This document shows, in pieces, positions 1 through 43,932 of a stretch of 43,932 bases of DNA. How positions within the stretch are numbered: position 1 is the stretch's first letter; each line of letters opens with the position of its first letter. The notes under the pieces were generated by a model. That model searched no databases. It had not been told where the DNA came from and worked only from the letters and a program-made list of their open reading frames with translations. This DNA is from a virus: the IMG/VR virus record IMGVR_UViG_3300021594_000125, positions 1-43,932 of that record. The stretch is one strand, 5' to 3'. A program made the translations under genes and the position numbers.

Positions 1-894
1 CCTGAGCATCTACGTCAGGCTTTTCGCATTTTAGAGATTTACTTTAATCAGTTAGATTCGTTGACCCCCAATCAAGCCGAGTCGTATCGCGCTGATAACT
101 TTTATGGTGGCAATTTCACGGGAAGCAACGTAACGGTTAACTCTGTCACTACTGATCTTATAACCGCATATCAAGCCTATATCTTTGCTTTAACAGCGAA
201 AGCCACGACCGTTAGTTACTTAAACGCTGATGCTATCTATAACCGGCGGTATCTTGGTTCAGAGGCGATGATTGGTAATGTGTATTCCAATTTCTTTTAT
301 GGTAATGGAAGATATATAAGCACAGCGTATAACCAACTTATTAGTAATACAGATCAAGCGGCGGCTGCTTTAGATGTGGCTTATGCTATTACCTATGACA
401 CTACAGACTTTCCTGATGGTATTACGGTAACTAGCGGTTCTAGGATTACATTTGCTGAATCTGGTATTTACGTTATTACTTACAGTATTCAGTTAGAAAA
501 TGATAATAACTCTACTGAAACCGTAGATATTTGGTTGCGTTATGAGGGTACGGATATTACTGGCTCCAATAGCCGATTTAGTTTGCCCCCAAGAAAAAGT
601 TTAGGGGTACCTTCAACTTTGATTGCAGTTACGCCGATTACAGTAGATATAGAAAACGACGGGGATTACATAGAGATAATGTGGCACCCGTCTGATCTTG
701 GGGTCACAATTGAGCATTACAACGCCGTGACTGCTTCTCCCGGAGTTACCCCCGCTATTCCAGCCACCCCATCCGTTATTGTGGGCGTGACCTTTATTTC
801 GGCCCAATTCCCACCAGCCAAACGAGTAGCCCCCCTCCCGGTCTTTGGATTTGGTCAGGTGGGGACTGTTACAGTGACTACAAATCTAGGATAA
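1..894 (+). CDS. Tail-fibre-like virion protein, 5' truncated
   Basis: The reading frame is open from the first base, so the gene starts upstream of the window; the TTG at 61 is only an internal codon. About 297 residues are visible. The first part is a repetitive, Asn/Tyr/Thr-rich stretch typical of phage fibres. The last 190 residues, from about SNTDQAAAALDVAYAITYDT, look like a C1q/TNF-like beta-sandwich: alternating hydrophobic strands, then motifs such as SRITFAESGIYVITYS, VDIWLRYEGT and GDYIEIMWH. Such domains are common at the C-terminus of appendage proteins of aquatic phages and often trimerise. It is the first visible gene of the left late block, 7 bases before the next gene. A host-contact role is inferred; exact family not identified. 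Confidence 0.7.
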   Translation, partial: PEHLRQAFRILEIYFNQLDSLTPNQAESYRADNFYGGNFTGSNVTVNSVTTDLITAYQAYIFALTAKATTVSYLNADAIYNRRYLGSEAMIGNVYSNFFYGNGRYISTAYNQLISNTDQAAAALDVAYAITYDTTDFPDGITVTSGSRITFAESGIYVITYSIQLENDNNSTETVDIWLRYEGTDITGSNSRFSLPPRKSLGVPSTLIAVTPITVDIENDGDYIEIMWHPSDLGVTIEHYNAVTASPGVTPAIPATPSVIVGVTFISAQFPPAKRVAPLPVFGFGQVGTVTVTTNLG

Positions 895-901
895 TTTCGA
901 T

Positions 902-2353
902 ATGGACTACAAACAATCGGCCCAAGAACTTGCAGATAAAGGACGCTATGGCGACTCTATGCTGGTTCACATGAATCCCAAAGAAGTTGCTGGGATGCAG
1001 TATTTAGGTAGTAAATACGGAGCCAAAATGACAGTAAACCCATCTACGGGTTTACCCGAAGCCTTTAATTTCAGCCGATTCCTACCCATGATCGCTGGTG
1101 CTGCTTTGGCCCCCTATACCGGTGGATTGTCGGCTGGAATGATTGTAGGGGGCGTAGAAGCCGCCCGTACCGGTAACATAATGAAAGGCTTACAGGCAGG
1201 TCTAGGAGCCTTTGGTGGGGCTAACATAGCAACTAGCCTGGGCACTATGGGGGCAGAGCAAGCGGCGGCTCAAGCGCTTCCTGTAACTGATGTGGCTGCG
1301 TCCTCTACTGGGGCGGTTCCCACAGCACCTGGAATTGTCCCAGCTGCCACTCCATCCGCTAATGTAGTTCCTGGCTCGTCTACAGATGTATTGCGTTCTG
1401 CTGCATCGCAAAATTTATCTTCTGTACCTCCTGCTCTTACTCCTACTTCAACGGGTCCGTTTGAATACGCAAATGTTGGGTATAACACAGGTGTTGTTCC
1501 TGCAACTGGACCGGCCGGGATTAATCCGGGGGTAGATTTCTCTACACAAACACCCACGGTCGCAGCGCCGCCTCAACCTATATCGACTCCTCCGGCTCCT
1601 GCTGCCGCTCCCGGTGCTGCTACCTATACGCGTGTAAATTCTGTTCCTGGCGCAGGCGGTACTACATATGGCACACCTGGTTTTCGTCCCACTTACAGTC
1701 AAATAGGCGCTGGAGTTGAACGTTTAGGTACCACCGAAGGACTTTCTGCCGCAGGTTCTAAGATCATGGCTGATCCCATGAGTGCAATTAAAACTGCTGG
1801 TTCGCTGGTACTTGGCGCACAGGAAGAAGAAAAGCCATATGAAAAACCAGGCATCGACTACAGCAAATACCCCAAGGCCGAACCCTACAAACGGCAATAT
1901 GTAGAAAATCCTGATCCACGCAGAGACCGGGAATTTTCTTATTTTCAGCCAAACGCTTTGTATGTAGCCAAGGGTGGCCCAACCGGGCTTGAAGACGGCG
2001 GGTTTGTTTTACGGGCTTCAACTGTTAACGGCGTTGGTAACGGCAGTTCTGAGGCTGGCCTTAAATACCTTCAACAAAAACTTGGTGCTATGCCCATCAA
2101 AGGTTCTGGTGATGGCATGAGTGACTCCATCCCCACTACCATAGCAGGTAAAAGAAAAGCACTGGTTTCAAATGAAGAGGCTTATGTTCCTCGCAATATT
2201 GTTTCTCGTATTGGTGGAGGAGATATAAATAAAGGCGCTGCAGAACTTGATAAGTTTATGAAGCGTGTTGACAAGGCTAAGACAGGAAAACCTAAACCAC
2301 CAAGACAAATCAATCCGGACAAGTATCTGCCAAAGAGAAAGTCCTATGCTTAA
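902..2353 (+). CDS. Virion-associated protein with SDSIP-type motif
   Basis: This 483-residue protein has a hydrophobic Gly/Ala-rich segment at about residues 60-125, a long low-complexity Pro/Ala/Thr/Ser region at about 125-270, and a Lys/Arg-rich C-terminus. Near residues 395-430 it carries GSGDGMSDSIPTTIAGKRKA followed by VSNEEAYVPRNIV. That arrangement resembles a motif seen in many phage structural proteins (SDSIP, then an S-x-E-x-x-V strand). The ATG at 902 follows an AGGAT site. The gene sits in the late block directly after the fibre-like gene and overlaps the next gene by 8 bases. A structural or ejected-protein role is inferred from place and composition; no enzyme motif was seen. 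Confidence 0.6.
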   Translation: MDYKQSAQELADKGRYGDSMLVHMNPKEVAGMQYLGSKYGAKMTVNPSTGLPEAFNFSRFLPMIAGAALAPYTGGLSAGMIVGGVEAARTGNIMKGLQAGLGAFGGANIATSLGTMGAEQAAAQALPVTDVAASSTGAVPTAPGIVPAATPSANVVPGSSTDVLRSAASQNLSSVPPALTPTSTGPFEYANVGYNTGVVPATGPAGINPGVDFSTQTPTVAAPPQPISTPPAPAAAPGAATYTRVNSVPGAGGTTYGTPGFRPTYSQIGAGVERLGTTEGLSAAGSKIMADPMSAIKTAGSLVLGAQEEEKPYEKPGIDYSKYPKAEPYKRQYVENPDPRRDREFSYFQPNALYVAKGGPTGLEDGGFVLRASTVNGVGNGSSEAGLKYLQQKLGAMPIKGSGDGMSDSIPTTIAGKRKALVSNEEAYVPRNIVSRIGGGDINKGAAELDKFMKRVDKAKTGKPKPPRQINPDKYLPKRKSYA

Positions 2354-2783
2354 AACAATACACGGTTGCGACTTTTCTGATTGGATTTTAGAACGAATGC
2401 CGATTAAAAACGGCAAGCCAAATTGGTATTACACAATTGGTATTGGAAATGAAAAACGTTTACTTGCTGCAGTGATTTTGTTTGACTATGACGGTAACAA
2501 TATTTACATGGGTGTAGCCCGTGATGGAAACGTTAAGTATTGGCTAAACAAACGAATCATTGGTGAAATTTGTGACTATGTCTTTAATCATTTAGGTTGT
2601 GTGCGGATTACTGCAAGAACTCAACCTGGCAATAACGAGGCTAGACGTATAGTAGAAAGTCTTGGATTTAAATGCGAAGGCATTATTCGTCAAGGTTATG
2701 GTAATCAAGATATGCTTATTTACGGATTGTTGCACTCTGAAGCAGAGCGCTGGATGAAACATAAAGAGGTTGAATATGCGTAA
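2346..2783 (+). CDS. GNAT-family N-acetyltransferase
   Basis: The frame is open from 2265, but the ATG at 2346, which overlaps the stop of the previous gene and follows an AGAGAAAG site, is the better start. It gives 145 residues. The C-terminal half carries the GNAT signature: a strand ending in VRITARTQPGNNEARRIVES, then LGFKCEGIIRQGYGNQDMLI. The N-x-x-A-x-R helix followed by LGF-x-x-EG is the usual acetyl-CoA-binding arrangement (motifs A/B). The family moves an acetyl group from acetyl-CoA to an amine; the substrate here is unknown. It is embedded in a virion-gene run and overlaps both neighbours, so it is co-expressed with late genes. It may modify a virion or host protein (inference). 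Confidence 0.8.
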   Translation: MLKTIHGCDFSDWILERMPIKNGKPNWYYTIGIGNEKRLLAAVILFDYDGNNIYMGVARDGNVKYWLNKRIIGEICDYVFNHLGCVRITARTQPGNNEARRIVESLGFKCEGIIRQGYGNQDMLIYGLLHSEAERWMKHKEVEYA

Positions 2784-3771
2784 TAACTATGCTGCACTAG
2801 AGTCCGGTTGGATACCGGGGCATTTAGATGCCTTTAAACCTAATGCTGTAGGTAAGATTTGTTTATACGATATGGGTGGTGGTGGAAGTGATAAACCTCA
2901 AGAGTCTACTACCTACACAACTAATCTTCCTGAGTATGCCGAACCATACTATGGTCGGATGGTTCAGCGTGCTGAATCATTATCTCAAGAAGGCTATCAA
3001 CCATACACTAGCCAACGCATTGCTGGGTTTACTCCAGAACAACAACAGTCATTTCAAGAAACTCTGGGGATGCGTACTCCCGAGACTTTTGGGCAGGCTA
3101 GATCAGGGACCGCAGGTGCTTTAGGGTTAGGAGTTGGGGCTATTCAACAAGGTATGGACCCTACAGGGTTTCAACCGTTCATGTCTCCGTACCAGCAAGG
3201 CGTTATTGATATTGCCAAACGTCAGGCTGCTATGGACGCACTTAAAATTCAAAATGCAACTAATATAGGCGCTGCTCGTCAAGGTACTTATGGTGGCGCA
3301 CGACAACTACTTGCACAAACTGAACGTGAAAAAGCACTAGGGCAACAACTTACTGATATTCAAACAAAAGGATTGCAGGACGCCTACACCCAGGCTCTTC
3401 AACGGCAACAACAGGCTGCTCAATTAGGATTGCAAGGTGGTCAGTTTGGTCTTGCTGGTGCTCAACAACTGGCTCAACTTGGCACGCAAGAACAACAGGC
3501 TTCTTTACAAAGACAACAAGCCCAACAAGCAGTGGCTAACGTTGGGCAGCAACTTGAACAGCGCCGTTTAGATCAAGCCTATCAAGACTTCTTGGCACAA
3601 CGTGAGTTTCCGTATCGCCAACTTGAGTTTTACAATGCCATGCTACGTGGGCTTCCGGTGCAGGCTAATACTACTTCTACACAGTATCAAGCACAGCCAA
3701 ACATGGCACAGCAAGTTCTTGGTTATGGTATTCCTGCGCTGGCTTTGTCTAGAGCCTTTAGCGCTACATAA
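2776..3771 (+). CDS. Gln-rich coiled-coil virion protein, unknown function
   Basis: The 331-residue protein starts at the ATG at 2776, preceded by AAAGAGG and overlapping the stop of the acetyltransferase gene; a TTG two codons earlier is less likely. After a short Gly-rich segment comes EYAEPYYGRMVQRAE...YQPYTSQRIAGFTPEQQQ, a conserved-looking N-terminal block that I recall from unannotated proteins of other aquatic phages. Residues about 130-275 are extremely rich in Gln and Ala (QALQRQQQAAQLG, TQEQQASLQRQQAQQ) and should form long helices or a coiled coil. The C-terminus has a hydrophobic GYGIPALALSRAF segment. There is no catalytic motif. Its place before the giant gene suggests an internal or tail-associated structural role. 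Confidence 0.6.
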   Translation: MRNNYAALESGWIPGHLDAFKPNAVGKICLYDMGGGGSDKPQESTTYTTNLPEYAEPYYGRMVQRAESLSQEGYQPYTSQRIAGFTPEQQQSFQETLGMRTPETFGQARSGTAGALGLGVGAIQQGMDPTGFQPFMSPYQQGVIDIAKRQAAMDALKIQNATNIGAARQGTYGGARQLLAQTEREKALGQQLTDIQTKGLQDAYTQALQRQQQAAQLGLQGGQFGLAGAQQLAQLGTQEQQASLQRQQAQQAVANVGQQLEQRRLDQAYQDFLAQREFPYRQLEFYNAMLRGLPVQANTTSTQYQAQPNMAQQVLGYGIPALALSRAFSAT

Positions 3772-3782
3772 GAGGTGACGTT

Positions 3783-5456
3783 ATGGCAAGTTTAGGAATC
3801 CCGCTCGAAGAGCGCCAAAAAGCATACGCAGGTTATACAACAGATGACCTGATGGCTAAGTACAACGAGGCTCGTTTAAAAGGCGATCTTCCTTCTATGT
3901 TTGCGCTGCTTGATATTATTAAAGCCGCACCTAAACCATTAAAAAGTCCTAAGACTACAGTTGAAGACGACATTATTGCGGCAGCGCAATCTCAAATGCC
4001 ACAACCGGCCCCCACCGGAATGCAAGGTGCGCTTACCGCCATGGAGAACCAAAATGAAATGGCTCCTGTGATGGCTGCTGATGGTGGGTTTATGGGACGT
4101 GGGGATAATGATCCTGTAGAAATGTTGAGTAAAGGTGGTATTGCACGGTTCCAGTTTGGCGGTGCAGGCACCGTGGCTCCGTACTCTAGTTTTAGTGCGT
4201 TGTCATTTGCCGATGTAGAACGTATGGCAATGATGGGTGATCCTGATGCTCAAAAAGAACTAAGCAATCGGATGCGAGCAAATGTTAGACCCGCTCCTGT
4301 TCCTGGTCCTGGCCCATCAATTACTACTCAACAAGTCACTGATCAGTTTGGTCCGCGTGGAAAAATACCTGGCCCTGTTGCCGCTACTCCTACCCCTGCT
4401 GCTTCGGCCGCTCGTCCTGGCATTGGGTCGATATTGTCTAAAATTCCTGGGGCTGGTCTTATTTCAAGACATCCATATATATCTGGAGCAGTAACGGCGG
4501 CTACATTAGGTCAACCACTTGTTGATCGTTTAATGGCTACAGATCGTGGCACTCCATCTGAAGAACTTGATGCTATTGCCGCTATGCAAGGTACGCAAGG
4601 TGGTATTGATCGTTCTGCTGCAGGACAAACTCGATTTACTCCACCTGCTGCAAGAGATCCGGGCGCTCCTGCTGCTCCACCTGCTGCGCCTCCTGGCGCT
4701 CCACCTCCTTCTGGAGTAGGAAAACCGGGGTTACCGTTTAATTTGGCTGACTTCAAACCAAAAAGTATTGACGATTACATAAGGGAACGTAACCAATATG
4801 AAGCAACACTGGGTGCAGAACAAGGTGTTCGGTCCCTCCAAGACATCAAACAAGATCTTGCAAAGTTCAGTACTCGAGCCAAAGAGCGTAGCGAGGCTGA
4901 CCGTAAAGCCGCCCAAGAAACGTTTAAAGACGACCTTCTTATGTCCGCTGCCCTTGTCGCTCCGCAGTTTCTTAAAGGTCGTGGATTAGCGCAGGCTACT
5001 GCTCGTGCAGCCGAAACGTTTAGTCCAATGGCAACTAAAGCCATGGGTACTCGTGCGGCTTCTATTAAAGATGCTATTAAAACAGAACGTGATGCTCAAG
5101 ATAAGTTTGAACTTGCTCAACTTGATCTTGACAAGGCTTACCGTGCTGAAGAACTTGGTAAATTTGATAAAGCCGCATCTTTACGTGATAGTAGTATGAA
5201 AATTTACGTAGACGCTGCTCTTAAAAAATACTCTGCTGATACATCGTATGCTGCAACTCTTGGTTATGTTGATAGAATTGTTGCTAAAGGACTTATTGAT
5301 GCTGCAGGAGAACGTGTAAAAGCCTTACAATTAAATCCTGAGTTTAGAAAATTAGATATTCCTACTCAACAACGTCTAATTAATTCTATATTGCAAGGTG
5401 CTGTTAATTCTGAAGGTGGTGGTCGCCCCCGAATTGTGGATGTTCCTGGAACATAA
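3783..5456 (+). CDS. Virion-associated protein with Pro-rich linker
   Basis: The 557-residue protein starts at an ATG after AGAGGTGACG. The N-terminus (about 1-60) is charged and helical. Residues about 95-125 contain AADGGFMGRGDNDPVEMLSK and GGIARFQFGG, short Gly-rich motifs often found in phage structural proteins. A Pro/Ala linker at about 280-310 (PGAPAAPPAAPPGAPPPSG) separates the N-terminal half from a helical, Lys/Glu-rich C-terminal half (about 330-500) that could form a coiled coil. No known enzyme domain was recognised. It is three bases upstream of the giant virion gene, so the two are translated together. It may be an ejected or chaperoning partner of the giant protein (inference only). 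Confidence 0.55.
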   Translation: MASLGIPLEERQKAYAGYTTDDLMAKYNEARLKGDLPSMFALLDIIKAAPKPLKSPKTTVEDDIIAAAQSQMPQPAPTGMQGALTAMENQNEMAPVMAADGGFMGRGDNDPVEMLSKGGIARFQFGGAGTVAPYSSFSALSFADVERMAMMGDPDAQKELSNRMRANVRPAPVPGPGPSITTQQVTDQFGPRGKIPGPVAATPTPAASAARPGIGSILSKIPGAGLISRHPYISGAVTAATLGQPLVDRLMATDRGTPSEELDAIAAMQGTQGGIDRSAAGQTRFTPPAARDPGAPAAPPAAPPGAPPPSGVGKPGLPFNLADFKPKSIDDYIRERNQYEATLGAEQGVRSLQDIKQDLAKFSTRAKERSEADRKAAQETFKDDLLMSAALVAPQFLKGRGLAQATARAAETFSPMATKAMGTRAASIKDAIKTERDAQDKFELAQLDLDKAYRAEELGKFDKAASLRDSSMKIYVDAALKKYSADTSYAATLGYVDRIVAKGLIDAAGERVKALQLNPEFRKLDIPTQQRLINSILQGAVNSEGGGRPRIVDVPGT

Positions 5457-5459
5457 ATT

Positions 5460-8400
5460 ATGCGAATTGTAGAAGACCCAACGCTGGGTAGACTTACCTA
5501 TCCAGACGGTACTCCTGATGACGCTATCTACGCCGATATTGACCGGCGGCTGATGGGGCTTTTAACTCCTAAACCTAAAACATCTGCGTTTGGTCAAGTA
5601 CGAGAATTTACTAAACAGTTACTACCAGGTATTGGTGGGGTGGCTGAACAGGCTGCAATTGGTGTGGGTGGTACGGCAGCAGACGTTTTACAACAAAAGT
5701 TTGGTGTTGGCCCAGGCGCACAACCTATTGTAGAAGGTATTACAGGCCTTACTCAAAAGTACATAAAAGAACCTTTAGGTGAGTATTTTGCACCAACAGA
5801 AGGCTACGAAGTTGCACCTAAACTTGGTCAAGCCGTTGGTTCCACATTAGGAATTGGTGCAACTCGATTTTTAAGTCGTGGTATGCCGCTTGGAACCGGT
5901 ATGGCTGTGGGTGCTGGTGAACAAATTGAACGGGCTATGGAGGCTGGTGCTCCGCCTGATGTTCGGCTGCAATCTGCCCTTTATGGTGGCGCTACCGGTA
6001 TTACAGAAGCCATCCCTATTGAGTTAGCCTTTGCCCGTGCTATGAAACTTATGCCCGGTTCAATCATGAATCAGGGTCTACAGTTGGTACGTAACGCTGC
6101 AATTACGGGTGGTGTGGAAGGCGCACAAGAGGTAGCGCAAGGTTTCTTGCAAAACCTTATATCTAAGAATTTATACAAACCCGATCAAGAACTTGTTGAG
6201 GGTCTTGGTGAGCAGGGTGCATACGGCTTCGGTGCTGGTGCCATTCTTCAGTCTGCGCTTGATTTGACTATTGGCCGTAGGGCCATGAAGAAACGAATTG
6301 CGGCAGAAAAACCAGAAGAAGCCGCAGAAGAACTTGCTACAAATGCTGCAGAGCCTGAACTAACCGCAGAAGAGAAAGCCATACGGCAACGACAGGAGAT
6401 TCGTGCCAAACAGTTAGAAAAAGGCATAAATATTATTTCTGAGGAAGACTTAGAAACTCTTGGTATTGCTAAAGGCAAGAAGGCTGACAATACTTTTTCT
6501 AAACTTCTTAACAAAAACTTATCTGACCCAAATCAACTAGGGCAGGTTGAGAAGATTCTTGGTGAATACTTATCCGGTAGCCGTCAAAAGTTTGACGATA
6601 TCACCACTATTCAGCGAGTGCTAGACAAGCAAATTGCTGGCGAGCCGTTAAATTTATTTGAAGAACTTGTTGTTCGTAACTACAACGGCGAAGATGTTGA
6701 TGCTTATTTAATGAGTCGCCTTGATGAACTCAAAGCACGAGCACCTGTAGCAGAAACTCCAGCCGAAGTAAAAGCCGCAACTCCTAAGACTGCTGCACAA
6801 ATTGCCAAAGAACAGGGCGAGATTGCCCGTAGAGAATTAGAAGCCCGCCAAACAATTGAGAAACAACAGACTAAAGAAGCCGAGGCAGGGGCTAAAGCGG
6901 AAAAGGCTGGGATAAAAGAACTTAAGGCGTTGGGTGTTACCCCGATAGTGCCGCCTGCTCAAGGCGAAGGATTTGCTGCAGCGCAACCTGATTTGTTTGG
7001 CGACATTACCTCCCAAGGCCCAGAAGTTACCCGTGGTTCTAGTCAAGACGCTGAATTCTTACGCCAGCGGGCTGAGTTTGAGAATGACTTACAACAACTC
7101 AATGTAGCCGCCCAAGCCTCTGTTGCTGGAGTGCCAAATGCCGAAGCCGTGGTACAGACCACATCAGCCAAGGTTGCCGACAAGGTCAATAAAATTCCGT
7201 TCTCAATTGGGGAACTAATTGACATACGTAACCGCATAGTTCGGCAGGGTACGCAAATTCCAGGTTCTGATGAGTTGTTAGACGTAGTTAACCGCAAGAT
7301 TGCCGAACAGGCAGGGCAGATGCCCGAGGATGAAGAAGCCGCTCGTCAAATGCAGTTGTTTCCCGAGACTCAGGCTGAACTTCCATTTGCAGAGACAGCG
7401 CAACAAGAACTGTTTGAAACTGCTGGTCCTGCGGTGCCTTTGCCTCAACCTGCAGAAATACTTAAAGGCTTGACCGTAGAAGATTTGCAACGTGTAGGTA
7501 TTGCTGCTAATAAGGCCAAAGACTTTGTTGGTAAAGATATTAACGAGCCAGGTGTGGCCGAGGCATTACGCGAACAACTACAAAAAAGAACGGCTAACTT
7601 CCAAACTTCTTTAAATAAAGCCCGTAAAGACTATGCGGCTTTACTTGGTCCAGAAGGAGTGCTTAAAGGTAAAAGACGTGCAGCGGCTGAACTTGAACAG
7701 GAGATATCTGATCTTGAAAAGGCCCTTGCAGCAACGCAAGAAAACTTGCGTCTTTTCCCAGCACTTGAGCAAGGCCAACTTGCTTTTGATGCACTTCAAC
7801 CTGTTGAGCCAGAGGCTTTCCCAACTAAAACCGAACAGGAAGAAGAGAAGCGGTTTAGAAAGATCAAGGCAGATGAGGCTGCTGGTGAGGCTGCTAGGGA
7901 AGAAGGCGTAGCCAGCGAACTTGAAACACGTTTGCCTACGGGTCGCACGCTTGAAGATGTGCAGACTCTTATTGACCGCATCCGTCCGCTACGTGGCAAG
8001 ATTAATAATGACAAGGCTACTCCTGATGAGCAAGCCCAGTACGATGAGGACTTGTCAACCCTGTTTTCTATGGTCAAAGGTCCGGGTCGTATTCAGTTGC
8101 AATTTGAAGCAACCGATCCTGCTTCACTTGCGTTAAACCGAGCCTTTGCTCGGGCTGAAGGGTTCTTAAAAAATCTGAGCAAAAAAGAACGTAGCCGTCT
8201 GGCTAATAAGTTAGTTGAGATGCGTGGTCGTACTGCACAACGAGAAGTTGCAACTAAAGTTCTTGGTAAGCAAGCACGCCGTGAAGCCGAGCAGTTTCCT
8301 GAAGAAGGCGTTCGTATTGAGGCACGTCAAGAACGAGAGCGTAAAGCGCAAGAAGGGAAAGCCAAGGAAGCCAAGGCAAAGACGGCTGAAGAAGTTAAAG

Positions 8401-11400
8401 AAACCGCTACGCTTAAAACTCGGGCTACGTTTACAGCCGTAATGAAACTTAACCGGGACATTACATCCCAAGATGATATTCGTGAACTACGGCAAAACAT
8501 TCGAGATTACACAGACTTAAACGGCAACATAGATTTTGAAGGTCTTGCCAAACTGTATGACGTTGACGCCAAGAAACTTAAAGAGTTGTATGACGATGAG
8601 CGAGTACGTCTAAGCGGACAAGATATAGAAACTAAAAAGCAAGTTCAAGCCGCTGAACAAGAAGAAGCAGATCAGAAGGCCGCTGAAAAACGCGCCGAAG
8701 AAGAGCGTAAAAAACTTGAAGAAGAGGAAAAGACTCGGTTAGAGACGTTTAAAGATATCCGCAAGATGGAGCCACAACCGCTGGCCCAACTTGCCCAAAC
8801 CGTGTCAGACATGAAAGGTGCGGACTTACAACCTGTCCTTCGCAATATTGCCCGCACCGGTAAAGTTGCAGAAAATCTGCAACAAAAGATTGATGGGTCT
8901 TTTGGTGAAGGCGAAAAAGTTACTGCCAAGATGACTGCCAAGGAATTGGAAGAAGCCGAAGGCAAACTCACCAAAAAGATTTCCCGCACCGTTAAGACTA
9001 ATGATTGGGCACCGTTTGATACGGCGTACCAGTACGCCATTCTTCGTAGTGGTGACAACAAGTTTGCCATCATTGCTCCAGCACGCTACAACATAGATGA
9101 CTTATTTGGCAGTTTCCGGGTCAAATACCCAAATGCCAAAGCCACATTTGTTGGGTCTGGCAATATTGCTAACGTCAAGTACCTGACATTTACCGCTGAT
9201 GTTGAAGCAAAAGGACCGGCGGCAGACTTTGTCATTACGCCACAGGCTGGCGCACAACAGCGTAAGGCTGAGAAGATTGCTGGCACCAAAGTTGCCAAGG
9301 TTACTGAACTGCTTGCTGGGTCAACTTACAACGATTTGAAGAGTGGGGTATCTGTTGACAAGGCTATAGAGCGATTCGGCATAGACGCAACCATGCGTGC
9401 TTTGGGTGATCTTCGTTCCCAACGGGCTGCACAACGTGAAAAGACCGGTAAGTTTGCCATGGATGACCGGGTTCTTGATGCTGCGCTTAACTATATGCAA
9501 GGCAAGTATGGGGCACAGGTTTACTTTTCAGACCGCGCTACTCGTCTAAATGAAACGCCTAATGTTGGATTTGCTAATGAGTTTTTAAATAAAGTTGGTG
9601 TAGATGAAACTAATTACTACGCAAGCGACTTATTAAAAACAATTGCTAAACATGAAGGCAATTCAGAAGTAGGTCGTACGGCTCGAGTGCTTTTAACTCA
9701 AGCGTCTAAGTTTCAACTTGATAAGTTACCAATTTTTTACAACCCTGATGAGAAGAGTGACCGCAGTTATTTTTCTAATATTTACGATAACAATGGTGAT
9801 CGCATATCTTATATTGTAATTGCCAAACGTCATATATATTTACCAGATGTTAGTTTGCACGAAATTATCCACTCCATGAGCGTTGATCAAATGTTCAAAG
9901 TGAGTGATCCAAATTACAAACGTACAGGCGCCCGTTGGGAAGATGCTGCACAAGGACTTATTGACTTGCAACGTTTTATGGAGTTTTATGTAAACGGCAA
10001 GATTTCTGAGGCAAACGAAAATGCTCCGGTAAGTTCAAGTTGGGACGTTGTTCCAGGCGTTCCAAAATCTGTAGAGCATTTAAATCAAATAAAAAATCAT
10101 TACGGTATGAGAAATTACCTCGAGTTTATTGCCGAGGCTCTATCTGATGAAGAATTTAAAACTTTACTTAAAAAGATTCCAGCCAAAGAATTTACAAACT
10201 GGGTTCGTAAAAATAGTCTTAGCGAAAAAGATGAACGCCGTTTAAATTTGTTTGAGAAGTTAGTAAAGGGTGCCCGCAACGTCTATGAGTTTTTTACTCG
10301 CCTGTTGCGACAAGCACTCAACTTACCCGATTCTTCGCAGACGGTGTTTGACCTTACTGTTAATCAGTTTGGTAAATTAATTCAGCAATCGACTCCTGCT
10401 TCGGTACTAAGGGGCAAGCCAGAGGTAATGACAATTTCTCCAAAAGGAGTGTCACCCACCCCAAAAAAGTACGGGCGGGATCCGCTACCCGCTGACGTAA
10501 TTAAAATTCTTGACAACATCAAGAATAATCCTGCGTTAAACGTACCTGTAATTAAAGGCAAGGCGGATGCTATTCGGGCCGTAAACTCCGGCTTCCTGCC
10601 GCTTATGTCAGTTAGCCAGATGCGTGACGTGTTTGGAACCGACCCTAGACTAAAAGAACTTGATACTTATTATGAAGCCACCCAGCGTATGGCTGGTTTT
10701 AGGAACACACTTCGTGAAAAGTACGGGGATGTGATCAATGACTTTTACGGCATCCGCAAAAAATATAAGGGAAAACCATTAGTTAATCAGTTGGACGAAG
10801 TAATCAACGAGGGTTCTCGGCTTGAAGTTGATGTGCTGAAGCCCAATTCAGACTACAAAGACGCCGCCGTTAAGGCCGACCATAAGCGCTTACAGGACGT
10901 ATACAACACGTTCCCGGAAGATGTTAAGTCGTTCTACAAGAAGTATAGGCAGAACAATGACTATATGCTGGACCAGATTACTGAGTCGATGGTGCGCCGT
11001 GCCCAAGGCTATGTAACAGACCCAGACTCTAAGGCTGAGATCAAAGAAATGATTGAAGCCAAGATGCAGAAGTTTAAAGATAAAGGCCCATACGCACCTC
11101 TAATGTTTTCTGGCAATAACTGGGTAAACGTACAGTTTGCAGAAGACAATGTGGTGCCTTTCTCCTTTGAAACTAAAACTCAGGCTGATGAGTTTGCCAA
11201 ACAAATGCGGGCCAAAGGTCACACAGTCAAACAGTTTGAGTCAATCAAAGACCTCAAGGCTACCCAAGCGCCTCGTTCTGGGTTCTTTAAACAACTAGAG
11301 GGCATCCTTAATCGTAATAGGGTAAACCCCAAGGCTAAGGATGAGATTTATCAGATGACTCTTATGTATCTGCCTGAAGAGTCATTCATGCGGCAGTTCC

Positions 11401-13145
11401 AAAATCGTAAGGGTGCCCCGTCATACGAGCGCGATGCACTCCGCAACTATGGTGACTTAGCCGATAGGGTTGTTCATCAACTACCCAAAGCCCGTTTCTT
11501 GCCCGATATGGATCAGGCAATAGAGACAATGAAAGCCAAGATTAAGCAAAGCCCTGATGATATGGCTGGTCGAGTATTGGGTGAGATTGAGAAGAATTAT
11601 CAATCCAATATGGAGCCACGCTACAACAAGTTTGCTACGTTCTTAGGTAACTTAGGCTTTGGCTGGTACATGGGCGCCAACCCATCGTCTGCGCTGGTGC
11701 AGATTTTCCAAGTGCCAACCATGACTTTCTCTTATTTGGCACCCGTCTATGGGATCAATGGAACCGTTAAAGAACTAAGCAAGGCTTCCAAAGACTTTTT
11801 TGGTGGCCGCATTGGGGGCAAACAAGGATTGTTTAGTATTAAGACCAATCCTAATTTAACGGCAGAAGAAAAACGAGCGTTCAAAGAACTTTATGATTTA
11901 GGTGTCATACCACCTGCCGCAACAGAAATTGGTGACTTTGAGAGCATGACCAACCTTAAGGCTGATACGCCTACCGAGCGTACCCTTAAAAAATTAAATG
12001 GCATGATTTCTTATATGTTTGTAAATGCAGAGCGCTTTAACCGTGAAGTATCTGCGTTGGCTGCGTTTCGTCTAGAGTATGCACGTAGCAAAAACTTTGA
12101 AAAAGCGATGAAAGCCGCAAACGATACCGTGGTGGAGTCGCAGGGTGATTACTCAGATACTAACGCCCCCCGTGTATTTAAGTATCCAAGCGCTAAAGTT
12201 TTGTTGATGTTTAAGAAGTTTGCACAGTTGGTGATTTATCAATACGTTAACAACGCTCGGATATATATGCAGAAAAACAAATTTACACCAGAAGAACGTA
12301 GAGTTGCTCGTAACCGGCTGGCTGGGATGATGGGCACCTCGGCAATGTTTTCTGGTGTGTCTGGTATGCCATTCTTCTGGATGGTCGAAGCAATAATGAA
12401 CGCTATTGGTGACGATGACGATCCGTATTACAACTTCCGTGACTCATTACGAGAAACCATGCCTGACTTTTTAGTGTCTGGAATACCGTCTGCTCTTACA
12501 GGTGCAAACTTCCAGTCACGTATTGGCTTACAAGATATTCCGCTATTAGGATTTTTCCCCGGCGTAGGAAGCGCTGCGGCTAAAACTAGCGAAGCAAAAA
12601 GTGTGCTTGGTGATGTGTTTGAAGCCGCTGCTGGACCAATTGGAGGTATTTTTGTCCAGGCTCTTGAAGGATACGATGCAGTTCAAACAGGCAATACATA
12701 TCGTGGCATAGAAAAAATGACTCCGTCAGCCATCAAAAACTTTATGAAATCTTATAGATTTGCCACAGAAGGTGTTAATACATTGAAGGGTGATCCTCTT
12801 GGGGTAGACGTAGATAGCATGGATGTAGCAATTCAAGCTTTTGGATTTGCACCCCTGTCTGTAGCCAAGAAACAAGAGTCGAATTACTCTAAACAAAAAC
12901 TCATGTCGGGTATTGATAGTGAGCGCAATCGCCTGTATTTAAAACTTAATTTAGCAAATGATGCCGGGGACTTTGATACAGTAGGTGAGGTGTTGGAACA
13001 GATTGATAAGTTCAACGACAAATACCCTGGGGCTGAGATTACGGCTGAAGACATTGATAAGTCTCTACGTCAGCGAGCCAAGCGCAAGTCTGAAATGATT
13101 GACGGCTTATACATACCGCCTAATCTAAGGCCTTACTTGTTGTAA
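5460..13145 (+). CDS. Giant polyvalent/ejection-type virion protein with zincin motif
   Basis: This is a single open frame of 2561 residues. The N-terminus is Gly/Ala-rich and hydrophobic (about 50-280). Long Lys/Glu/Ala-rich coiled-coil regions follow (about 280-330, 440-500, 760-820, 960-1130). At 1467-1471 is HEIIH, a zinc-metallopeptidase HExxH motif, followed by YLEFIAEAL at about 1553-1561, where E1555 or E1559 may be the third ligand. At 1877-1886 is GPYAPLMFSG, which resembles the PLxRG motif of large phage and plasmid polyvalent proteins but with the Arg replaced. The C-terminal third has hydrophobic segments (SAMFSGVSGMPFFWMVEAIM). Polyvalent and internal virion proteins of this size are packaged and ejected into the host. 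I saw no RNA polymerase motifs that would make it an N4-type virion polymerase. Confidence 0.75.
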   Translation: MRIVEDPTLGRLTYPDGTPDDAIYADIDRRLMGLLTPKPKTSAFGQVREFTKQLLPGIGGVAEQAAIGVGGTAADVLQQKFGVGPGAQPIVEGITGLTQKYIKEPLGEYFAPTEGYEVAPKLGQAVGSTLGIGATRFLSRGMPLGTGMAVGAGEQIERAMEAGAPPDVRLQSALYGGATGITEAIPIELAFARAMKLMPGSIMNQGLQLVRNAAITGGVEGAQEVAQGFLQNLISKNLYKPDQELVEGLGEQGAYGFGAGAILQSALDLTIGRRAMKKRIAAEKPEEAAEELATNAAEPELTAEEKAIRQRQEIRAKQLEKGINIISEEDLETLGIAKGKKADNTFSKLLNKNLSDPNQLGQVEKILGEYLSGSRQKFDDITTIQRVLDKQIAGEPLNLFEELVVRNYNGEDVDAYLMSRLDELKARAPVAETPAEVKAATPKTAAQIAKEQGEIARRELEARQTIEKQQTKEAEAGAKAEKAGIKELKALGVTPIVPPAQGEGFAAAQPDLFGDITSQGPEVTRGSSQDAEFLRQRAEFENDLQQLNVAAQASVAGVPNAEAVVQTTSAKVADKVNKIPFSIGELIDIRNRIVRQGTQIPGSDELLDVVNRKIAEQAGQMPEDEEAARQMQLFPETQAELPFAETAQQELFETAGPAVPLPQPAEILKGLTVEDLQRVGIAANKAKDFVGKDINEPGVAEALREQLQKRTANFQTSLNKARKDYAALLGPEGVLKGKRRAAAELEQEISDLEKALAATQENLRLFPALEQGQLAFDALQPVEPEAFPTKTEQEEEKRFRKIKADEAAGEAAREEGVASELETRLPTGRTLEDVQTLIDRIRPLRGKINNDKATPDEQAQYDEDLSTLFSMVKGPGRIQLQFEATDPASLALNRAFARAEGFLKNLSKKERSRLANKLVEMRGRTAQREVATKVLGKQARREAEQFPEEGVRIEARQERERKAQEGKAKEAKAKTAEEVKETATLKTRATFTAVMKLNRDITSQDDIRELRQNIRDYTDLNGNIDFEGLAKLYDVDAKKLKELYDDERVRLSGQDIETKKQVQAAEQEEADQKAAEKRAEEERKKLEEEEKTRLETFKDIRKMEPQPLAQLAQTVSDMKGADLQPVLRNIARTGKVAENLQQKIDGSFGEGEKVTAKMTAKELEEAEGKLTKKISRTVKTNDWAPFDTAYQYAILRSGDNKFAIIAPARYNIDDLFGSFRVKYPNAKATFVGSGNIANVKYLTFTADVEAKGPAADFVITPQAGAQQRKAEKIAGTKVAKVTELLAGSTYNDLKSGVSVDKAIERFGIDATMRALGDLRSQRAAQREKTGKFAMDDRVLDAALNYMQGKYGAQVYFSDRATRLNETPNVGFANEFLNKVGVDETNYYASDLLKTIAKHEGNSEVGRTARVLLTQASKFQLDKLPIFYNPDEKSDRSYFSNIYDNNGDRISYIVIAKRHIYLPDVSLHEIIHSMSVDQMFKVSDPNYKRTGARWEDAAQGLIDLQRFMEFYVNGKISEANENAPVSSSWDVVPGVPKSVEHLNQIKNHYGMRNYLEFIAEALSDEEFKTLLKKIPAKEFTNWVRKNSLSEKDERRLNLFEKLVKGARNVYEFFTRLLRQALNLPDSSQTVFDLTVNQFGKLIQQSTPASVLRGKPEVMTISPKGVSPTPKKYGRDPLPADVIKILDNIKNNPALNVPVIKGKADAIRAVNSGFLPLMSVSQMRDVFGTDPRLKELDTYYEATQRMAGFRNTLREKYGDVINDFYGIRKKYKGKPLVNQLDEVINEGSRLEVDVLKPNSDYKDAAVKADHKRLQDVYNTFPEDVKSFYKKYRQNNDYMLDQITESMVRRAQGYVTDPDSKAEIKEMIEAKMQKFKDKGPYAPLMFSGNNWVNVQFAEDNVVPFSFETKTQADEFAKQMRAKGHTVKQFESIKDLKATQAPRSGFFKQLEGILNRNRVNPKAKDEIYQMTLMYLPEESFMRQFQNRKGAPSYERDALRNYGDLADRVVHQLPKARFLPDMDQAIETMKAKIKQSPDDMAGRVLGEIEKNYQSNMEPRYNKFATFLGNLGFGWYMGANPSSALVQIFQVPTMTFSYLAPVYGINGTVKELSKASKDFFGGRIGGKQGLFSIKTNPNLTAEEKRAFKELYDLGVIPPAATEIGDFESMTNLKADTPTERTLKKLNGMISYMFVNAERFNREVSALAAFRLEYARSKNFEKAMKAANDTVVESQGDYSDTNAPRVFKYPSAKVLLMFKKFAQLVIYQYVNNARIYMQKNKFTPEERRVARNRLAGMMGTSAMFSGVSGMPFFWMVEAIMNAIGDDDDPYYNFRDSLRETMPDFLVSGIPSALTGANFQSRIGLQDIPLLGFFPGVGSAAAKTSEAKSVLGDVFEAAAGPIGGIFVQALEGYDAVQTGNTYRGIEKMTPSAIKNFMKSYRFATEGVNTLKGDPLGVDVDSMDVAIQAFGFAPLSVAKKQESNYSKQKLMSGIDSERNRLYLKLNLANDAGDFDTVGEVLEQIDKFNDKYPGAEITAEDIDKSLRQRAKRKSEMIDGLYIPPNLRPYLL

Positions 13146-13146
13146 T

Positions 13147-13175
13147 AAAAAAACCCCCGGTTTTTAGGCCGGGGG
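13147..13175 (-). terminator. Leftward intrinsic terminator at the convergence point
   Basis: A 7-bp GC stem (CCCCCGG 13154-13160 with CCGGGGG 13169-13175, 8-nt loop) is preceded on the + strand by seven A. Read on the - strand it is a stem followed by seven T, a textbook rho-independent terminator. It sits between the 3' ends of the giant late gene and the last leftward gene. It should stop leftward transcripts before they run antisense into the giant gene. On the + strand there is no T tract after the stem, so rightward termination would be weaker. Confidence 0.9.
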
Positions 13176-13200
13176 TACTCAACAAGAAGGAGTAAACACC

Positions 13201-13242
13201 ATGAGAAATGCGAGGAGTAGCATCACTCAGGGTCGATATTAG
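13201..13242 (+). CDS. Possible 13-residue micro-ORF
   Basis: A 13-codon frame (MRNARSSITQGRY) follows an excellent Shine-Dalgarno site: AAGGAG at 13187-13192, eight bases before the ATG. The context AAGGAGTAAACACCATG matches the leader found in front of several genes of the opposite block (for example at 20685, 28178 and 30597). It lies downstream of the convergent terminator on the + strand and ends one base before the last leftward gene. It may be translated, or it may be the remnant of a longer gene start copied from the leftward block. Function unknown. Confidence 0.3.
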   Translation: MRNARSSITQGRY

Positions 13243-13243
13243 C

Positions 13244-13462
13244 CTACGGGTTTTCTAAAGTCCATACCCTGATCCCAAGTACCCCAGCCTCTATCCTAGT
13301 TCGTAGTACAAATTGTTGTATCCCATGATATTTTAGTTCAGTCTCTAAAGCATTTTTGGCAAATTCTGTATCTAAACATGGCACAAACAAAGACTGGGGC
13401 GGCTTCCGTAAAATGTCCCAATCCAGTTCGTAACGTGCTCCGTCAAGTATCAGTATGTCCAT
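13244..13462 (-). CDS. Small conserved-looking protein of unknown function
   Basis: This 72-residue protein is the last gene of the leftward block. It starts MDILILDGARYELDWDILRK and is acidic/hydrophobic with a likely alpha/beta fold; EAGVLGIRVWTLENP at its end resembles a final strand. No clear Shine-Dalgarno site precedes the ATG, so it may depend on coupling with the glycosyltransferase gene 12 bases upstream. No family was recognised. Confidence 0.55.
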   Translation of the reverse strand: MDILILDGARYELDWDILRKPPQSLFVPCLDTEFAKNALETELKYHGIQQFVLRTRIEAGVLGIRVWTLENP

Positions 13463-13474
13463 TACTGTTAAATC

Positions 13475-14260
13475 TTATTTAAGATTGCCCCCACCTTTCA
13501 TAATGTTCCCACCAAAGACATAAGTGCCAACGTGCTCTAGTTTGATGAACGGATTGGCGTAGACCTTGCCCCCGTGCTTACGCCACAGGTCACAGAAGTG
13601 GTAGTCCTCAGACAGTAAGGCCCCGGTAGCATCAATGCTCGTGGCAAAGTATTCGTGGGTCAGCGGTTTGGCGTACTCCCCCGTCTCGGGGTCTTTGAAT
13701 GATGAGGTGCGGTAAGTAGGCACATGATCTTTCAGGATCTCAAACACACGCCGTTTAATCAGCATGAACCCTGTCCCTGAGTGCCGGACCTCAATGCAAC
13801 CCTCGTCATCAGTCTCCTGCTTCTCACCGACCATATTGAACACAAACGCCCCACCGTATTCGGCTAGGTCTTTCTTGCCAGCCTTAGCGGCCTTCTCAAC
13901 CTTGGCCCAGTCAATCTCTTTCTTGGGGTACATCCCGCACACGATGTCACGGTCAGCCGCCATGAGTTGCGCTACGGCGTGTCCATCAAAAGATATGTCG
14001 GCATCAATGAACATTAGGTAGTCAAAGCCCTTCTCAAGGAACAGTCGAGCCAGTTCGTTACGGGCACGGGTAATCAGGCTCTCGTTCATAATCTGCGCCC
14101 AGTAGACGGGCACACCCACAGACTTCATCTTATTGATTGTCCCGAGTAAGCCAGCAACATAGTGGCCCGTACACATCCCGCCATACATCGGGGTGGCAAT
14201 CATCAGCGTGGGCTTATCAGACTTCTCCTGCGGCAGTTCTCTTTCTTCAAACGTGGTCAT
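13475..14260 (-). CDS. GT-A type glycosyltransferase-like protein
   Basis: The 261-residue protein shows a family 2-like glycosyltransferase pattern. It has an N-terminal strand LMIATPMYGGM (about residues 19-29), then ARNELARLFLEKGFDYLMFIDADISF with the D-x-D metal/nucleotide-sugar motif at about residues 87-89, and a later acceptor-side block (GTGFMLIKRRVFE). The GT-A family transfers a sugar from an activated nucleotide-sugar; donor and acceptor here are unknown. The start ATG overlaps the stop of the methyltransferase gene (ATGA) and follows GAGGAAAG, so the two are translationally coupled. Such pairs could modify DNA bases, host surface glycans or virion proteins. No transmembrane segment is present. 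Confidence 0.8.
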   Translation of the reverse strand: MTTFEERELPQEKSDKPTLMIATPMYGGMCTGHYVAGLLGTINKMKSVGVPVYWAQIMNESLITRARNELARLFLEKGFDYLMFIDADISFDGHAVAQLMAADRDIVCGMYPKKEIDWAKVEKAAKAGKKDLAEYGGAFVFNMVGEKQETDDEGCIEVRHSGTGFMLIKRRVFEILKDHVPTYRTSSFKDPETGEYAKPLTHEYFATSIDATGALLSEDYHFCDLWRKHGGKVYANPFIKLEHVGTYVFGGNIMKGGGNLK

Positions 14261-14862
14261 ACTTTCCTCACAATAAGTTGATACCCAGTAAACGAAACCA
14301 CTAACTCATCTTCAAACATATTGACAAACGCATCTATAGCAATCTTCGGCCGCTGGATCGTAGTGAACCCCGGCGGTTTCCATGCGTAGTCATCAAAGAC
14401 CATAAACCCTTTTGTCTTTAGCAGGGGCCAGGCCATACAGGCATCCGTCAAAACATCCTTGGCAATGTGCGACCCATCTATGTAGATGAAGTCAAACTTA
14501 TATTTGTCAATCGTAAGCAGCGGCAGGGCTATTGTTGACGGGTACTTCATTGAGGTTACTTTTCTTCTGTTGTCATATTTCTCCGTCACGACTCTCATAT
14601 TTTCTGCATACCTGCGCTCTGCTCCATCCATCTCACCGTTGACGTGCTCGGCCCCGCCTTCCCATGTATCGACACAGAAAATCTCACCACCGTCTTCCAT
14701 CATGTTCTCAACGGTCCATACGGCTGACCTTCCCTCGAACGAACCAATCTCTAGGAAGTGCTTGCGCCCAGGCAGATGAGGAATCAACTGCTTCCATACT
14801 TCAGGCGCCCATTGAAACCAATCTTTTGTAAATTGATATTCAGTTGTTTCTAATTTCGCCAC
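14257..14862 (-). CDS. Class I SAM-dependent methyltransferase
   Basis: The 201-residue protein carries the Rossmann-type SAM fold of the Methyltransf_24 kind: motif I HFLEIGSFEGRSAVW (about residues 35-49), an acidic strand end EIFCVDTW, and a later block FDFIYIDGSHIAKDVLTD with LLKTKGFMVFDDYAW. It has no DPPY/NPPY motif, so it is not an ordinary N6-adenine or C5-cytosine DNA methylase. A sugar, small molecule or protein substrate is more likely. The start is GTG at 14862, after GAAGGG seven bases upstream. It is coupled by ATGA to the glycosyltransferase and overlaps the coiled-coil gene upstream by 23 bases. Confidence 0.8.
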   Translation of the reverse strand: MAKLETTEYQFTKDWFQWAPEVWKQLIPHLPGRKHFLEIGSFEGRSAVWTVENMMEDGGEIFCVDTWEGGAEHVNGEMDGAERRYAENMRVVTEKYDNRRKVTSMKYPSTIALPLLTIDKYKFDFIYIDGSHIAKDVLTDACMAWPLLKTKGFMVFDDYAWKPPGFTTIQRPKIAIDAFVNMFEDELVVSFTGYQLIVRKV

Positions 14863-15058
14863 GGTAGTGCCCTTCCCTTATTCCTAAGTCTAATATCAAC
14901 GCCTCAACCTGCTGGCGTAAAGTTTCGTTTTCTTTTACTAATGTTTTTATAAAATTTGACTGTTGCTCAATCTTGACTGCCGCTTGCTTCATAAGTTCTT
15001 GAGCATCATCGGGGTCAAACGTTGGATTAAGAAGTTTTTGAATGATTGGATCGCTCAT
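14840..15058 (-). CDS. Small coiled-coil protein
   Basis: This 72-residue protein has a helical core (AAVKIEQQSNFIKTLVKENE, then TLRQQVEALILDLGI) with heptad-like hydrophobic spacing, suggesting a short coiled coil. The ATG overlaps the stop of the winged-helix gene (ATGA) and follows AAGGTG. It has no catalytic motif. It resembles the small coiled-coil proteins common in phage early operons; partner unknown. Confidence 0.6.
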   Translation of the reverse strand: MSDPIIQKLLNPTFDPDDAQELMKQAAVKIEQQSNFIKTLVKENETLRQQVEALILDLGIREGHYRGEIRNN

Positions 15059-15258
15059 TCTTTCACCTTATAAAATCTCACACCGCCTTGCTTGCTCATA
15101 TCGGCAAGCCCCTTCAAAACAAAATAATCCAGTGCACGTCTTGCGTGCGTTTCACTAATCAATAGCACTTTCATTGCTTGCCTTATAGTCACAGGTCTTT
15201 TACGGCCTACAACGTAATCCCACACCGCCTGATCTTTTGGGTCTATGCTAACGGGCAT
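15055..15258 (-). CDS. Small winged-helix DNA-binding protein
   Basis: At 67 residues, this fits a single winged helix-turn-helix: AVWDYVVGRKRPVTIRQAMK is followed by the recognition helix SETHARRALDYFVLKGLADM and a wing strand GGVRFYKVKE. I prefer the ATG at 15258, which overlaps the stop of the membrane gene upstream by 11 bases. A longer 83-residue version from 15306 would overlap that gene by 59 bases. It is likely a local transcription regulator, but its operator is unknown. Confidence 0.7.
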   Translation of the reverse strand: MPVSIDPKDQAVWDYVVGRKRPVTIRQAMKVLLISETHARRALDYFVLKGLADMSKQGGVRFYKVKE

Positions 15259-15454
15259 TTTTCTTATCAGCCTTTTTGTTTTGTTCACCAATCCATAGTC
15301 CGGCACACACTAACTCTAGTTCTTCGCTTGGCGGGTTAGTCTTTAGTGCCATGCCACGCCCCTCTGCAAAGCCTCGGTTGTATTGGCGGTCAAGGGCGTT
15401 ATCAAAAAGAAAATAAGCCAAGCCGATGAGTGCGCCTAGAAGAATTAGTTTCAT
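15248..15454 (-). CDS. Small single-pass membrane protein
   Basis: The 68-residue protein begins with a hydrophobic segment MKLILLGALIGLAYFLF followed by charged sequence (DRQYNRGFAEGRG...), which fits an N-terminal anchor with a soluble tail that ends Lys/Arg-rich. AAGGAACC precedes the ATG, and the start overlaps the stop of the secreted Rap1a/Tai-like gene. It is one of three adjacent envelope-directed genes. It could be an accessory to lysis or superinfection exclusion; nothing in the sequence decides this. Confidence 0.6.
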   Translation of the reverse strand: MKLILLGALIGLAYFLFDNALDRQYNRGFAEGRGMALKTNPPSEELELVCAGLWIGEQNKKADKKNAR

Positions 15455-15792
15455 ACTGGGTTCCTTGCTGGGCGGTTAGCGCACGGCCATATCGCTCTGA
15501 AAGCATCCCGTAAGAGAACATCAGCGGTCTTGTGTCGGATCGCCGGGTTCTGCTGCAGATACATCCGGGCGATGTCAGTAACCTGTCCGATCGTTAGATT
15601 TACATGGCCTGGAGGGCAATGATTAATGTGCTGATGGGCATCAAAGACTCCCGTGACATAGCCCATGACATACATCCGCTCACCATTACTTTGATCCTGC
15701 ATCTTGGTGTACAAGGTGTTGCCCGTCTCAAACTCAGCCCGGGCCGTTGTAGTGTGTAACGCTACACATAACACCAACAATAATTTTTTCAT
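15451..15792 (-). CDS. Secreted Rap1a/Tai-like protein
   Basis: The 113-residue protein has a classic Sec signal peptide: MKKLLLVLCVALHTTTARA, cleavage predicted after residue 19. The mature part follows the Rap1a/Tai pattern: GNTLYTK near the start, YVMGYVTGVFDAHQ, then NHCPPGHVNLTIGQ, ARMYLQQNPAIRHKTADVLL and a final AIWPC. Two mature cysteines (in HCPPG and WPC) could form a disulfide in the periplasm. Bacterial members include immunity proteins that neutralise type VI secreted amidases. A phage copy could instead inhibit a cell-wall enzyme or a competitor's toxin. GAGGGTGAG precedes the ATG, and it overlaps both neighbours by four bases. The match is by pattern only. Confidence 0.7.
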   Translation of the reverse strand: MKKLLLVLCVALHTTTARAEFETGNTLYTKMQDQSNGERMYVMGYVTGVFDAHQHINHCPPGHVNLTIGQVTDIARMYLQQNPAIRHKTADVLLRDAFRAIWPCANRPARNPV

Positions 15793-15992
15793 CTCACCCT
15801 CGGCTGGCAGTTATAAGCCTGTGCTCCATCACGGAATGAACCCATGAAGCGGCAGTCTTCGGTTATTTGTTTTGATTCCCATGCGACACCCAATACAAAA
15901 GCCACAAGCGCAAGCACGATACACCCAAAGGATGTTTTCCAACGTTCGGCGCACCATGCCCATAGTTTTTTAAGATCAATCAAGTCTTTCAT
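15789..15992 (-). CDS. Small membrane protein with periplasmic Cys pair
   Basis: The 67-residue protein has one transmembrane helix at about residues 23-38 (GCIVLALVAFVLGVAW) after a positively charged N-terminus, consistent with a signal anchor. The C-terminal tail DCRFMGSFRDGAQAYNC carries two cysteines that could pair in the periplasm. GAGGTG lies just before the ATG. It overlaps the Rap1a/Tai-like gene by four bases. Size and topology are compatible with a spanin- or superinfection-type role, but there is no family evidence. Confidence 0.6.
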   Translation of the reverse strand: MKDLIDLKKLWAWCAERWKTSFGCIVLALVAFVLGVAWESKQITEDCRFMGSFRDGAQAYNCQPRVR

Positions 15993-15993
15993 A

Positions 15994-16338
15994 CTACACC
16001 TCGCTCTGACTTTTTATTTCTAAAAGAATTTTTTCTAGTCCTTTGCGAAACTCAAAGTCTTCAATCCTAACGTGGCTTGAAGTAAGACACTCTCCACTAG
16101 CACAATCGTACAAACTGCCTGTCACTGCGTCCATTAAAAATACAATCTTCTGACTTTCTTTGTCTGTATTTTTTACTGTAACGGGGGTAACTACACGGCT
16201 TCCCACATTTGTATGTGCCAAATACAGTTCTTTACCCTTCAACCACTTTTTTCTATCAGCCTTCTTATTGTGTGTAGGCATATAGTTAACGCTACACCAA
16301 GTGCTACTAGAAGAAATGCTAATCACTGTTGGTTGCAT
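15994..16338 (-). CDS. Unknown protein downstream of primase
   Basis: The ATG at 16338, with GGAGGAG a few bases upstream, is clearly better than the frame's first start at 16380, and gives 114 residues overlapping the primase gene by 20 bases. It begins with a Ser-rich segment (VISISSSSTW). The middle looks like beta-strands (GSRVVTPVTVKNTD, QKIVFLMDAVTGSLYDC) and the C-terminus is a helix (FRKGLEKILLEIKSQ). No family was recognised. Confidence 0.6.
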   Translation of the reverse strand: MQPTVISISSSSTWCSVNYMPTHNKKADRKKWLKGKELYLAHTNVGSRVVTPVTVKNTDKESQKIVFLMDAVTGSLYDCASGECLTSSHVRIEDFEFRKGLEKILLEIKSQSEV

Positions 16339-19114
16339 TTGGCTCCTCCAATACGTCAATAAAGTGTCCACGGCTTGCATCTAATACAACGCAGTATGAG
16401 GGTGGGGTCGGTATTTCGGTGCCTTTCCCAAGCCGTTTCTTTTCAGCCTTAACGTAAATACCTTTGGCTTTCAAGTCTGATATTAAATCCTTGTAATACA
16501 GTTGACGTTGAGCGCACCAATTACGCAGGTCTTCTACAGGTATGTAGGTGTAATTAGTATCAGGCTCATGGCGTATCTTTAGTTCTTTTTGTGGTTCCCG
16601 TGTAGGCGGTTTTGCCATACCTAATCGTTTATCAATTTCATCTTCAATAATTAAAATGTTATTGATATGACCCCGAATAAAGTCAGCCAATATCATATCG
16701 TGGTCTAGTTTTAGACTTTCAACATCGGCGCGAGAGTAAGTGACCATATCAGCCGCCCACTCATATATACGCTTCAAGTTATAGTCGTGTAGTCCTAACT
16801 GTTGGGCTACATGACCTCCTGTAAGAATACTTGCTACACCTGATGACCAATAACGCTCTTTAGTTGTAGCCGCAATCTCTTTATCAAATTGAGTCTGAGT
16901 CTTTTGCAAAAACTCTAAGATGCTGGATAGGTTAGGCAAAACATGGCGCATATAAACTTCACCTGCTATGCCATAGTTATCGTACATCAAAGAAAAGATT
17001 TCATCCGCTTGGCCTTTGCTCATCTTGTTATTGCCAAAGACTTTAATTTCAAAAACCCGCATCAACTCACCTTCAGGCAACTGCTTAATCTGTTGCATCT
17101 TTTCGTAGAACGATGCGTTACTACTAGATAACATGATGGTTGCCCATTCAGTAGAATTGAGTCGCTCCGCATTAACCTGAGACTGCATCCGATTCCGTGG
17201 TCGCCCAAGGGTGATAGCGTAGGCTAAATCAGAAAAGTCTTCGGGCTTCATGTTAGTAATTTCGTCAATCGTCACAGGCAAATGAGCCATGACTCCGAAG
17301 CGATGTAGCCTAGACAGTTTTGTATCTTCTGCGTGCAACATTAGTTTATCAGGATGTCCATACACACTATTACACATACGAAGAATTGTTGACTTGCCCG
17401 TGCCCGATTCTTTGGAAACGTAATTAACTAACAATCCTTTGTGGTTAGTAAACTTAAAAAGTGGCGCACCGAAGGCACACAAAGCCCCAAAGGCGTTAGC
17501 CTCCATACCCTCTTCCGCATAAACATTAAAGACTTTTTTCCACTTCTCAATGTCACCGCGCTTACGCAGTAGGGGTGCAGTATTGCGGGTCACTACAGAC
17601 GGAGGACAGAAAGTCATGCCGCCCGTAATGTCGATCTCTCGCTCTCCTAGTATGAACTTGTCATCTTCATCACTCCATCCAAACCGGACACTAGCGGTTT
17701 CTGACGGTTGAGTCATTTGCATCTCCTTAGTTGAACGGGCTATGTATGCCATTAGCGCATCCATCGGTTTACCCGGAAGGGCTACTACACCTTGTTTTGC
17801 CAACGCGTTGCGACAAGCGTCTTTAGATAACGCTTCACTGAGTGATAAAGTAAATTCACGCACCCCGTCTTTTGGTAAGTGCAGTCGCATACTCAAGGAC
17901 TCACCTTCTTCCCCATCCATTACCCGCTTTACTACATACAAATCATTCTCATAAACCAACAGGGCTTCTTCTTCGTCACCAAATGGCTCACGATAGATAC
18001 CGCCATTTTTGCCTCGGAAGTATGGGAACGGAAGCGATGGAATCTTGAATGTAATTTCTTCTTGGAAGATTTCGCTTTTCTGAATAACCTCGTTGTCGGC
18101 CTCGGTAGCCCGTGCAATCTCTGCGCCAATTTGTATTGGAGAAGTAATGTTCCCCCTGTGCGGACAACCCTCACATCCACCCGCCCTCAATTTTTCAAAG
18201 GTGGCGCAAGTGTATGGGCCTTTGATATGACTAGCCTTTTCCTCAGTTGCTTCGGGTGTGTAGTGTGGGTGGTCTTTAGACACCTCATGAATAGCGGTTT
18301 CTTCATCGTCACAAAATGCCGCCACTGAAAGCGCCGCTCTCCACATCGGTTCTTCCAAGGTAGCCTGATTCTCTATGCAGTGTTTGATCTGCAAGCAACC
18401 CTTACCTTCGTCAATTTTCTTTTTGATTGTGGAAAACTTGTTGATGTAATTGCCCATAAGTGCCCTGGTTATCGCATCCATAGGGCGGCGGGTCTTAGGA
18501 GCAGGGGGTAGTAGTTCCCCTATCCTAGATATCAAATCCTCTAGGCGGCGGGGTTTACCCTGAAGGATGATCTCCACGGGGCGTGGGTCATCGGTCTTAT
18601 GGTTAAAAGTGCCGGGGATTCTGAGGATTCGGGCGGCATCGGCAGTCACAGCAGGGTCGGCTTTTAGGTCGTGCTGAACGCACTTGGCCTTCAAAGACTC
18701 GGCTACACGGCTCCATTTGTCGATGGGAACGGCTTCTTCCAAGGGCCAATACACATGAACCCCACCGCCTGAATTGACGATAGTGGGTTTTGGCATCTTG
18801 ACCTCTTGGCAAAATCTGCCCAAATCAGCGATTGCGTCTTCCCTTGTCTCATAGGGTTTTCCCTCCCCGCAATCTAAATCTAACCACAAGGCTTTAACTT
18901 GCGTTGCGTTTGCGCGAGTTCGCTCCTTGGGCGTGGCAAATTTTGCCAGTCCAAAAAATATGTCCCGATTATTAGATGCCAACCCTGCAACAGTTGACTC
19001 TACTTCATCAAGCGTCTCGACAAATATCTGCTCACGCAGTTTGCCTTTGGTCATGCCAACGATGGCGTAATAGCCACCCTCGGCGGTTACGGCCTGTAAG
19101 AATTCTCGGTTCAT
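16319..19114 (-). CDS. Primase-polymerase / helicase fusion
   Basis: The 931-residue protein joins an N-terminal archaeo-eukaryotic primase-like domain to a C-terminal P-loop helicase domain. PrimPol signs are WLDLD at residues 77-81 (metal-binding acidic pair), NSGGGVHVYW at 114-123 and ARILRIPGTFNHK at 161-173. A Cys cluster follows (C240, C246, C303, C314, C317), which may bind zinc or an Fe-S cluster. The helicase part has Walker A ESGTGKST at 569-576 and Walker B VTIDE at 614-618. The family makes primers and unwinds DNA at phage and plasmid replication forks. It is upstream of the envelope genes and six bases downstream of a small HTH gene. The combination is typical of self-replicating phages without a DnaG/DnaB pair. 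Confidence 0.88.
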   Translation of the reverse strand: MNREFLQAVTAEGGYYAIVGMTKGKLREQIFVETLDEVESTVAGLASNNRDIFFGLAKFATPKERTRANATQVKALWLDLDCGEGKPYETREDAIADLGRFCQEVKMPKPTIVNSGGGVHVYWPLEEAVPIDKWSRVAESLKAKCVQHDLKADPAVTADAARILRIPGTFNHKTDDPRPVEIILQGKPRRLEDLISRIGELLPPAPKTRRPMDAITRALMGNYINKFSTIKKKIDEGKGCLQIKHCIENQATLEEPMWRAALSVAAFCDDEETAIHEVSKDHPHYTPEATEEKASHIKGPYTCATFEKLRAGGCEGCPHRGNITSPIQIGAEIARATEADNEVIQKSEIFQEEITFKIPSLPFPYFRGKNGGIYREPFGDEEEALLVYENDLYVVKRVMDGEEGESLSMRLHLPKDGVREFTLSLSEALSKDACRNALAKQGVVALPGKPMDALMAYIARSTKEMQMTQPSETASVRFGWSDEDDKFILGEREIDITGGMTFCPPSVVTRNTAPLLRKRGDIEKWKKVFNVYAEEGMEANAFGALCAFGAPLFKFTNHKGLLVNYVSKESGTGKSTILRMCNSVYGHPDKLMLHAEDTKLSRLHRFGVMAHLPVTIDEITNMKPEDFSDLAYAITLGRPRNRMQSQVNAERLNSTEWATIMLSSSNASFYEKMQQIKQLPEGELMRVFEIKVFGNNKMSKGQADEIFSLMYDNYGIAGEVYMRHVLPNLSSILEFLQKTQTQFDKEIAATTKERYWSSGVASILTGGHVAQQLGLHDYNLKRIYEWAADMVTYSRADVESLKLDHDMILADFIRGHINNILIIEDEIDKRLGMAKPPTREPQKELKIRHEPDTNYTYIPVEDLRNWCAQRQLYYKDLISDLKAKGIYVKAEKKRLGKGTEIPTPPSYCVVLDASRGHFIDVLEEPNATNSD

Positions 19115-19120
19115 GACTCG

Positions 19121-19366
19121 TCACTTAAAAGATTTTTTACGAAGTTTTTCTATGGCTTCTTTAATCTTGTTTAAGTAACGTTCTTGAGGTTTAGTCTTAT
19201 TGAGGAACCAATGATAGACAGTCTGCCGTGTGACCCCGAAAAATTCTGCTACATGAGAAACAGGAATCTCTCGCTCGGCACATATCAACCCCAGTTGAAC
19301 CCAGGGTAGTGACGTGTCCTGCTCCTTTATCCTGTCAACAAGTCTCTTTGTGTATCCAATTTCCAT
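19121..19366 (-). CDS. Small helix-turn-helix protein
   Basis: This 81-residue protein contains a helix-turn-helix at about residues 35-57: PVSHVAEFFGVTRQTVYHWF, with the usual A-x3-G spacing. A basic C-terminal helix (IKEAIEKLRKKSFK) follows. It could regulate the replication genes or act with the primase it precedes by six bases. No Shine-Dalgarno site is visible before the ATG; a perfect GC hairpin (19375-19392) ends eight bases upstream instead. Confidence 0.75.
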   Translation of the reverse strand: MEIGYTKRLVDRIKEQDTSLPWVQLGLICAEREIPVSHVAEFFGVTRQTVYHWFLNKTKPQERYLNKIKEAIEKLRKKSFK

Positions 19367-19374
19367 AGTCGTAA

Positions 19375-19392
19375 GCGGGGGCGAACCCCCGC
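19375..19392 (-). promoter_or_regulatory. GC hairpin directly before an HTH gene start
   Basis: A perfect 7-bp stem (GCGGGGG / CCCCCGC) closes on a four-base loop, TTCG when read on the - strand. It lies in the leader of the HTH gene, eight bases before the ATG, where a ribosome-binding site would normally be. There is no T tract after it, so it is not a normal terminator. It may limit translation of the regulator or stabilise the 3' end of the SSB-candidate message. Confidence 0.6.
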
Positions 19393-19405
19393 ACCTTAAG
19401 TTTTG

Positions 19406-20266
19406 TTAATCGTCTGCCCACTGAGAAAGAACTTCACCCAAGTCAGGTTTAGACTCGGATACAGTAGCCTTCTCAGACTTTCGTTTTGTAGGTTCCGCTA
19501 CTTTGGCTTCAGCCTTGGATGCGGGAGCAACTTCAGCAACGACTTCTTCAACTTTATCGACTTGCGCTACGGTCATGGTAATTGCTTGTAGTGCGGCGGC
19601 AGACTTGCTTTGTTTGATAGCACCGTCTAATTCGCCCTCGTTCAACCAACGAACAGGCTTGAATGTGAGGCGGGGTGTAGACGAATTAATGTCAAACTTG
19701 GCTTCGGTTACGACTGCAGTAATTGATGTGCGTTGTGCCTTGAGATACTTGGCATACGCTTGCATCGGCATACGATCACCTTCGGGTTTACCGAAGATTG
19801 ACTGCGAAGGCAGAGTTAGTTGGTACACATCGCCATGAATGTCGTTCTCTAAAACGATGGCAAGTCTCTGCGAGAAGCGGCACGCGCGAGAATCCCCTTG
19901 ACCTGATCCCTTGATATTCTGTGGACAATCCGCGCAAGTCTCCGCCTGTTTGTTTTGGGCATCAGCGGAAGGGGCAACACCATCTGCACTCCAACAATCG
20001 GGAGGCAGGTTTTTTCCTTCTTCATATGTTCCTCCATAGTAGGTGCGCGAGATATTCGGTGCGGCGTTAACCACAACAACATTCATAGCGCGATCTTCAT
20101 TGACTGCAATTTGTTGGCCCCCATCCATTAAGCGGAATACCTTGCCACGAATAGAGATACGCTTAGAACCACCACCCCCTGCAAGCGATGCAGTTACATC
20201 ATCAATCTGACGATTGCGAATGTGGTCGGGGACATTATTACCGCTGAACAAAGTGATATCACTCAT
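19406..20266 (-). CDS. Putative single-stranded DNA-binding protein
   Basis: The ATG at 20266 overlaps the stop of the upstream gene and follows GAGGAAAA, giving 286 residues; an upstream extension to 20347 lies inside that gene. The centre has a four-Cys group (PPDCWS, CADCPQ and ACRFSQ) likely to bind zinc. Strand-rich segments (KRISIRGKVFRLM, RLAIVLEND, DVYQLTLPSQSIF) suggest an OB-like core. The C-terminus is low-complexity and ends acidic (DLGEVLSQWADD), as in T7 gp2.5 and other SSBs, whose acidic tails recruit partners. It sits between a coiled-coil protein and the primase. The SSB role is inferred; no strict family signature is visible. Confidence 0.55.
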   Translation of the reverse strand: MSDITLFSGNNVPDHIRNRQIDDVTASLAGGGGSKRISIRGKVFRLMDGGQQIAVNEDRAMNVVVVNAAPNISRTYYGGTYEEGKNLPPDCWSADGVAPSADAQNKQAETCADCPQNIKGSGQGDSRACRFSQRLAIVLENDIHGDVYQLTLPSQSIFGKPEGDRMPMQAYAKYLKAQRTSITAVVTEAKFDINSSTPRLTFKPVRWLNEGELDGAIKQSKSAAALQAITMTVAQVDKVEEVVAEVAPASKAEAKVAEPTKRKSEKATVSESKPDLGEVLSQWADD

Positions 20267-20685
20267 CTTGTTTTCCTCACAGTGATTGAATAAGAATTTA
20301 CAACATTCATACCTTTTGGCATGAGCGTAGGATGTTCCTGTAGCCATGATTTAAGGTTTGTTTGATTGATGCGCCTGTGTAAAACATCATACAACTTATG
20401 CTCATCAATATACTCATGGAACGATTCCCAATCATTCGTGGAGTATTCGGTTTTGACGGAACGAATAATCGTACCGTACTTAGTCTTTATGTTTTGCGCC
20501 CCGATTTGTTTGCACCTTTCTCGGAAGTGCTCTTCAATCGTTTCCAACTGAGCATTGATTGCTTCTTCTTTGGCGGCAAACTCTGATTCCAATTTACGCT
20601 TGTGATCTCTGATCTTAATGTAGATCCTGACCATTTCGTCTATTGATACATCAGTTGTTTCTTTTTCTTCTACTGCATCACTCAT
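20263..20685 (-). CDS. Coiled-coil protein, possible Gam/Gp157-like
   Basis: The 140-residue protein has an N-terminal helical region, about residues 20-60 (DHKRKLESEFAAKEEAINAQ, then LETIEEHFRERCKQIG), likely a coiled coil. A compact C-terminal part follows with a strand TKYGTIIRSVKTEYS and NDWESFHEYIDEHKLYDVLH. This order resembles phage nuclease-inhibitor/Gam- or Gp157-type proteins that bind DNA ends, but only loosely. It is the first gene after a well-formed promoter (20719-20747) and has AAAGGATAAACACCATG as its start context. It is coupled by overlap to the SSB candidate. Confidence 0.6.
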   Translation of the reverse strand: MSDAVEEKETTDVSIDEMVRIYIKIRDHKRKLESEFAAKEEAINAQLETIEEHFRERCKQIGAQNIKTKYGTIIRSVKTEYSTNDWESFHEYIDEHKLYDVLHRRINQTNLKSWLQEHPTLMPKGMNVVNSYSITVRKTR

Positions 20686-20718
20686 GGTGTTTATCCTTTA
20701 TTTTGCTTTTATGGCCTC

Positions 20719-20747
20719 ATCCTAAAATACGAATTTGACATTGTCAA
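20719..20747 (-). promoter_or_regulatory. Leftward sigma70-type promoter with overlapping dyad
   Basis: Read on the - strand: TTGACA (20747-20742), exactly 17 bases, then TAGGAT (20724-20719), about 35 bases before the start of the coiled-coil gene. The -35 box is half of a perfect 13-base inverted repeat, TTGACA-T-TGTCAA at 20735-20747, so a protein bound there would cover the promoter. It overlaps the stop codon of the helicase gene. Confidence 0.65.
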
Positions 20748-22294
20748 CTAGTTAATTCACGATACAACGAAATTATTTCGCTATGAACATCCAGTTTCGA
20801 TTGAAGCATTTTATAGATGCGCTTCTCTGCGGGTGATCCTTGCAAGTGAATAACGGTGACAGGGTTGTGTTGTCCTTGGCGGTGCGCTCGAGCGTTGGCT
20901 TGTAAGTATGTTTCCAAACTTGTTGTTGGGCCAAACCATATGATGGTGTTTGCTGCAGTTAGAGTAACACCATGCGATGCCGCTTGTGGTTGGATGATCA
21001 AAACTTTTGGGGACGGCTCACTCTGAAATCTTCGGAAAATATCAGTGCGCGCTTTTGCGGGAACTTCCCCATTGACAATTTCGTTGGAGTAGCCTCTGCC
21101 GCTTAAAAAATCTGACACAACATTTATTGCGTGTTTGAACGGAACAAATATGAGAACTTTGTCACTGGTTTCGCTTATCACATCCTCTAATTCCGATAAC
21201 CTGTTGCTACAATCAAACTCAACAACTTCACCAGAATCTGAATAGACCGCACCCGCAGAGATCTGTAATAGTTTGTTTAGTATTGCCGCCGCGTTCACAC
21301 CCGATACTTCCTCGCCTGCTGCAACCATCAAGGCTTGTTGCTTCATCTGTTTATAGTAGCGTTCCTGTTGCTTAGTCAACGGGATCTCGCGCGTCTCGTA
21401 AGTCATGTCGGGTAAATCAAGACATTCTTTTTTAGTAAAACGAATTGCAGGCTGTAACGCTTCATGAACTGTTTGGCTTGCGTTGTCTCTAGGTATCCAT
21501 CGAAACTGCGAGACCCTCCACATAACCTTGTCGCGCCATGAGCCAAAGAATCTAGGCACGCGATCAGGACACATTAACTTAGCCAACCCATATGCGTCTT
21601 CAGGCGATTGTGATGCAGGTGTTCCCGTAAGCATCCATAGCCATCGTTGTGGATTAATAAGTTTTTGTATGGTCTTCCAACGGCGCGTAGATACATTCTT
21701 GTATGCGTTGGCTTCATCAATAACTATGAGATCAAACTCGTTTGCGATTATGTCGTTAATCACAATCTCTACGCCATCAAAGTTGACAATCACAAACTCT
21801 GCGTGGCTATCGATTATCTTCTTGCGTTTATCCGGTGTGCCGTATGCCACATCACATGAGCGATGCATAGCAAACTTAAACAAGTCATCTTGCCATGCTG
21901 ACTGCATGATGGAGAGTGGACATATCACAAGCACCCTGCGTATGAAGCCGAGTTTCATCAAATAGTCTGCGGCCCATATTACGGATGCAGTCTTGCCTGT
22001 GCCTTGTTCGTTAAAACAAAATGCACGGCGGTGTAGTGTAAGAAACGATGCAGTTGTGATTTGATGTGCGAATGGCTTGTGCAAGCCTGGGAAATCGTAG
22101 TTGCCTACGATTGGTGATGGGACATTCTTGATGCCTAGGTTCTTAAGGACTTGTGCTTCTTCTAGCCCCCAATGAACTGCGACTTTATGAATGCCGTTTT
22201 CTTCGCCGAGAGTTTTGCTCTTGGGAATTACTGCGGTTACCCGATCAGGGTTCTTTAACTTCAATAATAGTAATTTGTTTTCTACAATTTCCAT
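20744..22294 (-). CDS. SNF2-type superfamily 2 helicase/ATPase
   Basis: The 516-residue protein has a complete two-domain SF2 core. Walker A is NEQGTGKT (95-102), motif Ia is VLVICPLSIMQSAWQDDL, Walker B is VIDEAN (191-196), motif III is LTGTPASQS (about 222-230), and the second domain ends with LQANARAHRQGQ (motif VI). DEAN replaces DEAH, and HRxGQ is typical of SNF2-like proteins. It lacks extra nuclease or accessory domains. Such enzymes translocate on duplex DNA; phage members act in replication, recombination or transcription-replication conflicts. The ATG at 22294 has the shared AAACACCATG context but no clear Shine-Dalgarno site. It lies among nuclease and polymerase genes. Confidence 0.88.
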   Translation of the reverse strand: MEIVENKLLLLKLKNPDRVTAVIPKSKTLGEENGIHKVAVHWGLEEAQVLKNLGIKNVPSPIVGNYDFPGLHKPFAHQITTASFLTLHRRAFCFNEQGTGKTASVIWAADYLMKLGFIRRVLVICPLSIMQSAWQDDLFKFAMHRSCDVAYGTPDKRKKIIDSHAEFVIVNFDGVEIVINDIIANEFDLIVIDEANAYKNVSTRRWKTIQKLINPQRWLWMLTGTPASQSPEDAYGLAKLMCPDRVPRFFGSWRDKVMWRVSQFRWIPRDNASQTVHEALQPAIRFTKKECLDLPDMTYETREIPLTKQQERYYKQMKQQALMVAAGEEVSGVNAAAILNKLLQISAGAVYSDSGEVVEFDCSNRLSELEDVISETSDKVLIFVPFKHAINVVSDFLSGRGYSNEIVNGEVPAKARTDIFRRFQSEPSPKVLIIQPQAASHGVTLTAANTIIWFGPTTSLETYLQANARAHRQGQHNPVTVIHLQGSPAEKRIYKMLQSKLDVHSEIISLYRELTS

Positions 22295-22315
22295 GGTGTT
22301 TACAGATGCGTTATC

Positions 22316-22346
22316 AGGCGTAAGTGGAATTCCACTACGCCTTTTT
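22316..22346 (+). terminator. Palindromic hairpin with T tract before helicase gene
   Basis: AGGCGT, a bulged A, AGTGGAATTCCACT and ACGCCT form an 11-bp stem with an AATT loop, followed on the + strand by TTTTT (22342-22346). In that direction it looks like an intrinsic terminator, opposite to the surrounding genes, and may block antisense transcription. On the - strand it is a strong leader hairpin without a T tract, about 22 bases before the helicase start. Confidence 0.5.
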
Positions 22347-22367
22347 AATACTGCTTAATCTGTCGAG

Positions 22368-22622
22368 TTACTTAACGGAACTATCTTTGTTCCGCTTGAA
22401 ACTTCTGTTCTTTGATGGAGATTGTAGTCGGTATCCGTCTTTATTGCTACCCCCTTTAGATAGGGGTTTTACATGAGACACATCCTTGCCCTTGCGGTCA
22501 ATGCCTTTCTTGTCAAGGGCACGCCTCGCACGCTGACGCTCCATGCGATTTTCGTGTTCTCCCCTAGCAACTTGTTGCTTGTATTCCTTTTTGTAAGGCC
22601 GGGATTTGTTAGTGTAAGGCAT
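22368..22622 (-). CDS. Small HNH-type endonuclease-like protein
   Basis: I chose the ATG at 22622, giving 84 residues; a longer frame to 22742 would overlap the RecB-like gene and read through a repeat. The N-terminus is Lys/Arg-rich (PYTNKSRPYKKEYKQQ). The core KGKDVSHVKPLSKGGSNKDG, then YRLQSPSKNRSFKR, resembles small phage HNH proteins (usually V-D-H-x-x-P-L-x-x-G-G...N-L...N-R-x-F). Here the first Asp is Ser, and the Asn that normally follows is hard to place, so catalysis is uncertain. A copy of the dispersed dyad lies in its leader (22636-22658). A spaced relative (CGGAAC at 22376-22381, GTTCCG at 22389-22394) overlaps its last codons. Confidence 0.6.
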   Translation of the reverse strand: MPYTNKSRPYKKEYKQQVARGEHENRMERQRARRALDKKGIDRKGKDVSHVKPLSKGGSNKDGYRLQSPSKNRSFKRNKDSSVK

Positions 22623-22635
22623 AAAGAAATTGTGT

Positions 22636-22658
22636 CGAGTGGAACTCGGTTCCGTTCG
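22636..22658. repeat. Dispersed dyad, copy 1 (extended 23-base form)
   Basis: Core GGAACTCGGTTCC at 22641-22653. With flanks, it is identical over 23 bases to the copy at 35418-35440. It lies between the RecB-like gene and the HNH start, 14 bases before the HNH ATG. Confidence 0.9.
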
Positions 22659-22659
22659 A

Positions 22660-23331
22660 TTATGCGTGTTTTCCGTTATGAATGCAAGAGTGCACCGCAC
22701 AATAATTGCGGCAAGTGAAGTTGGGTTTGGGGTTCCAAACATCCTGTGTATAAGCGGATTCTAGGGGGACATACAGATATAGTGCATCGCGCAGAAGTCC
22801 GAGAAAATCGCCACGCACATAGTCTTTCTTTATAAAGTCATTAGACACTACGAACATCAACGCACCCTTTATCCGTTCGACTTCGGGGAAGTGTGCAAAG
22901 GTAGCCATCGCCAAGAAGTCTAATTGCTTAGTGTCGGCATACTTGGCATTACGCCCTGTCTTGTAGTCAATGATAAATGCAGTCTTATCTTTTACGATTA
23001 CAAGATCGGCTATTCCACGCCACCAAACTTGTTGGTCAAAGAAACCGCAGGGTTTCCCGTCGTCTGACAACCCCATCTTATACTCACAAAGTTTTTGTCC
23101 TTCGATTGCATTAAGGGTATCTAATTGGGATTTGATGAACAAGAATTGTTCGGGCAACGGGGTTCCGTCTTTGATGTAGAGTTCGGCTGCCTTATGAAGT
23201 TGTTCTCCATAAAGAAGTTGCTCTGTCTTGGGTTCAACAATGTCTTTTACCACCCGTAGATGGTGATACTTCTTAGGGCATTGGTGAAACAGGGTGATGC
23301 TTGAATACGACCAAGCGGGGGGTTTACTCAT
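22660..23331 (-). CDS. RecB/Cas4-like PD-(D/E)XK nuclease
   Basis: The 223-residue protein begins with the family hallmark YSSITLFHQCPKKYHHLRV. Catalytic residues follow in order: H46 (GEQLHKAAE), D109 (WRGIADLVIV), and D122-x-K124 (FIIDYKTGR), then QLDFLAMA. Four cysteines, C18, C207, C211 and C216, are placed as in AddB/Cas4 enzymes and could hold an Fe-S cluster. Family members are single-strand or end-directed exonucleases. It lies downstream of DNA polymerase with a 57-residue gene between, whose last codons overlap its ATG. Recombination or host-DNA breakdown are both possible. Confidence 0.88.
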   Translation of the reverse strand: MSKPPAWSYSSITLFHQCPKKYHHLRVVKDIVEPKTEQLLYGEQLHKAAELYIKDGTPLPEQFLFIKSQLDTLNAIEGQKLCEYKMGLSDDGKPCGFFDQQVWWRGIADLVIVKDKTAFIIDYKTGRNAKYADTKQLDFLAMATFAHFPEVERIKGALMFVVSNDFIKKDYVRGDFLGLLRDALYLYVPLESAYTQDVWNPKPNFTCRNYCAVHSCIHNGKHA

Positions 23332-23497
23332 CGGGTAAGTTAGAAATGATTGCGGCTTTCATCATTCGTAATTCTACAATCGCTAAGTTTATATGATCGA
23401 CTGCTGACTTGTAATCATTCTTCAGTATGAGTTGGACAGTTCGTTCTAGTTCTTTCTTTCCCTCAATGTAATGGGGGGCATAGTCAAGTTTTACCAT
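23324..23497 (-). CDS. Small 57-residue protein between polymerase and RecB-like gene
   Basis: A short open frame starts at the ATG at 23497, which is preceded by AGGAGATA at good spacing. It ends with TAA overlapping the ATG of the RecB-like gene (GATGAGTAA). The product begins MVKLDYAPHYIEGKKELERT and continues with a charged helix (QLILKNDYKSAVDHINLAIV) to LPDE. The strong ribosome-binding site, the stop-start overlap and the fit in an otherwise empty gap make it a real gene. Function unknown; it may assist the nuclease or polymerase. Confidence 0.7.
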   Translation of the reverse strand: MVKLDYAPHYIEGKKELERTVQLILKNDYKSAVDHINLAIVELRMMKAAIISNLPDE

Positions 23498-23514
23498 AGT
23501 TATCTCCTATTAAA

Positions 23515-25335
23515 TTAACACTCTCCATAGTTTGCACCAACACCTGATTCACAGTTCAAGGGTAGTCCAATGGCCCACTCAGGTATCCATCGCATACAGG
23601 ATTCAACATACTCTTTAGCCTGGTATTGCTCTTCGATAGGCGCGATACAAGCAATTGCATCGTGGACAGTCAAGACCACGCGGTAGCGTTCTGCAATCTT
23701 CAACATCTGCTGACCAACCACAATTCTAGCCAATGCTTGCACCACATTCTCTATTACTTTCCCGCCGTAAATTTTTACCCACTCGTTCTTTCGGGCTTCG
23801 TATTCAAACCCACCATCCGATGTAGGCCGCAGATTGTTGTATTTAACATGGAGTCCTGACGGGAGCCGGATACCTTTGGCCCCTTCAACCATCAACACTT
23901 TGTGCTGACCAAGCGGAGCGTTCCTGTTTTTAAGAATCGCAGGTAACGAGTTCTGTCCTTCATACCACAACTGTTTAACCTTGAAGTTCCGTTCCCGATA
24001 AACCTGAATGATTCGCTCGGCTTCATGCTTCTCCAACTTAACCTTTTGCAACGCAAGCATATTCTTAAACTTCTCTGCGCCCATGCCGTAGCCGCAACCT
24101 AGCACAACAGTCTTGCCTATGAAGCGTTCATCCTTCGTTATATCTTCGGGGGGTTTGCTGTATATCGCTGACGCCATGATGCGATAAACATCTTCTCCTG
24201 TGCTGAATGCTTGGACTATGTCCTGCTGACCCGCCAACCATGCAAGCATACGAGCCTCAATCTGTGATGAGTCTGCATCAATAATCACATAGCCTTCGGG
24301 CGCACATATAGAGTTCTTCAGGGCTGATGAGCCTGTGCGTGAGGGTAAGTTCTGAAGATTCAAACTGTCTGCACCACCCCATCTGCCTGTGTGTGCGGCA
24401 TAGTATTTAAGTGGAACCGGCAAAGCGCCTCTGTTACCTATACCTATAAACCTCTCTGTGCGTGTTTCTTCAAGGGTGCTTTTAACGCCGAGCCTAGCCG
24501 CCACCGCAGTTTGCACCGCAACATCTTCATGGTTTTGCAAGGCAAGAAACTCTTTATCAGTCTTAGCAAATGCCAATGCTTCTTTGCCTGTGGTCGGACT
24601 GATTTTCATTGGGGGATCAACTCCACGCCCACGCAACCATTCTGCAAACTTGTTGTTGGACATGATAGTCTCTGTATCCAGGCCAGACGCAACAAGCAAC
24701 TTGTCCTTGAAGTCTCTGATCTGCGCTAAATGTTTAGTAAGTAAGTCAACATCCACCATGAGAACGGGTTCGGCAAACATCCGTATCGTTAGGTCAATCA
24801 GTTTTAGTTCCTGTCTTGGGAAGTCTAGCAACATCTTCTTGAATAACTTAAATGTAATGTCCACATCGTTACAACAATACAACCCATAGTTCCGTAGTTC
24901 GGATTTTGTGAAGTCATGTCTGCGCTTACCAATCGCACTCTCAACTTCTATGCCTTTCGTGCCAACGCCGTATAACTCAGCAAGTTTTGCCAACGACTTT
25001 GACTGCGTTGCGGGAAGTAAGGCTTGACCCATAGACATGGTATCTACCCAACCCAAAGGCACAATGCCAAAACGCCATACAAGAATGGCGGCATCAAACA
25101 TTGTGTTATGTGCAAGGACTAGTGAAGACGGCCAATCAAACTGCCCCAACCAATCCTTAACATCTTGGTGTGTGCCACTAAACCATTTGACATCTCCACC
25201 GTTCTCTTTAACTGCTACACCAATTACTTCAAACGAATCTGATCTTACATACTCCTCTGTCGTGATCTTGCTTAACGAATAGTCTCTGTCATAGTAAGTC
25301 TCAAAGTCTATCGTCAACAACTTTGTTGATGACAT
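23515..25335 (-). CDS. polA: Family A DNA polymerase with 3'-5' exonuclease
   Basis: The 606-residue enzyme has an N-terminal DEDD exonuclease (D10 and E12 in TIDFET, D81 in NTMFDAAIL, D157/D159 in CCNDVDI) and a polymerase domain. Motif A is DSSQIEAR (D355). Motif B is R404-x3-K408-x7-Y416-G417 and aligns without gaps to the E. coli O-helix, with Leu412 at the place of Phe762. Motif C is VHDA (H558-D559-A560), where HDE is usual. It lacks a 5' nuclease domain. GAGGAG precedes the ATG, which overlaps the VRR-NUC gene. It is the likely replicative polymerase, working with the PrimPol-helicase and SSB candidate. The Leu variant and HDA are genuine features of the sequence; their effects are inferred from family studies. 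Confidence 0.95.
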   Translation of the reverse strand: MSSTKLLTIDFETYYDRDYSLSKITTEEYVRSDSFEVIGVAVKENGGDVKWFSGTHQDVKDWLGQFDWPSSLVLAHNTMFDAAILVWRFGIVPLGWVDTMSMGQALLPATQSKSLAKLAELYGVGTKGIEVESAIGKRRHDFTKSELRNYGLYCCNDVDITFKLFKKMLLDFPRQELKLIDLTIRMFAEPVLMVDVDLLTKHLAQIRDFKDKLLVASGLDTETIMSNNKFAEWLRGRGVDPPMKISPTTGKEALAFAKTDKEFLALQNHEDVAVQTAVAARLGVKSTLEETRTERFIGIGNRGALPVPLKYYAAHTGRWGGADSLNLQNLPSRTGSSALKNSICAPEGYVIIDADSSQIEARMLAWLAGQQDIVQAFSTGEDVYRIMASAIYSKPPEDITKDERFIGKTVVLGCGYGMGAEKFKNMLALQKVKLEKHEAERIIQVYRERNFKVKQLWYEGQNSLPAILKNRNAPLGQHKVLMVEGAKGIRLPSGLHVKYNNLRPTSDGGFEYEARKNEWVKIYGGKVIENVVQALARIVVGQQMLKIAERYRVVLTVHDAIACIAPIEEQYQAKEYVESCMRWIPEWAIGLPLNCESGVGANYGEC

Positions 25336-25603
25336 TTTTTAACTCCTCTACATTCTCTGCGTTAATAACAACGGCGATACCCCCTTGGTCTTTAATACTT
25401 GCCAAGTTCTTTTGTTGCAACGCAGTAGGCTGATCCTTCGGCGTAGCCTTACATTCGATGGCTACAAACCGACCACGCACACAGGCAACAATATCGGGTA
25501 TTCCACTAGATCCGTAACCGGACATTACAGGGTAAAACCAATAGACACCATAACTGTCAAGCAGTTTGGTTACTCGCGTCTTTACTTTCTTCTCCGGAGT
25601 CAT
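25301..25603 (-). CDS. VRR-NUC domain nuclease
   Basis: The 100-residue protein is a stand-alone VRR-NUC (PD-(D/E)XK) fold: GIPDIVACVRGRFVAIECKA gives D37, E50 and K52 as catalytic residues, followed by QPTALQQKNLASIKDQGG and VVINAENVEELKNVI. Phage members act on branched or nicked DNA and can stand in for a junction resolvase. It overlaps the polymerase by 35 bases and the upstream gene by 47, so translation is coupled; its own ribosome site is weak. Confidence 0.9.
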   Translation of the reverse strand: MTPEKKVKTRVTKLLDSYGVYWFYPVMSGYGSSGIPDIVACVRGRFVAIECKATPKDQPTALQQKNLASIKDQGGIAVVINAENVEELKNVINKVVDDRL

Positions 25604-26435
25604 TTGGTTTTCTTAAGACTTTAAGATCGTTACCATACAAGAAGTATGAGTTTGCTTCAACCTTGACCCCAATATCTTCAAGCATTTCGTTGTGGGGTGC
25701 GATCCTCAACAGGGCAACCTTCTGCTGAACAAAGTCAGGCATAGCCTCAAAGGAATCGTATTCCTCGACTCTATTTTCATTATTACCATAGATATTCAGG
25801 ATCCACCGATCATTAACATTGAAAGCGACTATCTGCATGGCTCCATTGACACCATTGTAGTTATCCCGCACCCAATGAGAAAGCGTGCGTAACTCTCTGT
25901 ATTCCTTGACTCCAGCACAAAACTTTTCGCCAAGCATAGCATGAGGAATCTTATTCTCAAAGTAATCTAATACTTTGTTCATGTCGTTATGCAGTAACTC
26001 TGTCCAACAACTTCTTGCTTTTTCTTCTGCTCTACGCATTTCATAATACAACTTGTGTCTACCAGCACTTACTATTTCATCTGCACGCTCTTGAAAAGTA
26101 AACGGCCTTACAAATTGATCGACTATATTAGTAATCAACTTAACTTTTTTGGTTCGCTTCTCGTCTCTAGGACTGCGTTCATTTTTAATCAAGCGAGACT
26201 CTGCAACAAATATATGTTCATCCGCATTCATATGTTGATGATCATTGATCCACAATCTAGCAAACGCTTTATCAGGGTGAACATCTGTAAAAAGATTTAG
26301 GGATATGATCAACTCCGGATCAGCGTCACTTCGTTTGCTTGTCCTGTAACCTTTTACAGTTATGTTGGAGTATCGCTTGTTCAAGCGATCAACTGCAACT
26401 TGAAGTTTGGGATGTAATTGTGCGTTAGTTTTCAT
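25557..26435 (-). CDS. Unknown protein, 292 residues
   Basis: No family was recognised. The sequence begins MKTNAQLHPKLQVAVDRLNK and is mixed alpha/beta and charged. The centre (RRAEEKARSCWTELLHNDM) is helical, and the end, after AHNEMLEDIGVKVEANSYF-like text, has a Ser/Asp-rich tail. It has no signal or membrane segment. The ATG follows AAAGGAAAACACC, the leader shared with other genes of this block. It lies between two unknowns and VRR-NUC. Its placement with replication genes suggests a DNA-metabolism accessory role (inference). Confidence 0.6.
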   Translation of the reverse strand: MKTNAQLHPKLQVAVDRLNKRYSNITVKGYRTSKRSDADPELIISLNLFTDVHPDKAFARLWINDHQHMNADEHIFVAESRLIKNERSPRDEKRTKKVKLITNIVDQFVRPFTFQERADEIVSAGRHKLYYEMRRAEEKARSCWTELLHNDMNKVLDYFENKIPHAMLGEKFCAGVKEYRELRTLSHWVRDNYNGVNGAMQIVAFNVNDRWILNIYGNNENRVEEYDSFEAMPDFVQQKVALLRIAPHNEMLEDIGVKVEANSYFLYGNDLKVLRKPNDSGEESKDASNQTA

Positions 26436-26453
26436 GGTGTTTTCCTTTCTTAG

Positions 26454-27299
26454 TTATCGAATGATTGTGGTGTTCGGCACATCGCGCATTTCATAGACTA
26501 TGTCTTTGTGCTTATCTTTAATCCATGAATAAATGGCAGACTTCAAATCGTAGGTGTGGCATCTGTAACCATCTTCGTAATAGCGATACTTAGCATTATT
26601 ACCTACCAAGTTATTGAAGGCAGACGCAAAAATATCAGGTGCAGACTCCATAGTTTTATTGGCAACTAACCTAAGCAATTCGGGATTCATACCACCATAA
26701 GTTTTCCGATATGTTTCTACATCTTCTTCGGAATACGAGCCGCCTGATAGTTTGTTCATAACTTCAATATACTTAATGAAGTCTTTATACTGCTTGATGA
26801 TGGGCAAATACTTGTCGCGCACCACATAATGCTTCTGCTCTACAACAAGTTTCCCTTCAAGAATGTAATCAAGTCCTTGTTCTGTCTTGACACATTTCAA
26901 AGTCAATGGGTTGTCATCGGTAACAGGGTATTGAATATGCTTTGTCTTGTCATACAAATACCATTTGTGTCTAGAAGCGTATCTAACTTTGAATCTATTC
27001 TTGAACATAGCACCAACTAATTGCCTAGTGTTCAAAGGCCAACGACCTACAAAGAAAGTGATTCTGTTATTAGGATAAAACCTAACACACACATCGCTTG
27101 CATAAGTGCCTACATCAATGGTGTGTTTCGGTTCGTTTGGGAATTTACTTTTGTCAGTAAACGCAATCCACCTTGCATGGTAATATCGGCGTGCGCCCAA
27201 CGGGCGGATACCATTTGTCCCACGAATAGGGTTAACTGCATTTACGAATGTGTCAGCGTCTGCATAACACACCATCTTTGGAACATCGTAGACTATCAT
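26454..27299 (-). CDS. Unknown protein, 281 residues
   Basis: No family was recognised. It is rich in Tyr, Lys and Asp and has many short strands (IVYDVPKMVCYADADTFVNA, CVRFYPNNRITFFVGRWP). The later part is helical (DKYLPIIKQYKDFIKYIEVM). It has no visible catalytic signature or membrane segment. AAAGGAG lies eight bases before the ATG. Two consecutive large unknowns directly downstream of the MoxR/VWA/DUF3150 set could be its targets or partners. Confidence 0.6.
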   Translation of the reverse strand: MIVYDVPKMVCYADADTFVNAVNPIRGTNGIRPLGARRYYHARWIAFTDKSKFPNEPKHTIDVGTYASDVCVRFYPNNRITFFVGRWPLNTRQLVGAMFKNRFKVRYASRHKWYLYDKTKHIQYPVTDDNPLTLKCVKTEQGLDYILEGKLVVEQKHYVVRDKYLPIIKQYKDFIKYIEVMNKLSGGSYSEEDVETYRKTYGGMNPELLRLVANKTMESAPDIFASAFNNLVGNNAKYRYYEDGYRCHTYDLKSAIYSWIKDKHKDIVYEMRDVPNTTIIR

Positions 27300-27311
27300 T
27301 TCATACTCCTT

Positions 27312-28178
27312 TCAAAAAGACATACGCTTAAGAATGTCATCAACTTCAGACTTCACATGATTGCGTGTATCAGTTTCCTCACGCAATTCCTTAGCGGAGA
27401 TACCGAACATGGCTTTCTCCAATTGCTTACGGGACTTCTCCAACTCAGGATCGTTGGTAATGTTCATGCACTTCAACATATCAATCAGTTCGATTGCGTT
27501 GTCTACCAATGAATCACGGAAGATCTTCTTGTTCTCATCTTCTGCGTAATCCAAGCGTTCACTCATGCGAGTCAAGCACTCATGCAAACGGCTCCATGCA
27601 TCTTTCATAGCAGTCTGCACTCGTGCATCGAACTGAGACTCATACCTACCAACAAGTTCTTGTATTCCTTCGTTACTAATATCAACGCGAAAGTCACCCG
27701 ACTGTGGGACAGGCGTGTATTCATACTTGAAGTAAAACTTATGAGCGATTACATCAGGAAGCGGATAGTCCTCACGATTGAATAACTCACCGAGAGTAAA
27801 AGCCGCCGCAGTAATCATGTTGTTATAGTCACCAAGGAACTTGTTCTTGAGTGCATCAAACTCAGTTTCAAACTGACGCATCTTTGTGTTGTATTCCATG
27901 AAGCGACCCATGACTAGCAACCTAGTGCCTGAATCCGACCAAGGCAAAGTGTTGTTGTAGTGATAGGTTCGGACTTGGGTTACAAACTTCTGAATCTCGT
28001 CAAGCGCATTGTCGCCTGCAAATAACTTCTTATGAAAGTTACCTGCCCTAGCCTTGGTGTTCTTGGCTATATCAATCTCTTCCGACACACGCTTGTCGTT
28101 CTTACGCGCAGTCCATATGGCGATGTTCAAATCCACCAACACGGAACTTGATGAAATGCTTGTGACTTCTTGGTTCAT
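27312..28178 (-). CDS. DUF3150-like protein
   Basis: The ATG at 28178, after AAAGGAGAAACACC, gives 288 residues; the frame extends to 28247 inside the VWA gene. The pattern LVDLNIAIWTARKNDKRVSE...NFHKKLFAGD...LDEIQKFV...RTYHYNNTLPWSDSGTRLL and YEYTPVPQSGDFRVDI fits DUF3150, a family usually encoded beside MoxR-type AAA ATPases and VWA proteins. The rest is helical. Function is unknown; the fixed neighbourhood suggests it is the substrate or adaptor of the ATPase/VWA pair. Confidence 0.8.
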   Translation of the reverse strand: MNQEVTSISSSSVLVDLNIAIWTARKNDKRVSEEIDIAKNTKARAGNFHKKLFAGDNALDEIQKFVTQVRTYHYNNTLPWSDSGTRLLVMGRFMEYNTKMRQFETEFDALKNKFLGDYNNMITAAAFTLGELFNREDYPLPDVIAHKFYFKYEYTPVPQSGDFRVDISNEGIQELVGRYESQFDARVQTAMKDAWSRLHECLTRMSERLDYAEDENKKIFRDSLVDNAIELIDMLKCMNITNDPELEKSRKQLEKAMFGISAKELREETDTRNHVKSEVDDILKRMSF

Positions 28179-28191
28179 GGTGTTTCTCCTT

Positions 28192-29472
28192 TCATTTAAC
28201 ATAGACAACTTGACCATGCGTAGGCATAGCCTTGTTATCGCCAACAACTACCCACAACACAGGTGCATTGATACCATGTGGATCACCCCACCCTGGCACA
28301 TACCCATCAGTTAGAACTACGATTGCGTCAGGCGGAACGGAACTCGGTTCCTTTCGCAAATAGTCAAACACACAGGCAGGGTCTGTTCCACCACCGCCAC
28401 TCATCTTTATATCCATCATCGTCTCACCCGCATCACGCTCAAATCGTTTGTGCGATTCAACTTCGGTATCCCACGCCAATACATCAAGGATTTCGGGATT
28501 GACTTCGGTTCGTATGGATTCCAACTGCGAGAAGAACTCTTGCCTCAGATCATGGTTCACAGATCCTGAAACATCTGTTGCACCAACGATGCGAGAGGTT
28601 GTCTCGCTGTATGCGCTAGGCATATATATGCCAAGATGTTGTAGCCTCTTGTTCGGTTGACGATAAGTAGAAAGATCCTTGCCTGCCATCGTAGCCTTCA
28701 CAAAGTCACGCATTACATCACGCCAATCCACATATGGCTCAAGCAACTCTTCCAAACCCAACTCGGAATCACCACGACCAATGCCATACTTCTTGCAAAG
28801 ATCTTTGGACAACATCTGACCTTGGCGTATTGCTTGGTCAATCTGAGAACGCAACTGATCCTTCTCGGCTTGCGTCATGTTGTTATCCATAATCTTTTCG
28901 TGATTGTCGAGTGCCGATGGACTATCGGTGTTTGCTTTTGGATTACTTGGCGGTTGCGTTGAGGGTTTGTCCTTCCCACCATCATTGTTGTTCTTAGATG
29001 GGCTATTGGGCGGCGGCTTTTGTTGAGACTTGAGAATCCGATACACAGATCCTGCATCCATGCCACGGAACTGCTCGTCATAGATACCACCAATAGTCGG
29101 GAACTTCACGATGCGATCAAACTGTCCGACAGGTGCGCCCCAATCTTCAATCATTAGATTGATAACTGCATCGCACGCAACACCCGCAGTCTCTGCATCT
29201 TCATTAAACAAATGATTCCATATAGTCCCATGCTGAAACATCTTGTGGAAGTTCTCATGCGCTACGACAAAGCACAACTCCTGATCATCTAACTGATCAA
29301 CAAACTCAGGGTCATACCACTCGTTGCGACCATCGGTGCAGGCGGTTCCCCACCCTTCCTCGACAGTTACCTTACCCATCAACATGATGCCGGACAGGGC
29401 GGCAAACTTCGGATGCGTCATCAAGGCAACCCTTGCTTTCGCAACCCGTTGTTCAGGTGTTAATTTACTCAT
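28192..29472 (-). CDS. VWA-like protein with metallopeptidase-type N-terminus
   Basis: The 426-residue protein has an N-terminal HExxH motif, H72-E73-N-F-H76 (LCFVVAHENFHKMF), typical of the DUF2201 putative metallopeptidases. A disordered linker (about 150-195) is followed by a VWA-like domain with MIDAS residues D300-x-S302-x-S304 (ATDVSGSV), T363 (GGGGTD) and D389 (VVLTDGY). VWA domains bind metal and partner proteins and in MoxR systems pair with the AAA ATPase. AAGGAAGG precedes the ATG. The dispersed dyad lies inside the gene (28339-28351), encoding EPSSV just before the last VWA strand. Whether the peptidase is active is unknown. Confidence 0.85.
   Translation of the reverse strand: MSKLTPEQRVAKARVALMTHPKFAALSGIMLMGKVTVEEGWGTACTDGRNEWYDPEFVDQLDDQELCFVVAHENFHKMFQHGTIWNHLFNEDAETAGVACDAVINLMIEDWGAPVGQFDRIVKFPTIGGIYDEQFRGMDAGSVYRILKSQQKPPPNSPSKNNNDGGKDKPSTQPPSNPKANTDSPSALDNHEKIMDNNMTQAEKDQLRSQIDQAIRQGQMLSKDLCKKYGIGRGDSELGLEELLEPYVDWRDVMRDFVKATMAGKDLSTYRQPNKRLQHLGIYMPSAYSETTSRIVGATDVSGSVNHDLRQEFFSQLESIRTEVNPEILDVLAWDTEVESHKRFERDAGETMMDIKMSGGGGTDPACVFDYLRKEPSSVPPDAIVVLTDGYVPGWGDPHGINAPVLWVVVGDNKAMPTHGQVVYVK
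28339..28351. repeat. Dispersed dyad, copy 2, inside the VWA gene
   Basis: Exact 13-base core GGAACTCGGTTCC within the coding sequence, translated on the - strand as EPSSV in a loop of the VWA domain. An extra GGAAC directly precedes it. Confidence 0.9.
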
Positions 29473-29492
29473 AGTGCCTTCCTTTCTTGAAT

Positions 29493-29505
29493 GGAACTCG
29501 GTTCC
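29493..29505. repeat. Dispersed dyad, copy 3, in the VWA gene leader
   Basis: Exact core in the 39-base gap between the AAA ATPase gene and the VWA gene start, 20 bases before the VWA ATG. Confidence 0.9.
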
Positions 29506-29511
29506 GTTGGA

Positions 29512-30597
29512 CTACTTAACATCGGGCAACATCCAATGATTCTCGACTGCCCACTTTGCAAACTCTATGTTACGACTTGCAAACTCCCGCTTGTCCTTGA
29601 TCTTGTAAAGATTAGTGCCGAACAACGCTTGTGATTCTCTCGGCAATCGCTTCATGTATTTCACGATTGCAGTCAGGTTAGCCTTGTCTGCACGCATCAT
29701 CGCTTGTTGCACCAAGATACAGACAGCGATTGGATTCTCAGGAACCTTGCAGTTGTTGGGATCACGCTCAATCACAGCCCAATCTTCAAGTTCTTTCTCC
29801 ACAGTAGAGTAGGCTTGAATATCTGCCGCCGCGCTTGGCCCCAACACACCGACCAAGTTTGCATGGATAAGATGTTCAGGCAGTTGATCACGCTTGTGCA
29901 TAATGATTGATGCACGGGCCAATGAACGGGGCGCAACGAACGACCGCTTCGGTAACTGCGGGAAAAAGATATACGGGTTAGGTGGCACGCCGTTCTTAAA
30001 GTCCTTGTCGCTGAAGTCCGTATACGACTGAAGACAATGCGGGTTCTTGGTAGCCCACGCCATCAAAGTCGGATGTTGATTGTTTGATCGACCCCACTCG
30101 CACCACTCTTCTGCATTCGGCTTGCGAACATTCAGCCAATCAATACGAGAGATAAAGTGTGGTGGCATATTGTCGCCAACACCATCGCCACTCAGGTTAC
30201 CCGTAGCAAACACGACAGACTTGGTAGTCAGGTGCTTGTCATACAGACGCCTATCGTTGAATGTTGGCATCAACATATTCATCACAGGGCGGGGAGACTT
30301 GGTCAGCTCGTCTAGCAACATGACAACATCTTTACCCTTGTGCATTCCAAAGCGTGCGTTCGGCAGAAACTCCGTGCATCCCGCTTCTTTGTCCTGATAC
30401 GGAGTGCCGAGGTCGCCCAACTCAAGAGTCGCACAGTCAATCGGCGCATACTCATAGCCCAACTCTGCGGCAATCTCTTGACCCATAGCAGTTTTGCCAA
30501 TGCCAGGCTCACCGCATAGGAATATCGGAACATCTGCGCCGAACTCCAAGACAGACCGCTTGGCTTCGGCTAGAGATACTGTTTGCATTTCAATCAT
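29512..30597 (-). CDS. MoxR-type AAA+ ATPase
   Basis: The 361-residue ATPase has Walker A GEPGIGKT (29-36), Walker B VVMLLDE (91-97) and a sensor-like VVFATGN. The segment between them, EFLPNARFGMHKGKD, resembles the MoxR/CbbQ/NorQ family. Its ring would remodel a partner through the VWA protein encoded directly downstream (transcription order ATPase, VWA, DUF3150). AAAGGAAACACACC precedes the ATG. MoxR modules usually activate or assemble metalloenzymes or complexes; the phage target is not known. Confidence 0.9.
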   Translation of the reverse strand: MIEMQTVSLAEAKRSVLEFGADVPIFLCGEPGIGKTAMGQEIAAELGYEYAPIDCATLELGDLGTPYQDKEAGCTEFLPNARFGMHKGKDVVMLLDELTKSPRPVMNMLMPTFNDRRLYDKHLTTKSVVFATGNLSGDGVGDNMPPHFISRIDWLNVRKPNAEEWCEWGRSNNQHPTLMAWATKNPHCLQSYTDFSDKDFKNGVPPNPYIFFPQLPKRSFVAPRSLARASIIMHKRDQLPEHLIHANLVGVLGPSAAADIQAYSTVEKELEDWAVIERDPNNCKVPENPIAVCILVQQAMMRADKANLTAIVKYMKRLPRESQALFGTNLYKIKDKREFASRNIEFAKWAVENHWMLPDVK

Positions 30598-30617
30598 GGT
30601 GTGTTTCCTTTCTTGGT

Positions 30618-31055
30618 TTAGTTAGATTTTGAAATACGGGTTACAAGACCCTCAAGGTATCGAATGATAGCCTGCTGATCCTTGATCTCGTTATACAGAT
30701 CTCGGTTCTTAACAAGCAATTCAGCAACATCAAAACTACGAGGCGGGACAAACTTAGCCTTGGGATCAAACTGAGTGAACGCATTCATCTGCTCACCTGA
30801 TATCGGTTTGGCTTTAACATCTTTCTTCGTCTTGCCGCCCCTGATATACGGCCCAACTTTCTGCAACTTCTTGGGGTGATGCGGTGTCTTGCGAACATAG
30901 GCACGGACTTTCTCCTTCGCTTGTTGTTTAAGTTTATGTCGGATGTTGTAGATCCGACTCTTTGATACGCCAACTGTCTCGGCAATCTCTTCGGTTGGCA
31001 TTCCCTTTTGCAAGGCATTGATTACTGCAATAACTTTTTGGCTTTTCGGTTTCAT
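30618..31055 (-). CDS. HTH DNA-binding protein with C-terminal coiled coil
   Basis: The 145-residue protein has an N-terminal helix-turn-helix (ALQKGMPTEEIAETVGVSKS, then RIYNIRHKLKQQ) of the resolvase/homeodomain-like kind. A Lys-rich linker follows, and then a C-terminal helix (LLVKNRDLYNEIKDQQAIIR) that could dimerise it. GGAGGT precedes the ATG. It lies directly upstream of the MoxR trio, so it may regulate it or bind the dispersed dyads (inference). Confidence 0.7.
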   Translation of the reverse strand: MKPKSQKVIAVINALQKGMPTEEIAETVGVSKSRIYNIRHKLKQQAKEKVRAYVRKTPHHPKKLQKVGPYIRGGKTKKDVKAKPISGEQMNAFTQFDPKAKFVPPRSFDVAELLVKNRDLYNEIKDQQAIIRYLEGLVTRISKSN

Positions 31056-31059
31056 GGCA

Positions 31060-31230
31060 TTACCTCCAAATAAAAATGATTAAGTGAATAGTTAAATAGA
31101 TCATCAACGCAACGACTAACCAATACGCTAACTGATCCGACTTCATGCGGTCATCTTTATAAAAGATGTTCCGTTGAACTGCACTTCTGAACGGAACTCG
31201 GTTCCGCCCGTTTGGCAGACTGCTTCTCAT
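31060..31230 (-). CDS. Small membrane protein carrying the dyad in its 5' part
   Basis: A 56-codon frame starts at the ATG at 31230 with AAAGGAG seven bases before it and stops seven bases from the next gene's start. The N-terminus is Arg-rich (MRSSLPNGRNRVPFRS, part of which is encoded by the dyad). The end is one transmembrane helix (LAYWLVVALMIYLTIHLIIF). A shorter 28-residue version from an inner ATG is possible. It overlaps a second hydrophobic frame (31157-31323). Function unknown. Confidence 0.5.
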   Translation of the reverse strand: MRSSLPNGRNRVPFRSAVQRNIFYKDDRMKSDQLAYWLVVALMIYLTIHLIIFIWR

Positions 31231-31323
31231 TACGACTCTCCTTTCTTATATCAAGGTAAATAACAACTGCTACTCCAAACAAAACTACAACTGCAAACCA
31301 TGCAACAGATTGTGCGGCTTCAT
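31157..31323 (-). pseudogene. Hydrophobic frame without a usable start, possibly disrupted
   Basis: On the - strand a frame reads AAQSVAWFAVVVLFGVAVVI followed by YLDIRKESRNEKQ and ends at 31157. This is a well-formed transmembrane helix with a positively charged tail. It has no ATG or GTG. The only ATG, at 31323, is one frame off and stops after 12 codons. A one-base insertion near the start would join them as MKP/AQSVAW. It may be a small membrane gene with a frameshift, a sequencing or assembly error, or a non-standard start. Confidence 0.35.
31193..31205. repeat. Dispersed dyad, copy 4, inside small membrane gene
   Basis: Exact core, extended to CGGAAC-TCG-GTTCCG. A further half site, GTTCCGTT at 31169-31176, lies 14 bases to its left as an inverted partner of AACGGAAC. 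Confidence 0.9.
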
Positions 31324-31514
31324 GTGTTTAACCACCGCACAAGACCTTTTTTATCAGTCGGGATGACTCTCAATTCCGGCTCAAGCGCAAACACATCGTC
31401 ATCACCCCCTGTGCCTATTAATTCTTTTATGAACTTTTTAGCCTCTGCTTTAGTGGCAAACCACTCATTTACCCAACTATCATAATCTTGATACTGCACT
31501 CTATAAATTTTCAT
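31320..31514 (-). CDS. Small protein of unknown function, 64 residues
   Basis: The ATG at 31514 follows GAGGAGG and overlaps the end of the DUF2591-like gene by 14 bases; the frame extends to 31547 but without a better start. The product begins MKIYRVQYQDYDSWVNEWFA and continues KAEAKKFIKELI, a beta-alpha arrangement. It has no known motif. Confidence 0.65.
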   Translation of the reverse strand: MKIYRVQYQDYDSWVNEWFATKAEAKKFIKELIGTGGDDDVFALEPELRVIPTDKKGLVRWLNT

Positions 31515-31854
31515 CACACACCTCCTCGGGAACCTCCACTTCTTCACCTAACTTACTAAATACATAGCACCTCATGGCGGCGATTAGGGGGGTTGCTCCT
31601 AACGAATATGTTCGACAGTCGGAAGATAACGCCAAAAGATGCGTGTCATAACACTGATCAAGACTTATCTTCTCCCGCTCAATGATCGGCCCACCATGCT
31701 CCCAATCTTCTGAGGGTCTATAAAGATCTCCATAGGTTATGTTAGGGGTAATCAGGAACAACAGACCACACTCAAACTTAACTTGTTTATCTTCAGCCTT
31801 CGCCACGGCCCAATCCAACTGCGCACCGCTTAACTCACTTGTTTTTACTTTCAT
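31501..31854 (-). CDS. DUF2591-like phage protein
   Basis: The 117-residue protein opens with MKVKTSELSGAQLDWAVAKA and carries WEHGGPIIEREKISL and TPLIAAMRCYVFSKLGEEVE, the conserved order of the DUF2591 family, widespread in phages of Gram-negative hosts. The function of the family is not established. It overlaps both neighbours and belongs to a run of small early genes. Confidence 0.8.
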   Translation of the reverse strand: MKVKTSELSGAQLDWAVAKAEDKQVKFECGLLFLITPNITYGDLYRPSEDWEHGGPIIEREKISLDQCYDTHLLALSSDCRTYSLGATPLIAAMRCYVFSKLGEEVEVPEEVCDENL

Positions 31855-32447
31855 TTCTCTTCCTCCTCTTCCTTAATAAATTCACCAAGAACATCATTCT
31901 TTGCCGATCCCAAAGGCAACTTACTACTTACATCAATCGAACGGGCAAGACTCATTTCATCCCTACCAAAGACTCTGTGGTCAATGTCGTTGCTTTCCTC
32001 GCCGATGCGGATATACACACCGGACACCATCTGATCGAATGTCGTGCAGAACTCCCAAAACTCTTCGATTTGTTTGACTTCGGGATAGTCTTCATACCAC
32101 TTAACACTCTCGACAAAGAACACAATGTTCTGATCATCCCAACCCCATGAGTCTGCGTGCCACTCACCAAATAACTTACCGCCTTGTGCGTTCACAAACA
32201 GTTTTAGGTGCGTGCAGAACTGATCAAACTGCGCCTTCTCTCTTCCCTTTCCTGAGATGCATATGCCAACATCAGATCTGTAACCCATGATTGACCTCCG
32301 TATTTGTTTGTGTATCGGGTGATTGGAATTGGTTATCTCTCTCCGGAACTGCTCGGAACTGTCTACGACTTGTTTCCAAGACCTCTCTTGCCCAACGATT
32401 GCACGCAGATACGCCGCATTCCGTTTGATCCTGTGCTTGATTCTCAT
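31851..32447 (-). CDS. Unknown protein with a strong internal start
   Basis: The frame is open for 198 residues from an ATG at 32447 that follows GAGGACA. Inside it, the ATG at 32288 has a much better site, GGAGGTCAATC, giving a 145-residue protein (MGYRSDVGICISGKGREKAQ). The N-terminal 53 residues are Arg/Lys-rich (MRIKHRIKRNAAYLRAIVGQ) and could be a separate small gene now fused in frame. The C-terminal part is acidic and ends in EEEEEK. No family was recognised. Both starts may be used. Confidence 0.6.
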   Translation of the reverse strand: MRIKHRIKRNAAYLRAIVGQERSWKQVVDSSEQFRREITNSNHPIHKQIRRSIMGYRSDVGICISGKGREKAQFDQFCTHLKLFVNAQGGKLFGEWHADSWGWDDQNIVFFVESVKWYEDYPEVKQIEEFWEFCTTFDQMVSGVYIRIGEESNDIDHRVFGRDEMSLARSIDVSSKLPLGSAKNDVLGEFIKEEEEEK

Positions 32448-32456
32448 GGTCTGTCC

Positions 32457-32744
32457 TCATTCCTTTGCCTTTCTCCAATCGGTCATAGTCCACGACTGCA
32501 TGGCCTGCTTCATGCTCGGTGGTTTTTGTTCGGGTTTAGGTTTGGGTTTAACGGAACTCGGTTCCGGTGGGGATTGTCTTTTGTTGATACGATTTAACAC
32601 ACCCCAAGTTGTTGTCATGTAATACTTACGCTCGCACATGGATGTAAGGCCGATCTTCTCGCCATCAATCCACGCGATGTAAAAGGGCTTGCCGTGAAAC
32701 CGCACGACTTCGCCCAACGAATAACCTTCGGTTTGCTTGCTCAT
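32457..32744 (-). CDS. Small protein with Pro-rich linker holding the dyad
   Basis: The 95-residue protein has an N-terminal beta-rich part (GYSLGEVVRFHGKPFYIAWI), then a Pro/Lys linker (PEPSSVKPKPKPEQKPP) and a short C-terminal helix. The EPSSV in the linker is encoded by the dispersed dyad at 32553-32565, in the same frame as in the VWA gene. Its ATG overlaps the upstream gene's stop (ATGA). Function unknown. Confidence 0.6.
   Translation of the reverse strand: MSKQTEGYSLGEVVRFHGKPFYIAWIDGEKIGLTSMCERKYYMTTTWGVLNRINKRQSPPEPSSVKPKPKPEQKPPSMKQAMQSWTMTDWRKAKE
32553..32565. repeat. Dispersed dyad, copy 5, inside a linker-coding region
   Basis: Exact core, extended to CGGAAC-TCG-GTTCCG, translated as EPSSV on the - strand. 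Confidence 0.9.
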
Positions 32745-32938
32745 ATTGATACCCCCTGTTCCTCGCTCAGTTGATGCAGTTTGTATATGTAGTGGGCAAA
32801 GCGAATGATCGACTTGCCACGCTCAGTCTTGGGCTTTAGTTCTTTGTCTGAGTTGGCATACTCGTAATACGCATCAGACGCCTTGACCATGTAGAAGAAC
32901 AATTCCTCGTGGGTCATGTCCTCAAACTTCTTCTTCAT
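32741..32938 (-). CDS. Small helical protein, 65 residues
   Basis: It begins MKKKFEDMTHEELFFYMVKA and continues with helical, charged sequence (TERGKSIIRFAHYIYKLHQL). AGAGGTG precedes the ATG, and it overlaps both neighbours by four bases. No family was recognised; it could be a small adaptor. Confidence 0.6.
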   Translation of the reverse strand: MKKKFEDMTHEELFFYMVKASDAYYEYANSDKELKPKTERGKSIIRFAHYIYKLHQLSEEQGVSI

Positions 32939-33135
32939 TTCCGCACCTCTTTCTGATTGGTCATCTTCAGTTCCTCGGGGTCATAGATCAGTTGATACGC
33001 ACCCTTGCCATACGGGATACCGACTGTCCACTTGACCATACGCGCTTCACGCTCTCCGCAGGTCTTGCAGGTTTCATACCCCGCCTCGTATCGGGCGGGT
33101 GTTACAACGGCTTTCTTACATTTTGCGCATTTCAT
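32935..33135 (-). CDS. Small zinc-ribbon protein
   Basis: The ATG at 33135 follows AGGAGA and gives 66 residues; the same frame runs much further upstream but through the structured, repeat-bearing leader. C3-x2-C6 (MKCAKC) and C23-x2-C26 (CKTC) form a zinc ribbon. The rest is a short strand-rich tail (GKGAYQLIYDPEE). Such proteins often bind RNA polymerase, DNA or ribosomes. It is the first gene after the leader RNA and promoter region. Confidence 0.7.
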   Translation of the reverse strand: MKCAKCKKAVVTPARYEAGYETCKTCGEREARMVKWTVGIPYGKGAYQLIYDPEELKMTNQKEVRK

Positions 33136-33198
33136 AATGTTTCTCCTGTAAAGATGTTGCATGGTGTTATGGTGTATTTCGGACAACAACTCGTTCCT

Positions 33199-33314
33199 AA
33201 AAAACACACCGCCGAATAGATTGGTCTTACAAGTGAGTCCCGTTTTACGCATACGGGACAGGAGACGAACCACATACACAAACGCTACTCCACTAGGCCA
33301 ATCCACTCGGCGGT
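33199..33314 (-). ncRNA. Candidate structured leader RNA / attenuator
   Basis: Arms at 33208-33224 and 33298-33314 pair over 17 bases; the two non-Watson-Crick positions are G-U pairs only in the - strand RNA. An inner hairpin, GTCCCGT / ACGGGAC with a 9-base loop, lies at 33237-33259. Three bases after the outer stem the - strand has six T (33204-33199), as in an intrinsic terminator. It is about 530 bases downstream of a leftward promoter and just before the zinc-ribbon gene. It does not fold as a tRNA in my hands. It may be an attenuator, a riboswitch-like leader or the 3' end of a small RNA. Confidence 0.5.
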
Positions 33315-33404
33315 ATGTTCTACCGCTTTTGCCTTCTGCTATTTCGTTGCAGTCGGGGTCACCGAAAGGTTCAGGCATGGGGGAACAAATAAGTAGGCAT
33401 GACC

Positions 33405-33417
33405 GGAACTCGGTTCC
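33405..33417. repeat. Dispersed dyad, copy 6, in the leader
   Basis: Exact core, flanked as CCGGAAC-TCG-GTTCCACTCGG, with the outer ACTCG flank on the opposite side from copies 1 and 9. Confidence 0.9.
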
Positions 33418-33771
33418 ACTCGGCTCCGGCAACGATCAACAAGAGCAAGACGCACCACCACAACAGTTGAGAACTTGGTTTGTATGATTTTTCTCAGGGT
33501 GTTGTGGATCGGTATCTTGATTGATGGGGTCGTGTCTAATTTGTTACCCGCAGAGATACTGCTACTTGGCATCGCTTGTTCAACAGGGAGAACCTTCAGG
33601 ACTTTGGTTTGTCCTGCTTTGCGGTTCTGTGAATGGACTGTGTTTGAATAGGTCGGGTTGGGCTTTATTGCGCCACCTATACTTTATTCCCGCCTACCTA
33701 CGCACCGCCTTATGCACGACTTGGAGTTCGTGTTTGCGACTTGCAAGATACGCCTACTCTGCACCCCGAAC

Positions 33772-33784
33772 GGAACTCGGTTCC
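33772..33784. repeat. Dispersed dyad, copy 7, near the promoter
   Basis: Exact core in an extended form (CGAACGGAAC / GTTCCGGTCG, nine of ten arm positions pair). It lies about 65 bases downstream of the predicted leftward start site. Confidence 0.9.
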
Positions 33785-33853
33785 GGTCGAGGCTTTTGTG
33801 CAACTAGATTGTAAAAGAGCAGGGAAGTAGTGACAGACTACCTCCGAGGGGAG

Positions 33854-33882
33854 AGTATACCATAGATTAGACAACAACGCAA
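33854..33882 (-). promoter_or_regulatory. Strong leftward promoter beside the iteron field
   Basis: Read on the - strand: TTGCGT (33882-33877), 17 bases, TATACT (33859-33854), with TG one base before the -10 box (extended -10). Transcription would begin near 33847 and run left through the leader into the zinc-ribbon gene and the rest of the early block. The iteron field starts about 20 bases upstream of the -35 box, where activators or repressors would bind. Confidence 0.7.
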
Positions 33883-33900
33883 TATATTTGACAACTATTT

Positions 33901-34336
33901 TTGCACATTGACACAAACGAGAAATCATACAAAAGGCACATAAATACTACTTGCACATTGGAACATTTGGACATTCTTGAGAGCCGCATCAGGACTCGTT
34001 TGTGCAAATGTGTAATGTGGATTGTAAAAGAAATAAGGTAGTTGTAAATGTTCAAATGTGCAAAAACTGAAATCGGGTTTGGAATTTTTGCACATTCGAT
34101 AAGTGCTTGATTTGCAAAGGGAAAATGCGTTGAATGTGCAAATGTGCAAATGTGCAAAGGGTTTTAAGTGAGCGCGCCAAAAAATTGGAAAAACTGCATG
34201 GGTGGGGGGAGAGAGGGTTAATTTAGATTTCTCTCTTTTTTTTATGGAACATTTGAACATTTGAACATTCGGCCCGCAAACCCGCATGGTTGAGCCAAAG
34301 TTGAATGTGCAAAAGTTTTTTTGCGTTTGGACATTA
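33901..34336. repeat. Iteron-like field of GNACATT / AATGTNC words
   Basis: Fifteen exact copies of GNACATT or its complement AATGTNC occur in about 430 bases, nine in + and six in - orientation. Two places hold three tandem 8-base units: AATGTGCA at 34133-34156, and GAACATTT/C at 34247-34270. A third mixed cluster is at 33951-33975. Single copies lie at 33901, 34088, 34304 and 34329. The region is AT-rich and has no credible gene. The arrangement resembles replication-origin iterons or a multi-site operator upstream of the leftward promoter. Confidence 0.75.
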
Positions 34337-34398
34337 CAGACAATTCAATGCTGGCGCGGGTCTGCGTGTTTTGGTTAATTATTGACCACCCCGCAAAG

Positions 34399-34413
34399 CC
34401 TTATGCCATAAGG
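34399..34413. repeat. Perfect short inverted repeat
   Basis: CCTTATG-C-CATAAGG: seven-base arms with one central base, between the iteron field and the DnaA-box match. It is a possible operator. Confidence 0.5.
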
Positions 34414-34438
34414 GTTTGAGCCGTTTTTGATGCGTAAC

Positions 34439-34447
34439 TGTGGATAA
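34439..34447. promoter_or_regulatory. Consensus DnaA-box match
   Basis: TGTGGATAA, the exact complement of the bacterial DnaA box TTATCCACA, lies about 100 bases from the iteron field and is followed by a T tract. By chance one such 9-mer would be expected about 0.3 times in a window of this size on both strands, so it is suggestive only. Confidence 0.35.
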
Positions 34448-34571
34448 CTTTTTTGGAGGGTGCTTTTTGGGGTCGCGCGTGTCAGCCGACTCTGTTGTCA
34501 CTGGTTTCGATTGTCGTGCGTTGGGGAGTGCAAGGGGTTGCGGTTGTATGGTGCGTGGGAAGATGTTGAGT

Positions 34572-34584
34572 GGAACTGAGTTCC
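34572..34584. repeat. Dispersed dyad, copy 8 (variant)
   Basis: GGAACTGAGTTCC: the centre differs from the other copies (TGA instead of TCG), and the change makes the arms pair over six bases. It lies between the DnaA-box match and the terminator. Confidence 0.85.
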
Positions 34585-34628
34585 GTTGGGTTGGGTGGCG
34601 AATGTTTGGCATTTGCGCGGTGCAGACG

Positions 34629-34662
34629 AAAAAAAACCCCGCAAGCCCGAAGGCCTGCGGGG
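34629..34662 (-). terminator. Leftward intrinsic terminator of the first early gene
   Basis: CCCCGCA (34637-34643) and TGCGGGG (34656-34662) enclose an inner GCC/GGC stem and a four-base loop. On the - strand eight T follow. It lies 18 bases after the stop of the 233-residue gene, so the first early genes form a separate transcription unit that ends before the iteron field. Confidence 0.92.
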
Positions 34663-34680
34663 TAAAGTGCTTGTGTCTAA

Positions 34681-35382
34681 TTACTTCTGTCCTGCGGGGA
34701 CTGCATACTTGATCTTGGACTTGAACCACTTAGTAGCCCATGCCTGTAATTCAACGCTCGCTTGCTTGAGATCGTTCTTGTAGCACGCGTTATAACATCT
34801 TTGCCCATGATCTTGGACAATCTCTTGCACGCTCTTTTTGTTCTTAGAACTAGACTGCCGATTGTTTGGATCTTTCTCCTTGAATTTCCCTGCGAATTCA
34901 AGTCTGCACCAATCAGTAAACTTCCTGAAACGGCCTTTGGCTCCGTCTGCCGCTTTCTTTACTTGCTCCGTTTGCGAGGCGTCTACTGCATCACTTTTTA
35001 TTTCGCCACGCGAGGGATTGATTGATACATTTACAGCAAGACCCTTTGACTCAAAGTGCGCTTTGTAAAATATCACGCGGATTTGATTCGTAATACTTTT
35101 ATCAGCATCAAAAAACTTCTTGCCATATGATTGCTGACACTCCGCGTAAAACACTTTACGGGCCGCGCTTACTGCATCGCCTGCCGTATCTTCGGCATTG
35201 AACGCATTGACTAATGCAAGCGCGCTAGACTGCAACTGTTTCAAACGCGCATTGATCGCATCGCCTATTTGCTTGGCCTTGCGAGTAGCACCTGCCACGC
35301 GCTTGTTTGTTGCTTCCCCTTTCAAGTGTGATTGAATGGGGGACTCTTTTACTGCAACTTCTTTCTTGGCGGATTTAGCCAT
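34681..35382 (-). CDS. Basic protein of unknown function, early gene
   Basis: The ATG at 35382, with AGGAGATG in front, gives 233 residues; the frame extends to 35451 but through a dispersed dyad. It is Lys/Ala-rich. A helical N-terminal half (NKRVAGATRKAKQIGDAINA, then RLKQLQSSALALVNAF) is followed by a Lys/Arg/Ser-rich part (NNRQSSSKNKKSVQ) and an aromatic end (LQAWATKWFKSKIKYA). It has no known motif. Its position as the main early gene beside the origin-like region, with its own terminator, suggests a nucleic-acid-binding or host-takeover role (inference). Confidence 0.65.
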   Translation of the reverse strand: MAKSAKKEVAVKESPIQSHLKGEATNKRVAGATRKAKQIGDAINARLKQLQSSALALVNAFNAEDTAGDAVSAARKVFYAECQQSYGKKFFDADKSITNQIRVIFYKAHFESKGLAVNVSINPSRGEIKSDAVDASQTEQVKKAADGAKGRFRKFTDWCRLEFAGKFKEKDPNNRQSSSKNKKSVQEIVQDHGQRCYNACYKNDLKQASVELQAWATKWFKSKIKYAVPAGQK

Positions 35383-35388
35383 TTGATT

Positions 35389-35410
35389 ACATCTCCTGTA
35401 AACAAGTTGA
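35389..35410. repeat. 22-base leader repeat, copy A
   Basis: ACATCTCCTGTAAACAAGTTGA differs by one base from the copy at 35648-35669. On the - strand it ends in the ribosome-binding site of the 233-residue gene. A weaker relative (TCTCCTGTAAAGATGTTG) lies before the zinc-ribbon gene at about 33141-33158. Confidence 0.8.
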
Positions 35411-35417
35411 TAGACAG

Positions 35418-35440
35418 CGAGTGGAACTCGGTTCCGTTCG
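35418..35440. repeat. Dispersed dyad, copy 9 (extended 23-base form)
   Basis: Core at 35423-35435; identical over 23 bases to copy 1. It lies in the leader of the 233-residue gene, 35 bases before its ATG. Confidence 0.9.
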
Positions 35441-35525
35441 CCGCGAAGCAAGCGGAATCGCCTGCTTCTACCCTTAGTGAATTCCTAGCCCCAATCGCGC
35501 CTCAAGTTGTTGTCCAGATCGCACC

Positions 35526-35651
35526 CTACCGGCGTGGGGGGTCCGCTTCCACAGCGTTGTTCGGGTCCCATCGCTCTACACAGTAATCCGCACAAACAAC
35601 TACAACTTTTTTACAATCACCATCAATTGGCAACAAAACGTACTGATACAT
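35526..35651 (-). CDS. Small Cys-containing protein, 41 residues
   Basis: A 41-codon frame starts at the ATG at 35651, directly after a copy of the 22-base leader repeat that also precedes the 233-residue gene. The product begins MYQYVLLPIDGDCKKVVVVC and continues ADYCVERWDP, with three cysteines and a protein-like alternation of strands. The Shine-Dalgarno match (AGGTG) is very close to the ATG, which lowers confidence. It would be the first gene of the leftward block. Function unknown. Confidence 0.45.
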   Translation of the reverse strand: MYQYVLLPIDGDCKKVVVVCADYCVERWDPNNAVEADPPRR

Positions 35652-35669
35652 CACCTGTAAACAAGTTGA
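35648..35669. repeat. 22-base leader repeat, copy B
   Basis: ACATCACCTGTAAACAAGTTGA, one mismatch from copy A (35389-35410); it overlaps the start of the 41-residue frame. Confidence 0.8.
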
Positions 35670-35735
35670 CCCCCACCCCTCAATCCTGCAGACCCACCCC
35701 CTTCGTTTTAATTACCTCCCCTGCCCCCCACCCCC
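35670..35735. other. Strand-asymmetric C-rich tract before terminase genes
   Basis: The + strand is almost free of G and has several runs of four to six C. The - strand therefore has GGGGG/GGG and GGGG/GGGGG runs that could form a quadruplex with one long loop. It fills the space between the divergent blocks. It may be a packaging (pac/cos-type) site for the terminase encoded next to it, or a promoter-associated structure. Confidence 0.4.
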
Positions 35736-35761
35736 TATATTTTTAGACACTCACAAACATC

Positions 35762-35791
35762 TTGACTTTTAGACAGTTTCAAGGGTACATT
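35762..35791 (+). promoter_or_regulatory. Possible rightward late promoter
   Basis: TTGACT (35762-35767), 18 bases, TACATT (35786-35791). The predicted start would be at or just before the terminase ATG at 35799, implying a very short or absent leader. TTTTAGACA occurs twice here (35741-35749 and 35767-35775), 26 bases apart, as possible factor sites. Moderate evidence only. Confidence 0.4.
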
Positions 35792-35798
35792 CCGCCCC

Positions 35799-36404
35799 AT
35801 GCTGATTTTGACACCCGACCTTGAGATCCCCCTGATTGACGACCTTGATCAGGACTTCAATAAATTGACACTGCGGGAGCGGGCCGAGGTAGCGTGCAGA
35901 ACCATCGAGATCCTGTCTGCGGCGGGAGCCGACTTCACAGGAGAAGAGCCTCAAGACATGGCTATAGCCAGGGATGTAATTCGGGGCAGCGAATCACTAA
36001 CTACAAAGACGGTAAAACAAAGTCCGGGTGCATTGGCTCATGTACGCCGCTTGTTAACAGAGTACGAAGAACAAGTTGTTATAGAAGCAGCCCAACTTCG
36101 TAACTACATTACCAATAAACTAATTATTGAGTCGGATGACAACGATCCACGCATACGGATTAAAGCGCTTGAACTTCTTGGCAAGATTAGTGATGTAGGG
36201 TTGTTCACAGAGAAGTCTGAGATTACATATAAGAACAAGTCTGATGAAGAGTTGGATAAGACGCTTGAGTCTAAGATCCAAGAAATTCTCAACCGCAATA
36301 CGATTGACCTAGCCCCGGAGGATGTCTTTGGAGACCCCAAAGAGCGAAGCCCATTCCTTGAAAAGTTTAAACCCGCAGATTCTGAGCAATCTCAGCAGGG
36401 TTGA
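35799..36404 (+). CDS. Terminase small subunit-like protein
   Basis: The 201-residue protein directly precedes and overlaps the large terminase gene by 83 bases. The N-terminal half is helical and acidic (ERAEVACRTIEILSAAGADF). The centre has IRIKALELLGKISDVGLFTE, a helix often seen in small terminases, and the end is Pro/Glu-rich. Small subunits bind the packaging site and load DNA into the ATPase subunit. No clear ribosome site precedes the ATG apart from AAGGG, 12 bases upstream, in keeping with a near-leaderless transcript. Confidence 0.75.
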   Translation: MLILTPDLEIPLIDDLDQDFNKLTLRERAEVACRTIEILSAAGADFTGEEPQDMAIARDVIRGSESLTTKTVKQSPGALAHVRRLLTEYEEQVVIEAAQLRNYITNKLIIESDDNDPRIRIKALELLGKISDVGLFTEKSEITYKNKSDEELDKTLESKIQEILNRNTIDLAPEDVFGDPKERSPFLEKFKPADSEQSQQG

Positions 36405-37857
36405 GAAGGAAAAACTTCTAGAAGCGCTCTTGGAAAAAGAGCGTAGGCAGCGTGTTGCCTCTTGTAAAGCAGACTTTCTTGAGTACGTCAAGCAGATGTG
36501 GCCAGGGTTTATATCAGGTAGACACCATCGCATCATGGCGGATGCGTTTAATAAAGTAGTAAAAGGGGAACTAACTCGTGTCATCATCAATATGCCACCC
36601 CGGCACACCAAGTCTGAATTCGCTTCGTATTTGTTTCCATCCTGGTTTCTTGGAAATAACCCACACAAGAAAGTCATCCAAACCTCTCACACTGCCGAAC
36701 TTGCCACCGGATTTGGTCGTAAGGTCCGGAACCTTGTGGACGGAGGCGATTACAAAAAAATTTTTGAGGATGTTGAACTGCAAGCGGACAGTAAGGCTGC
36801 GGGCCGTTGGAACACAAATCACGGCGGGGAATATTTCGCAATTGGTGTTGGCGGTGCAGTTACGGGTAAGGGCGCCGATCTACTTATCATTGATGACCCG
36901 CACTCGGAACAAGAGGCGGTTCAAGCCGAAACTAACCCGGAAATCTATGACAAAACCTATGAATGGTATACGTCTGGTCCGCGCCAGCGCTTACAGCCAG
37001 GGGGCCGCATTGTCATCGTGATGACACGGTGGAGTAAAAAAGATCTGACTGCTCAAGTTTTAAAATCCTCATTACAAAGAAACGGTGAGACGTGGGAAGT
37101 GATTAACTTCCCAGCAATCATGCCGAGTGGCAAACCACTGTGGCCTGAGTTTTGGCCTCTAGAAGAACTAGAAGTACTAAAAGAACAACTGCCCGTACAC
37201 AAGTGGCAGGCGCAGTATATGCAGGACCCCACCAGTGCAGAAGGCGCGCTGATCAAAAAAGAATGGTGGCGGATGTGGGAGAGAGAACACGCACCTCCTT
37301 GCGAGTTCATCATTCAGTCTTGGGATACTGCATACACTAAGAACACACGGTCTGACTACAGCGCCTGCACCACATGGGGTGTGTTTTACCAAGAAGATGA
37401 AGACACGGGATATAAGAAGCCCAACATCATATTGCTCAATGCGTTTAAAGAACGCATGGAGTTCCCAGAATTAAAACAAAAAGCGTTGGAAGAATATCAA
37501 TATTGGAAGCCCGATGCGTGTATTGTTGAAGCGAAGGCGGCTGGCGCGCCGCTCATATTTGAGTTACGTCAGATGGGGGTTCTTGTTTCCGAATACACCC
37601 CTAGCCGTGGCAACGACAAGATTGCCCGAGTTAATGCGATTACGGACCTCTTTGCTTCAGGCGTTGTCTGGGCACCCGAGACCCGCTGGGCTGAAGAAGT
37701 CATAGAGGAGTTTGCGGCGTTCCCGGCTGGCGAACATGACGACTTGGTGGACTCCAGCACCCAGGCGTTGATCAGATTTAGACAGGGCGGCTTCATACCA
37801 TTAGACAGTGATGAAGCAGATACTCCGTTTGAGGCTAGGCCAAGGGCGTACTACTAA
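36322..37857 (+). CDS. terL: Terminase large subunit
   Basis: The 511-residue protein has the packaging ATPase motifs MPPRHTKSEF (91-100; Walker A variant) and LLIIDD (187-192; Walker B with catalytic acid). The nuclease domain has D335 (QSWDTAYT), E/K in VEAKAAG (about 399-405) and a final GEHDDLVDS. It powers DNA entry into the procapsid and cuts concatemers. GGAGG directly touches the ATG at 36322; the TTG at 36328 is better spaced, so the true start may be two codons later. It overlaps the small subunit and, by one base, the next gene. Confidence 0.95.
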   Translation: MSLETPKSEAHSLKSLNPQILSNLSRVEKEKLLEALLEKERRQRVASCKADFLEYVKQMWPGFISGRHHRIMADAFNKVVKGELTRVIINMPPRHTKSEFASYLFPSWFLGNNPHKKVIQTSHTAELATGFGRKVRNLVDGGDYKKIFEDVELQADSKAAGRWNTNHGGEYFAIGVGGAVTGKGADLLIIDDPHSEQEAVQAETNPEIYDKTYEWYTSGPRQRLQPGGRIVIVMTRWSKKDLTAQVLKSSLQRNGETWEVINFPAIMPSGKPLWPEFWPLEELEVLKEQLPVHKWQAQYMQDPTSAEGALIKKEWWRMWEREHAPPCEFIIQSWDTAYTKNTRSDYSACTTWGVFYQEDEDTGYKKPNIILLNAFKERMEFPELKQKALEEYQYWKPDACIVEAKAAGAPLIFELRQMGVLVSEYTPSRGNDKIARVNAITDLFASGVVWAPETRWAEEVIEEFAAFPAGEHDDLVDSSTQALIRFRQGGFIPLDSDEADTPFEARPRAYY

Positions 37858-38096
37858 TGGAACAGTGGAAAAAGAGAAACTGGGTGCAGATCACGGGAAT
37901 TCTGTGGCGCGATGGGTTTGATGAGAGGAATTTATTACAGAGGTTGCGAGACTATGCGCTTTGGCGTTGGTACAGCGCTGTACGGGCTATGAAAAACCCA
38001 GCAAAATGGTGGAAGCGCCGCCAACGGGTGCGCCAGATCAACCGATATTTACTAGCCGAGGCTCGTAAATATGAACAAGACCGACAAGGAATTTAA
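37857..38096 (+). CDS. Small basic Trp/Arg-rich protein
   Basis: The 79-residue protein overlaps the terminase stop (TAATGG). It is strongly basic and aromatic (WRDGFDERNLLQRLRDYALW, then KWWKRRQRVRQINRY). It is likely helical and DNA- or head-binding. No family was recognised. It lies between terminase and portal, a place where small head-completion or packaging accessory genes are common. Confidence 0.6.
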   Translation: MEQWKKRNWVQITGILWRDGFDERNLLQRLRDYALWRWYSAVRAMKNPAKWWKRRQRVRQINRYLLAEARKYEQDRQGI

Positions 38097-38098
38097 AA

Positions 38099-40489
38099 AT
38101 GGCTATTGACAAAGCGCTTTACGAGGCTCCAATGGGTTTGCAAGCCCTAGAAACTGAGCCGCTTGAGATTGAAATTGAAAATCCAGATTCCGTTTCTATT
38201 GGAATGGACGGAATTGAAGTTGAAATTGAGCCTGGCCGCAAAGAAAAAACAGGAATTAAAGACTTTTCAGCCAATTTGGCTGAACACATGGACGAAACTG
38301 CGCTTCAATTGCTATCAGATGAGTTAATTGACAATTTTGATAACGATAAACGTTCGCGTAGAGACTGGGAACAGACGTACAAAACCGGTCTAGACCTGCT
38401 GGGACTCAAAATTGAGAACAGAACTGAGCCTTGGCCGGGGGCGTGCGGGGTGTACCACCCCATTTTGACTGAAGCCACAGTGCGGTTTCAGTCAGAAGCC
38501 ATCATGGAGACGTTTCCAACGCGTGGTCCGGTCAAAGCCAAGATCCTCGGTAAGGAAGATGATGCTGCTGAGAAGGCTGCAGAGCGTGTCAAAGACTATA
38601 TGAACTATGTGTTGACCGAGAAAATGGTCAACTACCGCACCGAGCATGAGCGGATGCTCTGGGCGCTGCCTCTAACAGGCTCGGCGTTTAAGAAAATCTA
38701 CTATGACCTGACGATTAAACGCCCAGAAGCCATATTTATTCCTGCTGAAGACTTTGTAGCGCCATTTACAGCGTCTGATCTTGAGTCATGTGAGCGCTTT
38801 ACGCACGTAATGCGTAAAGTTAAAAATGAAATTAAGAAAATGCAGGTGTCAGGGTTCTATAGAGACATAGAACTTGAAGATCCGCCTGAAGTTGTAACTG
38901 ATGACGTTAAAAAAGCAGAAGCCGAGGCTCAAGGCATCGACATTATTAAAGATGATCGGTACACGCTGCTTGAGATGAACGTCAATCTAGACTTAGAAGA
39001 CGATCCGTACCGTGCAGAGGGTGAAATTGAGATCCCATACGTTGTTACGGTGGACTACAACAGCGGTCAAGTGTTATCCATCTATCGTAACTGGAGCGAA
39101 GATGATGACACGTACAAACGGCGTATGCACTACGTCAAGTACGACTACGTTCCTGGGTTTGGGTTCTACGGTTATGGTCTGATCCACTTAATTGGTGGTC
39201 ATGCTAAGAGCGCAACCTCACTGCTTCGACAATTGATTGATGCTGGCACGCTGGCTAACCTGCCAGGTGGACTGAAAACCCGTGGTATGCGGATCAAGGG
39301 CGATGAAACACCAATTATGCCGGGTGAGTTTAGGGACGTGGACGTGCCTAGTGGCAAGATACAGGAGAACATTGCGTTCTTGCCATATAAAGAACCAAGT
39401 CAAACTCTTCTTTCGCTCTTCGATAAGATCGTAGAACAGGGCCGAGGGATGGCAGCGGTTGCTGATCTAAAGATTGGTGATGTAGACCAGAACACCCCAG
39501 TAGGCACTACGTTGGCGGTCCTTGAGCGGATGCTCAAGACCATGTCTGCGGTCCAGGCACGGATGCACTCCACACTCAAGAAAGAGTTTGGGCTGCTAAA
39601 AGCCATTATTGAGATAACTCCACCTGCGGCCTACGAGTACAACGTGGACCCAGACCGCATGATCAAGACTTCGGACTTTGATCGGGTGGACATTATTCCT
39701 GTATCAGACCCCAACGCCTCTACATTCTCACAGCGGATGTTGCAGTACCAGGCTGCACTACAACTTTCTCAACAAAAGCCTGAGTTGTATGACTTGCCTG
39801 AGTTGCACCGGGGCATGATCCGGCTAATTGGGTTTGAAAACGCTGACAAGATCGTGCCTAAGAAGGACGAGATACCGTACCGCGACCCCGTGTCTGAAAA
39901 TGCCATGGTGCTGCAGGGCAAGCCTGTCAAGGCGTTCCCTGAGCAGGACCACGAGGCCCACATCATGGTGCATACAAACGCTATGAAAGATCCCAAACTG
40001 CGTGCCTTGGTTGGTCAGTCTCCTAACGCACAGGCTATTGCTGCCGCCATGGAGGCTCATGTTGCGGAACATCTGGGTTATGCCTATCGCACTGAAGTTC
40101 AACGCGCCCTAGGTATTGAGATCCCGCCGCTTGGCGCGAAGATGGACCCGCTGATGGAGAACCAACTGTCTCGTCTGATGGCAGATGCGTCTCAGAAAGT
40201 GTTGCAGCAGAACCAGGCAGAGATGGCTCAGAAGGAAGCCATGGCCCAAGCACAAGATCCGCTTAATGAGATTCAGCGCCAAGAACTGCAGATCAAAGCC
40301 GCTGAAGTTGAACGCAAGACTAAGAAAGATATGTCTGATGCAGCGCTTCGGTCAGCCGAGGTTGCTATCAAACAGGAAGAGGCTGCTAACAAGAAGGCAG
40401 AGCAAGAACAAAAACTTGCATCTCAGGAAGTGTTGGAAGGATTCCGTGCAGCAGTCAACTTAAGAAAGGGGCCGTCACAACGTGGCTAA
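38099..40489 (+). CDS. Portal protein
   Basis: The 796-residue protein is in the place and size range of podovirus-type portals. It has an acidic N-terminus (EIEIENPDSVSIGMDGIEVE), then DWEQTYKTGLDLLGL and WPGACGVYHPILTEATVRFQ, a motif I associate with this portal group. It has a large mixed domain and a C-terminal helical, Gln/Lys-rich barrel (QEAMAQAQDP-like, then NEIQRQELQIKAAEVERKTK). Twelve copies form the DNA channel at one capsid vertex and bind terminase. AAGGAA precedes the ATG. It is flanked by terminase and capsid-assembly genes. Confidence 0.9.
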   Translation: MAIDKALYEAPMGLQALETEPLEIEIENPDSVSIGMDGIEVEIEPGRKEKTGIKDFSANLAEHMDETALQLLSDELIDNFDNDKRSRRDWEQTYKTGLDLLGLKIENRTEPWPGACGVYHPILTEATVRFQSEAIMETFPTRGPVKAKILGKEDDAAEKAAERVKDYMNYVLTEKMVNYRTEHERMLWALPLTGSAFKKIYYDLTIKRPEAIFIPAEDFVAPFTASDLESCERFTHVMRKVKNEIKKMQVSGFYRDIELEDPPEVVTDDVKKAEAEAQGIDIIKDDRYTLLEMNVNLDLEDDPYRAEGEIEIPYVVTVDYNSGQVLSIYRNWSEDDDTYKRRMHYVKYDYVPGFGFYGYGLIHLIGGHAKSATSLLRQLIDAGTLANLPGGLKTRGMRIKGDETPIMPGEFRDVDVPSGKIQENIAFLPYKEPSQTLLSLFDKIVEQGRGMAAVADLKIGDVDQNTPVGTTLAVLERMLKTMSAVQARMHSTLKKEFGLLKAIIEITPPAAYEYNVDPDRMIKTSDFDRVDIIPVSDPNASTFSQRMLQYQAALQLSQQKPELYDLPELHRGMIRLIGFENADKIVPKKDEIPYRDPVSENAMVLQGKPVKAFPEQDHEAHIMVHTNAMKDPKLRALVGQSPNAQAIAAAMEAHVAEHLGYAYRTEVQRALGIEIPPLGAKMDPLMENQLSRLMADASQKVLQQNQAEMAQKEAMAQAQDPLNEIQRQELQIKAAEVERKTKKDMSDAALRSAEVAIKQEEAANKKAEQEQKLASQEVLEGFRAAVNLRKGPSQRG

Positions 40490-40682
40490 GTCGTTTGAAG
40501 AATTATTTTTAGAAAAAGTAAAGGTGGAAGTAGAACGCTACACAGAAGATGTTGTCATGGGATCAGCCAACGATTACTCAGAGTATCGGGAAAAAGTTGG
40601 CTTCCTTCGCGGCATGATGAGTGCAGTTGGTATTTTTGAAGAAATCATTAATAGAGCAAGAAAGGAAAACTTAGATGATTAG
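40482..40682 (+). CDS. Small head-region protein with GTG start
   Basis: The 66-residue protein starts at GTG 40482, overlapping the portal stop, and runs eight bases into the co-chaperonin gene. It is helical and acidic (KSFEELFLEKVKVEVERYTE, then FLRGMMSAVGIFEEIINRAR). No family was recognised; similar small proteins follow portals in related phages. Confidence 0.6.
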   Translation: MAKSFEELFLEKVKVEVERYTEDVVMGSANDYSEYREKVGFLRGMMSAVGIFEEIINRARKENLDD

Positions 40683-41076
40683 AGGTGTTGGCGCGCCAAG
40701 CGTTGAAGCAACAAAAAACAAAGTCGAAGAAGCAAGAGCCGCACATACGCTGCCGGTTCCGCAGGGGTGGAAGATTTTGATTGCCATGCCGGTCTTGGAA
40801 GAAAAGACCTCAGGCGGCGGGATCATTCTGCCTAGCCAAACTAAGAACGCTGAAGAAGTTGCAGCAAACATTGGATACGTTGTATCCATGGGTCCAGATT
40901 GCTATACCGACATGAGCCGATATGCCAGCGGCCCGTGGTGCAAGTTAGGTGACTGGATCATCATGCGTTCTTATTCTGGCTCGCGCTTCACTATTGGTGG
41001 GCATGAGTTCCGCCTAATCAACGAAGACACGGTTGAGGCCGTGATTGAAGACCCATCAGGGTTTACCCGAGCATAA
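40675..41076 (+). CDS. GroES-like co-chaperonin
   Basis: The 133-residue protein has a Cpn10 pattern: LPVPQGWKILIAMPVLEEKT, then the mobile-loop segment SGGGIILPSQTKN with the hydrophobic tripeptide that contacts GroEL. It continues ANIGYVVSMGPDCYTD, KLGDWIIMRSYSGSRFTIGG and a closing DTVEAVIED. Host GroES is about 97 residues; here there is an extra N-terminal segment of about 25 residues. T4 gp31 is the known precedent for a phage co-chaperonin used in capsid folding. The position between portal and scaffold/capsid genes supports the same role with host GroEL. Confidence 0.85.
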   Translation: MIRGVGAPSVEATKNKVEEARAAHTLPVPQGWKILIAMPVLEEKTSGGGIILPSQTKNAEEVAANIGYVVSMGPDCYTDMSRYASGPWCKLGDWIIMRSYSGSRFTIGGHEFRLINEDTVEAVIEDPSGFTRA

Positions 41077-41086
41077 GGAGCAATAC

Positions 41087-42055
41087 ATGGCAACTAATAA
41101 GATGAAGGAAATGATCGAGGACGAGGGTAACGGCCTTGGCCCCGATGGGCTTCCTGAAGAGACGCAGATCCTAAAAAAATCTGCCGAGCCGGAAGAAAAG
41201 TTTGAGTTTGTGGTTGAGGGTGAAGAAAATGTTGCACCGCAAAAAAGAACCGCCCCCAAGGACGAACTAGAGCAATACAAAGAAGATAAAGACGATGAGT
41301 ACGCAAAACTCAAAAAAGAACTTGAGGAAGAGCGTGCCTATCGTCTTAGGGTGCAAGAAGAACAGGAAGAGGCTCTTCGGTACGCTCAAGCAGCGGCTGA
41401 AGAGAATAAGCGACTTAAGACTGTTCTTGACCAAGGCTCCACACTCTATACCGATACTGTCAAATCTAAATTAGACACTGAGTTGGTTTCTGCTCAGAAG
41501 GCTTATAAGGAAGCCTATGAGTCTGGAGATTCAGAGGGCATGGTCCAAGCCCAACTTAAGATGGCAGAGGTGGTTGCTGAAAAAAGAGAACTTTCTCGCA
41601 ATCCCCCTTTACAAAGGGCAGAAAGCGCTGTATATAGTCAACCTATACAGCAGCAAGTTGCTTCAAGTCCATCTGCACCAAAAGCTGACCCAAAAGCCGA
41701 AGCGTGGTATGAACGGAATAAAGGTTGGTTTGGACCAGATGATGAGATGACGGCAATTGCTTATGCTGTTGACAAAAAACTCATGCGAGAAGGCGTAGAC
41801 CCTCGCACGGACGAGTATTACAGGCGTATGGATGAACGTCTGCGTCAGTTATTCCCTGATCGGTTTGACGATGTAGAGCCGCCTCAACAACGTACTGTAA
41901 GACAGCAATCCACTGTGGTTGCTCCCGCTTCTAGAAGTACTTCCCCAAAGACCGTCAAGATCCCGCCCGGTGGCGCGGCTGTTGCACGTAAATTGGGTAT
42001 ACCTTTAGAAGAATACGCTAAACAATGGGCTGCTGTTAACGGAAGGAGTCAGTAA
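41087..42055 (+). CDS. Scaffolding-like coiled-coil protein
   Basis: AAGGAG precedes the ATG at 41087, giving 322 residues; the frame is open to 41045. The N-terminus is acidic, then a long coiled coil (KDDEYAKLKKELEEERAYRL and RVQEEQEEALRYAQAAAEEN, about 80-130). A Gln/Pro-rich linker and a C-terminal basic segment (SPKTVKIPPGGAAVARKLGI) follow. This charge layout and its place just before the capsid gene fit a scaffold that guides capsid assembly through its basic C-terminus. The call rests on position and composition, not on a motif. Confidence 0.75.
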   Translation: MATNKMKEMIEDEGNGLGPDGLPEETQILKKSAEPEEKFEFVVEGEENVAPQKRTAPKDELEQYKEDKDDEYAKLKKELEEERAYRLRVQEEQEEALRYAQAAAEENKRLKTVLDQGSTLYTDTVKSKLDTELVSAQKAYKEAYESGDSEGMVQAQLKMAEVVAEKRELSRNPPLQRAESAVYSQPIQQQVASSPSAPKADPKAEAWYERNKGWFGPDDEMTAIAYAVDKKLMREGVDPRTDEYYRRMDERLRQLFPDRFDDVEPPQQRTVRQQSTVVAPASRSTSPKTVKIPPGGAAVARKLGIPLEEYAKQWAAVNGRSQ

Positions 42056-42516
42056 TGGGTAATCAAAATCGTATGAGTCGTGAGTTGGAATCTCGTGAAA
42101 ATGATATTCGTGATCAACCATGGGAACCTCCATCTTCAATACCAACCCCCGATCCACAAGACGGGTATGCATTTCGTTGGGTACGTGTCTCAACGATGGG
42201 TCTAGACGATGCTAGGAATGTTTCTATGCGCCGTAGAGAAGGTTGGGAGCCTGTAAAGGCTGAAGACCACCCAGAACTGCTTCTAGATTTAGGCCTATAT
42301 GATGGTTCCGCCCCGAAGAATGGACTAGTGTTATTTGGTGGCCTAATGTTGTGCAAGAACCTCGAAGAAAAGGTCGAAAAGCGTAATGGTTATTACGAAA
42401 ATATGGCTGATCAGCAGATGAGGTCCGTGGACAACAACTTTATGAGAGAAAGTGACGTTCGTATGCCTTTGTTTAGCGACAAACGTGCGGAAGTTACTTT
42501 TGGACGTGGCAAATAA
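42055..42516 (+). CDS. Head-associated protein of unknown function
   Basis: The 153-residue protein overlaps the scaffold stop by one base (GGAAGGAG site upstream). It contains YAFRWVRVSTMGLDDARNVS and RRREGWEPVKAEDHPELLLD, a block I recall from unnamed proteins placed before major capsid genes in other phages. The C-terminus is charged. It may be a capsid-assembly or cement factor (inference). Confidence 0.65.
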   Translation: MGNQNRMSRELESRENDIRDQPWEPPSSIPTPDPQDGYAFRWVRVSTMGLDDARNVSMRRREGWEPVKAEDHPELLLDLGLYDGSAPKNGLVLFGGLMLCKNLEEKVEKRNGYYENMADQQMRSVDNNFMRESDVRMPLFSDKRAEVTFGRGK

Positions 42517-42527
42517 CTTTTTATGGC

Positions 42528-43142
42528 TTGAAGCCGATCAATTTGATCGGTGGTCAGGTATTTGCTGGTGCTACTCGTCAAATTGCCATTACCACTGGTT
42601 CCGTTAACTACAACACCGCAATTTACAACGGTGCTGTGGTTCAACTGGATACTAGCGGCTGCGTGATCAATTCGACGCTAGAGAACCAAGCAACTGCCTC
42701 CAGCATCCCCGGTGTTCTGGGCGTCTTTCTAGGATGCCGTTACACCAACCCCACAACTAAACAGCCCACCTATAGCCAATATTGGCCTGGGTTTGCCTCT
42801 GGCGTAACTGATGCATTTGCTTACATCAGTGATGATCCGGATGCGCTGTATCAAGTCGCTTCTGTCGGTGCAACTGCCGACACTACTGGTCTGGACATTA
42901 CTCCGGTACAACAGACCGCCCTTGGAACCAACGTAGTTCTGGTGTTGAATGCAGCAAATACTACTTATGGCAACGCCCAAACTGGTATTTACTACAACAA
43001 CGTTACTACTGCATTGCCGTTCCGTATCGTTGATCTGGTACCCGATACTTCCTATGTTTCATCTGGAAACATCGTATATCCAGAAGTGATCGTCAAATTT
43101 AACTTTGGCTATCACTCGTACTATCAAGCCGTTGGCAAATAA
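42528..43142 (+). CDS. Candidate head decoration/minor capsid protein
   Basis: The frame starts at TTG 42528, giving 204 residues. It is Gly/Ala/Thr-rich and strand-rich (RQIAITTGSVNYNTAIYNGA, then VVQLDTSGCVINS), ending IVYPEVIVKFNFGYHSYYQA. It lies directly before the major capsid gene, where head decoration proteins are common. An ATG at 42523 (ATGGCTTGAAG) is one base out of frame; with one more T it would read MALKPIN. So the start is either TTG without a ribosome site, or the sequence lacks a base. Confidence 0.65.
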   Translation: MKPINLIGGQVFAGATRQIAITTGSVNYNTAIYNGAVVQLDTSGCVINSTLENQATASSIPGVLGVFLGCRYTNPTTKQPTYSQYWPGFASGVTDAFAYISDDPDALYQVASVGATADTTGLDITPVQQTALGTNVVLVLNAANTTYGNAQTGIYYNNVTTALPFRIVDLVPDTSYVSSGNIVYPEVIVKFNFGYHSYYQAVGK

Positions 43143-43153
43143 GGAGCGAATAA

Positions 43154-43932
43154 ATGGCTATTTCACGCGCACAATTACTTAAAGAGTTGCTGCCCGGCCT
43201 AAACGCTCTGTTTGGCATGGAGTACAACCGCTATGGTGAAGAGCACAAAGAGGTCTTTGTAACTGAGACTTCTGAGCGTTCTTTCGAGGAAGAGGTCAAA
43301 CTGTCAGGCTTCTCAGCCGCTCCGGTTAAAAACGAGGGTTCGGCTATCGCTTATGACAACGCGCAGGAAGCATTTTCTGCTCGTTACAACCATGAGACGA
43401 TTGCTCTGGGCTTCTCGATTACTGAAGAGGCAATTGAGGACAACCTGTACGATAGCCTCTCGGCTCGGTATACCAAGGCCCTGGCTCGTGCCATGTCCTA
43501 TACCAAACAGGTTAAGGCTGCAAACATTCTGAACAATGGGTTTAGTTCATCCTACCCCGGTGGTGACGGTGTAGCGCTGTTTGCTACAAACCATCCGCTG
43601 GTGTCTGGTGGAGTTAACTCTAACGAGCCGTCTACTCCGGCTGACCTGAATGAGACTTCTCTGGAAGCCGCCGTTATTCAGATCGCTGCATGGACGGACG
43701 AGCGTGGCCTGCTGATTGCTGCAAAGCCGCGTAAACTGGTTGTTCCTCCTGCTCTGATGTTCGTTGCAACTCGTATTCTGGAGACTGAACTCCGGGTCGG
43801 TACGGCTGACAACGATATCAACGCTCTGAAGAACAATGGTTCTATCCCCGAGGGTTACACCGTTAACCACTTCTTGACGGATACGAATGCATGGTTCCTC
43901 ACGACAGACGTTCCCAATGGTCTGAAGCACTT
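43154..43932 (+). CDS. Major capsid protein, 3' truncated
   Basis: 259 codons are visible before the window ends; AAGGAG lies just before the ATG. Key parts are KELLPGLNALFGMEYNRYGE, VKLSGFSAAPVKNEG, RYNHETIALGFSITEEAIED, LSARYTKALARAMSYTKQVK and NILNNGFSSSYPGGDGVALF. This matches the common HK97-fold capsid proteins annotated in many tailed phages, sometimes grouped with Mu gpT. It forms the icosahedral shell, assembled on the scaffold with help of the GroES-like protein. Its end and the genes up to the tail-fibre-like gene lie outside the window. Confidence 0.92.
   Translation, partial: MAISRAQLLKELLPGLNALFGMEYNRYGEEHKEVFVTETSERSFEEEVKLSGFSAAPVKNEGSAIAYDNAQEAFSARYNHETIALGFSITEEAIEDNLYDSLSARYTKALARAMSYTKQVKAANILNNGFSSSYPGGDGVALFATNHPLVSGGVNSNEPSTPADLNETSLEAAVIQIAAWTDERGLLIAAKPRKLVVPPALMFVATRILETELRVGTADNDINALKNNGSIPEGYTVNHFLTDTNAWFLTTDVPNGLKH

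Follow-up and report, generated by a model that had tools for sequence, protein, structure and literature searches.

The early block of this phage genome carries nine copies of one short palindrome, GGAAC-N3-GTTCC, all within 22.6-35.4 kb, and a small protein encoded by the virus probably docks at these dyads to switch the early genes off. In particular, we favor, with moderate confidence, the reading that the nine sites are stoperator-like operators for a phage-encoded dimeric helix-turn-helix (HTH) repressor, most likely the 81-residue protein HTH81, which would block host RNA polymerase.

The palindrome array in the early block

We found GGAACNNNGTTCC exactly nine times in the window, which is the whole stretch of 43,932 nucleotides that was analyzed; dinucleotide shuffles gave an expectation of 0.02, with one copy in the top shuffle. 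A preliminary description of this DNA had reported nine copies, eight exact and one variant, confined to the early block and beyond chance for a 13-mer. As evident from our search, all nine positions were matched and no others were present; eight copies read GGAACTCGGTTCC and the copy at 34572 reads GGAACTGAGTTCC, with zero copies in 1-22.6 kb and 35.5-43.9 kb. The eight exact copies are all oriented alike; on the minus strand, which is the early-gene strand, their sequence is GGAACCGAGTTCC. The asymmetry of the dyad lies mainly in its 3-bp center, and one orthologous site in the relative G002 has this center reversed. The extended symmetry described previously was also present, giving a dyad of approximately 21 bp (GARY-GGAAC-NNN-GTTCC-RYTC), but the arms differ slightly from the CGAAC..GTTCG that had been claimed. 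The nine sites are as follows.

22641-22653, minus strand: dyad GGAACCGAGTTCC 18 nt before the ATG at 22622, in the stretch separating this ATG from the exonuclease gene (22660-23331); position kept in two relatives
28339-28351, minus strand: dyad within the VWA-like gene (28192-29472), in its 3' part; no conservation in relatives
29493-29505, minus strand: leader dyad of the VWA-like gene, 20 nt upstream of the ATG at 29472; position kept in two relatives
31193-31205, minus strand: dyad lying in the open frame of a small ORF (31245-31060); no conservation
32553-32565, minus strand: dyad within ORF 32457-32744; not clearly conserved
33405-33417, minus strand: dyad with an ATG (33378) 26 nt downstream; position kept in G007
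33772-33784, minus strand: dyad in an intergenic leader, with sigma70-like -10 elements 81-93 nt upstream; position kept in G007
34572-34584, minus strand: variant dyad GGAACTCAGTTCC, intergenic, downstream of an intrinsic terminator (34663-34636); position kept in G007
35423-35435, minus strand: terL-proximal dyad; the first early ATG (35382) follows after 40 nt; position kept in G007

Six of the nine dyads occupy gaps or leaders of early genes and three lie within ORFs. Several copies had been placed in leaders, and those at 22641, 29493, 33405 and 35423 are indeed 18-40 nt before ATGs. The same six sites in gaps or leaders are found at orthologous positions in G007, whose core proteins are approximately 83% identical; all 10 arm bases are unchanged at 6/6 of these sites and the center triplet is altered at 5/6. 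The three sites within genes are lineage-specific. The sigma70-like promoters of the window are weaker than those in relatives, and none scores 11.5 or more.

A nearly identical contig of a separate metagenome record (IMGVR 3300021599_000496) also has the array, with nine copies, as do more distant relatives, with 5 and 11 copies, which rules out an assembly artefact. Across 84,980 prokaryote species, the extended 13-mer occurred at chance level (26 stretches, compared with approximately 30 expected by our own estimate). This result, together with the use of other dyads by the relatives, led us to reject a host-encoded reader or host-wide motif. One Roseburia contig holds a local cluster of four extended 13-mers. 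Additionally, the 13-mer core occurs inside a 23-bp hairpin, TGACCGGAACCGAGTTCCGGTCA, present at approximately four per genome in an unrelated prophage group. The copies of the window share only the 13-21 bp palindrome and nothing beyond it, so the earlier suggestion of a spreading miniature repeat was rejected.

Dyads of the related phages and their probable mode of action

In at least 15 other related phage lineages, the corresponding early block contains a dispersed dyad particular to the lineage, mostly with 3-17 copies found (17 near-exact dyads in MinM2) and Poisson p values of 1e-13 to 1e-58; Markov shuffles gave at most two copies. Examples are TTCATAC-N-GTATGAA, CTAACA-N-TGTTAG, TACTGTC-N-GACAGTA and TTAACA-N2-TGTTAA, and both the half-site sequence and the spacing differ completely from lineage to lineage. 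The GGAAC array is one dialect of a family trait, found in the same place and spelled differently in each lineage. A nuclease or recombination target, which had also been proposed, is unsupported, as only the palindrome is shared and each related phage uses a different sequence in the same role. In the open-licence literature, we found no publication that describes these repeats for this phage family, and within that literature the earlier remark that the sequence corresponds to no described element stands.

Among 168 dyads, 75 lie within 45 nt before a Shine-Dalgarno sequence plus ORF, compared with 24 expected, and at 18 of the 30 strongest sigma70-like promoters of the early blocks the dyad center lies 43-74 nt past the start of the -10 element, about 35-60 bp downstream of the promoter. 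These placements, the kept positions and the lineage-specific counterparts support the phage-wide operator that had been one of the options offered initially.

The leader positions are also what would be expected of small RNA hairpins controlling translation, mRNA stability or processing, which we regard as an unlikely explanation. Many dyads stand immediately before the Shine-Dalgarno sequence, which in three phages (G065, G073 and G074) lies within the dyad itself (TTAACAGGAGTTAA-N3-ATG). The window dyad folds into a 5-bp stem with a 3-nt loop at -4.9 kcal/mol, those of other lineages mostly fold at -2 to -6 kcal/mol, and a role in translation was suggested for the similarly placed ESAS elements of cluster K (PMC3203893). 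However, no stem forms in the G034 dyad (0 kcal/mol), the L109 dyad barely folds (-0.8 kcal/mol), and within each genome the dyad sequence is conserved beyond what pairing alone would require. Furthermore, some dyads lie within genes, and four phages (G034, G048, G049 and G069) have an additional dyad upstream of a strong early promoter; such a dyad is absent from the transcript of that promoter, which favors action at the DNA over the RNA level.

A dyad just upstream of the -35 element, as the first dyad is in G048 and L105, occupies a position used by activators, and the dyads could in principle be sites at which an activator or antiterminator switches early or middle genes on. The promoter-linked dyads are mostly downstream of the start site, where activators seldom bind, and the promoters with downstream dyads are already near consensus; we judge this reading improbable, slightly more so than the RNA hairpins, and infer repression rather than activation. 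The geometry of GGAAC-CGA-GTTCC matches the hairpin promoters (5-bp stem, 3-nt loop) read by the virion RNA polymerase of phage N4, and all copies are co-directional with the early genes. Nevertheless, the giant virion protein (2561 aa) contained no T7/N4-type polymerase motifs (motif B/C pattern) and had no PDB match, and the dyads of other lineages have a different geometry and lie downstream of sigma70 promoters. This very improbable explanation was rejected, as no polymerase was found in the giant virion protein; the lack of a T7-type RNA polymerase motif there is consistent with the use of host RNA polymerase.

HTH81 and other candidate readers

Under the operator reading, host sigma70 RNA polymerase would read the early block leftward from approximately 35.4 kb, and the repressor would be produced from the replication operon, which has the same transcription direction. 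It would then bind beside early promoters and at sites preceding individual early genes, where the bound protein would act as a roadblock and shut early transcription down. Two HTH proteins had been named for dyad binding.

19121-19366, minus strand: HTH81, an 81-aa XRE/Cro-like HTH protein, leading candidate for the dyad-binding repressor
30618-31055, minus strand: 145-aa HTH_23 protein, assessed as a possible reader and found unlikely to be one

HTH81 is still the leading and most likely candidate, a pairing that we infer. The protein of the window is below the Pfam cut-offs (HTH_23, 21.5 versus 24.6; HTH_3, 17.6 versus 23), and its best orthologue matches HTH_3 with an E-value of 1.5e-6. 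The AF2 model (pLDDT 91.8) predicts a helical XRE fold with an HTH, comprising five helices (residues 6-13, 20-30, 35-42, 46-53 and 61-78). The best Foldseek probability was for CylR2 (0.97-0.99; rmsd of 1.4 over 49 columns; E-value 0.45-0.68), and SinR, P22 c2, HipB and C.Esp1396I were also listed.

The three GGAAC phages have a nearly identical HTH81 recognition helix, and features of this helix are common to pairs with the same dyad: VSRQTVYNWFIGAY[ED]P in the CTAACA-N1 lineage, VSRVTVY[SA]WFRG in the TTAACA lineage and VSRQAVY[ML]WF in the TTCATAC lineage. G044, which has the dyad of G065, and G034, which has a different one, are equally distant from G065 in polA (72/73%) and helicase (82/82%), whereas HTH81 is 81% identical in G044 and 57% in G034; a 69-aa winged-helix gene shows the same contrast. 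Partial Mantel tests over 18 phages gave r=0.07 (p=0.22) for the recognition segment and 0.20 (p=0.02) for the whole protein, with several other genes higher; HTH81 is not singled out and statistical pairing with the dyads has no clear support. G061 and G067 have HTH81 proteins that are 87% identical, yet their dyads differ. HTH81 is present without a detectable dyad family in L309, L312, L331, L332 and L359, and dyads are present without HTH81 in L333, L366, L387, MinM2, G042 and G056.

These observations leave room for a similar operator array read by a different phage protein, namely an excisionase/AlpA-like HTH, a small winged-helix protein or another early HTH, depending on the lineage; we consider this a less likely but realistic alternative. 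In L333, L366 and L387, an HTH_17-like protein replaces HTH81 in the neighboring slot beside a 140-aa gene, MinM2 has an annotated AlpA-family regulator, the 69-aa winged-helix-like gene also tracks the dyad in the TTAACA lineage, and the Mantel analysis shows no preference for HTH81. Against it, no other HTH gene was found common to all HTH81-bearing dyad phages, and the sole other recognized HTH gene of the GGAAC lineage (30618-31055) has a recognition helix that is dissimilar among three phages with identical palindrome arms. A TerS-like gene (35799-36404), the C-terminal sequence of which we take to resemble a terminase small subunit, is conserved, but no HTH was found in it, and it was rejected as the regulator.

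Searches for Phage_integrase and Resolvase found none in 11 records, which are possibly incomplete, while controls scored positive; lysogeny is therefore not indicated. Tentatively, an entire family of uncultivated phages, podovirus-type and apparently non-temperate, may silence its early genes through dispersed operators, which are rewritten wholesale, in sequence and half-site spacing, in each lineage, and a tiny repressor of the XRE or excisionase-like type. This would be a stoperator system without lysogeny, and its heterospecific dialects could exclude co-infecting relatives. If the operator reading is true, many aquatic phage lineages have one early-gene control architecture in which repressor-operator pairs have diversified naturally; changes in DNA-binding specificity could be studied on this ready-made set, orthogonal small repressors would be obtainable from such phages, and stoperator-like transcription blocking would extend beyond temperate actinobacteriophages.

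Comparison with known systems

The operators of lambdoid Cro and CI are palindromes of 14-21 bp for small dimeric HTH repressors, and the dyads are likewise short palindromes with a small HTH candidate reader. Lambdoid phages have few operators clustered at two promoters, whereas up to 17 sites are spread here across roughly 3-16 kb. Intergenic repeats of TLS/T1-like phages (direct repeats; PMC11447400) and of Nostoc phages A-1/N-1 (repeat motifs; PMC4916379) were tentatively likened to stoperators; these were described as direct-repeat or asymmetric, with no family-wide palindromic counterparts or proposed reader.

The SAS/ESAS elements of cluster K are repeated short elements just upstream of the translation starts of some genes, with unknown function; ESAS is a 17-bp inverted repeat with a lineage-dependent consensus, nearly always accompanied by a separate 13-bp SAS at the translation start (PMC3203893). 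The dyads are similar in being short repeats before translation starts with a lineage-dependent inverted repeat. In contrast, a single dyad is used here, also within genes and near promoters, with half-sites and spacing that change wholly, and the dyad leaders inspected contained no second shared element with the sequence of the 13-bp start-codon element GGGATAGGAGCCC.

Cluster A mycobacteriophages (L5, Bxb1 and TipsytheTRex) have many short stoperators that run in the direction of early transcription; some are found at the early promoter and the majority away from promoters; the consensus varies among subclusters, and a phage HTH repressor blocks elongation by host RNA polymerase (PMC9283540, PMC6550527). 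These stoperators are 13-mers that lack symmetry, and the protein that binds them is a monomer carrying two DNA-binding domains; the phages are temperate, with integrase or parABS (PMC9283540, PMC6550527). The present sites differ in being palindromic, the candidate reader is a single-domain XRE protein of 76-81 aa, and the 11 records contained no integrase or resolvase. The two systems are alike in having many copies of one short site in transcribed regions (nine here, with similar arrays in many relatives) and, in the strong-promoter relatives and weakly in the window, an operator at the early promoter in addition to non-promoter sites.

Extent and conservation of the window dyad

The sequence GGAACNNNGTTCC (GGAAC-N3-GTTCC) was found nine times in the window, against 0.02 copies expected, at exactly the coordinates reported in the preliminary description; the observation is real and significant. 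All nine copies are confined to 22.6-35.4 kb. On the minus strand, which is the early-gene strand, the eight exact copies have the sequence GGAACCGAGTTCC. Six of the nine lie in gaps or leaders and three inside ORFs. The earlier remark that several copies occupy leaders was borne out, as four lie within 18-40 nt before an ATG and two more in longer gaps.

Positions of the window dyads
22641: leader/gap, 18 nt before ATG
29493: leader/gap, 20 nt before ATG
33405: leader/gap, 26 nt before ATG
35423: leader/gap, 40 nt before ATG
33772, 34572: longer gaps
28339, 31193, 32553: inside ORFs

Beyond the 13-mer, the copies have in common only a near-symmetric GARY...RYTC. The repeat is therefore a palindrome of about 21 bp rather than a longer mobile unit, which speaks against the miniature spreading repeat that had also been proposed. 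A second metagenome has yielded an almost identical contig (IMGVR 3300021599_000496) that likewise has nine sites, and two less closely related contigs of this lineage contain 5 (G002) and 11 (G007). The core proteins of G007, including polA, helicase and primase, are 81-85% identical to those of the window. The flanks of exactly the six leader/gap sites align clearly with G007 dyads, while the three in-gene sites have no clear match there. Across these six positions no arm base differs but five of the central triplets do, so the arms are under selection and the center much less so. Since the center is reversed in the G002 orthologue of the 22641 site, dyad orientation is probably not functional.

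The divergent region that precedes terS/terL also contains a near-identical 23-bp direct repeat, TACATC[TA]CCTGTAAACAAGTTGA, whose copies at 35388-35410 and 35647-35669 are spaced by 259 bp; the copy at 35388-35410 overlaps the first early gene's leader.

Dyads across the phage family

The window represents a podovirus-type phage, with TerL kin in HTVC023P/027P, 023Pt_psg01, DSL-LC04 and MinM2, and with RHph_TM, KPP25, Skulduggery and others related through polA and a giant PLxRFG-type protein. IMG/VR relatives (G and L numbers), fetched by TerL, the small HTH gene or polA, were scanned for dyads. Many carry a dispersed dyad of their own in the same early block, against at most two copies of any such dyad in shuffled sequences. 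HTVC023P, HTVC027P, 023Pt_psg01 and DSL-LC04 revealed no convincing dyad family. This architecture exists in many versions, each specific to a lineage, and the window sequence is one of them; this surprising aspect was not visible to the preliminary description.

Dyads of related phages
ATTAAAC-N2-GTTTAAT: G034
TTCATAC-N-GTATGAA: G038, G069 (12 copies, p 1e-57)
ATGTAGT-N4-ACTACAT: G039
CTAACA-N-TGTTAG: G049, G055, L319
CTAACA-N2-TGTTAG: G061
GTTACA-N-TGTAAC: G067
TACTGTC-N-GACAGTA: G063, G066
(A)TTAACA-N2-TGTTAA(T): G044, G065, G073, G074, L384
CTGAC-N5-GTCAG: G036, G059
TAAACC-N2-GGTTTA: G046
TAAACA-N2-TGTTTA: G048
GTAAAA-N-TTTTAC: L337
GTTATAC-N-GTATAAC: L333
GATAAGT-N4-ACTTATC: L366
GTTAGTG-N3-CACTAAC: L387
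GGTTCAG-N-CTGAACC: MinM2 (17 near-exact copies, p 1e-58)

Several further features were observed. The deposited genome of the Synechococcus phage MinM2 (L171/L269) has an annotated AlpA-family regulator alongside its 17 dyads, and its TerL match is that of the Planktothrix phages Pag-Yong1 and Pra-JY27. The TerL relative L077 contains three near-identical cassettes (3986-6544), each combining a terminator-like hairpin (AGGGAGG..CCTCCCT) with a 22-bp palindrome, TACCCGGCCACGTGGCCGGGTA, ahead of the SD; the arrangement looks like a recent cassette duplication. In the window, two early genes of about 290 aa (25557-27299) have diverged much more quickly among close relatives (36-45% identity) than their neighbors (67-85%), and the giant 2561-aa virion protein (5460-13145) matches known PLxRFG/DarB-like annotated giants mainly in its last third. 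A separate prophage group of about 59% GC (L008, L010, L011, L017, L018, L022, L025, L027, L033, L035, L040, L043, L046, L047 and L048; including IMGVR 2846780681_000006, 2846802666_000007, 2850625728_000002, 3300031110_000629 and others) has a 23-bp perfect hairpin, TGACCGGAACCGAGTTCCGGTCA, in about four copies per genome that share one orientation and are spaced at 5-8 kb. Often a T-rich stretch comes after the hairpin, which looks terminator-like and whose 13-mer core is that of the window dyad, perhaps by coincidence. L286, an uncultured Roseburia MAG contig (CANPGM010000002.1), contains GANNGGAACCGAGTTCCNNTC four times within about 600 bp as a local repeat cluster.

Placement, mode of recognition and candidate reader

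The element is an array of regulatory sites, most likely repressor operators, and we have fair confidence in the window and family dyads as operators. Across 21 records, 75 of 168 dyads are followed within 45 nt by an SD plus ORF, compared with 24 expected for random positions within the same early blocks. At 18 of the 30 strongest sigma70-like promoters in early blocks (counted from the promoter list, with neighboring matches merged), the center of a dyad falls 43-74 nt past the start of the -10. A dyad location of about +35 to +60, and ahead of genes along the operon, is more in keeping with a roadblock than with competition against RNA polymerase for the promoter. The SD is contained within the dyad in G065, G073 and G074. 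In some lineages the dyad is predicted to fold hardly at all as RNA (0 in G034, -0.8 kcal/mol in L109), and G034, G048, G049 and G069 have a further dyad upstream of a strong early promoter; both points favor recognition as DNA.

In view of the observations below, HTH81, the 81-aa HTH product of the window gene at 19121-19366 (minus strand), is no more than the leading hypothesis for the protein reading the dyads. Most of the dyad-bearing relatives with coverage keep the gene beside that for primase. Its AlphaFold2 model is confident, with five helices, and in Foldseek matches the XRE-type regulators CylR2, SinR, P22 c2, HipB and C.Esp1396I, with E-values above 0.1, so that it is the probability and the rmsd, for a small fold, that support the match. 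Phages with the same dyad tend toward common recognition-helix residues, as in G049 and G055, although overall identity between their HTH81 proteins is only 53%. Additionally, HTH81 of G065 is 81% identical to that of G044 (same dyad) versus 57% for G034 (different dyad), whereas G044 and G034 are equally related to G065 in other genes. Against this, HTH81 did not stand out in a partial Mantel test covering 18 phages, and the 87% identical proteins of G061 and G067 accompany different dyads with only an ACA...TGT core in common. In several phages with HTH81, the stretch examined contains no dyad family, and the dyad phages L333, L366 and L387 have an excisionase-like HTH in the neighboring slot instead.

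Likeness to known repeat systems

The preliminary description knew of no described element with this sequence, and we likewise found no description of the dyads in the accessible literature on the nearest phages. A search of 11 records, which may be incomplete and of which several are near 60 kb, found neither a tyrosine integrase nor a resolvase/serine integrase, while control genomes gave matches. Stoperator-like repeats have been proposed for TLS (PMC11447400) and the Nostoc phages A-1/N-1 (PMC4916379). The dyad array functionally resembles the stoperators of cluster A mycobacteriophages (PMC9283540, PMC6550527); however, stoperators belong to temperate phages and are asymmetric sites for a repressor that binds as a two-domain monomer, and the dyads are therefore not claimed as members. 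In placement, the dyads are similar to the SAS/ESAS elements of cluster K (PMC3203893), but without a separate SAS.
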